Notes under the pieces: model-generated | Database searches by the model: none | What the model saw: only the letters and a program-made list of their open reading frames with translations | What the model was told of the DNA's origin: nothing | Shown: piece after piece, positions 1-51,492 of the stretch | Layout of the letters: the number at the start of each line of letters is the position of its first letter | Position numbering within the stretch: position 1 is the first letter of the stretch | Assembly: GCA_018223105.1 (NCBI GenBank) | Contig: JAAEYY010000007.1 | Span: 8,263-59,754, forward strand | Reading direction: 5' to 3' | DNA: 51,492 nucleotides | From: a bacterium | GTDB taxonomy: Bacteria > Bacteroidota > Bacteroidia > NS11-12g > UBA9320 | Position numbers and translations under genes: made by a program

Positions 1-723
1 CTTGAGGAACTTCGATCTCACGATAACCGCGCATTTACTTTTGGTGAAGAGCTGGATTATCGGGTGCATTACGGTTGGATTAATGCAGCAACCATCAAGT
101 TTAAAGTCAAACCTGAACCCGTTAAAATCAAAGGGAGATCTACCTTTAATGTTATAGCGTATGGTAGAACCAATAAATCTTTTGATTGGGCCTACAGAGT
201 GCGAGATTACTTTGAATCTTATATTGATAGTCAGAGTATGGCTCCATTAAAGTACTTCAAAACTGTAGAAGAAGATGAGTACAAGGACGTAGATTTGGTG
301 TATTATGATCATCAAAAGAAATGGCTAACCGGTAAGAAGAAGAGCATGGAAATGCCGGCTTATGTTCAGGATGTGGTAAGTGCAGTGTTTTATGCAAGAA
401 CAATAGATTTCTCCGATGCTTATGTAGGTGAAACCTTTCCTTTGGATATCTATTTGGACCAGAAGATTTACTCTTTAAAGTTTAAGTACTTAGGAGTTGA
501 AACTATAAATGCCGATGTAGGAAAAGTAAGATGTATCAAGCTGAGACCTCAATTGGTTGTAGATCGTGTTTTTAAAGACGAAGATGATATGACCATTTGG
601 GTGAGTGATGATGCCAATAAAATTCCGATCCGAGTTCAAACCGATATTTGGATTGGATCTTTAAAAGTGGATTTGGAAAAATATAAAGGACTTAAAAATC
701 CATTCAGTGCAAAACTGAAATAA
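1..723 (+). CDS. DUF3108 domain-containing protein (5' end outside window)
   Basis: The reading frame is open from the first base, so the N-terminus lies outside the window; an internal GTG at 64 is not the start. The visible 240 residues begin with a segment reading AFTFGEELDYRVHYGWINAA, typical of the N-terminal part of DUF3108 proteins. These are predicted periplasmic or outer-membrane-associated beta-rich proteins common in Bacteroidota and Proteobacteria. The rest is beta-rich with many lysines and aromatic residues, ending about 50 residues after a WVSDDANKIPIRVQ segment that resembles the family's C-terminal strand (D..PvR...). No function beyond the family assignment can be given. A strong terminator follows directly. 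Confidence 0.75.
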   Translation, partial: LEELRSHDNRAFTFGEELDYRVHYGWINAATIKFKVKPEPVKIKGRSTFNVIAYGRTNKSFDWAYRVRDYFESYIDSQSMAPLKYFKTVEEDEYKDVDLVYYDHQKKWLTGKKKSMEMPAYVQDVVSAVFYARTIDFSDAYVGETFPLDIYLDQKIYSLKFKYLGVETINADVGKVRCIKLRPQLVVDRVFKDEDDMTIWVSDDANKIPIRVQTDIWIGSLKVDLEKYKGLKNPFSAKLK

Positions 724-748
724 AAAAAGGGGCTTTCGGCCCCTTTTT
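724..748 (+). terminator. Rho-independent terminator after the DUF3108 gene
   Basis: A 10-bp perfect stem (AAAAAGGGGC pairing with GCCCCTTTTT) with a 5-nt loop starts right after the TAA stop and ends in a T run. The A/T flanks make it usable in both directions, so it could also end the minus-strand gene at 772. Confidence 0.9.
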
Positions 749-771
749 AATTTTACAATGTTTTGAGTTTA

Positions 772-1374
772 TTAGAAACGCACGCTTAAGCCTCCGTTAA
801 CTGCGTAAGGCACTCCGATACCCACTTCCATATTGATTCCAATATTGTCTGTGAAATAATAACGTGCACCTAAAAGAGTTAAGCCCATGGTAAAACGGTT
901 TCCATCAAAAATATCTAATGTTTCAAAATTTTCATCCGTTGAGTTCTGGCTGAAGTTTCTGAATAACCATCCCACACGCAAGCCACTATATAAGTCTAGT
1001 TTGTCAGAACTTAAATAATGAAAATTAGGTCGAATTGAGATGTTAGTTCTTGTGCCTGAAACAGTAACATTTTCAGTAGTTGAATCTCCTTGGTCAAAAT
1101 AGGTGTAAGTGAAATCTGACTTAGTAGACTGATAACCGAAGAATAATCCCATACTGAACTTATCCGTTACACCATAATCAAAAGAACCAATGATGACAGG
1201 AGTGGTGCTTAATTGAGCATTGTCATCTGCAAGTTCATTGACGGCGGCAGACAAGCCATTTCCAATAATAGAATAACCTGCGTTTAGACAAACAACAGAC
1301 TGTCCTTGTTCCGTTTGTGCTTGTAATCCTGAGAATATCAGGATAAAAGAAGCGAGTAAAGTGATTTTTTTCAT
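772..1374 (-). CDS. Outer-membrane beta-barrel protein
   Basis: The 200-residue protein has a clear signal peptide (MKKITLLASFILIFSGLQAQ) followed by alternating amphipathic strands. Examples are FDYGVTDKFSMGLFFGYQS, ISIRPNFHYLSS, LYSGLRVGWLF and MGLTLLGARYYFTDNIGINMEVGIGVPYAVNGG. It ends in LSVRF, an aromatic C-terminus expected of an outer-membrane barrel. Length and pattern fit the small 8-strand OmpW/PorT-like barrels of Bacteroidota. It is transcribed away from the promoter side of the tsaB operon and separated from tsaB by 77 nt. A specific function cannot be inferred. Confidence 0.75.
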   Translation of the reverse strand: MKKITLLASFILIFSGLQAQTEQGQSVVCLNAGYSIIGNGLSAAVNELADDNAQLSTTPVIIGSFDYGVTDKFSMGLFFGYQSTKSDFTYTYFDQGDSTTENVTVSGTRTNISIRPNFHYLSSDKLDLYSGLRVGWLFRNFSQNSTDENFETLDIFDGNRFTMGLTLLGARYYFTDNIGINMEVGIGVPYAVNGGLSVRF

Positions 1375-1451
1375 AGTATCATTTTGATATTCAAATTTCA
1401 GAAAATTAATTCTTAGCTTCGATCATCTTACCCACAAAGAATTAAACCTGC

Positions 1452-2159
1452 TTATTTTTTAGGAGATGTTGTATATACTGATTTTATATAGTTTGGCTCG
1501 AAATAAGCGAGATCTTCAAAATCTTTATTTATGAATTTATCATAGGCAAAAGGGAGTAAATGTTCTGAGTTGAGGCTAAGTTCGGGAAGTGATTTTATTG
1601 CTTTGTATTCATCCCTTTTTGATAATTTTTCGCATCCACTTCCTGCAAATGCAATTTGACCCATTGCATCTATTTTACTCAGAACTTCTTCTGTAAGGCT
1701 AACAAATTGTGCTTCAAAGGCTGCTCGAAATTTACGATTATAAACAGCTACATAGGCATCCTCTCTTCTTGCGTCTATAATGCCGCCATAAAGGTCGTAA
1801 TGAGGGTATGATTTGAAAGCAGCATAGGCCCAAGCTTGTAGAGTAGGTACTGAAATCAATGGGATTTTAGAAGCATAGCAAATGCCTTTGGCCAAACTAG
1901 CTCCGATTCTTAAACCGGTATAAGAACCAGGCCCCTCACTCAGTGCAACAGCGCTTAAGTTGGAAGTACTTATGTTCTGATTTTTTAGTAGTTCTTCCAC
2001 CATCGGTGCCAATAATTTGGAATGAGAATTAGGTTCGGCTATTGTTTTTTGATCTAAAATTAATTGACCTTTACTTATTCCTGCAGAGCAAGTGTTGCCG
2101 GATGTTTCAATTAGAAGTATGTGTGATTCTGTACTCAGGGTATTTATTTCTCCATGCAA
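1452..2159 (-). CDS. tsaB: tRNA threonylcarbamoyladenosine biosynthesis protein TsaB
   Basis: TsaB is the ASKHA-fold partner of TsaD and TsaE in making the t6A37 modification of ANN-decoding tRNAs in the cytoplasm. The family's N-terminal phosphate-type motif is seen in HILLIETSGNTCSAGIS, and the strongly conserved EGPGSYTGLRIGASLAKG segment is present, followed by the IDARREDAYVAVY region. The start is uncertain. An ATG at 2237 would add about 26 uncharacteristic residues and overlap the upstream gene by 131 nt. I chose the TTG at 2159, which gives 235 residues, close to the family length, but still overlaps the upstream gene by 53 nt. Third gene of a minus-strand operon. Confidence 0.9.
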   Translation of the reverse strand: MHGEINTLSTESHILLIETSGNTCSAGISKGQLILDQKTIAEPNSHSKLLAPMVEELLKNQNISTSNLSAVALSEGPGSYTGLRIGASLAKGICYASKIPLISVPTLQAWAYAAFKSYPHYDLYGGIIDARREDAYVAVYNRKFRAAFEAQFVSLTEEVLSKIDAMGQIAFAGSGCEKLSKRDEYKAIKSLPELSLNSEHLLPFAYDKFINKDFEDLAYFEPNYIKSVYTTSPKK

Positions 2160-3291
2160 AGATAATGAAGATAATTGCGGCCAAAACGAGGATGGGGTAG
2201 TTAAATGAGAGCAAATTTCCCGTGCCCACCACTGCATTTATTGGAAGAGACAAGATAATAAACCATATGGATGAAACCCACATCGCTTTATTGTCTCGAT
2301 AGAAATAGGCCATGGGTAAAAGGAACAGAAGTGCATCATATGTGAGGTGGTAACTAAAGAAGAAAGAACTCAGGATTAATAAACTTAATAGTGCTATTTC
2401 AGTAATCTGTTTTCTGTGATAAAGCAGAGCGAGTATTCCAGCTGAAGCTATTTGGAATGTAAGACCGAGCTTGGTCCATAGACCTGCCGGGGCCGAGAAA
2501 TAATAATCGAGTAAGATGCTGATATCGGAGTTGCTATAAGTGTAGATGTTCAAAGGATGTGGTTGATATAAAAAGGCAAAGAACTGATCTGCTCTTTGAA
2601 GAAACTCAGAAATAACATCCGGATTCTGAATCAAGGCCGGGATGAGCAACAGTACACCACTTATGGCCATGGTTAATAGAACCTTAAATCGTTTTCGAAT
2701 CAACAGAAACAAGGCAAAAGGCAAAACAACCGTAAATTTCAAAAGACTTAATCCCAATAATATTCCTGCTAGTAGCGGTTTTCGCTCTAGGTAGCTGAAT
2801 GAGATTAAAATGAGGGCAAATACGGGTAGGAGAGGCTGACCCAATGATAATGCTGAGAAAGCTGCTTTAGAGCCTAGGGCTAAACAGATAATTAGTGCTG
2901 ATTGAGATATGCAATTTATCCTATAGAGTATATAGATAAAGGACAGCAAGCAGATCGCCCACCATATCCATCGTATACTTAACCAGCTAAAATATTTCAA
3001 CCAGAAGAGCATAACAGGCGATTGGGGAGGATAATTTACAATGGAATAAAACTCATCTCCAAGATCTGTATTGCTGCTAAAGCCCTCCTGTTGTTTTAAT
3101 TCATCCCATTTTTCATGAGCTACGCTGTCGTTATAGGATGGTTGATCTTCAAAGAATAGCAAAGTTTGTACGTAGAGACCTCTAAAATCGATAGGGTCAC
3201 CTCCATGCCAGTTTTTCTCATATGCACGATAGAGGTTAAATGCAATGAGAATAAATGAAATTAGATATAATACCTGTTTTTTATTGGGCAA
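2107..3291 (-). CDS. Glycosyltransferase family 87 (DUF2029-like) membrane protein
   Basis: This is a 394-residue multi-pass membrane protein. After the first membrane helix it has a large loop with the acidic GGDPIDFRGLYVQ segment. This is followed by ten or so hydrophobic helices and a short basic tail. The pattern (first loop with a D-F/Y motif, then polytopic helices including an LLSLLKFTVVLPFALFLLI-type segment) fits GT87/GT-C enzymes that use polyprenyl-phosphate sugar donors at the outer face of the inner membrane. Substrate unknown. Its start overlaps the end of the gene at 3281 by 11 nt and its end overlaps tsaB, so the three are probably co-transcribed. Confidence 0.7.
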   Translation of the reverse strand: MPNKKQVLYLISFILIAFNLYRAYEKNWHGGDPIDFRGLYVQTLLFFEDQPSYNDSVAHEKWDELKQQEGFSSNTDLGDEFYSIVNYPPQSPVMLFWLKYFSWLSIRWIWWAICLLSFIYILYRINCISQSALIICLALGSKAAFSALSLGQPLLPVFALILISFSYLERKPLLAGILLGLSLLKFTVVLPFALFLLIRKRFKVLLTMAISGVLLLIPALIQNPDVISEFLQRADQFFAFLYQPHPLNIYTYSNSDISILLDYYFSAPAGLWTKLGLTFQIASAGILALLYHRKQITEIALLSLLILSSFFFSYHLTYDALLFLLPMAYFYRDNKAMWVSSIWFIILSLPINAVVGTGNLLSFNYPILVLAAIIFIIFAWRNKYPEYRITHTSN

Positions 3292-3769
3292 GTTCCTTTA
3301 TCTTTTTTGATAACCAGGACTCTCTTAAAGGCTTCACTAAACCGGTACGGATTGAAGCTAGTTCGTAGATGGTAGTATCTAGAATTAAAGAGTCTTTGTT
3401 TATAGCCCCGCTTTGAAATGCTTCATTTATTTGAGTCATGGGGATCAGTTGTATTTCATCTTCTTTCAGAAAAGGGATATTAAGTCGGTTAAACAAATCT
3501 AATCCGTAGATCTGATCAATATTGCGAATTTCTTGTACCGAAGTATCAATGGAGCAACCCGAAGCTGCTTCAAAACCTTCATCTGCTGCTATTATTATGA
3601 TTTGATTCTTGTAAATCTCAAAACCGGCATGTAATGCTTTGCCATGTGCGCTCCAATTTGATATGAACTTGTTAAGTTTTTCGGAGATTTCTGATTCTTC
3701 AGTTGAAGTGAGTGTTCTTGAGGCAGTGTATATCCATACTCTACCATTTCCTTGAAGTGCTGAAAACAT
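3281..3769 (-). CDS. Small conserved Bacteroidota protein (often mislabelled ABC transporter ATPase)
   Basis: The 162-residue protein carries segments RVWIYTASRTLTSTEESEI, FISNWSAHGKALHAGFEIY and ASGCSIDTSVQEI. These match a small protein family widespread in Flavobacteriia that databases often call ABC transporter ATPase. No Walker A motif or ABC signature is visible, so that label is not supported by the sequence. It is probably cytoplasmic with no signal peptide. First gene of the operon with the GT87 protein and tsaB; it starts at an ATG 122 nt from the divergent membrane-protein gene. Function unknown. Confidence 0.7.
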   Translation of the reverse strand: MFSALQGNGRVWIYTASRTLTSTEESEISEKLNKFISNWSAHGKALHAGFEIYKNQIIIIAADEGFEAASGCSIDTSVQEIRNIDQIYGLDLFNRLNIPFLKEDEIQLIPMTQINEAFQSGAINKDSLILDTTIYELASIRTGLVKPLRESWLSKKIKELAQ

Positions 3770-3843
3770 ACTGCGAATTTAGAATTGATTTTTGTGCTTC
3801 GTCGATAAAAGCGTGGGATTTCATCGGAATCGAAAAATAAATC

Positions 3844-3873
3844 CTTGAAATCTCCGATTTGAATTTAACTTTG
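3844..3873 (+). promoter_or_regulatory. Bacteroidota-type promoter for the CreD locus
   Basis: An exact minus-7 box TAACTTTG (TAnnTTTG) at 3866-3873 is preceded by TTG at 3844-3846, a spacing of 19 nt that fits the Flavobacterium consensus. Transcription would start around 3880, a few bases before the ATG at 3892. The minus-7 box overlaps the inverted repeat described next. Confidence 0.6.
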
Positions 3874-3890
3874 AAATGCAAAGTACTTTT
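3868..3890 (+). promoter_or_regulatory. Operator-like inverted repeat ACTTTG-N5-CAAAGT
   Basis: ACTTTG (3868-3873) and CAAAGT (3879-3884) form a perfect inverted repeat with a 5-nt spacer, followed at once by a third half-site-like ACTTTT (3885-3890). It sits on the minus-7 box and ends 1 nt before the start codon region of the membrane protein at 3892. The same arrangement recurs at 6146-6168. A likely binder is the winged-helix regulator encoded at 5841 (inference). Confidence 0.6.
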
Positions 3891-3891
3891 T

Positions 3892-4515
3892 ATGAGCAAG
3901 AATAATCCTATAGATGATCTCCGCGAAATACGCTCCATAATGGAGAGTTCATCGCGCTTTATGTCCTTAAGCGGTATGTCGGGAGTTATGGCCGGAATCT
4001 ATGCCTTAGTTGGCGCTTGGTTTGCCACTAATCACTACCAAAAATTAATCGATATGCACGATTATTGGCCTGCTTTCTCTCAAAAACCCATGTTCTATAG
4101 TGGTTTTTTTGGAATTGCTGCGGCGGTAGTTGCTCTTTCATTAATTACTGGGATTGCACTTACTGCCAGAAGAGCTAAAAGAGATAATAAAAGTATTTGG
4201 GATAAAGTAGCTAAGAGAATGTTAATCAACCTTTTTATTCCTTTGGCTACAGGTGGAGTCTTTTGCTTGTCGTTAATGTACCATGGTAACGAGGCTTTTA
4301 TTTATTCTGCCATGCTCATGTTCTATGGTTTGTCACTGATCAATGCGAGCAAATACACATTAAAGGATATTTATGGATTAGGATTGATAGAAATTGCACT
4401 TGGTCTGTATAGCGCCATAGATCTCAGCTCGGGATTAATGAATTGGATTATAGGATTTGGTGTAATGCACATAGTATACGGGATTTATATGTACATCCGA
4501 TATGAACGAAATTAA
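3892..4515 (+). CDS. Polytopic inner-membrane protein of the CreD locus
   Basis: I chose the ATG at 3892 (protein MSKNNPIDDLREIRSIMES...) because the upstream in-frame start at 3859 lies inside the promoter and operator. The protein has 207 residues: a short cytoplasmic acidic/basic N-terminus, then about six hydrophobic helices (near residues 20-40, 65-90, 110-130, 135-155, 158-177 and 180-203). The short loops include a RRAKRDNKSIWDKVAKR positive stretch, and the tail is YIRYERN. No enzymatic motif is seen. It is the first gene of the locus, 9 nt before the creD start, so it is probably co-expressed with CreD and the regulator. Function unknown. Confidence 0.75.
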   Translation: MSKNNPIDDLREIRSIMESSSRFMSLSGMSGVMAGIYALVGAWFATNHYQKLIDMHDYWPAFSQKPMFYSGFFGIAAAVVALSLITGIALTARRAKRDNKSIWDKVAKRMLINLFIPLATGGVFCLSLMYHGNEAFIYSAMLMFYGLSLINASKYTLKDIYGLGLIEIALGLYSAIDLSSGLMNWIIGFGVMHIVYGIYMYIRYERN

Positions 4516-4524
4516 GAATGCCTT

Positions 4525-5844
4525 ATGAATGTAATAGAACGAAATTCTGCGCTGATTAAACTCGCCATAGTGGGGGTCTTAGCGGTATTGTTACTCATCC
4601 CTTTGAGTATGATTCAGTCCTTAATTAATGAACGAGCTGAACTCTACAAGTCTGTCCGAACTGAAATAGGGAATAGTTACGGTGGAGTACAAGAACTTAC
4701 CGGGCCTTATCTCAGTGTGCCTTACTACGAAACCAGGAAAATAGAAGGAGAAGACCGATTGTATAGAATGTACGTGCACTTGCTACCCGAGGAATTGAAT
4801 ATAAAGGGTAGTTTAGATACCGCTATTCGCAATAGAAATATTTATAAACTGATGGTGTATAGCACCGACCTTGAGATTTCTGGCGTGTTTGATCAAAGTA
4901 AATTTGAAATCGCCAAAATTCCTGCGAGTAAACTTCAGTGGGAAAATGCGGTTTTGAATCTGGGTGTTAGCGATCTTAAAGGTATTAGAGAAGAAACAAG
5001 GATTATGTGGGGTGATAGCTCTGCTGTATTTGGTCCCGGACTGAGCAACGTTAATGTTGCTCCTACCGGAATATCTGTTCCTTTAAAGGTTAGCGATAAA
5101 GGCAAGGTATCCTTTTCGATGGATCTTGCGTTAAAAGGGAGTGAAGGCTTGTTTTTTAAACCTTTAGGTAAGCAAACCAGAGTGAATATAAGCTCTAGCT
5201 GCCCTAACCCTTCTTTCAAAGGGAGCTATCTCCCGGATTTTGAGAAAAGTGAGACGGGTTTTGCTGCTCAATGGAATATTCTAGAGCTCAATCGCAGTTT
5301 TCCGCAGGCCTGGACCGGAGCAATGCCGGAAATAGACCAATCCGACTTTGGCTTGAACCTTATGATGGATGTAGAACACTATCAAAAAACGATGCGATCG
5401 GTGAAATATGCCATGTTATTTATTGTGCTCACCTTCTTATCTTTCTTCTTTATTGAGATTTTAAATGCCAAGAGAATTCATCCCGTTCAGTATACTCTGA
5501 TCGGACTTACTCTGGTGGTTTTCTATATTCTTTTACTTTCCTTATCTGAAACTTTTGGATTTAATGTGGCTTATTGGCTGTCTACCGGGGCGGTAATACT
5601 TTTGCTAAGCACGTATATTGCGGCCGCTTTGAAATCAGTGAGGCTAACTGGTATTTTGACCTTTGTTTTGGTCTTGATTTACGCTTTCATTTATGTGATC
5701 ATACAATTGGCAAACTACAGCCTATTGATGGGAAGCATTGGACTCTTTGTATTCCTTGCAATACTTATGATTCAATCGAGAAACGTAGATTGGTATAGCA
5801 TTGGAAATAAAAAAGAAAATGAAATAGCGGTAGAAGAGATATGA
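4525..5844 (+). CDS. creD: CreD-family inner-membrane protein
   Basis: The 439 residues show the CreD layout. There is one N-terminal helix (about 11-34), and a large periplasmic beta-rich domain of about 260 residues that starts with YGGVQELTGPYLSVPY. Five closely spaced C-terminal helices run from YAMLFIVLTFLSFFFIEIL to the FVFLAILMIQSRNVDWY end. In E. coli CreD belongs to the CreBC regulon and affects envelope integrity and colicin/beta-lactam tolerance; the biochemical role is unknown. Here there is no CreBC pair, but an overlapping winged-helix regulator gene follows (ATGA overlap), as is common in Bacteroidota. It is shorter by some tens of residues than some family members, with no sign of damage. 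Confidence 0.85.
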   Translation: MNVIERNSALIKLAIVGVLAVLLLIPLSMIQSLINERAELYKSVRTEIGNSYGGVQELTGPYLSVPYYETRKIEGEDRLYRMYVHLLPEELNIKGSLDTAIRNRNIYKLMVYSTDLEISGVFDQSKFEIAKIPASKLQWENAVLNLGVSDLKGIREETRIMWGDSSAVFGPGLSNVNVAPTGISVPLKVSDKGKVSFSMDLALKGSEGLFFKPLGKQTRVNISSSCPNPSFKGSYLPDFEKSETGFAAQWNILELNRSFPQAWTGAMPEIDQSDFGLNLMMDVEHYQKTMRSVKYAMLFIVLTFLSFFFIEILNAKRIHPVQYTLIGLTLVVFYILLLSLSETFGFNVAYWLSTGAVILLLSTYIAAALKSVRLTGILTFVLVLIYAFIYVIIQLANYSLLMGSIGLFVFLAILMIQSRNVDWYSIGNKKENEIAVEEI

Positions 5845-6128
5845 TTGAGAATTTAAACAAGGCGTTTGAGAGTAGGATTAGGTTAGGGATTATGAGTATC
5901 CTTATGGTAGAAGATCGCCTTGATTTTATTACTGCAAAAGAGCGACTCGGTTTAACCGATGGCAACTTAGCAAGTCATACTAACTCTTTAGAAAAGCTAG
6001 GATACTTAATTATTGAAAAAGAGTTCGTGGGAAGAAAGACCCGCACGAGCTATATAGCAACAGAAAAGGGCCGCAAGGCATTCAAACAACATTTGGATGC
6101 CTTGGAGCAGCTCTTAAATGGCAGCTAA
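5841..6128 (+). CDS. Winged helix-turn-helix regulator (HTH_34 type)
   Basis: A 95-residue, single-domain DNA-binding protein. The segment LGIMSILMVEDRLDFITAKERLGLTDGNLASHTNSLEKLGYL is a typical MarR/ArsR-like helix-turn-helix with recognition helix GNLASHTNSLEKLGY. It is followed by the wing KEFVGRKTRTSYIATEKGR and a short dimerisation helix. There is no ligand-binding extension. Its start overlaps the creD stop (ATGA). The ACTTTG-type repeats in front of 3892 and 6173 bracket this gene, which suggests it represses or autoregulates the locus; this is inference from position only. Confidence 0.85.
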   Translation: MIENLNKAFESRIRLGIMSILMVEDRLDFITAKERLGLTDGNLASHTNSLEKLGYLIIEKEFVGRKTRTSYIATEKGRKAFKQHLDALEQLLNGS

Positions 6129-6145
6129 TATTTTTTTGAATTTAA

Positions 6146-6168
6146 ACTTTGAAACACAAAGCACTTTG
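6146..6168 (+). promoter_or_regulatory. Second copy of the ACTTTG operator-like motif
   Basis: ACTTTG (6146-6151), CAAAGC (6157-6162) and ACTTTG (6163-6168) reproduce the order and spacing of the motif at 3868-3890, including the upstream GAATTTAA. It ends 4 nt before the ATG at 6173. Two matching copies in front of two transcription blocks of one locus point to one shared regulator. Confidence 0.6.
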
Positions 6169-6172
6169 AAAT

Positions 6173-6853
6173 ATGAAAAGAATTGAATTATTTATGAGTT
6201 TTCTACTGGAACATAAGGTAGAAGCTATTCAAATGAGCTTACGCAGCGAATTGCCTAAGTCAGTGATACAAGGCTTATTGGCCTTTTCTATCGCCTCACT
6301 ATCTCTGTTTGGATTTTTAATTGGCATTAGTCATTCACCATTACAAGCAGCTTCCTCTATGATAAAACTGCCCCTCTTGTTCTATGGGTGTGCCATGGTC
6401 TGTTTTCCCACCTTGTATTTATTCTTGGCATTATTAGGAGTAAGGTTAAATATACGGTCGATCGCCCAATTTATGTTGGTTTGTTTGGCCCTTACATCCG
6501 TGATTATTCTCGCTTTTTGCCCCATTACCTTATTCTTTGCCATTAGTGGCACACCCTACTTTTATTTCAAGCATATCAATGTGTTGATTTTAGGCTTGGC
6601 AGGATTTAGTGGCCTTTACCTCTTCTATAAATATTTGATACTCGAATTGCCCCAAGACTTTACTGCTAAGGAAAGGCGACGAGTTTTGTTATTTATTTAC
6701 TCCTGGATTTTTATCTATGGAATAATTGGTGCCAACATGGGCTTTAGTATTAGCCCGGTCTTTGGAGATCCTGCACAGGACTTCATGTTATTTACTCATT
6801 CCAACGAGAATTTTTTCACTCACATTTTACATCAATTTTTTCCATTATTATGA
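6173..6853 (+). CDS. Polytopic membrane protein, unknown
   Basis: A 226-residue protein with an amphipathic cytoplasmic N-terminus (MKRIELFMSFLLEHKVEAI), then about five to six hydrophobic helices. Examples are VIQGLLAFSIASLSLFGFLI, FMLVCLALTSVIILAFCPIT and VLLFIYSWIFIYGIIGANMG. The tail NENFFTHILHQFFPLL is aromatic. A highly basic cytoplasmic loop (TAKERRRV) precedes the last helix. No catalytic motif is recognised. It follows the second operator-like motif and overlaps the next gene by 4 nt (ATGA), so the two form a pair. Likely part of the same regulon as CreD (inference). Confidence 0.7.
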   Translation: MKRIELFMSFLLEHKVEAIQMSLRSELPKSVIQGLLAFSIASLSLFGFLIGISHSPLQAASSMIKLPLLFYGCAMVCFPTLYLFLALLGVRLNIRSIAQFMLVCLALTSVIILAFCPITLFFAISGTPYFYFKHINVLILGLAGFSGLYLFYKYLILELPQDFTAKERRRVLLFIYSWIFIYGIIGANMGFSISPVFGDPAQDFMLFTHSNENFFTHILHQFFPLL

Positions 6854-7581
6854 GTAAGGAGTCTAGAAAAACATTGATTTGGTTGGCTGTTTACGCTATC
6901 GCGATGGCCTTCCTTGAAACTTCAGTAGTAGTTTATATCCGGGAGATGTACTATCCTGAGGGATTTGGTTTCCCACTAAAGCCTATTGCATCTAACATTG
7001 CAGTAATCGAGGTTTGGAGAGAGTTTGCAACATTGGTTATGATCTATGTGGTAGGAGCGATGGTCACTAAAAAACAATCCCTCAGATTTGCAAATTTCCT
7101 TTATGTTTTTGCTATATGGGATATCTTTTATTATGTCTTTTTAAAGGTCCTACTTAATTGGCCGGAGTCTATGCTCACCTGGGATGTATTATTCCTAATA
7201 CCGGTAACCTGGGTTGGCCCTGTAGTTGCTCCGGTACTAATTTCACTTTTAATGATCGCCTGGACCCTCATTCTCCACCGATTTGGTTATCATAAAAATT
7301 CTAAGCTAAATAGAACTGAATGGGTTTTGCTCATCACGGCTGCTTTGGTGGCAATTGTGTCGTTTACAGAAGATTATGTAAGCTATGTCAATGGTCGTGC
7401 AGAATATTCCTATTTGGACACAGGAAAAGACTTGTTTCAAGCAGCAACTACATATGTTCCTACTGACTTTAATTGGGCCTTATTTAGTGTGGCTGTGGGG
7501 ATGATATTGGTCTCCATGGGACTCTATGTCACCAGAATTAGATCTATGCAAAAGAGATTGGAAATGAGTCAGTTGATGTGA
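6850..7581 (+). CDS. Polytopic membrane protein, unknown
   Basis: A 243-residue protein with about six to seven membrane helices. They start with TLIWLAVYAIAMAFLETSVV, whose conserved-looking FLE and YIREMYYPEGFGFPL follow, and go on through FATLVMIYVVGAMV, FLYVFAIWDIFYYVFLK, LFLIPVTWVGPVVAPVLISL, LLITAALVAIVSF and FSVAVGMILVSMGLYV. Similar proteins are known as conserved hypothetical membrane proteins in Bacteroidota. It overlaps the preceding membrane-protein gene by 4 nt and ends the locus; a terminator hairpin follows at 7613. Confidence 0.7.
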   Translation: MSKESRKTLIWLAVYAIAMAFLETSVVVYIREMYYPEGFGFPLKPIASNIAVIEVWREFATLVMIYVVGAMVTKKQSLRFANFLYVFAIWDIFYYVFLKVLLNWPESMLTWDVLFLIPVTWVGPVVAPVLISLLMIAWTLILHRFGYHKNSKLNRTEWVLLITAALVAIVSFTEDYVSYVNGRAEYSYLDTGKDLFQAATTYVPTDFNWALFSVAVGMILVSMGLYVTRIRSMQKRLEMSQLM

Positions 7582-7612
7582 TTTATTTCGATGTTTAGGT
7601 TTATTTGGTTTT

Positions 7613-7645
7613 GAAGCCCGGATGAATGTTCGGGCTTTCATTTTT
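7613..7645 (+). terminator. Terminator of the CreD-locus transcript
   Basis: GAAGCCCG (7613-7620) pairs with CGGGCTTTC (7631-7639) across a 10-nt loop, followed by TTTTT. It lies 32 nt after the stop at 7581. Confidence 0.8.
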
Positions 7646-7647
7646 GA

Positions 7648-7677
7648 TAAAAAAAGCCCGAGAGAAATCCCGGGCTT
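7648..7677 (-). terminator. Terminator of lpdA
   Basis: On the minus strand, AAGCCCG pairs with CGGGCTT and is followed by a run of seven Ts. It lies 24 nt beyond the lpdA stop. Its stem sequence AAGCCCG/CGGGCTT is the same as in the facing plus-strand terminator at 7613. Confidence 0.85.
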
Positions 7678-7700
7678 AATCTATATAGCGTGTATTATTC

Positions 7701-9086
7701 TTATAAGTGAATTACTTCGTCATAAGCTGCGGCACAAGCTTCCATTACAGCTTCACTCATTGTTGGGTGAGGGTGAACCGTTTTTATGATTTCGTGTCCG
7801 GTAGTCTCTAGTTTCCTAGCTGCAACTACTTCGGCAATCATTTCAGTAACATTCGCTCCGATCATGTGTGCTCCAAGCCATTCACCGTATTTTGCATCAA
7901 AAATCACTTTAACAAAACCATCTGAGGCCCCTGCTGCTTTTGCTTTACCACTAGCCGAGAATGGGAATTTGCCCACCTTAACTTCGTAACCGGCTTCTTT
8001 TGCTTTTTCTTCGGTATAACCAACTGAAGCAATTTCGGGCCAGCAATAAGTACAACCGGGAATATTATTGTAATCCAAAGGTTCCGGGTTTTCTCCGGCG
8101 ATCTTCTCAACACAAATAATTCCTTCAGCAGAAGCTACGTGAGCTAATGCCGGACCGTGAACTATATCGCCAATGGCGTAAACACCATCTACATTCGTTT
8201 TGTAATAATCATCCACTGAAACTTTACCTTTTTCAGTTTTTATTCCAAGCTTTTCAAGACCGATATTCTCAAGGTTAGTTTGGATTCCAACTGCAGAAAG
8301 TACGATGTCGCACTCTATCGTTTCTTCTCCTTTAGCGGTCTTTACTTTTACCTTGCATCCTTTTCCTGAAGTGTCCACAGATTCTACGCTGCTTCCGGTC
8401 ATGATATTCATGCCTTTTTTCTTGTAGATTTTCTCTAGTGTTTTAGAAACATCTGGATCTTCATTCGGTACAATGTTCGGAAGGTATTCCACAATAGTTA
8501 CATCAGTTCCCATTGCTTGATAGAAATATGCGAACTCAATTCCGATAGCTCCCGAACCTACTACTACCATTTTCTTTGGTAGCTCAGGTAAAACCATAGC
8601 ATCGTGATAACCCACAATTTTCTTTCCATCCAATTTTAAGTTTGGAAGTTCTCTTTCTCTCGCTCCTGTAGCTAGAATGATATTTTTAGCAGAATGAGAT
8701 TCTTTCTTGCCATCCAGTTCAACCTGAACTTGACCTTTAGCAATCAAAGTACCATATCCTTTTAGTACTTCAATTTTATTTTTCTTCATCAGGAATTGAA
8801 TACCTTTACTCATTCCTTCTGCAACTCCTCTGCTTCGTTTTACAACGGCACTGAAATCTGCACTCGCATCTTTCACTTTAATACCATAGTCTTCTGCATG
8901 GTTGATATATTCAAAGACCTGTGCTGATTTAAGCAAAGCCTTGGTTGGAATACAGCCCCAGTTGAGACAAACTCCACCTAATTCAGCCTTTTCTACAACG
9001 GCAGTTTTTAGGCCTAGTTGTGATGCTCTAATTGCGGCTACATAGCCACCTGGTCCTGATCCGATTACAATTAAGTCAAAATTCAT
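7701..9086 (-). CDS. lpdA: Dihydrolipoyl dehydrogenase (E3)
   Basis: This FAD enzyme reoxidises dihydrolipoyl groups of 2-oxoacid dehydrogenase complexes and the glycine cleavage system, passing electrons to NAD+. The 461 residues include the FAD-binding GSGPGG (9-14) and the redox disulfide GGVCLNWGCIPTK (C40 and C45). A second dinucleotide motif VVVGSGAIGIEFA sits at about 173-185, followed by the second FAD motif YAIGDIV, and the catalytic HPHPTMSEA near the C-terminus. The length is normal. It stands alone between two terminators and is not linked to E1/E2 genes here. Confidence 0.97.
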   Translation of the reverse strand: MNFDLIVIGSGPGGYVAAIRASQLGLKTAVVEKAELGGVCLNWGCIPTKALLKSAQVFEYINHAEDYGIKVKDASADFSAVVKRSRGVAEGMSKGIQFLMKKNKIEVLKGYGTLIAKGQVQVELDGKKESHSAKNIILATGARERELPNLKLDGKKIVGYHDAMVLPELPKKMVVVGSGAIGIEFAYFYQAMGTDVTIVEYLPNIVPNEDPDVSKTLEKIYKKKGMNIMTGSSVESVDTSGKGCKVKVKTAKGEETIECDIVLSAVGIQTNLENIGLEKLGIKTEKGKVSVDDYYKTNVDGVYAIGDIVHGPALAHVASAEGIICVEKIAGENPEPLDYNNIPGCTYCWPEIASVGYTEEKAKEAGYEVKVGKFPFSASGKAKAAGASDGFVKVIFDAKYGEWLGAHMIGANVTEMIAEVVAARKLETTGHEIIKTVHPHPTMSEAVMEACAAAYDEVIHL

Positions 9087-9188
9087 AGCTCTTGATTTGA
9101 GCCTGCAAAGAAAGGCAAATTAGAATTTTTATGGCATATTAGGCAGCGAATTCTCTCGCAATGCGTCTTATAATAAAGATTAGCTAAT

Positions 9189-9794
9189 TTGCTGTATTCA
9201 GAAACATTGATTTCAGGTAAGAAACAACTTGTTACAGAACAAGAACTCGCTGATAATGAGCAGTTACTGGTGCAGCTATGTGTTAGAAAGGAGAGGCTGG
9301 CTCAAAAAGTACTCTATGAAAAATTCTACCCTTATTTATTGGGGGTATGTATTCGATATGTAGAAATTCCGGCGCAGGCCGAAGATATTTTACACGATTG
9401 TTTCATAAAAATTTTCAAAAAAATAACCATGTTTAACGGGGAGTCTAAACTCAAAACGTGGTTAACAAGAGTGGTTATTAATCACTGTTTAGACGTATTA
9501 AGAAAAAAGAAACATTTTAAAAATATCGATCAACTCAATGTAGAAGAACAAGAAGGCTTTGAGATAGAAGAATCTGCAATTCAGCAATTAACCTGTCAGG
9601 AAGTACTTAAGCTCATATCTGAATTACCCATGGGCTATAGAACGGTCTTATCGCTGTTTAGCATTGATGGTTTGAGTCATCAAGAAATTGCCGACAAGCT
9701 CGGTATCAATGAAGCGAGCTCTAGATCACAACTGTCTAAGGGCAGAAAACTACTTCGGAAATTATTAAAAGAAAAGGAGGCAAAACATGAATAA
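9189..9794 (+). CDS. ECF-type RNA polymerase sigma factor
   Basis: The 201-residue protein has sigma region 2 (YEKFYPYLLGVCIRYVEI, then AEDILHDCFIKIFKKI, the core-binding and minus-10-recognition helices). It also has region 4 (LPMGYRTVLSLFSIDGLSHQ, then EIADKLGINEASSRSQLSKG), ending in a basic tail. No ATG exists before region 2, so a TTG start is required; 9189 gives a sensible N-terminus. It overlaps the next gene, encoding a one-TM protein, by 8 nt. The arrangement resembles Bacteroidota sigma/anti-sigma pairs, in which the partner controls the sigma factor from the membrane. Confidence 0.9.
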   Translation: MLYSETLISGKKQLVTEQELADNEQLLVQLCVRKERLAQKVLYEKFYPYLLGVCIRYVEIPAQAEDILHDCFIKIFKKITMFNGESKLKTWLTRVVINHCLDVLRKKKHFKNIDQLNVEEQEGFEIEESAIQQLTCQEVLKLISELPMGYRTVLSLFSIDGLSHQEIADKLGINEASSRSQLSKGRKLLRKLLKEKEAKHE

Positions 9795-11085
9795 TAAAAG
9801 GGAACTCACAGCTCTCGGAAAGAAATTCGAGAATTTTGAGGTGCAATCTCCGATGGCATCCTTTGAAGCCTTTGAACAAAAAGAGCTTCAGCGCCATAGG
9901 AGTGGATTCTGGTGGGAGTTGGGCTTATTGCTCTTATTGAGCTTGATTGCGATTACACTCATTGCTAAACTTGGTAATCACAATTGGTTTACCCAGTCTC
10001 AAACTCTTGATAATACTGCTCAAACTCACTCAACATTGCTTTCAGACCAAGACAACACACCAGATATTGATGATAAAACTTCAGTTTATAAAAATGATTT
10101 AGATCGTGATGAAACACAGCTTGTTGCCACTCAGGCTGATGAATTGGATGAGCAAAAAGATGTCAGGCTTATCGCTCCAATCAACAATAAGGATAGAAGT
10201 AAGACTACATCACCCGGAAAAAACCTTTTTCAGGATCCTCGGGATATAAATGATGCTTTCAATGATGTAAATAAAAGCCATATCTTAGATGAGGTAGGTT
10301 TGCTTGAGTATTGGGGACTCCGTTATAAACTCATCAATCAAACGGATTTCAGCAAAGCCCAAAAACCGGAAACCGGTTTCCCAACTCATAAAGAGGGAAA
10401 ACTTGAAGTTTGGACTTCATTCGGGTCTAATTTCAGCACGGTTTCGGTTGAAAATGTAGATACAAATTATATTCATAGGCAGTTTAGGCAGATATACCAG
10501 GAAGGAAAGAATGTAGGTCTAAGCCCTTATATAAATGTTGGAATTGAATATGCCCTAAGTCGAAATCTAAACTTAAATTTAGGCCTTGGATTCAGTCAGC
10601 AAAAGTTGAAAGGGAAATATGATTTTACATTGAGAGAAATTCCGGTCTATGATTTGGATGGAACTATTGGTGGCTATTTTACAGATTCGAGTCAGGGTTC
10701 TACCCAATTTGAAACCTCGAGTAGATTCAATTATTTGGAGCTGCCCTTAAGAATCAACTACCGTTTTGCTCTTAGAACTTGGGATGGACAAATAGGTATG
10801 GGATTAAATTCTTCATATTTACTTTCTGTAAAAGGAGATGCAATTGACCCCTACATGTTAAATGAGGTTCGATCAGAGGATATTGCTGAATATAACAGGT
10901 TTACTGCCGATTTAAATTTGAGATTTGCTGCTTATCGCAGTTTGTTTGGGAATCTTTCTGCAGGTTTTGAGTTTCAAGTTAATCAGAGTCTGATGGGGAG
11001 ATATAAGAGCGATATTCTTCAGGCCAATGCTCAAACTTTAAGACTTGGACTTCTTCTTAAATATTCAATCCCTACACTAAGATGA
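9787..11085 (+). CDS. Single-TM protein with outer-membrane-barrel-like C-terminus; possible anti-sigma partner
   Basis: The 432 residues fall into three parts. Residues 1-40 are charged and cytoplasmic (ALGKKFENFEVQSPMASFEAFEQKE). One helix lies at about 45-62 (ELGLLLLLSLIAITLIAKLG), with no signal peptidase site. A long acidic, low-complexity linker runs to about 200. Residues 210-432 form amphipathic beta strands of the PorT/outer-membrane barrel type (LNLNLGLGFSQQKLKGKYDF, FNYLELPLRINYRFALRTW, LRFAAYRSLFGNLSAGFEF). A cytoplasmic N-terminus tied to a barrel-like periplasmic part, encoded directly after an ECF sigma factor, suggests a sensor or anti-sigma role (inference). No known anti-sigma domain is recognised. 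Confidence 0.65.
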   Translation: MNNKRELTALGKKFENFEVQSPMASFEAFEQKELQRHRSGFWWELGLLLLLSLIAITLIAKLGNHNWFTQSQTLDNTAQTHSTLLSDQDNTPDIDDKTSVYKNDLDRDETQLVATQADELDEQKDVRLIAPINNKDRSKTTSPGKNLFQDPRDINDAFNDVNKSHILDEVGLLEYWGLRYKLINQTDFSKAQKPETGFPTHKEGKLEVWTSFGSNFSTVSVENVDTNYIHRQFRQIYQEGKNVGLSPYINVGIEYALSRNLNLNLGLGFSQQKLKGKYDFTLREIPVYDLDGTIGGYFTDSSQGSTQFETSSRFNYLELPLRINYRFALRTWDGQIGMGLNSSYLLSVKGDAIDPYMLNEVRSEDIAEYNRFTADLNLRFAAYRSLFGNLSAGFEFQVNQSLMGRYKSDILQANAQTLRLGLLLKYSIPTLR

Positions 11086-13403
11086 AGGTAAAAAGATTTT
11101 TAACACTGATCATATTGGCACTTTCTTTTGGTGCTAATGCTCAAAGGATTGAACTTCTAACGGATAGTAGTTCTTCAACTTTTTATACGCGATTTGTAGT
11201 CCATAACGACTCGGTTTTATATGCACTTAGAACTGTGCATGAGGGAAATGAAAACGGTAAACTTATTATCAGTAGGAAGGTAGGGCCTGTTTTTTTGGAT
11301 ATTGATAGCATGCTCACCGAAACGGTGGATTTAAGAAACTTAAAAATTACAGAAGCTTTCTTCATTGATGAAACGATGTACATCATCGGTCCGAAAATTC
11401 GTAATAAGGCCAGCAATCAGCTTTACTCAGGTGCATTGAGCTGGAATAATGGCACCTTTGGATACCTTGATACTACTTTTTCTTGGTCATCTTTTGGAGC
11501 AGCTGAATTGAACGGCAACCTCATATTTACAAATACAGATGGGCAGTCTGATTCAATGATAATTTATAACCCAGACCTCAATCAGGGTTTTGAAGCATTT
11601 CGAAGAATAAAATCAAGCAGAGCGATAAAAATTGTGAATGACACCATTTTTATAATAGGTCAAACCTCTTTTAATGGTGACGAGAAGGTATATCAGATCT
11701 GGGCTAATCAGTTAATTGATTCTTTTGTCTTTAACTGTGATAGCGCTGCAGGTTTGATGCAATCCGGAGACTATGTAATTCACTCGTCCGGAGCTAATTC
11801 ATTAATCACTTATCACAACGGAATAAAAGATGATTTAGAAGTACTTGGCAGTTCTTGTGATGTGATTGACGTAGAGAAGGTAGGTGATGATTGGTATGTG
11901 CTAAGCAGGGAGAGACTACAGAAGATTAGCTCATCAGAGACTCAAACTCAAATTTATAATATAGAGCAGAACTTCTATGGAGGATCAGGAGATTTGGTAT
12001 TATTCGAAGGAGAACTTTATATCACAGGCAGATCTTCCGCCGGGAAATCTTTTATCGGAAAAGTTTTTCAAGAATCCGTTACTGAAATTTACGGACATTG
12101 CTTTTTCGATATAAACAAGAACTGTCTTTTTGATCTGGGCGATGTTCCTGCGGACAAATTTATTGGCCTGATAGATGAAGAAATTGGAACTCGTCCAAGC
12201 GTGGAAGGTTTTTATCAGCTTTTCATTTCTGAAGAAGGCAGCTATTCTATGACTTCGGAGTTAGGGGCAGGATATAGCAAAACTTGTGTGCTTGATACTG
12301 TGCCCTTTGATGTTGAAGGTGGAGATACCGCTTTTTTAGTTAATATTCCCCTTAGCCTTGAGCCTAATCCGCAAGAGTACCAATTGAGTTTAAGCTCGGG
12401 GATCGCGCGAAGGGGAGAAAGGCTAAACGTGAGACTCAGTGTGAAGAATGCATTGCCTGCTGATCTCGATTCGTTTCAAACCTATTTTTCTTTCGATTCT
12501 AACTTAAGCAATATCGCAGTTACGCGATCCTTTTCTCCTATTAAGTCGGGGTATCGTTTTTCAAGCCCGAATACCCTCGCCTACAAGGAGACCGATGATA
12601 TTATTTTTTCTGCTGATGTTGATGAAACCATTTTTGAAGTAGGCGACACCTTACGTTTTATCTATAGTGCAGAACATATTGATCTCGATGCGAGCAATAA
12701 TCAAGATACCTTGGTTTGTATTGTTCAAGGTCCTCACGATCCAAACCAGAAGGTGAGCTTCCCTTCAGGGGCAATAGCAAGTAATGTACGTAAAGTTCGC
12801 TATAAAATTGAGTTCCAGAACGAAGGGCCATCTTACGCTACTAAAGTGGTTATTGTAGATACTATTGATGCTCGCTTGCCACTCAAAGACATCCGAGTGG
12901 TGGGTACAAGTCATCCCCACAGCTATGAGCTAACCGTTAAGAATAATGTTTTAATATGGACCTTCAATCCCATCTATCTTCCGTCTAAATACGATGATGT
13001 TCAAGGATCAAAAGGATATGTTGAATACGATGCAAATCTCTTGTCTGACTTGAAAATAGGAGAAAGAATCATCAATAAGGCCTTCATTTATTTCGACTAT
13101 GAAGACCCGATAGTGACCAATGACGCCATCATTTACATCGACTCAATTCCACCTCGCGATACACAGGGAACTTCAAGCGAATGGATTTTTATTTATCCAA
13201 ACCCAAGCAATGGTGATTTTACTTTAGTCTCTCGTTCTCAAGTGATTGAAGAAATTGAAATATTCGACTTAAACGGTAAATTAGTGGAAACTGTTTTACT
13301 TCAACCGGAAGCCAAATTAGAAGTTTCTCTACCTTGGTTGAGTCCCGGTATGTATATTCTCCGCAGCGACAATGGTAAAATCAGTAAATTCATCAAGCAA
13401 TAA
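11082..13403 (+). CDS. T9SS-secreted protein with DUF7619-like repeat region
   Basis: A 773-residue exported protein. It has a signal peptide MKVKRFLTLIILALSFGANAQ and an N-terminal region that looks like a beta-propeller (repeated ...F...GD.LYI-type strands). Near 335-360 is a GHCFFDINKNCLFDLGDVP segment of the G.vf.D.N.NC..D type. At about 545-690 is a domain starting GPHDPNQKVSFPSG and continuing FQNEGPSYATKVVIVDTID, typical of the DUF7619/conserved repeat found in Bacteroidota surface proteins. A type A sorting tail IYPNPSNGDFTL...GMYILRSDNGKISKFIKQ ends it. It overlaps the barrel protein by 4 nt (ATGA), so the sigma factor operon probably controls or includes it. Confidence 0.85.
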   Translation: MKVKRFLTLIILALSFGANAQRIELLTDSSSSTFYTRFVVHNDSVLYALRTVHEGNENGKLIISRKVGPVFLDIDSMLTETVDLRNLKITEAFFIDETMYIIGPKIRNKASNQLYSGALSWNNGTFGYLDTTFSWSSFGAAELNGNLIFTNTDGQSDSMIIYNPDLNQGFEAFRRIKSSRAIKIVNDTIFIIGQTSFNGDEKVYQIWANQLIDSFVFNCDSAAGLMQSGDYVIHSSGANSLITYHNGIKDDLEVLGSSCDVIDVEKVGDDWYVLSRERLQKISSSETQTQIYNIEQNFYGGSGDLVLFEGELYITGRSSAGKSFIGKVFQESVTEIYGHCFFDINKNCLFDLGDVPADKFIGLIDEEIGTRPSVEGFYQLFISEEGSYSMTSELGAGYSKTCVLDTVPFDVEGGDTAFLVNIPLSLEPNPQEYQLSLSSGIARRGERLNVRLSVKNALPADLDSFQTYFSFDSNLSNIAVTRSFSPIKSGYRFSSPNTLAYKETDDIIFSADVDETIFEVGDTLRFIYSAEHIDLDASNNQDTLVCIVQGPHDPNQKVSFPSGAIASNVRKVRYKIEFQNEGPSYATKVVIVDTIDARLPLKDIRVVGTSHPHSYELTVKNNVLIWTFNPIYLPSKYDDVQGSKGYVEYDANLLSDLKIGERIINKAFIYFDYEDPIVTNDAIIYIDSIPPRDTQGTSSEWIFIYPNPSNGDFTLVSRSQVIEEIEIFDLNGKLVETVLLQPEAKLEVSLPWLSPGMYILRSDNGKISKFIKQ

Positions 13404-13405
13404 AA

Positions 13406-13433
13406 AACCCCGGCTAAGCCAGGGTTACTTTTA
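13406..13433. terminator. Terminator between convergent genes
   Basis: AACCC-c-GGC pairs with GCC-a-GGGTT (one C/A mismatch, TAA loop) directly after the stop of the T9SS gene, followed by TACTTTT. On the minus strand the A run 13402-13407 supplies Ts, so it can also serve the lipoprotein gene at 13448. Confidence 0.75.
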
Positions 13434-13447
13434 GACTAATTGATGAA

Positions 13448-14392
13448 TTACAAGTTTCGTATAAGTTCGTCTAGATCTTCTTCCGATATCTTGGTAAGCT
13501 CTTCAAACTCTTCCAGGTGGTTGGGCCCGGTTGTGGACGATCTAAAACCATAGTAAAGTTCTCCATCCAGAACGGCTACAACCAGAAACTTAACATCCCA
13601 TCCTTCGGGTATATTGTAATTTCCTGAGTTAAATTCATTTCCGGGAACTTGAAATAATCCCACTACTGATCTCTCTTCAAAAATCATATACACTTTAGTT
13701 CCGGCTACTACGTATTCTTCCGGAATGATAACCCTCACGGGATCGCCTGTTGGAGCATTGTAGAAACGATCTAAGTTACACCAGGATAGAAAGCTGAGGT
13801 TTAACTGGTAGTACTTCTGAGAGGAATCAATTACAACACTTGAGTCAGGAACTGTGTCAGTTACCCAGTTAATGCTAGGTTGATCGTCGCTCCCGGAAGT
13901 TTCAATTCCGCGAAATATTTGCATGTCGGATTTAAGGTCAGCTGAGGGCACGTTCACTTGATATGAACCCGACATATACAGTTCTTGTGATCCGGAGCTC
14001 GCCTGAATATTGAACATCGCTCCAGATTCTAATATTTCATTGTTTGAGACCGTGGTTACTCCCGAGAAAATCATATCGGCTTTTGAGTTGTATTCCGTTA
14101 ACTCAATCTTTACATCCTTATTTACAATAGCCTGTGTATTGATCGATCTAAAAGTGTTGGGAAAGAATTTGTAGGTGATTCCGTTCTCGGAGGTGATTAA
14201 CTGTGAAGTAGTGAGGTCTAAAGTAAACTCTTGCACTTGAGGAGCTTTGCTGTTTAAAAATTCAACACCACTGGCAAAATCAGTATGAAATTGCGATTGG
14301 GGCGGTGTGCTTGTCTTTTCAGTGCAATTGCTTAGTCCGATGAGGGCCAGAATGCACAAACTTTGTGTTAAAATGTTGCTACGTTTTTTCAT
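13448..14392 (-). CDS. Lipoprotein with the domain also found in the OmpA paralogues
   Basis: The 314-residue protein has a lipoprotein signal (MKKRSNILTQSLCILALIGLSNC; the residue before Cys is Asn, which is unusual). The segment NGITYKFFPNTFRS, then VKIELTEYNSKADMI and ILESGAMFNIQAS, is built like the middle domain of the two OmpA proteins at 38431 and 48975 (GIEVDIPKDAFMD, VQIELEEF, MLTTGGMLRIDA). This appears to be a ZU5-like beta-sandwich domain. The C-terminal 110 residues (PTGDPVRVIIPEEYVVAGTK onward) resemble a further beta domain of unknown type. Probably attached to the outer membrane; function unknown. Divergent from serS. Confidence 0.7.
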   Translation of the reverse strand: MKKRSNILTQSLCILALIGLSNCTEKTSTPPQSQFHTDFASGVEFLNSKAPQVQEFTLDLTTSQLITSENGITYKFFPNTFRSINTQAIVNKDVKIELTEYNSKADMIFSGVTTVSNNEILESGAMFNIQASSGSQELYMSGSYQVNVPSADLKSDMQIFRGIETSGSDDQPSINWVTDTVPDSSVVIDSSQKYYQLNLSFLSWCNLDRFYNAPTGDPVRVIIPEEYVVAGTKVYMIFEERSVVGLFQVPGNEFNSGNYNIPEGWDVKFLVVAVLDGELYYGFRSSTTGPNHLEEFEELTKISEEDLDELIRNL

Positions 14393-14494
14393 AATCTTTT
14401 CTCTTGGACGCAGAGGAATTAAGAATGTTGAGTGGCTTTTCTGATTTTATTTCATTTTCCTGAATTTTCGGGCCAATTTTGCCGACGATTTATC

Positions 14495-15763
14495 ATGCTT
14501 CAGATTCAGGACATACGAAATAATCTCGACGAGATTTCAGGGCGACTTTCAAAAAGAGGACAAGACTTTTCTTCTTTGCTTAAAACTGCTATTGAGAAAG
14601 ATGATGTAAGAAAAGAGACTCAGACTGAGCTCGATTCTTATCTAGCAGAAATTAATCAGGCTTCCAAACAAATTGGAGCTCTGTACAAAGAAGGAAAAAG
14701 AGAGGAAGCAGATCAGCTCAAAGAAAAAGTAAGCGAGTTAAAGTCGAAAACTAAAGATTTAGATGAGAAGTTAAAAGCTGCTGAATTAGAAGTTTATAAT
14801 GTATTAACTCAGATTCCAAATGCCCCAGGGGTGAATGTTCCGGCAGGAAAATCAGAGAACGACAATAAAATTATGTCAACTCATGGTGAGGCACCGGTTT
14901 TGTCTCAAAACCTACCTCATTGGGAACTGGCGTCGAAGTATGATTTAATCGATTTTGAACTTGGTGTTAAGATAACAGGAGCCGGATTTCCGGTGTATAA
15001 GGGAAAAGGTGCTCGTCTGCAAAGAGCCTTGATAAACTGGTTTTTAGACCGTGCAAGAGATGAAGGTTTTGAGGAAGTTTTACCACCTATTTTGGTGAAT
15101 GAAGACAGTGGTTTTGGCACAGGTCAGTTGCCGGATAAAGAAGGACAAATGTATCATGTAACGGGTGATAATTTGTATGTGATACCCACTGCAGAAGTTC
15201 CGATTACCAATATGTACCGCGATGTAATTTTGAATAGCTCTGATTTACCTATTAAAAATTGTGGATATACTCCTTGTTTTAGAAGGGAAGCCGGATCTTA
15301 TGGTAAAGATGTTCGGGGATTGAATCGCTTGCACCAATTTGATAAGGTTGAAATCGTTCAAATTGTGAATCCCAAAGAATCGTATGATGTATTAGAGTCA
15401 ATGCAGAAATACGTGCAGTCTTTGCTGCGCGATTTAGGATTGCACTACAGAGTCTTGTTATTATGCGGTGGCGACACCGGTTTTGCGTCAGCCATGACCT
15501 ATGATATGGAAGTTTGGAGTGCGGCTCAGGAACGATGGTTGGAAGTAAGTTCAGTGTCTAATTTCGAAAGCTTTCAGGCCAATAGATTGAAGTTGAGAGT
15601 AAAGGATGAAGAAGGAAATAAGGTTCTTGCTCATACTCTCAATGGAAGTGCTCTTGCATTACCTCGAATTTTGGCTGCATTGCTCGAAAACAACCAATCT
15701 GAAGAAGGAATAAGAGTTCCGGAAGTACTTGTGCCATATTGTGGCTTTGACCTGATCTCGTAA
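14495..15763 (+). CDS. serS: Seryl-tRNA synthetase
   Basis: Class II aminoacyl-tRNA synthetase that charges tRNA-Ser (and tRNA-Sec where present). The start is the ATG at 14495 (MLQIQDIRNNLDEISGRLSK), which gives 422 residues, the family length; the longer open frame from 14432 is not needed. Residues 1-110 form the long antiparallel coiled coil that holds the tRNA variable arm. The motif QIPNAPGVNVPAGKSENDN follows, then the catalytic core with TAEVPITNMYRD, motif 2 (CFRREAGSYGKDVRGLNRLH) and motif 3 (NGSALALPRILAALLENNQ). It ends with the IRVPEVLVPYCGFDLIS tail. No sign of damage. Confidence 0.97.
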   Translation: MLQIQDIRNNLDEISGRLSKRGQDFSSLLKTAIEKDDVRKETQTELDSYLAEINQASKQIGALYKEGKREEADQLKEKVSELKSKTKDLDEKLKAAELEVYNVLTQIPNAPGVNVPAGKSENDNKIMSTHGEAPVLSQNLPHWELASKYDLIDFELGVKITGAGFPVYKGKGARLQRALINWFLDRARDEGFEEVLPPILVNEDSGFGTGQLPDKEGQMYHVTGDNLYVIPTAEVPITNMYRDVILNSSDLPIKNCGYTPCFRREAGSYGKDVRGLNRLHQFDKVEIVQIVNPKESYDVLESMQKYVQSLLRDLGLHYRVLLLCGGDTGFASAMTYDMEVWSAAQERWLEVSSVSNFESFQANRLKLRVKDEEGNKVLAHTLNGSALALPRILAALLENNQSEEGIRVPEVLVPYCGFDLIS

Positions 15764-15792
15764 TCTTAACAGGATCGAATCAAATATTCTTG

Positions 15793-15800
15793 TACTTTTG
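15793..15800 (+). promoter_or_regulatory. Minus-7 box upstream of the Kazal gene
   Basis: TACTTTTG matches TAnnTTTG exactly. No TTG is found at the usual minus-33 distance. Transcription from it would begin close to the TTG start codon at 15809, implying a leaderless or nearly leaderless mRNA. Confidence 0.4.
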
Positions 15801-15808
15801 AATTCCTT

Positions 15809-16321
15809 TTGAAATCGAGTATAAGATATTCAGCAACGCTTCTCGGACTATTTTGTTTACTGGCTGTTCATGCTCAGTTGCCTATGCCATGTGTTGATTC
15901 CAATCGAATCACACCCACTTTTCAATGTGGTGCGAATGAATTTAGGCCGGTATGTGCATGCAATCAAACCACCTACTTAAACGAATGTGAATCGTACAAC
16001 AGAAATGGAATTAATACCATTCTGTACAACGGTGTTTGTCAAAACGACCTGTTCTTTTTTGAGTGTTGGCCGGTTCCTGCCTACGATCATATTGACTTTC
16101 ATTTGCAGGTTGCAAGCGATCAAAGTGGTCCGGCAACAATCCAGATTTATGATTCTTACGGGCATTTAGTGTTCTTTAGAAATATCACATCTGTACCGGA
16201 TGACTTTGCATACATAGAGACGATCTATCTCTCGGGGATGAAAACGGGAATGTACGTGGTGTATGTGAATATGGGGCGGGTTTTTAAATACCAAAAGATC
16301 ATGAAATACACTGCAGGATAA
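15809..16321 (+). CDS. Secreted Kazal-type domain protein with T9SS-like tail
   Basis: The 170-residue protein begins at a TTG codon; the signal peptide KSSIRYSATLLGLFCLLAVHAQ supports that start. Mature residues run CVDSNRITPTFQCGANEFRP, then VCACNQTTYLNECESYNRNG and YNGVC. The spacing of the six cysteines and the VC.C....Y.NEC core fit a Kazal serine-protease-inhibitor fold. The second half (IQIYDSYGHLVFFRNI...GMKTGMYVVYVNMGRVFKYQKIMKY) is a type A sorting-like domain, so the protein is probably secreted by T9SS. Its stop overlaps the MBL-hydrolase start (TAATG), so the two are translationally coupled. A protease-inhibitor role is inference; the reactive-site loop was not identified. Confidence 0.75.
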   Translation: MKSSIRYSATLLGLFCLLAVHAQLPMPCVDSNRITPTFQCGANEFRPVCACNQTTYLNECESYNRNGINTILYNGVCQNDLFFFECWPVPAYDHIDFHLQVASDQSGPATIQIYDSYGHLVFFRNITSVPDDFAYIETIYLSGMKTGMYVVYVNMGRVFKYQKIMKYTAG

Positions 16322-17163
16322 TGAGACTAGAAGTAATACATACAGGAAACTTTATGTTGGATGGAGGCGCGATGTTTGGAACGGTTCCCAAAAGCATCTG
16401 GAACAAACTCAATCCGGCAGACGAAAGAAACATGTGCAACTGGGCCATGCGTTGTCTTTTGATTGAAGACGGAAATCGGCTGATCTTAATTGATAATGGC
16501 ATAGGCGATAAGCAAAGTGAGAAGTTCTTTGGCTACTATTATCTCAATGGGCCTCACAGCTTGAGAGATTCACTTCACAAAGCCGGTGTTGATTTTAAAG
16601 ATATTACAGATGTCGTGCTTACACATTTGCACTTCGACCACTGTGGCGGGAGTGTAGCATATAACACAGCAAAAGAACAATATGAATTATGCTTCCCCAA
16701 TGCAAATTATTGGGTTCACCCCGATCACTGGGAGCATGCCTTAGACTCCAATCCAAGAGAAAAAGCATCTTTTCTTTCTGAGAATATTGAGCCCATTAAG
16801 GAACTTGGTCACCTCAGATTTCTGGGTCCTGACCTTCAAATTACCGAAAATATTGACGCTATTGTAGCTCAAGGACATACCGAATCTATGATTTGCCCTC
16901 GTATCAATTACAATGGAAAAACTCTGGTGTTTATGGCCGATTTGATACCCTCAACCGGTCATGTAAGACCGAATTACGTTATGGGCTATGATATTAGACC
17001 CCTTGATACCATGAGAGAACGAGGAGCATTCTTGGAACAGGCTATAAAAAATGACTACACCTTGTTTTTTGAGCATGATTTGAATGTGGAATGTGGTACT
17101 ATTGCCCAAACCGAAAGAGGATACGGATTAAACGAGACCTTCTCATTAAAGGAATTCATTTAA
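16321..17163 (+). CDS. MBL-fold metallo-hydrolase
   Basis: The 280-residue cytoplasmic protein has the metallo-beta-lactamase signature THLHFDHCGG (about 101-110), which gives the HxHxDH zinc ligands. It is followed by the expected downstream histidines in GHTESM (about 187) and in the EHDLNVECG segment near 250. The N-terminus MRLEVIHTGNFMLDGGAMFG and CLLIEDGNRLILIDNGIGD are typical of the MBL hydrolases related to N-acyl homoserine lactonases and quorum-quenching-like enzymes; substrate unknown. It is coupled to the Kazal gene (1-nt overlap) and lies 1 nt before maeB. Confidence 0.85.
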   Translation: MRLEVIHTGNFMLDGGAMFGTVPKSIWNKLNPADERNMCNWAMRCLLIEDGNRLILIDNGIGDKQSEKFFGYYYLNGPHSLRDSLHKAGVDFKDITDVVLTHLHFDHCGGSVAYNTAKEQYELCFPNANYWVHPDHWEHALDSNPREKASFLSENIEPIKELGHLRFLGPDLQITENIDAIVAQGHTESMICPRINYNGKTLVFMADLIPSTGHVRPNYVMGYDIRPLDTMRERGAFLEQAIKNDYTLFFEHDLNVECGTIAQTERGYGLNETFSLKEFI

Positions 17164-17164
17164 A

Positions 17165-19432
17165 ATGGAAAGTCAATTTGATAATGCACTGGAATATCAC
17201 GCTAATGGTAGACCGGGAAAGATAGAGGTAATACCAACTAAACCTACTCAGACTAAGCGAGATTTGAGTTTGGCGTATTCACCCGGCGTAGCCGAACCAT
17301 GTAAGAAAATTGCAGATAATAAAGCCGATGTCTATAAATACACAGCCAAGGGAAACCTGGTTGCAGTAATCTCTAATGGTACTGCGGTTTTAGGTTTGGG
17401 AGACATTGGCCCGGAAGCTTCTAAGCCGGTAATGGAAGGTAAAGGAGTACTATTCAAGATATTCGCTGATATTGATGTATTCGACATTGAATTAGACGCG
17501 AAAGATCCCGAGTTATTCATTCAAACTGTCAAGGCATTAGAACCCACTTTTGGTGGAATAAACCTAGAAGACATTAAAGCTCCGGAGAGTTTTGAAATTG
17601 AAACTCGCTTGAAGAAAGAGCTTAATATTCCCATCATGCACGATGATCAGCACGGAACTGCAATTATTTCCGGTGCGGGATTACTCAATGCTCTGGAACT
17701 TGCAGAGAAGAAGATCGATGAAGTTCGCATGGTGGTAAATGGCGCTGGTGCTAGTGCTATTGCCTGCGGTAGACTCTTTGTTTCACTTGGCGTGAAGAAA
17801 GAGAATCTGATAATGCTCGACAGTAAAGGCGTGATCAGAAAAGACCGAGGTGAACTAGAGCCGAACAAGGCATTTTTTGCAACGGAGCAAGATTATCATC
17901 AGTTAGAAGATGCAATGAAAGGTGCCGATGTATTTATCGGCCTCTCCAAGGCAGATGTATTGTCTGTAGACATGATTAAAAGCATGGCAGACAATCCCAT
18001 TGTGTTTGCACTTGCCAACCCGGACCCTGAAATCGCATATGATTTAGCAATTACTGCCAGGGAGGATATCATACTTGCTACCGGTAGATCAGATCATCCT
18101 AACCAAGTAAACAATGTATTGGGTTTTCCCTTCATTTTTAGAGGTGCTTTAGATGTTAGAGCTACAAGTATCAATGAAGCTATGAAACTCGCTGCGGTTC
18201 ATGCTCTTGCAGACCTGGCGAAAGAAACTGTGCCTGATGTAGTTCTAATTGCTTACAATGAGCCGGATATGAGTTTTGGAAGAAAGTATATCATACCAAA
18301 ACCATTAGATCCGCGCTTAATTACGAAAGTAGCACCGGCAGTTGCCAAAGCTGCTATTGAGAGCGGCGTGGCGCAGGCTGATATCACAGACTGGGATGCC
18401 TACAAGGAGCATTTAAGAGGAAGGCTCGGGCTTGATAATAGATTCTTGAGAAGCCTGGCAATGCGAGCTAAACAGAATCCAATGAAGGTGGTGTTCGGCG
18501 AAGCAGATCGCTTAAAAATATTAAAAGCAGCTCATCTGGCAAAAGAAGAGGGAACTTGTGAGCCTATTTTGTTAGGGCACGAATCTGTTGTTCGTAAGAT
18601 GATTGAAGATAATCACCTAAATTTAGGTGACTGCCAGATTATCGATCCTACGAAAGAGGAAGAGAAACAAGTTGAATACGGCAAGATATACTTTGAAAGA
18701 AGAGGTAGAAGAGGAGTAACCGAATTTGAAGCTGTAAAATGCATGAGGCAGCGTAACTATTACGGTGCAATGATGGTGGAGCAAGCGGAGGCCGATGCTT
18801 TTATCTCCGGCTTGAGTAGAAACTATCCGAATACTATCAGACCTGCATTGGAAATTATAGGTAGAGAAGAAGGAATTACAAAAGTGGCGGGGATGTATAT
18901 AATTACATCTAAGCGCGGTCCTCTGTTTTTTGCCGATACAACAGTGAACATAGATCCAAGTGTACAAGACTTGATTGATATTGTGAAATCGGTGCACAGA
19001 ACAGTAACTAAACTCCAAGTTAAGCCTAGAATAGCCATGTTATCTTATAGCAATTTTGGCTCTGCAAAGGGCGCTACTGTGAGTAAGATGCAAGAAGCAG
19101 TGAAGTTTTTACACCAGCATCATCCGGAAATAATAGTGGATGGAGAAATGCAGGCCAATATGGCGCTCGATACTGATCTGAGACAGGAAGTCTTTCCATT
19201 TTGTAAGCTTGGAGGCGAGCAGGCAAATTGCTTCATTTTTCCCGGTTTAAATAGTGGAAATATTTCCTATAAAATGGTTCAGGAGCTAGGTATTGCTGAA
19301 GCTATCGGACCGGTTCTACTTGGTTTCAGGAAATCTGTACACGTACTGCAGTTAGGCAGTAGTGTGAGAGAAATCATGAACATGATCAATATAGCGGTAG
19401 TCGACGCACAGAGTAAACAAGGCTTGGTTTAA
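17165..19432 (+). CDS. maeB: NADP-dependent malic enzyme with C-terminal phosphotransacetylase-like domain
   Basis: The enzyme decarboxylates malate oxidatively to pyruvate and makes NADPH. The 755 residues have an N-terminal malic domain with the active-site region [20 protein letters not shown] (about 34-53) and the metal-binding [20 protein letters not shown] (about 158-177). A NAD(P) domain follows ([29 protein letters not shown]). From about 430 to the end is a phosphate acetyltransferase-like domain ([35 protein letters not shown]) that is usually regulatory in this hybrid class. The domain order and length are normal for the hybrid enzyme. It is the third gene of a 15809-19866 run. Confidence 0.95.
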
Positions 19433-19434
19433 CA

Positions 19435-19866
19435 ATGGAAATTCTTGTAGTTGATACCGAGTCGGATTGGTATCAGAGAAGTTTAGAGCTCAGAAACGAG
19501 ATTCTTAGAAAGCCTTTAAATCTCGATATCTCGAATGAAGATCTCAGCGATGAAGTGCATCAAGTGCATTTTGTTGCTATTGATGCAGAATCAGTTGTAG
19601 GTGTTGTTGTTCTTATCCCTAACTACACTGCCGACACAGGTAAATTGAGGCAAATGGCCACTTCAGAGCAAGTGAGAGGGAAAGGTTTCGGGAAAGCATT
19701 GGTAAAGTCGCTTGAGGAATATTGTGTTCAGCATGGGATGGAAGAAGTAGTTCTTCATGCACGGCATCATGCGGTTGGATTTTATAATGCACTGGGATAT
19801 GAAGTCTGTTCGGAAGAATTTGAAGAAGTTGGAATTCCCCATTACAAGATGAGGAAGAAGCTTTAA
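19435..19866 (+). CDS. GNAT-family N-acetyltransferase
   Basis: The 143-residue protein has the acetyl-CoA-binding core in LRQMATSEQVRGKGFGKALV (about 63-82), the R/Q-x-x-G-x-G/A motif of the GNAT fold. It is followed by LHARHHAVGFYNALGYEVCS and the typical C-terminal FEEVGIPHYKMRKKL. The final segment pattern fits ElaA/YitI-like GNATs that act on small molecules. Substrate unknown. It starts 2 nt after the maeB stop, so it is co-transcribed with maeB. Confidence 0.85.
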   Translation: MEILVVDTESDWYQRSLELRNEILRKPLNLDISNEDLSDEVHQVHFVAIDAESVVGVVVLIPNYTADTGKLRQMATSEQVRGKGFGKALVKSLEEYCVQHGMEEVVLHARHHAVGFYNALGYEVCSEEFEEVGIPHYKMRKKL

Positions 19867-19884
19867 TCTATTATCTTTGGGATT

Positions 19885-20268
19885 ATGGAAACAAATGTCT
19901 GCGGATGGTTCGAAATTCCCGTAGCGGATATGGATCGTGCTATAGGTTTTTACGAAAAAGTTTTGGGTCTCAAAGTAGAACGAAACAAGATGGAAACGAT
20001 TGATATGGCGGTGTTTCCTCATCGCCCCAATGGCTACGGTACAGGTGGCGCATTAGTTTATAATCCTGAGTTTTATAGACCCTCAATGGAGGGTAGTTTA
20101 GTTTACCTATCCTCGGGAAGCGGAGTATTAAAGGATGACCAAAAGTTGGTTGAATCCTTAGGAGGTGAAGTGTTAATTCCACCCCGGCAAATCTCTCCAG
20201 ATCACGGTTCGATGATGATTGTTAAAGATTTAGAAGGGAATAGAGTAGCAATTCACTCTAATGAGTAG
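19885..20268 (+). CDS. VOC-family (glyoxalase/bleomycin resistance-like) protein
   Basis: The 127 residues begin CGWFEIPVADMDRAIGFYEK, the usual first beta-alpha-beta unit of vicinal-oxygen-chelate proteins. The pattern LGLKVERNKMETIDMAVFPH, GGALVYNPEFYRPSMEGSLV and MMIVKDLEGNRVAIHSNE completes two such units. It is similar to the PhnB/extradiol-like single-domain VOC proteins. No specific substrate can be given. It begins 18 nt after the GNAT gene and its 3' end overlaps the convergent gene at 20258 by 11 nt. Confidence 0.8.
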   Translation: METNVCGWFEIPVADMDRAIGFYEKVLGLKVERNKMETIDMAVFPHRPNGYGTGGALVYNPEFYRPSMEGSLVYLSSGSGVLKDDQKLVESLGGEVLIPPRQISPDHGSMMIVKDLEGNRVAIHSNE

Positions 20269-20785
20269 TGCGTTTTCGATAAAAGATCCAAGCAATTGCG
20301 ATAATTAGTAATCCTGGAATTCCAATCCATACGATTTCACTTTGAATTACTTGTAAGCCTCGTTCTCCAAAAAAGCGATCAATGCCAATGGGGCTAACTT
20401 TAATCGGCCTAAAAGGCAAAAAGAATCGTTCGTTATTCAAGGGCGAAAAGAATGCTATACCTCGCCCTCCGGTGGTCATCGCATCTAGTATGCCATGTGA
20501 TACCGTGCAAAAGAAGAAGTAAATCCAGAGCACAACTTTAGGCTTTGACTTGAAGAAAAAAGTAATCAGACTCGCTAAAAGTATGGCAAATAATATCGAG
20601 TGGGTAAAACCTCGATGTCCCCAAAAGCTTTCATAGGGTATTCCAAAGCTAAAACTGATTACATCTGCATCCGGAATAATGGCACAAAACATACCCCAAA
20701 GCCACACTTTTCTATCGCGCAGCACATTAGGCAAAACCCTATTAAAGGCGAAGGCAAGAAAACCGTGTCCAAACGCTGAAGCCAT
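20258..20785 (-). CDS. YdjM-like membrane-bound metal-dependent hydrolase
   Basis: The 175-residue protein starts MASAFGHGFLAFAFNRVL and contains IIPDADVISFSFG and GHRGFTHSILFAILLASLITF, the conserved D/H pattern of the YdjM/DUF457 family (inner-membrane hydrolases with PxxDxD and HRGxTHS motifs). Three to four hydrophobic helices are visible; the last (GLLIIAIAWIFYRKR) is C-terminal. Its ATG overlaps the stop of the upstream gene at 20785 by 1 nt (TAATG), so both are in one minus-strand unit. The physiological substrate is unknown. Confidence 0.85.
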   Translation of the reverse strand: MASAFGHGFLAFAFNRVLPNVLRDRKVWLWGMFCAIIPDADVISFSFGIPYESFWGHRGFTHSILFAILLASLITFFFKSKPKVVLWIYFFFCTVSHGILDAMTTGGRGIAFFSPLNNERFFLPFRPIKVSPIGIDRFFGERGLQVIQSEIVWIGIPGLLIIAIAWIFYRKRTTH

Positions 20786-21063
20786 TATTCTTTAAATTTT
20801 AATCCTACTTGTTTTAACTCAAGTTCTAATTTTGGTATAGAAGAGGGCCCAAAGCCATGAAGGTCTAGTAGCTCCTTTGCAGTCCATAAACTTAACTCTT
20901 GTAAAGTGTTGATATTAGCGTTTAATAGAGCGCGTTGTGCAGGTTTGCTCAGTTTTTTCATGAAGTCCACTCCATCTTTGCTCTGCTCACAAATAGGGCA
21001 GACCGGGCAATCAGAACTCTTATAATACTCATGTCCATTCTCACAAATTCTTAAGCTTTTCAT
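20785..21063 (-). CDS. Zinc-ribbon protein with helix-hairpin-helix (RNAP alpha-CTD-like) domain
   Basis: I place the start at the ATG at 21063 (MKSLRICENGHEYYKSSDCP), which gives 92 residues; the longer open frame to 21111 adds residues of no visible pattern. The N-terminal part has CENGH and CPVCPICEQ, two CxxC-like pairs that suggest one small zinc ribbon. The C-terminal part (LSKPAQRALLNANINTLQEL, then LWTAKELLDLHGFGPSSIPK) is a helix-hairpin-helix of the RNA polymerase alpha C-terminal domain type. Such proteins are known in Bacteroidota; their role is unclear. The downstream membrane hydrolase is translationally coupled. Confidence 0.75.
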   Translation of the reverse strand: MKSLRICENGHEYYKSSDCPVCPICEQSKDGVDFMKKLSKPAQRALLNANINTLQELSLWTAKELLDLHGFGPSSIPKLELELKQVGLKFKE

Positions 21064-21209
21064 GGCTTTGCAAAGTTGCATTGGATTTTTATATAAACTT
21101 GTATAGACCATTTGTAAGTTGGAGTTTTCGTTTATGAATTTAATTGGCCCTTGTTTAAATTGTCAGCAGAATGTCTGCGCAAATGCCTTTAACTTGGTGC
21201 AATAACGCT

Positions 21210-24200
21210 ATGAAAAAGATTTTGATTCTTTCTTTAATGTTTCTATCTATTCTGTCTTTTGCTCAGGAAAGAGAAGTAGAAGCGGAAAAGCTATATCTCT
21301 GTACAGACCGATATTATTATGCTCCGGGAGATCAATTGAATTACTCCGTTTTTCTTGTGGGGGATGATGATTTTAGAAATACCCCTCAGCATTCTGTGAA
21401 AGTGTGGTTAGAAGATCCTAAGGGAAAAGAAGTATTTATAAAATACCATCAATTTCAAAGCCGTGATGTAATTGGGTACTTCTTGCTTCCTAGCCAAGGT
21501 GGACTTTATACTTTAAAAGGTGTGAGTGTTCATCAAATGAATGAAAAACCAACTCAGGTTTTTAGCAAAGAGATTTATATTCAAGAGTACAACATTTCAA
21601 AGTTGTTTGTTCAAACTCAAATTAGGAAAAACTTTTACGAGGCAGCAGATACATTTAAAGCAGATCTTGCCTTACTGCATGCTGGAAATCAGAAACTAAA
21701 GGCACACCTTTATAAGTATGAACTGGTGTACGAAGGAGACGTGATCAAAAGCGGAGCTGCTACAACCGACTTTCACGGAGATGCATTAATCAAATTTGCT
21801 ATGCCGAGCACTTCAGGAGATGAGAGAAAGGCCTACCTGAATGTGAGCACAGTCTATGAAGGACGAACTTTTTCAAAGCAGGTTTCATTCGATGTAAAAC
21901 CATTGGAGCTGATATTCTCCGTGCATTATACTACCGGACTTCAGGGGTATCAAATCGGTATGAATAATCGAATTGTGGTTAAGGGGAGAGATGTGTTTGA
22001 GAACGATAGAGACTTTTCAATCGCATTGAAAGACAGTAAAGGGAAAATTGTGAAGTCGGTTTCATCCATACATAAAGGAATGGCGGTGATAGAATGGGTG
22101 CCACAAGCCGGTTTGAACTACGAGCTTGAATATCTAGATAAAACGGCTGTTAAACTTGAACCTGCACGAGCGGCAGCTCCCGGAATCGTGATTAAAAAAT
22201 TTGAGGGAGGACATTCCATCGCTTTAAATCGGGTTTCAGACGAAGATGTAGTGATGTACATCAGTTCACGAGGTAAAGTTTTAAAAGATATAATCATTCC
22301 TGCCAATAATGAATTAGAACCAATATTACTTAAAGATAATGAGTATCAAGGTGTTATTGGAGTTGCGGTTTATTATTCTAAGGAACTAAGTCAACCCTTT
22401 GCTAAAAGATTGTATTTCTCGGGTTATAAGAGTCTCTTTATTGATGAGCACGTTTCCCTTTACGACCATAATGTAGTTCGGGGTTCAAGTCAAATTCTTA
22501 CTGTTGATTTTCCGGATAAACAATCGGGTATATACTCTGTAAGTGTTATCTCGGAAAACAACCTACAACAGATTAAGGATCATAATCACAATGTATTAAG
22601 TTGGATGTATTTAGGGGCAGAAGTGGATGTCAATATTGAGGATCCACAAGACTATTTTGATCCCAAGTCTGTAGATGCAGAGCAACATTTGGAACTTTTA
22701 ATGCAAACCCTCTCGGGTTCTTGGAGAAGATCTTATGCGAGTGGAAGGGTTCAGCTTCGAAATGATGTCGAATACTCTGCTAGTCCTTTGTTTCTATCCG
22801 GGACCTTAAGAATGTGGGGAGATCCGGTGGATGAGGTATCGGTTAAGATTAAAAACAGTTCCATTTCGACCATAACAGAGAATGGGTATTTTGAAATGGA
22901 AGTACCCAGAAGTATGGCCAATTCCATTGTGCTTGAAATTCAAAAAGGCCTTGAAAAGATGGAATATAATCATGTGCGGGTAAACGATTTACTCTTTTCA
23001 GATTCTGGAAAGTTTCATATGCGAAAGATAGATACGCTCATGGTTTTTAATGATCAACCCTTCATTGATGAAGATTACGGTGAAGAACTGGCCATCTTTC
23101 AACCTGCAGTAGAAGAAGAACCTGAAGAAGTTGGAAGAACCGAAAACAGCACAACTTCTTTCTCCGGTGCTAGAGTTGATGCGAATAGAGTCACTATAAC
23201 CAGTGAGGAAATATCAGCGATGCCGTCAAGAAGCTTAAACAGCATTGCTTCGGTTTCTGTGATGTCAACTGCTCCATATTATTATACATGGGAGCATAAT
23301 TATAGCTATAATGAGCGTCAACACCTGTGGGGTTATGCTGAGCCATTTTATGTTAATATTAACTACGACCAAACCCAGAATAGGAATAAATATAGATACT
23401 GGAGACCAAACCAGTCCTTGGGCCTTAATAATAGCTCTGAGTATTGGTATCCTGATGTTAGACCGAATGAAGAAGGAGATATTAATCTCAACTTCAGTAC
23501 CATTCAAATGTCGGGTGGATACCGAGTTTTAATTGAGGGAGTGGATCAGAACGGAAATGCATATGCCGCTGCTAAGTATTTTAATGTCAAGGAAATGGTT
23601 GAAGTAGAAGTGAATTTCCCCAAAAACCTTGCAGTAAATGATGAAGTTCAGATCCCGGTAAAGATCAGAAACAATCAAGAATCGATGTTGGTATCGAGTA
23701 TTGATTTTAATGGGAAAACTACTAGAATTTACTTAGCTGCTGATACCTTTCAATGGTTTTATTTGCCTTATAATCCGGGATTGGAGGCAGAAGATCAGTA
23801 CCTCACTTTAACAGCAGTTGGACAGCAATTTAACCAAGTTGTAAAGGTTGAAGAATTTGCCTTACGACAAACCGCGTCCATCTTCGGACGCAAGGATGCT
23901 GAACTACTACTGGACTTAAGAAGTATGGTCCCAGGTACCTTAGAAGCTGAGTTTAAAGTTTATCCTGAATTTGATAAATCTTTTTTACAGGCCATTGAAG
24001 GGATGATTCACATGCCCGGTGGATGTTTTGAGCAGGTTTCTTCAAGAAACTATCCCAATATCGTAGCTCTCATGGTGCTGAATGCTCTTAATGCGGTAAA
24101 AGATGATTTTAGGGAAAAGATCAATAAATACCTGAGAGAAGGATACAATAAACTTACCGGTTACGAAACTAGAGGAGGTGGATTTGAGTGGTATGGAAGA

Positions 24201-25418
24201 GGTAGGGGCCATGAGTCGCTTACCGCATATGGTTTGTTGCAGTTTCATCTCATGAAAGGACAAGGGTTTGATGTGGATGAGAAAATGATGGAGCGAAATA
24301 TGGAGTGGTTATTGGATCAAAGAGATGCCCAAGGTGGGTTTAACTTTAATACCGGAATGTATGGGTTTTCTTCGGCCTCTTATGAAGTGAATAATGCCTA
24401 TATCACAGGGGTTCTATCTAGAATTAGTGATATCAATCTAGATCAGGAAATATCAGCCATAAAACGCGATTTGAAATCAAATTTTGATGCCTATAAAATG
24501 GCCTTGCTTGTTCAAGTTCTTCAAAATAGAGGTGCTGATGAAAAAGCAGATAAGTACTTAGCGCAGCTGGAAGACCATATTTTAAAGCAAAACTTCAAAA
24601 ATCTGACAGCTAAGCATTCCGTAATGAGATCAACCGGTGCTTCACTTGATGTTGAGATTTTGGCACTTACTTTAATGTGTCAGGATAGGTCAGGAGAGGA
24701 TAAATTTACCATCCAATTGATTGATGAACTTTTGAGTCGACAACAAGGTGCGGGGCGTTTTGGGAATACACAAGCAACGGCCTTAACTCTAGAAGCCCTT
24801 TCCTATTACTTGTTTAGCACCAAGTACGACAACCACTATGAGTTTCAAGTGGGAGTGAATAATAGTACTCGAAATCTGGATTGGTATTTTGAAAGAGGAG
24901 ATGAGGTTTATTCGCTAGACGATATGGTCCAGGACTCCGGAATGATTAAGGTGAAGTTAAACCACCAAGAGGAGAGTGTACCTGCGAGTTTAGTTTTCAC
25001 TTGGATCGATAGATATGAAAGTGTGGAGCATGATGAAATTTCTTTTGATGTTTCTTTCGATAAGGAAGAGTACAAACTGGGAGAAAGTGGCAGACTCAAT
25101 ATCGTATTGCGAAACTTGGAAAATAATCCCAGGTCACAAATGGTAGCAGAGGTAAATTTACCGGGTGGGGTGACCGCAAATACAGAAGAATTACGGCAAC
25201 TGATAAAGGATGGAACAATATCCTACTATGAGGTTTTTGGATCTAAAATTTATCTCTACATCCTAGAGATGGGTCCTAAGCAGGAGATTAATTTTAATTT
25301 AAGCATCACAGCTTCAATGCCCGGGAAGTATAGAAGTAAACCCGATCATTTTATGGATTACTATCAACCTGAAGTGAGTGCGAAACAAGTTTCACAATTA
25401 ATAACGATTAAGCCTTGA
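21210..25418 (+). CDS. Alpha-2-macroglobulin-like thioester protein with TonB-plug-like segment
   Basis: I chose the ATG at 21210, which gives a clean signal peptide (MKKILILSLMFLSILSFAQ) and 1402 residues. The N-terminal half has macroglobulin-type beta domains (KLYLCTDRYYYAPGDQLNYS is an MG2-like start). At about 652-685 lies ARVDANRVTITSEEISAMPS followed by RSLNSIASVS, which looks like the plug motif of a TonB-dependent receptor. Residues from about 935 contain PGGCFEQVSSRNYPN, a GCxEQ thioester site, followed by alpha-toroid repeats (EVNNAYITGVLSR, TQATALTLEALSYYLF). The C-terminus has the receptor-like final domain. Bacterial A2M proteins trap proteases in the periplasm or on the surface. 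The gene at 25415 is coupled (TTGA overlap) and encodes its likely partner. Confidence 0.85.
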   Translation: MKKILILSLMFLSILSFAQEREVEAEKLYLCTDRYYYAPGDQLNYSVFLVGDDDFRNTPQHSVKVWLEDPKGKEVFIKYHQFQSRDVIGYFLLPSQGGLYTLKGVSVHQMNEKPTQVFSKEIYIQEYNISKLFVQTQIRKNFYEAADTFKADLALLHAGNQKLKAHLYKYELVYEGDVIKSGAATTDFHGDALIKFAMPSTSGDERKAYLNVSTVYEGRTFSKQVSFDVKPLELIFSVHYTTGLQGYQIGMNNRIVVKGRDVFENDRDFSIALKDSKGKIVKSVSSIHKGMAVIEWVPQAGLNYELEYLDKTAVKLEPARAAAPGIVIKKFEGGHSIALNRVSDEDVVMYISSRGKVLKDIIIPANNELEPILLKDNEYQGVIGVAVYYSKELSQPFAKRLYFSGYKSLFIDEHVSLYDHNVVRGSSQILTVDFPDKQSGIYSVSVISENNLQQIKDHNHNVLSWMYLGAEVDVNIEDPQDYFDPKSVDAEQHLELLMQTLSGSWRRSYASGRVQLRNDVEYSASPLFLSGTLRMWGDPVDEVSVKIKNSSISTITENGYFEMEVPRSMANSIVLEIQKGLEKMEYNHVRVNDLLFSDSGKFHMRKIDTLMVFNDQPFIDEDYGEELAIFQPAVEEEPEEVGRTENSTTSFSGARVDANRVTITSEEISAMPSRSLNSIASVSVMSTAPYYYTWEHNYSYNERQHLWGYAEPFYVNINYDQTQNRNKYRYWRPNQSLGLNNSSEYWYPDVRPNEEGDINLNFSTIQMSGGYRVLIEGVDQNGNAYAAAKYFNVKEMVEVEVNFPKNLAVNDEVQIPVKIRNNQESMLVSSIDFNGKTTRIYLAADTFQWFYLPYNPGLEAEDQYLTLTAVGQQFNQVVKVEEFALRQTASIFGRKDAELLLDLRSMVPGTLEAEFKVYPEFDKSFLQAIEGMIHMPGGCFEQVSSRNYPNIVALMVLNALNAVKDDFREKINKYLREGYNKLTGYETRGGGFEWYGRGRGHESLTAYGLLQFHLMKGQGFDVDEKMMERNMEWLLDQRDAQGGFNFNTGMYGFSSASYEVNNAYITGVLSRISDINLDQEISAIKRDLKSNFDAYKMALLVQVLQNRGADEKADKYLAQLEDHILKQNFKNLTAKHSVMRSTGASLDVEILALTLMCQDRSGEDKFTIQLIDELLSRQQGAGRFGNTQATALTLEALSYYLFSTKYDNHYEFQVGVNNSTRNLDWYFERGDEVYSLDDMVQDSGMIKVKLNHQEESVPASLVFTWIDRYESVEHDEISFDVSFDKEEYKLGESGRLNIVLRNLENNPRSQMVAEVNLPGGVTANTEELRQLIKDGTISYYEVFGSKIYLYILEMGPKQEINFNLSITASMPGKYRSKPDHFMDYYQPEVSAKQVSQLITIKP

Positions 25419-27136
25419 GAATAGCAGGAGCACTTCTAATACTATTGAGTATGGGCTTTCTTGTGAATGCTCAGATGAATTCTTACCAGCGCTATCATCA
25501 GACTTTATTTGATGAAATTTCACCAATAGGCTATAATCACTTCGCAGATTTGAAAGGCTTTGGCGCTGATTTAGTAATGAATTTACCTATTGAACACAAC
25601 ATAAGTCAGTGGAATAATGATGACATATCCAGAAACATGCATAGCACGGATTTCTTTTACAATGATTATACCCGTGGAAAGGTGGCTTTAAGTAATAGCT
25701 CTCTTTACGGGAGCTTAGCAAGTGTAGCATTGCGCTATCCCGGCTATTATCGCTCTTATGGAGGATCAAGACTTAATTGGAATGTAAAGGCAAATATGAA
25801 TTATGGATTCCAAGACAATGTGATTAATGTCAAAAACGAAAGAGTAGATCGATCACAAGTGCTTCAGAATTATGAATTCAGGACATTTCTTGGAAAAAAT
25901 AATTGGTCGGTAGAAGCTGATTATTTATATCTCCAACGTCGGCAGGAATCCTTTATAGGAGACCTAGACTATTACAGTAACATTTGGACTCAAGTTATTC
26001 ACGGTCTTGGTCGATATAAAATTACACCTAACCAAGATTTGACTTTGAACTTCAGTCGTCAAAGCTCATCTGGCAATGAGTCTATTGATACGGTAAGTTC
26101 ATGGGCAGAAAACACCTTTCATTATGACGAGTACCAGCAATTCACTGATGTTTATGCGCGATATGATTTACGAAGAGAAGATGAACGTGTACAATTCAAC
26201 TTGATCTATGAAAATGTCTTTCGTGAGGCTCTAGATACAATGTCGGAAAACAGATATGGAGCTAAAATATCCCTTGATAAAAAGTGGGGTGATGTATCCT
26301 TCAATTTCAATATGCGATCTCGGTATTTTACGGAAAATGGGTTTAAACATGAACCCGGGATACGACTAAACTATAATGGGAAGATCAAGGATAGCAGAAA
26401 GTTGAGGATAGGACTTAATATGCAGAGAGAAGTAATGAACAATAACCGTGGGTACTATTTATTTACTCGAAAGAACGATCTGCAGCGCAATATCTATTTG
26501 TTAGAAAAAGAATCAGCAAGCATTTTTGGCAGCCTCAATTTGTTGGAAGCGCTATCTCTTAACATTAACTCGACTTATGAAAATTGGAAATCACCTGCCG
26601 GTTTCGCTTTTGAAGAGGAACTTACAGATGAGGCAAGAATGATTAGAACCAGGTTCAGTTTGAACAAAGAAAGAAGGAACGGCTTGCTCAGCTCAAGACT
26701 TGATTATATCTATACGAAGACATTTGCCGGACTCGATAATTTGATTCCTGAACATGAAGGCGCCTTAATAATAACGAGTAAGAAGGTGTCTAATCCCGTG
26801 TATCATAATCTATGGTTCTCCTATTCCAACATGAGTTTCAGTCTGGAAGAACATTTCCGATCCGAAAGTAATTTGATCTTTTTCGGTGATGAAGCGCGGA
26901 TGCAAACCGTTGATATTCCCGGTTTATTCTTTACAGATTTCCACGTTGAGTTTTCACTCTCTAAGGACCAATCGTATCGATATAGAAATGAGTTGAGCTT
27001 GAAATTTAGTGCTTTAAATATTTTTGGATTTAATCAGATCAAAGACTTTAGAGAATTATCGGTAGGACCTTTCGTGCAAACAAAGTTTATGAGGTATGAG
27101 CCACAGATGTTGTTTAAGCTTCAATATAAAATTTAG
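25415..27136 (+). CDS. Outer-membrane barrel protein paired with the macroglobulin-like protein
   Basis: The 573-residue protein starts at a TTG (MRIAGALLILLSMGFLVNAQ is a signal peptide) that overlaps the stop of the macroglobulin gene by 4 nt. The remainder is rich in tyrosine, aromatic and alternating strands (LNWNVKANMNYGFQDNVINV, WSVEADYLYLQRRQESFIGD, VSFNFNMRSRYFTENGFKHE, LKFSALNIFGFNQIKDFREL) and ends in LFKLQYKI. This pattern suggests a large beta-barrel of the outer membrane without a plug domain. No family is recognised. Position and coupling suggest that it anchors or supports the macroglobulin-like protein (inference). Confidence 0.7.
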   Translation: MRIAGALLILLSMGFLVNAQMNSYQRYHQTLFDEISPIGYNHFADLKGFGADLVMNLPIEHNISQWNNDDISRNMHSTDFFYNDYTRGKVALSNSSLYGSLASVALRYPGYYRSYGGSRLNWNVKANMNYGFQDNVINVKNERVDRSQVLQNYEFRTFLGKNNWSVEADYLYLQRRQESFIGDLDYYSNIWTQVIHGLGRYKITPNQDLTLNFSRQSSSGNESIDTVSSWAENTFHYDEYQQFTDVYARYDLRREDERVQFNLIYENVFREALDTMSENRYGAKISLDKKWGDVSFNFNMRSRYFTENGFKHEPGIRLNYNGKIKDSRKLRIGLNMQREVMNNNRGYYLFTRKNDLQRNIYLLEKESASIFGSLNLLEALSLNINSTYENWKSPAGFAFEEELTDEARMIRTRFSLNKERRNGLLSSRLDYIYTKTFAGLDNLIPEHEGALIITSKKVSNPVYHNLWFSYSNMSFSLEEHFRSESNLIFFGDEARMQTVDIPGLFFTDFHVEFSLSKDQSYRYRNELSLKFSALNIFGFNQIKDFRELSVGPFVQTKFMRYEPQMLFKLQYKI

Positions 27137-27181
27137 GCACTGAATTCATCAAAGGAGAAATAAAATATTGACCTTTGAGGC

Positions 27182-28909
27182 TTGAATAAGATTGAAGCGC
27201 TGAAATCTATTGCAGAAATAAAGGAGATGTCTGAAAATGAATTAATTGCATTTTCGGAGCAGGTCAGAACCTTTTTTATTGAAACCATTTTACAGAATGG
27301 CGGACATTTTAGCGCCAATCTCGGAGTAGTAGAGCTTACTTTAGCGTTGCTTAAAAGCTTTGATTTTCAGAAGGATAAGCTGGTCTGGGATGTAGGTCAT
27401 CAATCCTACATTTACAAACTACTCACAGATCGTTTTGATCAGTTTAGCAGCATAAGAAATAAAGGTGGTTTGAGCGGTTTTCCTAAAATGGAGGAAAGTT
27501 CCTATGATCATTTTGGTACAGGACACAGTTCAACTTCAATATCCGCGATTTTAGGCTACGCCGAATCCGCTTACATCAGCAGAAATAAAAGAAAACACAT
27601 AGCAGTTATTGGCGATGGTAGTTTGAGCGGTGGGATGGCTTTTGAAGCCTTGAACAATTTGGGTAAGTCGAAAGCAGACGTATTAGTTATTGTAAATGAC
27701 AATAAGATGGGGATCGATCCAAATACGGGCGCAATGACCCACCATCTTTCTGAAATCGAAGCTGCAGATCCCAATATTTTTGAAAATTTGGGATTGTTTT
27801 ATAAAGGACCGATTGATGGTCATGACATCGGAGCTTTGCTTTCTTCGCTCTCTGAACTAGAGAAAAGGGAAGGGCCTAAAATTCTCCATATTAAAACGAT
27901 CAAAGGCAAGGGCTATGAGCCTGCTGAGCGCGAGCAAACCAAATGGCATAGCGTTAAATATGTGAAGATTGAACCGGGTAGAAAACCTGATGAGCCCAAG
28001 CCGGAGCGCATTCAAGATGTGTTTGGGAATAAACTATTGGAATTAGCACAACGCGATGAAAGGGTGATAGGAATAACACCTGCTATGCCTAGCGGTAGTT
28101 CCATGAAGATTATGATGGAGGCTTTTCCAAATCGAGTTTTTGATGTTGGAATTGCAGAGCAACATGCCGTAACCTTTGCTGCCGGACTCGCTTTAGACGG
28201 GAAACGACCTTTTTGTCATATCTATTCCTCTTTCGCTCAAAGGGCCTATGATCAGATCATTCACGATGTAGCACTTCAAAAAATTCCGGTAATATTTTGT
28301 TTGGATAGGGCAGGTTTAGCAGGCGAAGATGGACCCACGCATCACGGAGTTTTTGACCTTGCATACTTGAATCCAATCCCAAACCTTGTAATTCTGGCAC
28401 CAATGGATGCGCAGGAGTTGGAGGATATGATGGAATGGGCATACTCTTATGAAGAAGGTCCTGTGGTGATTCGATATCCCAAAGGGGATCAAGTGAGAAT
28501 GCCAAGAAGTTCTGAATCAATCGAGCTTGGGAAACCCCGTTGGATTCAGAAAGGGAAAGAAAACATAGTGTTAAGCTTGGGAACGGTAGGAAATGAGGTA
28601 AGCGAAGCACTTCAAGATAATGAGCTTAATAATTGGTCTCATGTAGATCTTCGATTTTTAAAGACTTTAGATAAAAAAGTGATTCGGGAGATATTCTCAG
28701 ATTACAAAAGAATTGTGACAATTGAAGATGGAGTGCTGAGCGGTGGTCTAGCTTCTGTTATTTCATCCTATGCAGCCGAAATGAAGTACAAAGGTGAAAT
28801 AGAATCACTGGGAATTCCCGATGAATTTAGTCCTCATGGAAGTATTGAAGAGTTGAAACTGCTCTACGGATTGGATTCAGAATCTATTTCAAATCACCTT
28901 AAAAAATAA
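27182..28909 (+). CDS. dxs: 1-deoxy-D-xylulose-5-phosphate synthase, compact form
   Basis: Dxs condenses pyruvate and glyceraldehyde 3-phosphate, the first step of the MEP isoprenoid pathway. Landmarks are NGGHFSANLGVVELTLALL, WDVGHQSYIYKLLT, GTGHSSTSISAILGYA, the thiamine diphosphate motif GDGSLSGGMAFEALNN with VNDNKMGID, FDVGIAEQHAVTFAAGLALD with the catalytic Glu, and DRAGLAGEDGPTHHGVFDLA. The 575 residues are about 50 shorter than usual, because the stretch between MTHHLSEIEAADPN and FENLGLFYKGPIDGHD that normally holds about 45 extra residues is missing. The start is TTG at 27182, 45 nt after the barrel gene. Confidence 0.93.
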   Translation: MNKIEALKSIAEIKEMSENELIAFSEQVRTFFIETILQNGGHFSANLGVVELTLALLKSFDFQKDKLVWDVGHQSYIYKLLTDRFDQFSSIRNKGGLSGFPKMEESSYDHFGTGHSSTSISAILGYAESAYISRNKRKHIAVIGDGSLSGGMAFEALNNLGKSKADVLVIVNDNKMGIDPNTGAMTHHLSEIEAADPNIFENLGLFYKGPIDGHDIGALLSSLSELEKREGPKILHIKTIKGKGYEPAEREQTKWHSVKYVKIEPGRKPDEPKPERIQDVFGNKLLELAQRDERVIGITPAMPSGSSMKIMMEAFPNRVFDVGIAEQHAVTFAAGLALDGKRPFCHIYSSFAQRAYDQIIHDVALQKIPVIFCLDRAGLAGEDGPTHHGVFDLAYLNPIPNLVILAPMDAQELEDMMEWAYSYEEGPVVIRYPKGDQVRMPRSSESIELGKPRWIQKGKENIVLSLGTVGNEVSEALQDNELNNWSHVDLRFLKTLDKKVIREIFSDYKRIVTIEDGVLSGGLASVISSYAAEMKYKGEIESLGIPDEFSPHGSIEELKLLYGLDSESISNHLKK

Positions 28910-28910
28910 A

Positions 28911-28932
28911 GGCAAGGACTCTCGCCCTTGCC
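28911..28932 (-). terminator. Terminator of the T9SS gene at 28957
   Basis: GGCAAGG (28911-28917) pairs with CCTTGCC (28926-28932). The T-rich tract (TTTATTTTTT) is on the minus strand, so it mainly ends the minus-strand transcript; dxs on the plus strand ends 2 nt before the hairpin and may share it. Confidence 0.75.
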
Positions 28933-28956
28933 CTCGACATAGACTAGTTAATTTTC

Positions 28957-30099
28957 TTAGTGGCGGACTACGATCTTTCTGCTTTCCACTTGACCGCTGT
29001 GAAATTTCAGTTTTAGGAAGTAAATCCCTCCTTCAATATCATAGGTAGGTATTTGTGGGTTTAAATTTTCTAAACTATTTACCTTTTTCACTAATTGGCC
29101 ATTCATATCGTATACTTCAACAGTAGAAACTGCCATATTCGACTGAATATTAAGGTGGTTATTGGCAGGTACAGGGAATATTCTGAAATCTGCTATTGGT
29201 AAATTAGGTAGACTATTAGTAGTTTGGTAGATGTAATCAAACTTAAACTGGTTGGTCCAATTGCCGCTACCGGCATAAATCTGGTTGATTTCATAGTCGG
29301 TATCACCATCATTATCATAAGTTATTTGAGTTCTATTGTTAGGGAACCATGCTTGTGAAGCCTGACTCCATTGAGAAGTTACTATTGAGTCTCTTTTGCC
29401 ATCTGCGTTATAGCCGTAATCATATCTCAAATAAGTGAGATACACTCCTCCTGAGGGATTCCAGTAATCCGTAATTTCATGAGTAAGTTGGTCGCTTCCA
29501 TTGTAGTGGTAATGTGTTCTTGCATTTAATGCCCAATTATTCGAACTCCATACATAAACATATTGAGTATCGATATCTCCCTTGGAGTTGTAAACAATAT
29601 CAAATTTTGAGTATTTGAGGGTCATGCCGCCCTCGTAGGTTGTCTTACTAGAAACAAGCCCATCGTTATTAACTTCAGACACTTCTACAAATCCTGTATC
29701 CCAGTGTTGCGTATTTTTATTCCAGGTATAACTCACAATTCTAAAAAGGAAATCAACAGTGCTCGATCCAACTACTGTGGTAGCATAGGTATTGTGAATT
29801 TTAGTTTGCGGTATTACCGCCATTTCATTTTGATCGTAAGAATGAACTTCATATGTTTTTACTCTTCCTTGGGCATCTTCACGTATAAACTCTTGACGCA
29901 CCATTATGGGGTTGCCGGAACTGATATTATTTTGTGTAATAACAGTCGAGTCACCGTTCAGGAAATATTCGTAATCTTCTTCTGCAACTTGTGACCAAGA
30001 CCCGCTCCAAGCACTAATGTTGCGGCTATCTAAGGTCTTTTGGGCAAAAGCAATAAATGTAAAAATGGAAAGTGTTAATGTAAGTATTGTCTTAATCAT
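28957..30099 (-). CDS. T9SS type A sorting-domain protein
   Basis: The 380-residue protein has a signal peptide (MIKTILTLTLSIFTFIAFAQ). The body has repeated tyrosine- and asparagine-rich strands of the Y..NG..D....YT.NG..W type (for example YNADGKRDSIVTSQW, YDNDGDTDYEINQIY), which resemble the RHS-like or YD-repeat surface proteins of Bacteroidota. The type A sorting tail begins FRIFPVPANNHLNIQS and continues VEVYDMNGQLVKKVNS, ending YFLKLKFHSGQVESRKIVVRH. Secreted through T9SS. Function unknown. Ends at a terminator shared with dxs. Confidence 0.85.
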   Translation of the reverse strand: MIKTILTLTLSIFTFIAFAQKTLDSRNISAWSGSWSQVAEEDYEYFLNGDSTVITQNNISSGNPIMVRQEFIREDAQGRVKTYEVHSYDQNEMAVIPQTKIHNTYATTVVGSSTVDFLFRIVSYTWNKNTQHWDTGFVEVSEVNNDGLVSSKTTYEGGMTLKYSKFDIVYNSKGDIDTQYVYVWSSNNWALNARTHYHYNGSDQLTHEITDYWNPSGGVYLTYLRYDYGYNADGKRDSIVTSQWSQASQAWFPNNRTQITYDNDGDTDYEINQIYAGSGNWTNQFKFDYIYQTTNSLPNLPIADFRIFPVPANNHLNIQSNMAVSTVEVYDMNGQLVKKVNSLENLNPQIPTYDIEGGIYFLKLKFHSGQVESRKIVVRH

Positions 30100-30167
30100 G
30101 TAAATCTAATTTTCTTACATGACAAACCCATGACGTATAAAATACGTTGCGTGAGAGTTAAGAAAAA

Positions 30168-30959
30168 TTAAAGATCCTTTGCTTGAGCAACTAGTTCCGC
30201 GAGGTCTAGCACTTCGACTTTGTCTTCAGAATTTTCGTGTTTAACACCATCTCCGAGCATAGTAGTGCAAAATGGGCAATTGGCAGAAATGATATTTGCA
30301 CCTGTTGCAAGAGCCTCTTCCGTACGTTCAATATTTACCTCTTTTTTCCCTTCTTCTGCTTCTTTAAACATCTGAGCACCTCCGGCACCGCAGCAAAGTC
30401 CATTTTTTCTGCAGCGTTTCATCTCAACCAACTCGGCATCTAAAGCTTCAAGAATTCTTCTTGGAGCGTCATATACTCCATTGGCTCTGCCCAGATAGCA
30501 GCTGTCGTGATAGGTGATTTTTCTTCCTTTAAAAGCTCCTTCACCAAAAGTCAACTTGCCATCGTCTATCAACTCTTGAAGAAGTTGAGTGTGGTGCATT
30601 ACTTCATATTTACCTCCTAATTCAGGGTATTCATTTTTAATGGTATTGAAGCAATGCGGACAGGTAGTTACGATTTTAGTAATTTCATATGCATTCAGCG
30701 TAGCGATATTGGCCATTGCTTGCATCTGAAATAAAAATTCGTTTCCTGCTCTTTTCGCAGGGTCGCCGGTACAGGTTTCTTCCGTGCCTAAAATGGCATA
30801 TTTTATACCGGTATGATGTAATATTTTAACAAAAGCTTTGGTGATTTTCTGTGCGCGTTCATCAAAACTTCCGGCACATCCTACCCAAAATAATATATCC
30901 GGCTTCTCGCCTTGAGCCACCATTTCAGCAACTGTTGGTACTTTTATTCCTTCGCTCAT
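30168..30959 (-). CDS. CCG-domain Fe-S protein (HdrB/GlpC-like)
   Basis: The 263-residue protein has two CCG-type cysteine clusters: WVGCAGSFDERAQKI and TTCPHCFNTIKNEYPELGG in the first, then YHDSCYLGRANGVYDAPR, LCCGAGGAQMFKEAEEG and CPFCTTMLGDG in the second. These match HdrB-type heterodisulfide-reductase-like subunits that hold unusual [4Fe-4S] clusters and are also in GlpC and LutA/LldF proteins. It overlaps the membrane Fe-S gene by 4 nt (ATGA), which encodes its partner. Together they would pass electrons between a cytoplasmic donor and a membrane quinone pool; donor unknown. Confidence 0.88.
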   Translation of the reverse strand: MSEGIKVPTVAEMVAQGEKPDILFWVGCAGSFDERAQKITKAFVKILHHTGIKYAILGTEETCTGDPAKRAGNEFLFQMQAMANIATLNAYEITKIVTTCPHCFNTIKNEYPELGGKYEVMHHTQLLQELIDDGKLTFGEGAFKGRKITYHDSCYLGRANGVYDAPRRILEALDAELVEMKRCRKNGLCCGAGGAQMFKEAEEGKKEVNIERTEEALATGANIISANCPFCTTMLGDGVKHENSEDKVEVLDLAELVAQAKDL

Positions 30960-32260
30960 ATTTCCTTGGTCCAGTTAGCGCGATCGGCAGGAGAGAATTG
31001 CCATGGCGCCTGATTGTTTTCAATGTTAGTATTCATCATATTCAACTCGTTGGGAGCTTCTGCTTTTTCCATCACAAGGTATTGTCTCATACCGTAAATG
31101 ATCTCAACGGGGTTGATATTCACAGGGCAAGCTTCAACACATGCATTACATGTAGTACAAGCCCAAAGTTCTTCTTTGCTTATTAAGTCGTGGAGTGAGC
31201 TTCCATCGTGGTATTCAGAACCTAATCTGTCTTTTTCTTTTCCAAGCTGCTCCGCTCTATCACGAGTATCCATCATGATCTTACGCGGAGATAGTTTTTT
31301 GCCGGTGATATTGGCTGGACAAACAGAAGTACATCTACCACATTCTGTACAGGTGTATGCATCGAGCATGTTCTTCCAGGTGAGATCGGTAACATCATTT
31401 ACACCAAATTTCTCAGGTGGAGGTGCATTTGGATCTGCCGATGAAGGGTCGAGCATGAGTTTTACTTCATTGGTCACCTCCGGCATATTGCTGAACTCAC
31501 CTGCAGGTTGGAGTCGTGAGTAATAGGTGTTTGGGAATGCCAGGAAGATATGTAAATGCTTGCTGAAAGGGATGTAGTTCAGGAAAGCCAAAATTCCCAG
31601 GATATGTGCCCACCATAGAACACGTTCAAAAACGATAAGTGTGCTAATAGAAAAAGGCTCAAAAAATGGAACCAAGAATTGCGAAACCGGGAATGAACCC
31701 GCTGCAATGTAGTGGTCGGCACCTTTAGCTTGAAGTACTTGGTCGGCAGCATTCATTTTAAGGAGGGCGGCCATAAGTACAATTTCTATGAGCAGGATAT
31801 AGGTGGCATCTTTAGAAGGCCAGCCTTTCATTTCTACAGAGTGAAAACGTGGTATTTTCTGAATCCATCTTCTGGTTAAGAAGAAAATGCAGGATAGCAG
31901 AACGAGTAGGGCTAGAATTTCGAAAAATCCTATGGCAACATCATACACCGGACCTAGAAAAGCGAGAACCCGGTGGGTTCCAAATATCCCATCAATCAGG
32001 ATTTCGAGGACCTCAATGTTGATAAGAATAAAACCGACATAGATTAATATGTGCAGAATCCCTGCAATGGGTCGCACCACCATTTTTTGTTGGCCCAGCG
32101 CCACGCGGATCATGGTTTTCCAGCGTTCGGGTTTATTGTCGTTGATTTCTTTGTCTTTTCCGAGGAAGATATTTCTACGGATTCGTTTCACGGATTTGGT
32201 GAAGAAGAAAATTGCTACACCGAGTACGATTACGAAAAGAATTTGTTCTAGATATTGCAT
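30956..32260 (-). CDS. Membrane-anchored dicluster [4Fe-4S] protein (HdrC/NarI-like)
   Basis: The 434-residue protein has a membrane part with about five helices (FVIVLGVAIFFFTKS, ILHILIYVGFILINIEVLEI, FFEILALLVLLSCIFFLTR, ATYILLIEIVLMAALLKM, WWAHILGILAFLNYIPFSK), similar to the heme-bearing NarI/HdrE fold; conserved histidines lie in two helices. The C-terminal cytoplasmic domain has two ferredoxin motifs, CTECGRCTSVCPANI and CTTCNACVEACPVNI. It pairs with the CCG protein. The pair is found in many Bacteroidota, sometimes near electron-transfer flavoprotein genes; no such gene is in this window. Confidence 0.88.
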   Translation of the reverse strand: MQYLEQILFVIVLGVAIFFFTKSVKRIRRNIFLGKDKEINDNKPERWKTMIRVALGQQKMVVRPIAGILHILIYVGFILINIEVLEILIDGIFGTHRVLAFLGPVYDVAIGFFEILALLVLLSCIFFLTRRWIQKIPRFHSVEMKGWPSKDATYILLIEIVLMAALLKMNAADQVLQAKGADHYIAAGSFPVSQFLVPFFEPFSISTLIVFERVLWWAHILGILAFLNYIPFSKHLHIFLAFPNTYYSRLQPAGEFSNMPEVTNEVKLMLDPSSADPNAPPPEKFGVNDVTDLTWKNMLDAYTCTECGRCTSVCPANITGKKLSPRKIMMDTRDRAEQLGKEKDRLGSEYHDGSSLHDLISKEELWACTTCNACVEACPVNINPVEIIYGMRQYLVMEKAEAPNELNMMNTNIENNQAPWQFSPADRANWTKEI

Positions 32261-32328
32261 ACAGGAAACGTCTCAAAATTAATAGAAATAATCCGATAGC
32301 CTAGATTGAAATTTTACTCAATTTTTTG

Positions 32329-32360
32329 TTGGTTATTGGAATGATATTATGTTATCTTCG
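32329..32360 (+). promoter_or_regulatory. Promoter of the tRNA-Phe region
   Basis: TTG (32329-32331) and TATCTTCG (32353-32360; one mismatch from TAnnTTTG) are 21 nt apart and are followed by CAGCC. The TATCTT-GCAGCC pattern is common in front of Flavobacteriia rRNA and tRNA genes. A transcript would begin near 32366 and run through the repeat modules to tRNA-Phe, with a leader of about 400 nt. Confidence 0.5.
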
Positions 32361-32434
32361 CAGCCTCGTTTTTTGAAACAGAATTCAAGTCAAGTAATAT
32401 CCAAACTTTTGGAACCTGTAAAATGGAGATAAGT

Positions 32435-32461
32435 TTGGTGCCCGCCTGACGGCAGGCAGGC
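32435..32461 (+). repeat. Module 0: TTGGTGC head followed by a GC-rich hairpin
   Basis: TTGGTGC, identical to the first bases of the later modules, is followed by a hairpin of GCCTG (32444-32448) and CAGGC (32453-32457) with loop ACGG. It is 50 nt before the next module. The GC-rich hairpin has no resemblance to the later ones. Similar GCCTGACGGCAGGC sequences occur as dispersed repeats in Bacteroidota. Confidence 0.5.
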
Positions 32462-32484
32462 TTGATATTTGAAATTTTACAAGC

Positions 32485-32697
32485 TTGGTGCGGTCAAGAC
32501 GATTCTTACGATCTGCGATCTACAGAATGTCTCGATCCACATATTGTGAAATAAATTGGTGCGGTCAAGATGATTCTTACGATCTGCGATCTACAGAATG
32601 TCCTGAACACACACAAAAAGATAAAATTGGTGCGGTCAAGACGATTCTTACGATCTGCGATCTACAGAATGTCCTGAACACACACATAAAGATAAAA
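32485..32697 (+). repeat. Three direct repeats of 71 nt with tRNA-like head and long hairpin
   Basis: Units start at 32485, 32556 and 32627. Each has TTGGTGCGGT at its head, identical to the 5' end of tRNA-Phe at 32767 (GGTGCGGT). A hairpin follows: TCAAGAC pairs with GTCCTGA (one A/C mismatch; altered in unit 1), ATTCT pairs with AGAAT, and GATC pairs with GATC around the loop TGC. Units 2 and 3 differ at 2 of 71 positions. The spacers are near-identical between units 2 and 3, so this is not a CRISPR array. Probably transcribed from the promoter at 32329. Confidence 0.8.
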
Positions 32698-32699
32698 TT

Positions 32700-32750
32700 G
32701 GTGCGGTATCCGCCAGCTGGCGGAAAAGGACTGAAAATCCCCACCCACAA
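32700..32750 (+). pseudogene. tRNA-Phe remnant with D-arm replaced by a palindrome
   Basis: It starts 71 nt after the third repeat's equivalent base. It keeps GGTGCGGTA (5' acceptor), AAAGGACTGAAAATCC (the tRNA-Phe anticodon arm with GAA) and a degenerate CCACCCACAAT (3' acceptor). The D-arm is replaced by the perfect 16-nt palindrome TCCGCCAGCTGGCGGA (32709-32724), and the variable and T arms are absent. It cannot form a normal tRNA. Confidence 0.75.
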
Positions 32751-32766
32751 TTAGTAAATATCAAAT

Positions 32767-32839
32767 GGTGCGGTAGCTCAGTTGGTAGAGCAAAGGACTG
32801 AAAATCCTTGTGTCGGCGGTTCGATCCCGCCCCACACCA
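32767..32839 (+). tRNA. tRNA-Phe (GAA)
   Basis: A complete 73-nt cloverleaf: acceptor GGTGCGG/CCACACC, D-arm GCTC-AGTTGGTA-GAGC, anticodon arm AAGGA-CTGAAAA-TCCTT with anticodon GAA at 32800-32802, variable GTGTC, T-arm GGCGG-TTCGATC-CCGCC and discriminator A. CCA is not encoded. The acceptor has one C/A mismatch at pair 5:68; a T at position 5 would restore the pair. The C is shared with the heads of the upstream modules. Otherwise the tRNA looks functional. Confidence 0.95.
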
Positions 32840-32895
32840 CAATACAGCATGAGCAGGAGATTCGAGCAAGAACGCAAATCTCCTGCTGTATTGCT
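32840..32895 (+). terminator. Long hairpin after tRNA-Phe, likely terminator or processing signal
   Basis: CAATACAGC (32840-32848) pairs with GCTGTATTG (32885-32893), and AGGAGATT (32855-32862) pairs with AATCTCCT (32877-32884). A 6-nt bulge lies on the 5' side and the loop is 14 nt. It starts at the base after the tRNA. A pyrimidine-rich stretch follows, but there is no long T run. Confidence 0.65.
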
Positions 32896-32934
32896 CTCTT
32901 CACTCACTCTCAAACTCACACTCTTTCTTGATTT

Positions 32935-33277
32935 ATCTTAGCAACGACTGCAACTCGTCATAGACCAGTTTCTGATATAAATCGACATTAAAATCCAGAC
33001 AAAACGCTAGTTTTCGTCTGGACTTCTTTAATCTTAGCTCTGAATTCAACTCGTCATTGGACAAACTTGATATAAATCGACATTAAAATCCAGACAAAAC
33101 GCTAGTTTTCGTCTGGACTTCTTTTATCTTAGCTCTGACTGCAACTCGTCATTGGACAAACTCGATATTAATCGACACTAAAATCCGGACAAAACGATAG
33201 TTTTCGTCCGGGCTCACACTGTTTCTTACTTAATCTTAGCTATGACTGCAAATCGTCATTAGACAATTTGATAGTTT
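32935..33277. repeat. Tandem repeats of 95-107 nt with conserved hairpin
   Basis: Units begin ATCTTAGC at 32935, 33031, 33126 and 33233 (last one truncated). Units 1-3 each hold a hairpin TCCAGAC-AAAAC-GCTA-GTTTT-C-GTCTGGA (32994-33022, 33089-33117, 33184-33212). In unit 3 an A-T pair is changed to G-C on both arms (TCCGGAC and GTCCGG), a compensatory change, and the loop is GATA. No open frame covers the region. It sits between tRNA-Phe and the lipoprotein gene at 33360. Either strand could be the functional one. Confidence 0.8.
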
Positions 33278-33359
33278 TAACTAATCCCTCTACGGTCAGA
33301 AAACCGTAAAACCAAAGCACTCAAACCCACCTCATTTCAAAGAATTGTATCTTTACCCT

Positions 33360-33752
33360 GTGCAAGTCAAAATCTCTTTGCTTCTGTCTTTATTCCTTAT
33401 CAGCGGTTGTGCTAAAGAAAGCATAGATGCCAATTTTGTAGATGACAACTGGCTGGTTACTTCCATGTTTTCACCACAAGGTGTTTTGCAAAACTCTCCA
33501 GAAGAGTACCCTGTAACGTTCAGTGAAGGGAATGTGACCATAAAATTGGAAGAAAATACAGCTTTTGGGACCTTCAATATTCCTCAGGAAGGCGATATTG
33601 AATTTAGCAGTTTAGGTAGTACCTTGAAGTGCTGCGACTCTAAATTTGCTGAGCAAGTAGTCCAGGTAATTCCAACGGTCACTTCTTATTACGTTAAGAA
33701 GGAACAACTCTACCTCGAAGGAGATCAGATTATTGTTTTGAGGAAGGAGTGA
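33360..33752 (+). CDS. Small lipoprotein, unknown
   Basis: I chose GTG at 33360, which gives MQVKISLLLSLFLISGC, a clean lipoprotein signal with lipobox LISGC; an earlier in-frame TTG at 33345 would add five residues before it. The mature 112 residues (FVDDNWLVTSMFSPQGVLQN, then YPVTFSEGNVTIKLEENTAFGTFNI) have the W....-strand pattern of small lipocalin-like or META-like lipoproteins, but no family is certain. A CC pair and another Cys are near the middle. Probably on the outer membrane facing the periplasm. It stands alone after the structured repeat region. Confidence 0.65.
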   Translation: MQVKISLLLSLFLISGCAKESIDANFVDDNWLVTSMFSPQGVLQNSPEEYPVTFSEGNVTIKLEENTAFGTFNIPQEGDIEFSSLGSTLKCCDSKFAEQVVQVIPTVTSYYVKKEQLYLEGDQIIVLRKE

Positions 33753-33833
33753 TTCTTTCGAAAATGTTCTTCTTACTGCAATCATCTTATACCCCTATAG
33801 GAATCTAGAATCGCCAAAACTTTCCCTGCTTTC

Positions 33834-33841
33834 TACCTTTG
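33834..33841 (+). promoter_or_regulatory. Minus-7 box for the VOC gene at 33856
   Basis: TACCTTTG matches TAnnTTTG exactly, 14 nt before the ATG. No clear TTG lies at minus-33, so this is an incomplete promoter match. Confidence 0.4.
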
Positions 33842-33855
33842 AACAAAGCATTTTT

Positions 33856-34533
33856 ATGAAGTTTAGCAAGCTTACCCTCTATACTCATGAGCTTCAGGCG
33901 GAAAAGGAATTCTATACTCAAACACTAGGACTGAACCTGCTTCAGGAATCTTTAGACTCATTTACTGTGCAAACGGGCTGGACCAAGATCACCTTCAAAG
34001 CATCAGATTCAACTCACCTTTATCACTACTGCTTTTTGATTCCTTCCAATAAACTGGAAGAGGCGATGGACTGGATTTCCTCTCGACACCAAATTCTACA
34101 ACCCGAAGGACTGCCTAAATTCCATCATTTCGAAAATTGGAATGCCCATGCTTTTTATTTTAGAGATGGCTCCGGCAATATTGTGGAGTTTATCGCTCGT
34201 CACGATCTTCAGAATCAAGTAGAAACACCTTTCGATCAGAATCAAATTCTGGGACTCAACGAAATAGGAATGCCGGTTGATGATATAGAACTCGCAAATG
34301 AAAGACTAGGCAATACCCTAAATACTTCCTTTTGGAAGGGTGATCTTCATCGCTTCGGAACGCATGGAGATCAGGATGGAATTATCTTGCTTCCCAACCC
34401 CAAAAACAAATCGGAATGGTTTCCTACCATGGAGGAAATAAAGAAAGAGCCGTTTGACTTGGAAATGTCTGGAAATGAGACTCATATCTTAAGGTATAAA
34501 GCGGGTGATTTCACCCTGGATAAAGCGCTTTAG
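33856..34533 (+). CDS. Two-domain VOC-family protein
   Basis: The 225-residue protein starts KLTLYTHELQAEKEFYTQTLGLNLLQES, the typical first beta-alpha-beta unit of glyoxalase/dioxygenase-fold proteins. A first module ends with AFYFRDGSGNIVEFIARHDL, which has the conserved GN-x-x-E-F metal-site region. The second half (LGLNEIGMPVDDIELANERL) starts another module, shorter at the C-terminus. This resembles the CatE/YfiE-like group of ring-cleaving-dioxygenase-related proteins. Substrate unknown; single-gene unit. Confidence 0.8.
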   Translation: MKFSKLTLYTHELQAEKEFYTQTLGLNLLQESLDSFTVQTGWTKITFKASDSTHLYHYCFLIPSNKLEEAMDWISSRHQILQPEGLPKFHHFENWNAHAFYFRDGSGNIVEFIARHDLQNQVETPFDQNQILGLNEIGMPVDDIELANERLGNTLNTSFWKGDLHRFGTHGDQDGIILLPNPKNKSEWFPTMEEIKKEPFDLEMSGNETHILRYKAGDFTLDKAL

Positions 34534-34589
34534 TCAAATTTGGATGCAACGATTTTTATTTATCGCATCTAAATTATAAAGAAGCGTTT

Positions 34590-36716
34590 ATGAAATTTTG
34601 GATCCCCTTACTTTGTATTTTTATCTTTTATTCCGGTTTTGCGCATGCTCAATATGTCGCACCACAACATTCAAAAGGCACTTGCCTAGATTACTCGGAT
34701 CCAAATAAACCCGGTACCGCAGATCTTACTCGATTCTATATTTATGACGCCGCTTATCACTTAGTTTATCATTCAGAATTAAGTAATCAAGACTGCGCAA
34801 CTGCTACTGAAGATAGTTTTTACACTTATCTCGATGACGCTCCTTGTTACCTCAGTGCCGGAAGTGATTACTACATCGTGCTCGAACTTGATAATGAACT
34901 CGATCTTCGAAAAACGGCTTACCCGGGAATATGGGTAGATTTTGATAGAGATAGTACTTTCGGTTCCAATGAATTTCTCATTCCAGCAGGTGCCAAAGGT
35001 GAAATAAGTACAGAATGGGAACGGGCTTTTCATTTTACTGTGCCGGATTCTGTTGAAACCGGCTCAAGCAGAATGAGAATAAGGTCTTCTGTTGGCTATA
35101 TCGATTCAAATTCTGCAAACACAACACTGATTTTCGGAGAAAGTATAGACCTAGAAGTCAATTTATTCGGGGGTAAGGATGTTTCCCTCGATTTCCAATT
35201 GCGCGATACGGGATTTCTGTACAGTTATATTGATGCGCTCAACGCCAATCCCAATTTTGATTATCGATACTTTTGGTATTTAGACGGAGTTTTTCATGAT
35301 TCTACTGCCAGTTTTACATTTAGGTCGTTTGTTACAGGAGATTTAGAGGTGAAGTTAATTGCAATAGATTCAAATGGGCTCAAAGATTCAGTTTTAAAGT
35401 CGATTTATATAAGAACCCCAAATAAGGAAAGTGAAAATCTATTTACTACGAGCAGAAGGAAAGTTCCACTTTACGAGACCTTTGATCTCATCGATTTGAG
35501 CCCATCTTCTCAAGGCTCGCAATGGAAATTGATCAAAGGTGAAGATATCTTGATCGGACCTTACTCAGAATACATCAAGGGAGGCTATCGAAACATTTCA
35601 ATTTATACCGGACTGGGTCCCGGATTTTTTACTGAACCGGGTTCTTGGGAGGTGTGCCTCCGTACGGCTAATTCATACCAGACCGATACACCTTGGACTT
35701 GTAAAAAAGACTATATCCAAGTTGAAGGGGATAGTGCAAAACCTTACGTAGAGCTAGTTGGTTCAGATACGATTTATCTCACCTACGGTGATATGTTTAT
35801 TAGTCAAGGTGCCATTGGCCGAGATTACTGCGATGGAGATATTACGACACAAAATTGGGTATGGACCGATTTTGTTCAGGATAGTATCGATTGTTTTAAA
35901 GAAATCTGGCTCACAGTAGATAATTCAGTAAACATCTCAGATTCGGTGATTAGAACTATTTGTGTCGGACCGGATACAACATCACCAGTTCTGACCCTAG
36001 CCGGGCAGGATACCATGTATGTCGAAGTCGATCATGCTTGGACGGATCCCGGAGCTACTGCCTTTGACAATCTAGATGGAAATTTAGATCAGGAAATCAC
36101 GGTTACCGGTGTGGTTGATACTTCAACTCTTGGCTATTATAATTTGCTATATGAAGTTTATGATAGCTTCGGAAATTACGCATCAGCTATTCGAGTTGTG
36201 ATTGTGGGCGATACTACCTCACCCCAGATTCAAGCGGCAAATGGAGATACTGTCCTCCTCGAACGTGGTGATGTTTTTGAGGTGATTGATCATGTTTCAC
36301 TTTCTGATAATTATACTTCTGACGATTACTTGGAGCAAAACTTCATTGTTATTAATAACGATGTAGACACATCAACAATTGGGTTTTATGAAGTGCAAAT
36401 GATAGTGCAAGATTCAGTAGGCAATTGGAGTGATACTTTAACTCTAATTGTGCAAGTAAGAGAGCCTGCTTCTATTTTGAATATTCGCTCTTATATCTCC
36501 ATTTATCCATCTCCTACACGAGATTTTATCACCATAGAGAAATTGGGATTGAATGAGCGTAATAGCTTCGAAATAGTAAACTCTTTAGGTGAAAGAGTAC
36601 AATCAGGTGAACTAAATCAGACCAGGACAAGAATAGATCTCAGGGCATTATCCCCCGGCATTTATTTTGTGAAATTAGATGGGGTGGAAGGGGTGCTTCG
36701 AATAGTAGTATTATAA
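34590..36716 (+). CDS. T9SS-secreted protein with GEVED and Ig-like (DUF5011) domains
   Basis: The 708-residue protein has a signal peptide (MKFWIPLLCIFIFYSGFAHAQ). At about 110-165 is a GEVED-like domain (AYPGIWVDFDRDSTFGSNEF, then AFHFTVPDSVETGSSRMRIR). After a PKD-like stretch (FRSFVTGDLEVKLIAIDSNG) there are two or three DUF5011-type Ig-like domains (SPVLTLAGQDTMYVEVDHAW, GNYASAIRVVIV, then SPQIQAANGDTVLLERGDVF) that hold Ca2+-like Asp repeats. The sorting tail is ISIYPSPTRDFITIEKLG...GIYFVKLDGVEGVLRIVVL. Surface-exposed or released adhesin or shell protein (inference). It is an isolated gene. Confidence 0.85.
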   Translation: MKFWIPLLCIFIFYSGFAHAQYVAPQHSKGTCLDYSDPNKPGTADLTRFYIYDAAYHLVYHSELSNQDCATATEDSFYTYLDDAPCYLSAGSDYYIVLELDNELDLRKTAYPGIWVDFDRDSTFGSNEFLIPAGAKGEISTEWERAFHFTVPDSVETGSSRMRIRSSVGYIDSNSANTTLIFGESIDLEVNLFGGKDVSLDFQLRDTGFLYSYIDALNANPNFDYRYFWYLDGVFHDSTASFTFRSFVTGDLEVKLIAIDSNGLKDSVLKSIYIRTPNKESENLFTTSRRKVPLYETFDLIDLSPSSQGSQWKLIKGEDILIGPYSEYIKGGYRNISIYTGLGPGFFTEPGSWEVCLRTANSYQTDTPWTCKKDYIQVEGDSAKPYVELVGSDTIYLTYGDMFISQGAIGRDYCDGDITTQNWVWTDFVQDSIDCFKEIWLTVDNSVNISDSVIRTICVGPDTTSPVLTLAGQDTMYVEVDHAWTDPGATAFDNLDGNLDQEITVTGVVDTSTLGYYNLLYEVYDSFGNYASAIRVVIVGDTTSPQIQAANGDTVLLERGDVFEVIDHVSLSDNYTSDDYLEQNFIVINNDVDTSTIGFYEVQMIVQDSVGNWSDTLTLIVQVREPASILNIRSYISIYPSPTRDFITIEKLGLNERNSFEIVNSLGERVQSGELNQTRTRIDLRALSPGIYFVKLDGVEGVLRIVVL

Positions 36717-36822
36717 ATGCTTCCTCCCAATCTCAATAATGGTGTTCTGTAATTTTTCAGATTCAGAATTGAAAATGAAGAAGGCTCAGCGCCACATGCA
36801 TAAAATAAGTCCTTGAGTTTCA

Positions 36823-37524
36823 TTAAGGTTTCAGCATCACTTGAAAGTTCTCACCTTTTGCCAAAGAGGGGATATCAAACCAATCTTTCGTAGGTATATT
36901 TTGATCGTAATAGTGATATTTCACTCTCCCTTTTTTAATGCCGTCAGCTACAACATAGAACTTCTTAGAACTTTCTCCTCTTTTCATGTTAGAAGATGCA
37001 TTTACATTTATACCGAAGTCTAAATCAAGTGTGGTGAAGTTTTCAGGGCTCATTGGTACAATGCATTGAACTGTGGCCAAGTTTCTCAAAGTGATATCGA
37101 TAAAATGAGTGTCAGACAGCAACGAATCTACTCTTATGTTCTAATAGAAATCTCTACGACCGCTAGGGTTGTTGTTTACGCTGGTAACTATAGCAAATTC
37201 TTCATTCGATTTGATCGTTATTTTTTCATTAATAAATGAATCTAAATCCAGGTTGAAAATAAAATTTCCGTTAGTCCCTGTACTCACATTTCCGACAAAA
37301 ACTGAGGGTTGAAACATATGCCCAACATACTGTGTGATTTCAAATATTTTACCCGACACCGGTGTATTTGAGTTCTCTAGACGAACTCTTCCAATAATTA
37401 CTTTGCAATTTCCAGTGCAATCGTTAAATCCTGGCTTAGGCTGGGCTTCTAGACAGGATACCAGAATAAATGGCGAACTTAGGACAAGGATACCAAGTAT
37501 GCTCAGAGGGACAAATTTCAGCAT
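36823..37524 (-). pseudogene. Lipoprotein gene interrupted by one in-frame TAG
   Basis: The frame opens with MLKFVPLSILGILVLSSPFILVSC, a lipoprotein signal. It runs through VIIGRVRLENSNTPVSGKIF, which resembles the start of a carboxypeptidase-regulatory-like beta domain, to RRDFY and then a TAG at 37141-37143. Without changing frame it continues NIRVDSLLSDTHFIDITLRN to the end at 36823, giving about 233 codons in total. The second half has an open frame of its own, but its nearest start would begin in mid-strand. A point mutation or a suppressed stop are both possible. Function unknown. Confidence 0.7.
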
Positions 37525-37678
37525 TCTAAATGCAAGTTAATCACATGAAATATATCCATGTCAATGTTTGAGTCATAAATATATGAAATAAAGCCATCAC
37601 TTGTTATTCCTCTATTAATCAGACCACTTTTATAAAACACTAATTGTGAAGTGTTATTTTTTTCTTGATAGGCAGATT

Positions 37679-38305
37679 CTAATTATTTCTAAAATTTCGA
37701 AACACACCAAAGCCGATGGACATGTAATAGACAGGTGCTGCCATGCCTTCATTTTCGGTTCCTTTGAAATTTCGAATACCAAGAAAGTCGGTGCCAATTC
37801 TCCAGTTGACATAACCCATTGCAGGAATGTTTTTATATCCATAAGCCTCAAATAGATATCGAACGTCCAGATATATTTGGGTTTTAATTACGGCTCCGAA
37901 TCCATTGGTAGCTTCAACTTCCAAAGTGTTGAAGTTGGTTCTGGCCTGATAAAAGGAAGTCATCACTCCGCCTCCAAAGCCGATATAAATAGGACTTTCT
38001 TCTGCCTGCTGTCTGAGAAAACTGTAGTTTAGGAATAGGTACGAACTTTGGATATATGCACTATCTTGAATTCGAATAGTACTACCGGAAACCCCTAAAC
38101 CAAATTCATGCATTCGGTTGGCACTACGTTGATTGATATTCAACTCTACTCTACCTTTTAAATCGGTATTATGCGAGTAAAGAAGATCCGCCGCAAGGAG
38201 AGAGTTCTGCACCGTTCCATAGAAACTGCTACCCCAGGCCCATTGTGCCTGTATGTGCCCCGACAAGCCTAGTAGTCCAAGCACTAAAAACGAGAATATT
38301 TTCAT
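37679..38305 (-). CDS. Outer-membrane beta-barrel protein
   Basis: The 208-residue protein has a signal peptide (MKIFSFLVLGLLGLSGHIQAQ). The rest alternates aromatic-rich strands (WAWGSSFYGTVQNSLLAADL, GRVELNINQRSANRMHEFGL, SYLFLNYSFLRQQAEESPIY, AVIKTQIYLDVRYLFEAYGY) and ends VYYMSIGFGVFRNFRNN. It resembles small outer-membrane barrels of the PorT type. It lies on the minus strand, downstream of the terminator of the first OmpA gene, so it is probably a separate unit. No function can be named. Confidence 0.7.
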   Translation of the reverse strand: MKIFSFLVLGLLGLSGHIQAQWAWGSSFYGTVQNSLLAADLLYSHNTDLKGRVELNINQRSANRMHEFGLGVSGSTIRIQDSAYIQSSYLFLNYSFLRQQAEESPIYIGFGGGVMTSFYQARTNFNTLEVEATNGFGAVIKTQIYLDVRYLFEAYGYKNIPAMGYVNWRIGTDFLGIRNFKGTENEGMAAPVYYMSIGFGVFRNFRNN

Positions 38306-38380
38306 AAAACTATTTAGAGTATAGGGACTCTGATAAGCTCTATCAAAAGTAGATTAAAGGATCGGATAATTTTCATAAAA

Positions 38381-38404
38381 AAAAGAGGGCAAAAGCCCCC
38401 TTTT
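38381..38404 (-). terminator. Terminator of the OmpA gene at 38431
   Basis: AAAAGAGGGC pairs with GCCCCCTTTT (one A/C mismatch, loop AAAA). On the minus strand it is followed by an eight-T run, 26 nt after the OmpA stop. It also has Ts on the plus side. Confidence 0.85.
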
Positions 38405-38430
38405 ATAGTTTTAGTTTCTAGTCTGGAGCA

Positions 38431-40452
38431 CTAAAGATTTGCGAGCATTTCCTTGGCTTCTGAAAGTGTGACTAACTTATACTCGGCTTGCACGGGGTTG
38501 TGATCTTCTTTTGAGACAAAATCCTTGATACAAATTTTAGGTTTGCCATCTTCTACTGCCATAAAGATTGCTTTTGCTTCAGTATTTCTGGGGATGCTTG
38601 TTATTTCATAGTTGGCATTGAGCAGACTTTTAAATTTTTTAATATAGAGCATCATCCTGGCTGCTATAACTGAACTTAGCGTAACTGAAACCATTCTGCT
38701 TCGATCAACCTTAGAAAATCTATCACAGTTAATCCAGCCTAAATTTGGAGTGGTTGCTTGAAAGAAGCCAAATGCAGCATTGCTAGGATTGTCTTTTGAC
38801 ATTTTAGTCTCAACCGCAGCTTTAATCATATCTTGAATTTCGCTAGTAGCCATCATATCTTTGAAAAGCTTATTATATCTAATGTCAACTACCTTCTGCG
38901 TGTAGAGCTGTTCTGAATAACCATATTTGACAAGTTTATGAGGGAGGAAACGATCGTGATACAGAAATTTTAATCTGACATCTTCAATGGAATTATTGGC
39001 AAGAAAAGTATAGAGGTTTAATGCTTTGCGCAATTCATCCAACTTATATTTTAAATCGTCTTGTAGCCTGATATTAGCAAATCCTGACAGGAATATCTCC
39101 GGGTTATAGGTTCTTAAAGACTCATTCTGACTTGCCTTTTTTAATTGAATTATTGATAGATTAAGTCTCTTTTGGTCATATACTTTTTTAATTGAATTGT
39201 ACTTATTAGTTAAAAATTCCAAATGGGTGTTCAATTTCTTTCTTACCTCTTGAGCTTCTTTCATGTAGATTGCATTTAGTCTATTGAACTCTTCTATGTT
39301 CTTTTCATATAGCGACATGCGTCGGTCGTATTCAGCTAATCTTTTTTCATAGCGCTCTAATAACTCTTGATACTTTTCGTCTGCAATACGTTCTTTCCTC
39401 TTATCACTGCTAAGTAGTTTTCCAATTCCATTGAGAACAGTCTCAGGGTCTGGCTTGCGTGGAACATATGGCGCTCGAGGCTTAATGGGTTCATACGGTT
39501 TAACCGGCCAATTTATAGGGATATAGGTATAATAATTAATCTTATACTCTAAATCAGAATTGAAGTATTTATTAAACAGATTAGTATCTAGTTCAATAGG
39601 AACTCCGCCATCTATTGACCGGGGTTCATTAAAACTTACCGAAGTGTTATTCCAGGTTGTGGTGCCGTCAGCCATTTTGTTACCCGTGAATACAGTCATC
39701 CCACTTTCAGTCTCTTTACTGGGTATTCTATAGGTCAAAGCTTTTCCTGGCCTCAACTCTAGCTTACTGCCATTATAAATGGCATCAATTCTCAGCATTC
39801 CCCCCGTAGTTAGCATTTCGCCATGACTCTCAGTGGTAAGTTGATTTATAAAGGATTCACCCGGTGTAACAAACTCTTCTAGCTCAATCTGAACCAAATG
39901 ATTTGGGATAGGATTTCCTTCAGCATCCATAAATGCATCTTTGGGTATGTCGACTTCAATTCCTTCTCTTCCTCTAATGGTGCGATCCTCATCAATCAGA
40001 TTAAAATACTGCACATCTTCTTTTAGATCTTCCAGCACTTCTTCTGCCGAATTATATAAACTGTATGTGATGTGAAGTTCTACTCGCCGATTAAGTTGTT
40101 TGCCCTCATCTGTGCTATTGCTCGCCGCCGGACGGTACTCACCATGGCTGGAAGTTTTTACATTTCTAATCGGGATACCATTACCTTCCAGATAGGCCAG
40201 CACTTCATTTGCTCTGCGCTTTGACAAAGCGATATTATAAGTCTCAGATGCATCGTGATCGGTGTGGGCGGTGAGCCGAATCTCGTGGATTCGGTAATAC
40301 TTGATGTCGTTTACTAAAAGATCAAGTTCCTGTTTACTCTCAGTTCGAAGTTGGTGCTTGTCTACATCGAAATAGACCGTGCTTTTAATACTCTGTTGGC
40401 CAAAAGCCACAGAAGAAAAAGCCAGCAATACAATAAGGTAGATTGTTTTCAT
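38431..40452 (-). CDS. N-terminal OmpA-domain protein, paralogue 1
   Basis: The 673-residue protein has a signal peptide (MKTIYLIVLLAFSSVAFGQ). At about 22-130 is an OmpA peptidoglycan-binding domain (STVYFDVDKHQLRTES; LTAHTDHDASETYNIALSKR with the N..LS..RA core), unusual because it is N-terminal. At about 160-280 is a ZU5-like domain (GIEVDIPKDAFMDAEGNPIP, GGMLRIDA). Residues about 300-430 are Pro-rich, then strongly helical and charged (EKRLAEYDRRMSLYEKNIEE). A C-terminal domain ends YKLVTLSEAKEMLANL. It is closely related to the protein at 48975. Its gene diverges from the coiled-coil/AAA operon across 226 nt, and a terminator follows it. Confidence 0.88.
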   Translation of the reverse strand: MKTIYLIVLLAFSSVAFGQQSIKSTVYFDVDKHQLRTESKQELDLLVNDIKYYRIHEIRLTAHTDHDASETYNIALSKRRANEVLAYLEGNGIPIRNVKTSSHGEYRPAASNSTDEGKQLNRRVELHITYSLYNSAEEVLEDLKEDVQYFNLIDEDRTIRGREGIEVDIPKDAFMDAEGNPIPNHLVQIELEEFVTPGESFINQLTTESHGEMLTTGGMLRIDAIYNGSKLELRPGKALTYRIPSKETESGMTVFTGNKMADGTTTWNNTSVSFNEPRSIDGGVPIELDTNLFNKYFNSDLEYKINYYTYIPINWPVKPYEPIKPRAPYVPRKPDPETVLNGIGKLLSSDKRKERIADEKYQELLERYEKRLAEYDRRMSLYEKNIEEFNRLNAIYMKEAQEVRKKLNTHLEFLTNKYNSIKKVYDQKRLNLSIIQLKKASQNESLRTYNPEIFLSGFANIRLQDDLKYKLDELRKALNLYTFLANNSIEDVRLKFLYHDRFLPHKLVKYGYSEQLYTQKVVDIRYNKLFKDMMATSEIQDMIKAAVETKMSKDNPSNAAFGFFQATTPNLGWINCDRFSKVDRSRMVSVTLSSVIAARMMLYIKKFKSLLNANYEITSIPRNTEAKAIFMAVEDGKPKICIKDFVSKEDHNPVQAEYKLVTLSEAKEMLANL

Positions 40453-40533
40453 AAGGCTGTGCTTGGGATTATTTCTAACGCAAGAATAGCGGCCTTTATT
40501 ACATTGAAATGACGAACGGGAATTGGTCTATGT

Positions 40534-40551
40534 GAACCATGGCCATGGTTC
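40534..40551. promoter_or_regulatory. 18-nt perfect palindrome between OmpA gene and the AAA operon
   Basis: GAACCATGGCCATGGTTC is its own reverse complement. It lies in the divergent gap, 82 nt from the OmpA start and 127 nt from the operon start, where an operator could act on both. No other copy was noticed in the window. The binder is unknown. Confidence 0.5.
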
Positions 40552-40641
40552 TATGCTGTAGAAGTTCTATTTTATTCGAGAATTTAATCCGATAAGTAAT
40601 TCAGTTTAAAGCAATTTCCCCCTTTACATCCGATAAAAATA

Positions 40642-40649
40642 TATATTTG
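40642..40649 (+). promoter_or_regulatory. Minus-7 box of the coiled-coil/AAA operon
   Basis: TATATTTG matches TAnnTTTG exactly, 29 nt before the ATG at 40679. The stretch is A/T-rich and lacks a clear TTG at minus-33, so the match is only partial. Confidence 0.45.
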
Positions 40650-40678
40650 ATACCAAACCAAAATTATACCTTACACCT

Positions 40679-42052
40679 ATGTCAGATTCGTTTGATCTTC
40701 TCGACCAATTGGGAGACGAGAAGAAAGTTGAAGAACTAAAAGCTAAAATTGAAAAGAAAAAAAGCTCAGATGTGGTGAGCCGCCTGAACAAGATTGAAGA
40801 GGAAATCGAACGAGCCGCTGCCGACAATAAAGACACAAAAGATATTGTCAGCGGAATTATTGATTCCAATTTCGAAAGTTTAAATGGCGATGTTGAAAGT
40901 ACCGAGGAAGATCTTCAGGAACTTATGCTTCATCTGCGCTCTATGCTCGATAGCTGTGGAGGCGAATTTGCCAAACTTCAAGAGCTGAATGAAGCAGAAA
41001 TAAAACTGGTAGAAGATGCTAAATCTGCTCGTGAGAATGCAGAATTCGCTGCGAAGAAAGCAGAAGGCATGTCCAATGCCTGGAATATCCTTTTCGGTTA
41101 TAAAAACCGCAAAGTAAAAGCGACTAAAGAAGAGTTAGAAGAAATGGTGGCTTCTCTTAAAGCCGCAGAAGAGGAAGCCAATAGAAGATACCGCGATCGT
41201 CTAAAGAATGCAGACATCGGCGAAAGCTTAAACCGTATTATTTCTCAGGTTCAGGGCATGGTCTCAATCGTTGAAGACATGATCCTGGATGTGGAAGAGC
41301 AAATCGTTGCGCTTAAAAATAGAAAAGAGCTGGCTTTTGAGACGAAGGAAAAAGCGTCTCGCATAATGGAAGAGCGTAAGGCAGATGTAGATGCCATTGA
41401 AGGTCAGTTGAAAACTGCAGAAACCGAACTTTCAGAACTTCCAAATAATAGTCCGGAATACACTGCTCAGCAAAAGAAAATAGCTGATCTCAGAGAACAA
41501 CGCGCCGAGTTAAAAGGTAAATACAATGTTGCTTTGGGTATCTTCCAATCAAAAGAGCGCTTTGTAGATCAAATTGTGATTCACCTCGAGGCTCAAACTA
41601 CAACCAAAAACAACTTGAAACAGTTGATTGGTCAGTTGAAGTCCGATACCGAAGAAAGGGTAACCACTTATGAATCAGGTTTACAATTAATTCAATCGGC
41701 TACTGCTCAAGAAGCTGCTTCAATATATGAAGAAGCCGGTGTGAAGACAGATCAGAAAATCACCGAAATTGCAGCTAAGGTATTCGTAGGTTCGGAAAAA
41801 GATCGTATCGAAAGAATCAAGAAACAACCTCAGCGTTTATCCGAATTACACAAAGTTCTTGTGGCTATGGCTGAAGCTACTGCAAAATTCAAGGAGAAAG
41901 ACGCGGAAATTATGGAAGAGCACAGCAAGAAATTTGGTATAGATGTAACTGAAACTTTCTCTTCGGGATATGAAAAGAAAGATGGTGATGCACCTGCAGC
42001 AGATCCGGCGCCGGAGAAGAAAGGAAAAGAGTTGAATGATCTGATGGACTAA
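40679..42052 (+). CDS. Long coiled-coil protein, first gene of the AAA operon
   Basis: The 457-residue protein has no signal peptide or membrane helix and is almost entirely helical and charged. Coiled-coil stretches with heptads run from about 20 to 60, 70-130, 155-185 and 215-290 (for example LNEAEIKLVEDAKSARENAE, KKIADLREQRAELKGKYNVA). The remainder, SLHQ-poor and more regular (VDQIVIHLEAQTTTKNNLKQ, IQSATAQEAASIYEEAGVKT), recalls TelA/toxic-anion-resistance proteins. Similar Bacteroidota proteins are annotated microtubule-binding, a label without mechanistic support. The C-terminal 30 residues are disordered and acidic. The gene heads the operon and is followed by an unknown gene after 13 nt. 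Confidence 0.75.
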   Translation: MSDSFDLLDQLGDEKKVEELKAKIEKKKSSDVVSRLNKIEEEIERAAADNKDTKDIVSGIIDSNFESLNGDVESTEEDLQELMLHLRSMLDSCGGEFAKLQELNEAEIKLVEDAKSARENAEFAAKKAEGMSNAWNILFGYKNRKVKATKEELEEMVASLKAAEEEANRRYRDRLKNADIGESLNRIISQVQGMVSIVEDMILDVEEQIVALKNRKELAFETKEKASRIMEERKADVDAIEGQLKTAETELSELPNNSPEYTAQQKKIADLREQRAELKGKYNVALGIFQSKERFVDQIVIHLEAQTTTKNNLKQLIGQLKSDTEERVTTYESGLQLIQSATAQEAASIYEEAGVKTDQKITEIAAKVFVGSEKDRIERIKKQPQRLSELHKVLVAMAEATAKFKEKDAEIMEEHSKKFGIDVTETFSSGYEKKDGDAPAADPAPEKKGKELNDLMD

Positions 42053-42065
42053 TTGCACATTATCA

Positions 42066-43166
42066 TTGAATAGTTTTGAGATAACAAATCACTTTGGGGA
42101 ATATGATCGCGCTGTTTTAGATGGCGATCAGGCCTATGAGGAATATTTCACGTACTTAAAGAGGGCATTAAATTGCTTGCTTAGTTCATTTTCGGTGCGC
42201 GAGTCTGATCTTCCTCTGGAAATAGAAGTTCTGAAGGATTATTGCGGTAGATTCCTCAATACCATTGAAGCATTTAGGATGAAGTACGCTTTCAGTGATA
42301 ATCAATCTATGTTGATTGATGTGACGGACTCTAGCTTCCCCAATTTTCTAGAGTTTAAGCGACTTACCGATGATATCTTCAAAAAGCACGAAGAACTGAA
42401 AAAGAATCCTTCGGTAGAATCGCTCAAGAAACATGTCCTTGATCATTTGATTAAAAATCACGAAGACCCTAGAACGTTGCTTAAACAATTGAGTAAAGTT
42501 CATTACTTCGACTCCTTAAATCTTTCAAAACTCTTTATGGAATTCACGCCGGGTAAACTGGAATTGATTTCCAAATTGAACGATGAGTATGATTCAAGGC
42601 GATATTTTTATAGCTGGGCTTCCTTCGATTCAGTAACCAACCGACCCTACATTTATTTGGCAGTTTTTGATAATCCTCAAATCGTGGATGACAAAAACGT
42701 GGATATAAAGCGCGAGCCTAATTTTATTGATGCGATTAAGAAACTCACGCACAACACCGCCCCGCTGAATGTAATTGCTTCAGATTTAGACAATGCCTAC
42801 GAGGCCGTTCATCCCAAAATAATAAAACGAATCGATATTGGTCCGCTTTTCGGGATTTACTCCAAAGATGAAAGCACATTTACGCAAATGCTCAAGCAGC
42901 ACTTTACACCGGATGATTTTATTATCACCTACACTACTGAGGTCATTTTTTCTGTAGGAGAAAAGCGCAAACGATCTTTTCTTTCTCAAGGAGAGTTAAG
43001 ACAGGTGTTTTATATTGATGAAAGTAACCGAGAAAGCATGAAACGCATGGTGTCACAGGTAGATAAATACCTCATTACATCACATCGTGTAGTACAATTT
43101 TTAAACGAGAACCACCCGGAGGTGATTAGAGAATTAGCAGCCCCTCCCTATATTTACTTAAGCTAA
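42066..43166 (+). CDS. Unknown cytoplasmic protein of the AAA operon
   Basis: The 366-residue protein starts at TTG 42066, 13 nt after the coiled-coil gene. It has no signal peptide, membrane helix or motif I can name. The first 110 residues look alpha-helical (DQAYEEYFTYLKRALNCLLS, VLKDYCGRFLNTIEAFRMKY). Residues about 180-330 are alpha/beta (YFYSWASFDSVTNRPYIYLAV, IDIGPLFGIYSKDE, FIITYTTEVIFSVGEKRKRS). It ends AAPPYIYLS. The stop overlaps the AAA start by 1 nt (TAATG), so translation is coupled. It may be an adaptor or regulatory subunit of the ATPase (inference). Confidence 0.7.
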   Translation: MNSFEITNHFGEYDRAVLDGDQAYEEYFTYLKRALNCLLSSFSVRESDLPLEIEVLKDYCGRFLNTIEAFRMKYAFSDNQSMLIDVTDSSFPNFLEFKRLTDDIFKKHEELKKNPSVESLKKHVLDHLIKNHEDPRTLLKQLSKVHYFDSLNLSKLFMEFTPGKLELISKLNDEYDSRRYFYSWASFDSVTNRPYIYLAVFDNPQIVDDKNVDIKREPNFIDAIKKLTHNTAPLNVIASDLDNAYEAVHPKIIKRIDIGPLFGIYSKDESTFTQMLKQHFTPDDFIITYTTEVIFSVGEKRKRSFLSQGELRQVFYIDESNRESMKRMVSQVDKYLITSHRVVQFLNENHPEVIRELAAPPYIYLS

Positions 43167-45127
43167 TGGAAAAGAGCGATTTACCCTTATTTCAAATAAA
43201 AGAAGATCAATTAAAGGAGTATAAAGAAGAAATTACGTCCTACCTAAAGCAGGTGAGCTGGGTACCGGCACAACAGCAGAAGTCATCAGAAATAGATCTT
43301 ACCTTTTTGATGAATTCAGGAAAGGCTTTGGATATTAATGCCGAAGATCAATTGTCTATTTTAAAGTCGGCTGTGCGCATTAGCGACGATAGAACCTTGC
43401 TTAGCAATGGCACTATTGCTACGCTTAATGCTGTGAGAAAAGGCTATTGCATTGGGCGACACTTAGCTAAGCTCTACGGAGAATCTTCGGGCTTAGATTT
43501 GCTTCAACAAAAGAACAATGCGGGTACTTTACATCAGTCGGAGTTACCTGAGTTTCACGATAAATCTCAAACCCAATCCGCAGTATTACTTTATGCTGCT
43601 GCGAGTTATGTTTTATTTATTCTACAAGATTATAAAGCTGATGAAACAGCGAGTATAGAGATCCAGTTTTCAGGTGTGCCTGAGCTCAATTTGAGTCGGC
43701 CATCTAAGGCCATTCAATGCAGTTTGTATTACTACGGAGCTTATTTGGACCGAAGCGGGGTGATCAATACCGAGCTTCATTTATTAAAAATCACACAGCT
43801 CTACTTTAATCAGATTGTAGAGAATATTCGCTTTAGAAAAGAGTCTTTTAAGTACCTCGACATTTTCGAAAACAACCACTACAAACTAGAGAAGTCTTCC
43901 TTTGTGGTGAAAGGTTTTGAGAACACGCTTCAGGTCAATACAAAAGGGATCACGTTCAATCCGACTCGGATGGAAGATATCGTGGCGAACAAGGAGGCCA
44001 AGCATCTCTTTAAGCGCTATGCAGAGCGATTGATGTGTTATGATATGGAAGCCCGAAAGAATCCTTTGAATGAGTTGGGTGGTCTACCTTCCATTACCAT
44101 GGCTGATGGAAAACCGGGAACTGGTAAAAGTATGTTGATTGCCGCTACCGCCACTTTGCTTAAAGAACGCTGTGATCATTTGGGATACAATTTCCTCTTT
44201 TGGCCTCTGCCGGAGAATATTGTTTCAACCTACCAAGGTGGAACAGCCGAGCGAGCTATGGAATGGTTTGGTCCTATGCAGGATACCAATAAGATTGTTT
44301 TTGCGCCGATAGACGATGCAGAGAATAACCTGGAAGAGCGAACCAGGCAAGGAGTTTCAGCCGGTGTACGTGAGTTTATTGGGGTCTTTTTAAGAAATAC
44401 CGAAGGCGCATATGCGGTGAATCACGGTAACCGTATGATTAGCCTTTTCACCAATATTCCCGATCAGATTGATAAAGCTGTTTTATCTCGAATTCAAATG
44501 CGAATTTCAATGAACGGTGCTACCAGTAATCACGATTTTATTGATCAGGATTACCTCTGGTGGCAGAAGTATGAGAAGATTGATGATGACTTTGTTAAGG
44601 CAGTATCACCGAAGGGCTATGACTACATGGATGCCCAAAGAGCAGCTTCTTCTCTCTCCGAGTTTAAGCTGGATGAATATAAATTTGAGAATGATCAAGT
44701 AAAATCCATTTTTCATGAAGTAACAAAGCTTCACGATATAAAATCACAAGACTTCTTTGGAACTTTTTACGCTACGATTTTGAAGCAGTATCCCTTTTTC
44801 TCCTCGCGGGATTTAAGGAATATTCAAAAGGCAGTAGATGCAAGAGTGATTGATTTTGACCTTCCCGAAATTTGGTGGGATAAGCCGGATGATTTCTTTT
44901 TTAAGCCTTATGAGGTGAAGTTGAATATGTTGAAGGAGCTCATGAAATCGAATATGGGTCAGGTTACATTTAATGATCTCCGACTTTACGAGGCATTGAA
45001 TTATATTGAAAATGCGATTCGAATAAATGAGACGGGCATCGAGCGTGAAATAAAAGAACAAGCGAAGCGAATTTATATTCAGCAACGCGCATCTAAATTA
45101 GCAGCAGAAGGAAAGATTCATGATTAA
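43166..45127 (+). CDS. AAA+ ATPase with large N-terminal domain
   Basis: The 653-residue protein has about 300 N-terminal residues of unknown type, then one AAA+ module. Walker A is GKPGTGKSM (about 315-323). The pore-loop-like STYQGGTAERAMEWF follows, then Walker B IVFAPIDDAENNLEERTR (about 377-394; DD where DE is usual), sensor 1 SLFTNIPDQIDKAVLSRIQM, with Ser-Arg near the arginine-finger position. The C-terminal part is helical (LRDLRNIQKAVDARVIDFDL region). No protease domain is present. It overlaps the neighbouring gene at 45120 by 8 nt. A remodelling ATPase that serves the neighbouring proteins is the simplest reading (inference). Confidence 0.85.
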   Translation: MEKSDLPLFQIKEDQLKEYKEEITSYLKQVSWVPAQQQKSSEIDLTFLMNSGKALDINAEDQLSILKSAVRISDDRTLLSNGTIATLNAVRKGYCIGRHLAKLYGESSGLDLLQQKNNAGTLHQSELPEFHDKSQTQSAVLLYAAASYVLFILQDYKADETASIEIQFSGVPELNLSRPSKAIQCSLYYYGAYLDRSGVINTELHLLKITQLYFNQIVENIRFRKESFKYLDIFENNHYKLEKSSFVVKGFENTLQVNTKGITFNPTRMEDIVANKEAKHLFKRYAERLMCYDMEARKNPLNELGGLPSITMADGKPGTGKSMLIAATATLLKERCDHLGYNFLFWPLPENIVSTYQGGTAERAMEWFGPMQDTNKIVFAPIDDAENNLEERTRQGVSAGVREFIGVFLRNTEGAYAVNHGNRMISLFTNIPDQIDKAVLSRIQMRISMNGATSNHDFIDQDYLWWQKYEKIDDDFVKAVSPKGYDYMDAQRAASSLSEFKLDEYKFENDQVKSIFHEVTKLHDIKSQDFFGTFYATILKQYPFFSSRDLRNIQKAVDARVIDFDLPEIWWDKPDDFFFKPYEVKLNMLKELMKSNMGQVTFNDLRLYEALNYIENAIRINETGIEREIKEQAKRIYIQQRASKLAAEGKIHD

Positions 45128-46394
45128 ACTGATACAACAGGGTTTGTTTGGAACACATCTGGTTCCGGTGTCGAAACCACTAATGGTGCGACGCTATAAT
45201 GCCTGTTTGGAAGAAATTGGATTGCAGCCCACATCTTTGACTTCCTTTCATATCGATGGTTGGGGATGGAGTCCGGAAATCGCAGAGGAGCAGGATAATC
45301 GCTTTTATATGAGCCATGGTATGGCGAATATTTACGGCATCATCATCACTCCGGAGCAGCGAAACGCTTCGCTTTATTTGCCGTATCACACTTTTGATTG
45401 GGACGTACATAAAATGATTTTTGACCAATATCTCGATCAGATTACAGATCTAACTGCACAATCTGCGGTTTGGTTTGAGTTGGATCAAGATATATCGGCC
45501 TATAGAAATCCCTCGGATTTATTGATGATGGAATTTGTGAAAGTGAGATTTAAGTCGGTAGGCAATTGGATGCAAGCTGCACAGGAGCAAAGGGCATTAA
45601 TCTCAGAATTCAATGCAAATCCAATAGCTTGGATGGACGAGGACTTGAGGCAAAACATCATCAATAGTAGCAGAGAACACGGCGATCTTCGTTTTAGAAA
45701 ATTTGAATTACCTGAGCTCTCCTTGCCGGAGACGGATTGCTTTTACACCGAGGCTTTTAATGGTGCTTTTGTATTTAAAAATAACAATTCGGCCAAACCT
45801 CTTTTGGTCCTGAAAGAAAATAATTCGGAAATTTCAGGTGAGATGGATTTGAGTCATGTAGAGTTTAATCTCAACGATCCAAAGTTGATCACTCATCTTT
45901 ATAACCATAATTATATCAGCGACAGCTTAGAGTATTATTTCGAACATAAGGAGCTGCTTGAATTACAAGTGAAATTTGCCTTTGCTGAAGCGGCTTTTGA
46001 ATTAGATCCTAATCTGGCTTTGGTTCATATGAACGATTCGCAGAAGAAGGGAGTGTTGAATAAGCTCATCGCAAAGAACCTTCTAAAAGATTGGTATTTC
46101 GAGCTGGAAAATTTGAGCTCTAAAATACAGAGAATGAGCCAGCCCATGCCCATGGATGTGAGCGATGACTTACGTAATTTTCTGCTTCATCCCGTGAAAA
46201 ATTTAAAGCGACAAGAGAAAATTGTGGTGTGGCAATTACTTTCTGCACTTAAACCTTATAATCCGATCATTCAATATTTATTTGACAAAAACGCATTTTA
46301 TAATGCCTATAAAACCTGGCCGGAGCGTAAGCAGGATTGGGTGATAAAGGCATTGATAGAAAATAGAAAACTGTTTTATAACTTGGTAGATTAA
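45120..46394 (+). CDS. Unknown protein of the AAA operon
   Basis: The 424-residue protein has no signal peptide or membrane helix. The N-terminal 100 residues are beta-rich (LGLQP-type loop, FHIDGWGWSPEIAEEQDNRF, YHTFDWDVHKMIFDQYLDQI). The middle is acidic and mixed (LPELSLPETDCFYTEAFNGA, FKNNNSAKPLLVLKENNSEI). The last 150 residues are helical (LQVKFAFAEAAFELDPNLAL, IQYLFDKNAFYNAYKTWPER). It looks like a Bacteroidota-specific conserved protein, but I cannot give a family. It overlaps the ATPase by 8 nt and ends 1 nt before the next gene, so it belongs to the same coupled unit. Function unknown. Confidence 0.7.
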   Translation: MIKLIQQGLFGTHLVPVSKPLMVRRYNACLEEIGLQPTSLTSFHIDGWGWSPEIAEEQDNRFYMSHGMANIYGIIITPEQRNASLYLPYHTFDWDVHKMIFDQYLDQITDLTAQSAVWFELDQDISAYRNPSDLLMMEFVKVRFKSVGNWMQAAQEQRALISEFNANPIAWMDEDLRQNIINSSREHGDLRFRKFELPELSLPETDCFYTEAFNGAFVFKNNNSAKPLLVLKENNSEISGEMDLSHVEFNLNDPKLITHLYNHNYISDSLEYYFEHKELLELQVKFAFAEAAFELDPNLALVHMNDSQKKGVLNKLIAKNLLKDWYFELENLSSKIQRMSQPMPMDVSDDLRNFLLHPVKNLKRQEKIVVWQLLSALKPYNPIIQYLFDKNAFYNAYKTWPERKQDWVIKALIENRKLFYNLVD

Positions 46395-46395
46395 T

Positions 46396-46944
46396 ATGGA
46401 TTCTCTCATCGCACTCATCATTGGTTTCGGAATCGGATTTGGATTCTATTATTTCGATTTAAAGAAGGGCTTCAGTTCCTATCGAAAGTGGTATAAACTC
46501 ACACATAAAGATCCATTGCCCGCCGAATCCAATAAAGGTTGGGTTTTTAACCAACCTTTTTCAGCACGATTAAGCATGGCCTTGGTGCTTTCGCTTGTAT
46601 TAGCTGTGATTTTATTCTTTACCGGCAATCTTAATTTGATCATGATTCTGGTATATGCCGCAGTAGTTTTAGTGGGATGCTTGGTGGCTTTTTATTTGAG
46701 TCCATATCTGTTTAATAAGGTGCCCGGACATTTAGAAAAGATCTCTAAAGCGATTGAAAAGGTGGATGAAATTGAGGAGCGCTTGAAGAAAGAAGAAACC
46801 GCCTCAGAAACTGCGATAAAAGAAGAAGCCAAAGCGAAAAGCGAAATAGAAGAACCGGAAACGAAGGAAGAAGATCAGCCGGAGAAAAAGAAGGATGATA
46901 AAGACGATTGGAGAAGTGGAGTTAAAGACTTTTTAGATAAATAA
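46396..46944 (+). CDS. Small membrane protein with charged cytoplasmic tail
   Basis: The 182-residue protein has an N-terminal helix (SLIALIIGFGIGFGFYYFDL), a loop with a KGFSSYRKWYKLTHKDPLP stretch, then two helices (SMALVLSLVLAVILFFTG and LIMILVYAAVVLVGCLVAFY). From about 110 it is a long, highly charged tail (HLEKISKAIEKVDEIEERLK onward; strings of E and K to the end). It is probably an inner-membrane protein that exposes the coiled-coil tail to the cytoplasm. It starts 1 nt after the previous stop and overlaps the last gene by 1 nt (TAATG). It may dock cytoplasmic members of the operon at the membrane (inference). Confidence 0.75.
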   Translation: MDSLIALIIGFGIGFGFYYFDLKKGFSSYRKWYKLTHKDPLPAESNKGWVFNQPFSARLSMALVLSLVLAVILFFTGNLNLIMILVYAAVVLVGCLVAFYLSPYLFNKVPGHLEKISKAIEKVDEIEERLKKEETASETAIKEEAKAKSEIEEPETKEEDQPEKKKDDKDDWRSGVKDFLDK

Positions 46945-48527
46945 TGGAAGAGCAAGAAGTAAAACGAAGTAGATCTTATTGGTTTTTTAACAATATAGGA
47001 TCGGGTCTAAGAAATAGGCTTACCGGATTTTTCAAGAAGCACCCCGTATGGGCCATTTTGATCCTCTTGATTTTACTCTATACCTTATTTGTGAGTAGAG
47101 CAGGATTACAGCCTTTTGTGCTCATCGCTCGAAAGTATATTTTACTGGTTGCGATAGTCTTGTTTGTGTTCTGGCGATACATTCGGAAACTGAAGAAAAG
47201 CACGTGGAAACAAAGCATCGTACCCACCTTGCTTTTTGTCGGTTTGCTCGCTGTTTCGTTCTTTTTTGGACCACCGGTATATCGGTATGTCAGTCTTTAT
47301 TTTCACTATAATCAGGTGAAGAAGGTTCGCATTGTGGATTTACCCGAAAGTGATTTCGAGCGGATCCAACCTGTTCATTCAATTCGAACCTTGATCAATC
47401 AAGAAGCACTTTCTGAAACCGAAGATGCTACACCACCCAAGTTTGTAAGAAATGTAGAGGGCGGCTATGATTTTGTTTCAGCTGTTGGACCCTCGAGAGA
47501 ATATAAAATTCAGCAATTGTCTAAGGATATGTATGAGATTTTACATGTGCCTGCACTTTTACCTTCCCCGGTATTTTCGGGTCGACAAAGAGATGATGTT
47601 GAATTTGAAGTAGGGGAGTTACTCTTGTTCAGTAAGAATACCGATATCGCTGTGATCAAGTCCTTTGGCTTGCTCAAATATTTGAGTTACGAGCCCGGAG
47701 AGCCGGTGTATATCGAGAAAGAAAAAGGAAATTGGGTGCAAGTGGTTCCCTTGATAAAGTGGAAGGGGATATTGTTCCCTCGACCGGTATTTGGAGGTGT
47801 GGTTGAGATTGAACAGAAATCAGAGGAGGACTCTTATATCATGCGTGTTTTACTGGGGAAAGGTAAGTATATCCAACCCAATGGAATTCAGAATTACGAT
47901 TATCTCAGAGGGCAAAATTTGATGCCCGTTAAGGTGGCGGATTTTATTGCTGAAAGTTTCCGTTTTGCCAATGGCTTTTTTGCGCCATTTCCGGGTTATC
48001 ATGAAGGAGATATTAGAATCCCTTCTTATAAAGATGCCCATAAAGCACAGCCTTTTGTGGTCCATTTTAAAATGAAAGACCGTGAACAGTTGTTTAATTA
48101 CTATGGCTTGGAACCCTATCAGGAAAGCAAGAAAGGCTTGAGTTTGAGTTTATTGATCCCGGGAGATTCGGATGCTGAAGTGTATTATGTAGATCATAGA
48201 GAAGGGGAGGATTCGTATATTGGTAGTTCTGCTATCTCAGCCAAGATTATTGAAAGCAAAAAGAACTACGATTGGGATAAGAATTATCCTGCAGAATCAA
48301 GACCATATGTCCGCAAGATCGACGGCAAAATACGCTTCTTTTGGTTGAGTACCATTGTAACTCGCGCCGGAGAAGGCGAATCTGATTACATCAGCGGCAG
48401 CATTCCCGAAATCTGTTTAACCGATGCCGTTTATGGCAAAGTGGTTTGGATTGATCAAGACTCCCTCACCGATTCAAAATCCTGGATGCGCGAAGCAGAG
48501 AGAGAGTTGAAGGGATACTGGGAATAA
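46944..48527 (+). CDS. Large membrane-anchored protein, last gene of the AAA operon
   Basis: The 527-residue protein begins with a basic cytoplasmic stretch (KRSRSYWFFNNIGSGLRNRL) and about three helices (PVWAILILLILLYTLFVSR, ILLVAIVLFVFWRYIR, IVPTLLFVGLLAVSFFFGP). A large domain from about 115 follows (VEGGYDFVSAVGPSREYKIQ, LLFSKNTDIAVIKSFGLLKY, FVVHFKMKDREQLFNYYGLE). That part has repeated beta strands and WxxxV-type positions but no known motif. If the helices orient as expected, the large domain is outside the cytoplasm, where it could meet the cell wall or the OmpA proteins (inference). A long stem-loop overlaps the stop codon. Confidence 0.75.
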   Translation: MEEQEVKRSRSYWFFNNIGSGLRNRLTGFFKKHPVWAILILLILLYTLFVSRAGLQPFVLIARKYILLVAIVLFVFWRYIRKLKKSTWKQSIVPTLLFVGLLAVSFFFGPPVYRYVSLYFHYNQVKKVRIVDLPESDFERIQPVHSIRTLINQEALSETEDATPPKFVRNVEGGYDFVSAVGPSREYKIQQLSKDMYEILHVPALLPSPVFSGRQRDDVEFEVGELLLFSKNTDIAVIKSFGLLKYLSYEPGEPVYIEKEKGNWVQVVPLIKWKGILFPRPVFGGVVEIEQKSEEDSYIMRVLLGKGKYIQPNGIQNYDYLRGQNLMPVKVADFIAESFRFANGFFAPFPGYHEGDIRIPSYKDAHKAQPFVVHFKMKDREQLFNYYGLEPYQESKKGLSLSLLIPGDSDAEVYYVDHREGEDSYIGSSAISAKIIESKKNYDWDKNYPAESRPYVRKIDGKIRFFWLSTIVTRAGEGESDYISGSIPEICLTDAVYGKVVWIDQDSLTDSKSWMREAERELKGYWE

Positions 48528-48565
48528 GTACACCGAACCCCTTAGCCAAGGGATTCGGTGTACTT
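48526..48565. terminator. Long stem-loop overlapping the operon stop codon
   Basis: AAGTACACCGAA (48526-48537) pairs perfectly with TTCGGTGTACTT (48554-48565), and CCCTT pairs with AAGGG within, closing a 4-nt loop (AGCC). The stem starts inside the TAA. No strong T run follows, so it may stabilise the mRNA end or act as a weak terminator. Confidence 0.75.
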
Positions 48566-48576
48566 AGGATACAGTT

Positions 48577-48910
48577 TGAGTTCTACTTGGCTGAAGCTAC
48601 GTAGAATGTGGATTCACCGTCGCTGACTGCAGATTCTCTAAGTCTCCATTCTCTGCGAGACAATTATTTGCATTGTTAGAGCTGATGGCGCCAGAATAAA
48701 TAGAAAGTGTTATAAATAGCTCCACCTACGCTGAAGCTATGGTGGATGTAGGTCCTTAGTGGCTTCCACTTCGCTGAAGCTACGCAGAATATTGATTTGC
48801 TTTTGCGTTACATAAACACTCTGTGTTACCCTTTCTCTGTGAGCCAATAATTAGCTTTATGAGATCTCAAGGCGCCAGAATAAACAGAAAGTGTTATACA
48901 TGGCCCTTAG
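48577..48910. repeat. Two degenerate direct repeats of about 184 nt
   Basis: Copy A (GCTGAAGCTACG at 48590; GGCGCCAGAATAAA at 48687) and copy B (same words at 48773 and 48871) are 183-184 nt apart. Both share G-CTGAAGCTACG-x-AGAAT near one end and GGCGCCAGAATAAA-AGAAAGTGTTATA near the other; the middles have diverged. A third GCTGAAGCTA occurs near 48730. CTTC-GCT-GAAG forms a short hairpin. This fills most of the 447-nt gap, where I see no gene. Confidence 0.65.
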
Positions 48911-48974
48911 TGTCATAGTGACTTGGTGAGAGATTCCTATACGCCTCAGGCCTCTGCGAGACCCTCGGTCTAAA

Positions 48975-51128
48975 CTACAAATTATCCAACATCTCTTGCG
49001 CTTCTTCCTTGGTAACTGCCATGTATTCTGCGTTTACCGTAGTTTCTTCGTCAATGGTAAGTTCCTGAATGGAGATATGAGGTTTGTTGTCTATGGTGGC
49101 CATGAAAATGGCTTTTACAGTGGTCCCTCTAGGGACTCTAATCTCCTTATTCCCATTAATCAAACTCCTCGATTTTGCCACAAAAACCATGATTTGTGCT
49201 GCGACCAATGATTTTAAATTGATTTTGGGCATGTTGCGATCATTCACTGTTTCATTGATCTTAGCTAAACCTGCAGCAACGCCAAGAACAGGCAGTAGTG
49301 GAGCTGCCCATACTTGATCAACATTGATGTCGCCAAGATTGCTCAAAAATGCCACATTAAAGCGTCTTTTCCTTGCTCCGATTTGAGATCTACTTTCTTG
49401 ATAGTTGGATAGATTACTGTATTTATAGTTCAATTCTACATCAATCCCAATGCGCTGTCTAAGTTTACTTTCTTTGATTTCGTAGTTCATTTTCTGATCT
49501 AGTTCAGAGTAAAGTTCGGTGTTGTTCAAGATAGACTCTAGAATGAAATTGCGTTTAAAGTTCGCCCCGACCTTCTTATAAAAATTCCAGTCAAAACCAA
49601 ACTCCTTCATATCATGCACCCACAACTTTCCCTTGGATGAGAAATACTCTCCAACTTCTTCTACCTTATACATTCGGATATAGGAGTAAAAATCAATTCT
49701 TGAACTTATAGTTTTGAGTAGGGCATGAAGTTCATCTTCAGTCTCAACTCCTGCGTAACGCTCCAAAATGCCTTTGGAGTCGAGTTCCTTATTCTTACTG
49801 TGTTTTAGTAAAGCTCTGTGTTGCAAAATGGCGGTGTTCAAACGCTTTTGATCATAGACTTTACGAAGCTTACTGTATTCCGACTTTAAGTATTCCAAGT
49901 GTTGATCTATTTGCGAAGTAAACCAAGCAGCTTCTTTATCAAATTCAGCTTTATCTTTTAAGTAAACTTCATACTCCCGATCGTATTTTTCTTTTCGAGC
50001 GTCGTAGGTCGATTTTTGCTCTTTGTATTTCTGCATTTGAACCTCATAGAGTTCATCTGCTTTTTGTTCTTTTCTGCGTTGTGAAGTGAAAATATGGCCT
50101 AATCCGGAGGATACTGCTTCGGGATCGGGTCTTGCAGGCTCTTTTGGTTTTGAAGGAGGTACCGGTTTGAAAGGAGCTATTGGAATAGCAAGATCAATGT
50201 CAACGACCTGAGTAGGAGTGTAGCTCGTGTTATGGTCGATATACTTAAAAAACATATTGCTATCTGCCGGTGTGAGTATTTGTAAAGAAGGAAACTGACT
50301 AAAGGATTCACCTGTATTGGTCCAGGTCATCATGCCATCTCCATCGCGATCTCCCGTGTAAACTGTCATGTCGATATCTACTTCATCATTAGGTACTCTA
50401 ACTTCAATGGTTTTTCCGGGACGCAGAACTAATTTCTTTCCGCGAGCATTAGCGTCAATGCGAAGCATACCGCCCGATTTAAGAATTCCTTCAGCAGATT
50501 CGGTGGTTAATTTATTGACGAATGATTCACCCGGTTCTAAGAATTCTTCGAGCTCTATATCCACTTCAGCATTGGGAATCGGATTCCCATCAATATCCAT
50601 AAAAGCATCGGGCGGAACAACCACTTGAACGCCTTCATCTCCAATTAAGAGTGTGGATTTTGAAGGATGTAAGGAGAAGTGCTGTACAGGTTCTTTCATA
50701 TCCTCCAGAACTTCATCTACATCATTGTAAATATCATAAGCAACCGTAATTTCCACTCTTCGGTTGAGTTGTTTTCCTTGAGCGGTACTATTATCGGCAG
50801 CGGAGTCGAGTTCACTGTGCCAGCTTCGGATAGTGCTGTCTGTAAAGATTTTATTTTGAACTAAGTATTGATTTACAGATTCTGCTCTTCGTTTTGAAAG
50901 GTCTGTATTATAATCAACAGATGCATCGTGATCGGTATGCGCAGTGAGTGAAATAATCTCTACATGACTATATTTAACCTCTTGAATAAGAGAGTCTAAT
51001 GTTGCTTTTGCATCGGGTCGAAGAACATCCTTGTCGACATCAAAATAGACTTCTATGGTCTTCGTTTGGACTTGAGCAAATACGAAAGCAGAAAGAAAGC
51101 AAATACAGAGGGTAAAGAGATATTTCAT
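48975..51128 (-). CDS. N-terminal OmpA-domain protein, paralogue 2
   Basis: The 717-residue protein has a signal peptide (MKYLFTLCICFLSAFVFAQ). The parts match paralogue 1: OmpA domain (EVYFDVDKDVLRPDAKATLD; AHTDHDASVDYNTDLSKRRA), ZU5-like domain (GVQVVVPPDAFMDIDGNPIP; LKSGGMLRIDA), a Pro-rich bridge (PPSKPKEPARPDPEAVSSGL), a helical charged stretch (YKEQKSTYDARKEKYDREYE) and a C-terminal domain ending AEYMAVTKEEAQEMLDNL. It is convergent with the AAA operon across 447 nt that hold repeats. OmpA domains bind peptidoglycan, so a cell-wall anchor is likely. The two paralogues bracketing the operon suggest shared function (inference). Confidence 0.88.
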   Translation of the reverse strand: MKYLFTLCICFLSAFVFAQVQTKTIEVYFDVDKDVLRPDAKATLDSLIQEVKYSHVEIISLTAHTDHDASVDYNTDLSKRRAESVNQYLVQNKIFTDSTIRSWHSELDSAADNSTAQGKQLNRRVEITVAYDIYNDVDEVLEDMKEPVQHFSLHPSKSTLLIGDEGVQVVVPPDAFMDIDGNPIPNAEVDIELEEFLEPGESFVNKLTTESAEGILKSGGMLRIDANARGKKLVLRPGKTIEVRVPNDEVDIDMTVYTGDRDGDGMMTWTNTGESFSQFPSLQILTPADSNMFFKYIDHNTSYTPTQVVDIDLAIPIAPFKPVPPSKPKEPARPDPEAVSSGLGHIFTSQRRKEQKADELYEVQMQKYKEQKSTYDARKEKYDREYEVYLKDKAEFDKEAAWFTSQIDQHLEYLKSEYSKLRKVYDQKRLNTAILQHRALLKHSKNKELDSKGILERYAGVETEDELHALLKTISSRIDFYSYIRMYKVEEVGEYFSSKGKLWVHDMKEFGFDWNFYKKVGANFKRNFILESILNNTELYSELDQKMNYEIKESKLRQRIGIDVELNYKYSNLSNYQESRSQIGARKRRFNVAFLSNLGDINVDQVWAAPLLPVLGVAAGLAKINETVNDRNMPKINLKSLVAAQIMVFVAKSRSLINGNKEIRVPRGTTVKAIFMATIDNKPHISIQELTIDEETTVNAEYMAVTKEEAQEMLDNL

Positions 51129-51188
51129 ATGCTTAGAGGCAATAATAACGAGAAATTAGGGGTGGTATTTTGTTTTGAGTGTCATAAA

Positions 51189-51492
51189 TCACTTCCGCCA
51201 AACACTTCTGCGATCGGGCTTAGCATCAAACTCGCTAGCTAAACTGTTGAATCGAGATTTAAGTAGTATTTTTCTACCATAGGGTGTTCGCGTATTTACG
51301 AGCTCACAATACCCAACCATTCGTTTCCACTCATTAGCAAAGTATTGAGCCCAATTCTTTCTTCTAGCTATAATTTCAGGTACTGCATGGTAATCTTTTT
51401 GAGCGATGATCTTCAAGAGTTTACTCTTGCGAATAATGATAAATCTAGATTTGTCTACTACTGCGACAATTTCTTGTAATGCTGCTATAAAT
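51189..51492 (-). CDS. Unknown protein (5' end outside window)
   Basis: The frame stays open from the stop at 51189 to the end of the window, with an in-frame TTG at 51416 that is probably not the start. About 100 residues are visible: IVAVVDKSRFIIIRKSKLLK, then IARRKNWAQYFANEWKRMVG, and YGRKILLKSRFNSLASEFDA, ending DRRSVWRK. It is very basic and looks helical, with no known motif and no membrane helix. It lies 60 nt upstream of the OmpA paralogue 2 start and on the same strand, so it could be in one transcript. Confidence 0.5.
   Translation of the reverse strand, partial: FIAALQEIVAVVDKSRFIIIRKSKLLKIIAQKDYHAVPEIIARRKNWAQYFANEWKRMVGYCELVNTRTPYGRKILLKSRFNSLASEFDAKPDRRSVWRK

Follow-up and report, generated by a model that had tools for sequence, protein, structure and literature searches.

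The tRNA-Phe gene of the 51,492-nt stretch of Bacteroidota DNA analyzed here (the window) is preceded, within its own leader, by an array that, judged from its sequence, consists of supernumerary degenerate tRNA-Phe copies whose arms have been exchanged for hairpins, and this array is one case of a Bacteroidia-wide pattern. A preliminary description of the DNA, which had seen extra tRNA copies with their interior swapped for palindromic hairpins, was thus essentially right, and related cases occur at other tRNA genes of relatives. The copies, the junctions at which a hairpin stands in for an arm, an association with GIY-YIG nuclease genes and tandem arrays were all seen directly. By analogy with a phage system discussed below, we lean toward reading the window array as the scar of a tRNA-linked GIY-YIG element that amplified tRNA segments in the manner of SegB, the copies having been disabled by hairpins, the nuclease lost and the modules re-duplicated.

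The intact gene, tRNA-Phe (GAA) at 32767..32840 on the plus strand, where all features described here lie, was placed at that position by the preliminary description and was recovered by both ARAGORN and Rfam (RF00005, 68.7 bits) as the sole tRNA gene of the whole window. None of the upstream modules scored as a tRNA with either program, 32767-32840 being the only match, and no Rfam family other than tRNA was matched at the gathering threshold. The word TTGGTGCGG is found in the window at 32485, 32556, 32627 and 32698 only. The spacing of exactly 71 nt, as first reported, is borne out by this word count and by Tandem Repeats Finder (period 71, 3.1 copies, 90% matches, 32485-32707). The tRNA-Phe 5' head GGTGCGGT is confined to the four modules and the tRNA, with five occurrences in 280 nt where chance predicts 0.37 on each strand of the entire window; the heads are not widespread outside a tRNA context, as the preliminary description had required. 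Modules 2 (32485..32555), 3 (32556..32626) and 4 (32627..32697) are units of one kind by alignment and repeat period. Each carries the head, a long imperfect hairpin common to all three (GAC-bulge-..-GTC; fold z -2.4, -1.8, and -2.0, respectively) and a tail, CGATCCACA in module 2 and ACACACACA in module 3, that resembles the T-loop and 3' end of the tRNA and is predicted to pair with the head. Since only the tRNA head and tail are kept in modules 2-4, a tRNA origin can be assigned to them with less certainty than to module 5.

Module 5, which with its spacer occupies 32698..32766, aligns as a tRNA-Phe copy. Its D-arm (16 nt in the tRNA, GCTCAGTTGGTAGAGC) has been exactly exchanged for TCCGCCAGCTGGCGGA (32709..32724), a perfect palindrome that bears out the 16-nt palindrome in a broken tRNA noted earlier. 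The next bases, AAAGGACTGAAAATCC, are identical to the tRNA anticodon arm, and the module has a 16-nt identity to the tRNA; the T-arm is gone, and the 3' end CCCACCCACAA resembles that of the tRNA. The series of six tRNA-headed modules in the preliminary description stands for 32485, 32556, 32627, 32698 and the tRNA itself, but its first member, at 32435, has no tRNA head. There, TTTGGTGC..GCCTG.. belongs to an intergenic palindromic repeat (32432..32478) that is not tRNA-derived; its flank, which reads GGAGTTTGGTGCC, recurs at C42:149617 (87% over 47 nt) and C42:82970 (90% over 41 nt). On the 3' side of the tRNA, at 32973-33208, Tandem Repeats Finder detected a separate 95-nt tandem repeat of 2.5 copies with the hairpin TCCAGACAAAACGCTAGTTTTCGTCTGGA in each.

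A scan for sigma-70 promoters returned sites at chance level only, and what stands of the promoter proposed upstream of the array is a Bacteroidota-type -7 box, TATCTTCG, at about 32353, followed by GCAGCCTC. This element (32353..32365, -7 box plus GCAGCC) is the probable start of the tRNA-Phe transcript. The same sequence, TTATCTTCGCAGCCTC, is identical in the relative G008 (locus L085), directly 5' of a single tRNA-Phe without modules, which makes it plausible that the window array is co-transcribed with its tRNA. Should the modules then be selected, functional processed RNAs, such as decoys for RNase P or tRNA processing or tRNA-like regulators, the predicted head-tail pairing, the probable position of the array between promoter and tRNA and the hairpin stems that remain paired across genomes would all be accommodated. 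We consider this improbable, given that the modules are species-specific and their sequences vary freely, that most broken copies in relatives lack the acceptor strand, and that adding modules worsened the predicted pairing of the mature tRNA in most contexts tested. The 71-nt modules gave no blastn match in 97 relatives. The idea that the hairpins insulate the folding of the true tRNA was likewise unsupported by predicted folding in context.

Broken tRNA-Phe copies are nonetheless present in relatives. G009, from another genus of the same family, has one directly upstream of its intact gene, with TCCGTCAGCTGACGGA at the junction used in module 5, and G013 has a downstream copy in which both the D-arm and the T-arm have been exchanged for other palindromes. 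The D-arm junction, at tRNA-Phe positions 9|26, is common to the window, G009 and G013 (genera g3 and g10). The T-arm of tRNA-Phe is replaced in G002, G013 and G017, and hairpins are found in D-, anticodon- and T-arms, so replacement is not limited to tRNA position 8-9 as originally proposed. An apparent pseudo-copy at G008:C21 proved to be a coincidence within coding sequence. Two tRNA-Phe copies in G087:C124 (L065), one of them after a separate ORF, carry a different, longer D-loop insertion ending GTAAGTCACACGGGAT. In G020:C215 (L064), an N gap falls inside tRNA-Phe and a second lies just upstream, a pattern that assembly interrupted by repeated copies would produce.

Following the module 5 palindrome, we came upon degenerate initiator tRNA-Met (fMet), elongator Met and Asp copies, as well as T-arm-replaced Phe copies, and the form TCCGYC-NNNN-GRCGGA recurs in pseudo-copies of all four types. 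In the bacterium's own genome, the palindrome occurs at 34 sites with ≤2 mismatches, seven of these being no more than 400 nt from a tRNA gene compared to 0.22 expected (p 2e-9). Nine of the 26 own-genome tRNA genes have an exact self-match of ≥10 nt within 400 nt, where ~1.2 would be expected (4.7% of mismatched pairs). The recurrence of the palindrome, its sites near tRNA genes and copies in non-tRNA hairpin loops such as a terminator beside tRNA-Pro in G005 would favor a REP-like miniature palindrome that is moved in trans and inserts into hairpin-forming DNA, preferably the loops of tRNA arms and terminators, with the broken copies being tolerated sites. REP sequences are also short, GC-rich, genome-repeated and mostly intergenic palindromes (PMC3733652). 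However, the palindromes described here replace tRNA arms, their junctions bear no GTAG or CGTC tag (by eye, neither was common in the flanks of the TCCGCC palindrome copies), and a search of the 90%-complete own genome for a Y1/RAYT transposase (PF01797) gave no match, on which ground we rejected identity with the REP/RAYT system. The same site holds different hairpins in G013, G151 and G205; the tRNA mostly loses 6-18 nt, with no duplication; and in G009 and G013, the palindromes of the broken tRNA copies had no further copies in the 300 kb sampled from each genome. The single site-specific mobile palindrome of the preliminary description is insufficient because hairpins differ between genomes at one place, the tRNA is usually lost in part (0-18 nt) rather than merely interrupted and no such transposase was found; we regard mobility of the palindrome as an unlikely explanation of the array.

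Across relatives, we found 30 further arm replacements or insertions in degenerate copies of tRNAs Phe, fMet, Met, Ile2, Asn, Asp, Glu, Arg, Leu and Val, which adjoin the intact gene wherever this was checked; some of the genomes are incomplete MAGs. tRNA-targeted integrative elements leave partial tRNA duplicates, and a partial copy beside an intact gene is common to both situations, but the copies described here include 5' parts and are interrupted by hairpins. Over 31 mapped junctions, covering 10 tRNA types, the inserts form hairpins far beyond what composition predicts (Fisher p 2e-35), a pooled value that overstates independence since the junctions were gathered manually, hairpins having guided us to some of the loci, and many inserts are related. 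The stretch of tRNA lost is 10 nt in most fMet cases, in Ile2 and in two Asn cases; it is 16 nt in the Phe D-arms and 0 nt in some Arg and Leu cases, with an overall range of 0-18 nt. The exact fMet junction with a TCCGNC hairpin was present in 12 of 395 Bacteroidia genomes, representing 12 genera and 10 families, and a reversed-pattern control gave zero; all 21 matches had a complementary pair at the free stem position, though the pattern did not demand it. Ordinary decay of tandem tRNA duplicates, with hairpins arising by chance, would account for copies that are degenerate and non-functional as tRNAs (ARAGORN, Rfam), but exact hairpin-for-arm junctions in at least 10 families, set against that control, make it very improbable.

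Perfect stems can also be made in place. A single template-switching event can yield a perfect hairpin, and such hairpins are known to arise within RNA genes (PMC8794818), so that redundant tRNA copies might acquire their hairpins by template switching as they are replicated or as breaks in them are repaired, with no mobile palindrome at all. The variation of hairpins between genomes at one junction and the preserved complementarity of stem pairs fit this account. The occurrence of the same hairpin sequence in different, unrelated tRNA genes and in distant families is not predicted by creation in place, and we rate template switching, too, as an unlikely explanation. As to the origin of the hairpins, a mobile palindrome fits the recurrence of one sequence, template switching fits perfect but differing stems, and neither covers everything.

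Many of the loci in relatives have a small nuclease gene between the intact tRNA and the broken copy. Of the 38 stand-alone GIY-YIG ORFs in the same family, 17 have a tRNA gene no more than 310 nt away, compared to 0 of 13 for a UvrC control. A copy of the same tRNA was present on the far side of the GIY-YIG ORF at 13 of 16 tRNA-adjacent loci (by eye; the matches at L303 and L317 are short). The far side matched its own tRNA with a median longest match of 13, vs. 7 for other tRNAs (p 8e-5); the tRNA-Leu GIY-YIG loci had no broken copies. The gene adjoins the fMet hairpin copy in 9 of the 12 genomes carrying that copy, and in G008, G035 and G013 the broken copy is separated by a small GIY-YIG ORF from the intact tRNA or from what is left of its 3' part. 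Units of terminator, GIY-YIG gene and broken tRNA are also arranged in tandem, ten at 457 nt in G205 and three in G164. The link is confined to a subset of such genes, many of which are located elsewhere, since only 3 of the 30 top-scoring GIY-YIG ORFs in a class-wide sample were near a tRNA gene; an Rfam scan of 20 loci away from tRNAs revealed no rRNA or tRNA beside the ORF. The own genome encodes one stand-alone GIY-YIG ORF, at tRNA-Glu, and no GIY-YIG remnant was detected near the window tRNA-Phe (32.4-32.9 kb). Upstream arrays without ORFs, like that of the window, occur at fMet in G269, G002 and G017, where no GIY-YIG was found, while G297 combines an upstream array at fMet with a GIY-YIG after the tRNA. 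As separate observations, the ten ORFs of G205 (L372, G205:C9:906073-910392) follow tRNA-fMet at exactly 457-nt spacing with hairpin-broken fMet pieces in each unit, and at L326, L372 and L315 the GIY-YIG frame enters the broken tRNA, so that tRNA and hairpin sequence together encode the C-terminus (GFISA, GLISA and GLISVD) and the stop lies inside the hairpin.

SegB of phages, a free-standing GIY-YIG homing endonuclease, adjoins tRNA genes and drives amplification of tandem tRNA-nuclease segments (PMC13096335). The Bacteroidia loci share with SegB and the T-even GIY-YIG genes a small stand-alone nuclease gene beside many tRNA types and tandem tRNA-nuclease segments. They differ in being chromosomal and in having the gene flanked by a hairpin-broken tRNA copy; no hairpins or palindromes were reported in the SegB study (PMC13096335). 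Partial or tandem tRNA duplication is present both in the window and in relatives, whereas the GIY-YIG ORF is present at the relatives' loci and absent at the window. Because the Bacteroidia loci resemble SegB segment amplification, we read the window as a nuclease-less scar that was re-duplicated in 71-nt steps. Under this preferred reading, a free-standing, tRNA-associated nuclease of the homing type would, like SegB in the T-even phages, cause the segment around the tRNA to be duplicated, and the duplicate tRNA would be retained solely in disabled form, with a hairpin for an arm. Loss of the nuclease gene would then let the broken copies persist as scars, and these might be re-duplicated, as the 71-nt unit of the window appears to have been. 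From the analogy we infer that the duplication was nuclease-driven and that a nuclease once stood at the window locus; cutting by the nuclease, the route of duplication, the later loss of the gene and the cause and route of hairpin formation would all be parts of the same proposal. More tentatively, a dedicated Bacteroidia process may put hairpins in place of single arms of extra tRNA copies, favoring certain positions, and may be coupled to a selfish chromosomal GIY-YIG gene that targets tRNAs. Such an undescribed selfish system would spread through tRNA loci, with one tRNA left functional and a hairpin as the mark of the spent copy, a possibility to which we give distinctly less credence.

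Our literature search, which covered part of the published work, found no paper describing tRNA copies interrupted by hairpins or GIY-YIG genes linked to tRNAs in bacteria, and novelty is provisional to that extent. Duplication and disabling of tRNA genes in Bacteroidia, where one hairpin-for-arm junction is seen in at least 10 families, appears to be widespread and undescribed, and the small GIY-YIG nuclease offers a concrete candidate agent. Are bacterial chromosomal tRNA genes homing targets, as phage ones are, and do the hairpins arise at the cut sites?

Some minor features may be added. In the own genome, the tRNA-Asp module and the window Phe modules have a common outer stem, GAC(R)ATTCT..AGAATGTC. 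An enrichment of GAC..GTC hairpins near tRNAs was considered and dropped, as the bulk motif count was not above that of permuted motifs, though the outer stem is still common to Phe and Asp. At L075, L077 and L081 (G000), TCCGCC palindromes lie in the loops of larger intergenic hairpins, for instance GTCTTCCTTC..TTCGGAAGAC. Finally, L061 (G000:C7:61783-62198) is a tight cluster of atypical tRNAs (Phe, Leu, Tyr and Pro, with a degenerate one resembling Ser) that has a phage- or plasmid-like look.

Follow-up and report, generated by a model that had tools for sequence, protein, structure and literature searches.

Which system is encoded by six closely packed genes in a 51,492-nucleotide stretch of a Bacteroidota genome (contig JAAEYY010000007.1; hereafter the window), and do the OmpA genes on both sides belong to it? 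A sequence-only reading had proposed a candidate undescribed system that combines an AAA+ ATPase, a coiled-coil protein and proteins of the inner membrane. This proposal is borne out by the conserved gene order described below. Searches for described families and defence systems gave no match other than the AAA domain and DUF6638, to which relatives add DUF2333. To judge by these comparisons, it is well supported that genes A to F constitute one conserved, apparently undescribed bacterial system with A-B-C-D as its core.

Operon layout and boundaries

All six genes (40679-48527) lie on the + strand in the ORF list, with intergenic gaps of 13, -1, -8, 1 and -1 nt from A to F, which agrees with the tight packing reported before. 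Gene A (40679-42052; 457 aa ORF) encodes a coiled-coil protein and gene B (42066-43166; 366 aa ORF) a soluble protein, whose TTG start is backed by alignment with relatives. They are followed by gene C for the AAA ATPase (43166-45127; 653 aa), gene D for a DUF6638 protein (45120-46394; 424 aa), gene E for a small membrane protein with a charged tail (46396-46944; 182 aa), and gene F for a membrane protein with a predicted periplasmic domain (46944-48527; 527 aa). The combination of a coiled coil, an AAA+ ATPase and membrane proteins seen in the earlier reading was thereby recovered, with a PF00004 match in C and hydropathy for E and F. A terminator-like hairpin on the + strand (48525-48566) overlaps the F stop codon at the operon end; this inverted repeat has 19-nt arms that are 95% complementary and reaches -26.8 kcal/mol (z -5.5). 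Sigma-70 and Bacteroidota promoter patterns were tried as well and gave no match above chance.

Conservation and distribution

A genome-wide scan was made for relatives, and the best 80 of 343 confirmed relatives were used. The order A-B-C-D-E-F on one strand was found in all 73 related loci having all six genes, and order and strand were also kept in the partial loci from other genomes (12/12). The unit proposed from the window held up in this comparison of neighbourhoods, as its genes stay together without scattering, and the conservation of the operon order is far beyond chance. B and D adjoin C in every locus examined. By profile comparison, no paralogy was found among the six families. 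Over 77 loci, the pairwise distances computed for A, B, C, D and F correlate with one another at 0.86-0.98, although plain vertical descent would lead to high correlations as well. The loci belong mostly to Flavobacteriaceae, where 88 of 300 sampled genomes carry the operon, while it is present in 7 of 38 genomes of the window's own family. Flanks are common to many Flavobacteriaceae loci, and an EttA-like family lies near 37 loci, mostly upstream and on the same strand. The six-gene operon also occurs in one Verrucomicrobiales MAG and one Sungiibacteriota (patescibacterial) MAG, with an identity of about 37-43% in C and F.

The A-B-C-D set was further detected without E and F on replicons of Vibrio and Rhizobiaceae, with E-values of 1e-21 for the A homologue (Vibrio/Rhizobiaceae) and 1e-41 for the Vibrio B homologue. 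Among 72,556 plasmid records, A, C and D were found in the same ten, and A had one further partial match. In Shinella and S. meliloti (both Rhizobiaceae) and in a 359-kb phage-like contig (locus L168), the A-B-C-D genes are accompanied by one for a DUF2333 membrane protein; at the same site in R. leguminosarum pSK03, A and DUF2333 are the only parts kept. No recognised membrane partner was found in the neighbourhood of the Vibrio loci, and DUF2333 was not found in the Bacteroidota operon. Since hydropathy gives no membrane segment for the window proteins A, B, C and D, and the core lives without E and F in Vibrio, the earlier description as a surface machine is not backed by these data. One gene order across several bacterial groups and a phage-like contig makes it unlikely that the operon is decorative, and the operon gives DUF6638, and partly DUF2333, a common context. 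The Pseudomonas genes PA1766-PA1769, which we had presumed to be a DUF2333 lead, were dropped; the published operon holds an ATP-grasp protein.

The OmpA neighbours

As had been noticed before, paralogous genes for N-terminal OmpA proteins flank the operon, one divergent from A (38431-40452, - strand) and one convergent with F (48975-51128, - strand). In both proteins the OmpA domain directly follows the signal peptide, and they are 38% identical over 724 columns. Their suggested link to the operon did not survive the comparison of loci. In 93 of 94 loci longer than 6 kb, no OmpA gene was found beside the operon, and no OmpA cluster appeared among the flanking genes. In the sole exception, locus L155, an OmpA relative lies at a distance of about 5 kb; it is 30% identical over 252 aa and has a different architecture. 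Moreover, relatives without the operon possess OmpA proteins like both over most of their length, encoded as single genes in other contexts. The bracket is peculiar to this genome; in relatives the six genes remain a unit that the OmpA genes do not accompany, and these two genes are chance neighbours outside the system. An envelope machine in which the operon is tied to peptidoglycan by this pair of OmpA proteins is suggested by their position in this genome, but with these loci against it, we regard it as extremely improbable.

The AAA ATPase and the coiled coil

Gene C matches PF00004 with an E-value of 6e-9 in the window and 5e-13 in Vibrio. Walker A, the substrate-gripping pore-loop aromatic Y/F356, sensor-1 N430 and, in the second region of homology, the Arg fingers R442 and R446 are kept in 94 of 94 relatives. 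However, the second acidic residue of Walker B, usually the catalytic Glu, is Asp (Asp384) in all 94, so that hydrolysis by C could be slow, or C could act as a switch. Despite this Asp, C is placed by its sequence among the classic AAA ATPases because of the profile match and the remaining features. It carries its own N-terminal domain of about 290 aa, for which no MIT match was found in Pfam. The nearest solved sequences are TRIP13/Pch2, the best PDB match (E 8e-4), and Vps4, to which the sequence similarity is weak.

The model of A is nearly all helix without a membrane segment, although it is a weak model (pLDDT 69, pTM 0.46). The window protein has FDLL near its N-terminus and a disordered tail that ends in NDLM. 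Among the relatives, the N-terminal FDLL is found in 81 of 90 and a terminal DL[LM/I] in 75 of 90, compared to an average of 0.07 for shuffled tails; both end motifs are absent in the relatives from Proteobacteria, Verrucomicrobiota and Sungiibacteriota. Fold searches with A returned generic coiled coils only. The best-superposed match among those listed was the RipA N-terminal domain with a target TM of 0.69, which means little at an E-value of 0.24.

The remaining proteins

For B, no match was found in Pfam, PDB sequences or PADLOC. D matches PF20343 (DUF6638) with an E-value of 4.6e-42 and 144.8 bits against a gathering cut-off of 27; its best match among PDB sequences (E 0.086) was to unrelated proteins, and no mention of DUF6638 was found in the literature searched. 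According to hydropathy, E is a predicted inner-membrane protein with a charged cytoplasmic C-terminal tail. The tail ends in a conserved basic motif, DDWRxGvKxF in the window protein and SARxRLKDKG in Flavobacteriaceae, which is present in 55 of 82 sequences. F has three N-terminal membrane segments by hydropathy and, from the positive-inside rule, a domain of about 400 aa that is predicted to lie in the periplasm. Its AlphaFold model reached a pLDDT of 87 and a pTM of 0.86. No match to F was found among PDB sequences, and the fold search against the PDB gave none that was convincing; the best matches were discounted because of a TM of about 0.2 and an rmsd of about 16 A. Four of the six families are nameless in the libraries (A, B, E and F), and another one, D, is a DUF.

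Proposed mechanism and alternatives

Gene order and motifs suggest that A is the substrate of C. In our preferred reading, to which we assign a probability of roughly 40%, C takes apart assemblies of A by threading. A would assemble at the inner membrane, where E/F or DUF2333 would anchor it by way of the A and E tails. The hexamer formed by C, with B and D acting as its adaptors or regulators, would grip A and pull it through the pore, and ATP would drive remodelling or dismantling of the A assembly. The F domain might have a sensing or active role in the periplasm. Membrane repair, stress tolerance and conflict are candidate outcomes for the cell. More tentatively, A-B-C-D may be the core of a widespread, unnamed ATP-driven remodeller that is joined to differing membrane modules and represents a second bacterial solution of the ESCRT type with unrelated coiled coils. 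At the same tentative level, these modules could be E/F in Bacteroidota, Verrucomicrobiota and Patescibacteria, and DUF2333 in Proteobacteria and the large phage-like contig.

Cytoplasmic AAA proteins that mature membrane proteins or metalloproteins are well known, and C with the adaptors B and D could likewise be a MoxR-like chaperone that folds, inserts or assembles F (or DUF2333) by ATP, with A as a scaffold instead of a substrate. A conserved F (mean column identity of 42%) whose distances follow those of C closely (r 0.98) would fit this. However, C falls with classic AAA proteins (PF00004) and not with MoxR, and service to F as a dedicated client cannot be what the system does in general, since A-B-C-D persists in Vibrio without F or E and elsewhere has the unrelated DUF2333 in their place. 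We therefore consider this chaperone unlikely. Somewhat less likely still is a conflict or anti-phage system (an anti-host device if on a phage), in which a cytoplasmic ATPase and sensor complex acts with membrane effectors. Its patchy presence in the window's family and in Flavobacteriaceae as well as the spread to plasmids and one large phage-like contig would fit such a role. On the other hand, no PADLOC family was found for A, B or D, C matches IetA weakly and in the AAA region only, no nuclease, protease or toxin domain was found, and the shared Flavobacteriaceae flanks point to stable inheritance.

A true bacterial ESCRT, with A as a divergent PspA/Vipp1/ESCRT-III protein and C as its Vps4, appears very improbable. 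Vps4 is among the nearest solved relatives of C, and A resembles a long hairpin of helices whose tail carries motifs, but the weak similarity of C to Vps4 argues against it. In addition, profile comparison of A with PspA aligned 37 residues at a probability of 6.7%, no Pfam match to PspA_IM30 was found in the operon or in the window's whole genome, and none of PspA, Vipp1 or ESCRT-III was among the 50 fold matches listed for A.

Comparison with known systems

The proposed logic of A-F resembles that of ESCRT-III/Vps4 (Cdv), although the partner proteins are unrelated. In both, a classic AAA ATPase that bears an aromatic residue in its pore loop stands beside a helical coiled coil with terminal motifs and membrane partners. 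However, A could not be recognised as ESCRT-III or PspA, no ESCRT counterpart was found for B, D, E or F, and C differs in its own N-domain and the invariant Asp replacing the Walker B Glu. Bacterial Vps4-like ATPases whose Snf7 partner is displaced by unrelated proteins have been described (PMC11237479). PSP envelope-stress operons, including PspA/Snf7-AAA neighbourhoods, likewise combine a coiled coil, an AAA ATPase and membrane proteins (PMC11237479), whereas A-F lacks PspA, PspB and PspC and differs in families A, B, D and F. TRIP13/Pch2, which has HORMA substrates and is also found in CBASS, is linked to the operon by the PDB match of C; yet the operon has no HORMA or cyclase protein, and no Pfam HORMA match was found for B or D. 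The TelA/Ter tellurite resistance cluster is likewise multi-gene and includes a soluble helical protein of similar size, but A as TelA (PF05816) was rejected at an hhalign probability of 0.2% without a Pfam match, and the window's genome has no TelA. DUF2333 proteins are encoded next to this core, as its membrane neighbours, in Rhizobiaceae and the phage-like contig; in contrast, they were not found in the Bacteroidota operon and also occur apart from the core in Pseudomonas (PMC5256989).

The operon offers a tractable test case for ATPase-driven coiled-coil remodelling in bacteria outside the PspA/ESCRT family. Hosts available in culture include Winogradskyella, Kordia, Polaribacter and Cellulophaga, and the soluble core A-B-C-D could be expressed in E. 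coli.

Gene set in the window

The six open reading frames lie where the sequence-only reading had placed them, with intergenic gaps of 13, −1, −8, 1 and −1 nt. They comprise gene A for a coiled-coil protein (40679–42052), gene B (42066–43166), gene C for an AAA ATPase (43166–45127), gene D for a DUF6638 protein (45120–46394), and genes E (46396–46944) and F (46944–48527) for membrane proteins. A hairpin with 19-nt arms (48525–48566, −26.8 kcal/mol, z −5.5) overlaps the F stop codon, and the transcription unit therefore probably ends there. Library scans named only two families, PF00004 (AAA) in C and PF20343 (DUF6638) in D; A, B, E and F had no significant family over the curated cut-off. Apart from a weak AAA match, PADLOC returned nothing.

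Conservation across genomes

In a search of a single protein against 149 genomes of the class, three outside loci were found, all with the same six-gene order (identity to the window 71–74% for A and 62–70% for C). The Flavobacteriaceae were reached via a DUF6638 search, where the order A-B-C-D-E-F recurred with C merely 40–42% identical. Across 84,980 scanned species genomes, 343 relatives of C were confirmed, and the 80 best were retained. The proposed operon held up in related genomes, as order and strand were kept in 73 of 73 six-gene loci fetched and in all 12 partial loci among those fetched. Although all gaps were ≤150 nt in just 20 of the 73 and extra genes are inserted in many Flavobacteriaceae loci, the order is intact; gene order thus outlasts tight packing. 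A strong match was present in 88 of 300 Flavobacteriaceae genomes and in 7 of 38 genomes of the window's own family. The operon is accessory, yet long inherited.

A same-strand NUDIX gene lies within the operon in 29 Flavobacteriaceae loci (domain E 3e-10 in locus L021); where examined, this hydrolase gene sits between C and D (e.g., L021:10902–11489 and L023:11388–11981). In Pseudomonas fluorescens MFE01, a NUDIX gene adjoins duf2333 too (PMC5256989). Insertions within the operon reach 5.7 kb in L050, L067, L087 and other Flavobacteriaceae with gene order intact, and four-helix-bundle, GIY-YIG and further small genes are inserted elsewhere.

Loci outside Bacteroidota

Two non-Bacteroidota loci, from a Verrucomicrobiales MAG (L036, 810-kb contig) and a Sungiibacteriota MAG (L035), form deep branches of their own; for the latter, a binning error may be involved. 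A locus labeled Saccharospirillaceae (L028) is probably a misplaced contig or binning error in a public MAG, because its B and C nest within Bacteroidota in the tree.

When plasmid records were searched in translation with C, homologues at 26–29% identity, most near full length, turned up in exactly ten of them, four each from Vibrio and Sinorhizobium and one each from Shinella and Rhizobium. Separate searches with D and with A returned the identical ten, and A gave one additional partial match, on R. leguminosarum pSK03. The Vibrio records carry A-B-C-D, with D annotated as DUF6638, and in Rhizobiaceae a DUF2333 membrane protein comes after D; none of these replicons carries F. On pSK03 (L171, 6777–9131), the site that has the full set in S. 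meliloti retains only DUF2333 and a homologue of A (E 9e-56, 32% identity to the S. meliloti protein), with B-C-D missing. The gene context is shared, a choline transporter and thymidine kinase flanking one end and formate-tetrahydrofolate ligase the other. A may thus form, together with the membrane protein, a portion able to stand alone.

The module also occurs at 730–8214 of the 359-kb IMG/VR contig IMGVR_UViG_3300035698_035310, with DUF2333 (E 8e-91), A, B, three small ORFs, C and D (E 6e-100) on one strand. Nearby are a phage-type topoisomerase II subunit, a DNA polymerase exonuclease subunit, an Rz-like spanin and tRNA genes, and the contig is plausibly a large phage. The module was not found on any further viral contig searched.

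Proteins and proposed mechanism

The closest solved structures to the C profile were TRIP13/Pch2 (E 8e-4) and Vps4 (E 4e-3). In 94 of 94 relatives of C, including those from Proteobacteria, the Walker A motif GxPGTGK[S/T], Asn430, Arg442 and Arg446 are invariant. The same holds for Walker B Asp383-Asp384, where Asp384 (44315–44317) replaces the usual catalytic Glu. Position 356 is always Tyr or Phe and, going by the Vps4 alignment, would be pore loop 1. Classic AAA proteins with such motifs are hexamers gripping a polypeptide in their pore, and C is therefore predicted to do likewise.

The model of A is almost entirely helical, with long helices at 180–253 and 259–379 (moderate confidence, pLDDT 69), and its fold matches were generic coiled coils. 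Profile comparison detected no relation to PspA or TelA. Bacteroidota A proteins carry FDLL near the N-terminus (81 of 90) and DL[LM] closing a disordered tail (75 of 90; 0.07 expected from shuffles); outside that phylum, these end motifs are not conserved. The charged cytoplasmic tail of E finishes in a conserved basic motif. Terminal motifs of this kind typically bind partner proteins, and those of A and E may do so too. F has three membrane segments at its N-terminus, oriented with positive residues facing the cytoplasm, and a domain predicted with good confidence (pLDDT 87) that had no convincing PDB resemblance in the fold search.

The sequences show the gene set, its order, intact ATPase motifs and an interchangeable membrane partner. 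As to the substrate of C, its direction of action and cellular role, we infer a best reading in which C would remodel an assembly of A at the inner membrane, driven by ATP, with B and D as putative adaptors for C and either E/F or DUF2333 as candidate membrane partners of the A-B-C-D core. Bacterial PspA/Snf7-AAA neighborhoods follow a related logic, but no such gene set appears in the excerpts of PMC11237479. DUF6638 (PF20343) had no mention in the open-access papers searched.

Flanking genes

The OmpA-domain genes on either side (38431–40452 and 48975–51128, both on the minus strand) are real and paralogous to each other. Their suggested link to the operon did not survive comparison: an OmpA relative, a distant one, lay near one of 94 loci over 6 kb. 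Relatives without the operon have OmpA proteins similar to both window copies over most of their length, as single genes elsewhere. The bracket is a local coincidence. Such single-gene relatives in G467, G469, G499 and G464 (L158–L161; ~25–31% identical) carry the OmpA domain straight behind the signal peptide, and their C-terminal region is long and unusual.

In L014, the operon adjoins relatives (2540–3874 and 6062–6718, 42–43% identical) of two neighboring window genes, which themselves lie at 3859–5844, ~35 kb from the operon here. The non-coding stretch at 48570–48960 is composed of diverged direct repeats; pieces match ten other genome sites at 71–90% identity, which suggests a dispersed repeat family. 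At 34590–36716, a secreted 708-aa protein is encoded, whose C-terminal segment resembles, by eye, a type IX secretion sorting domain.
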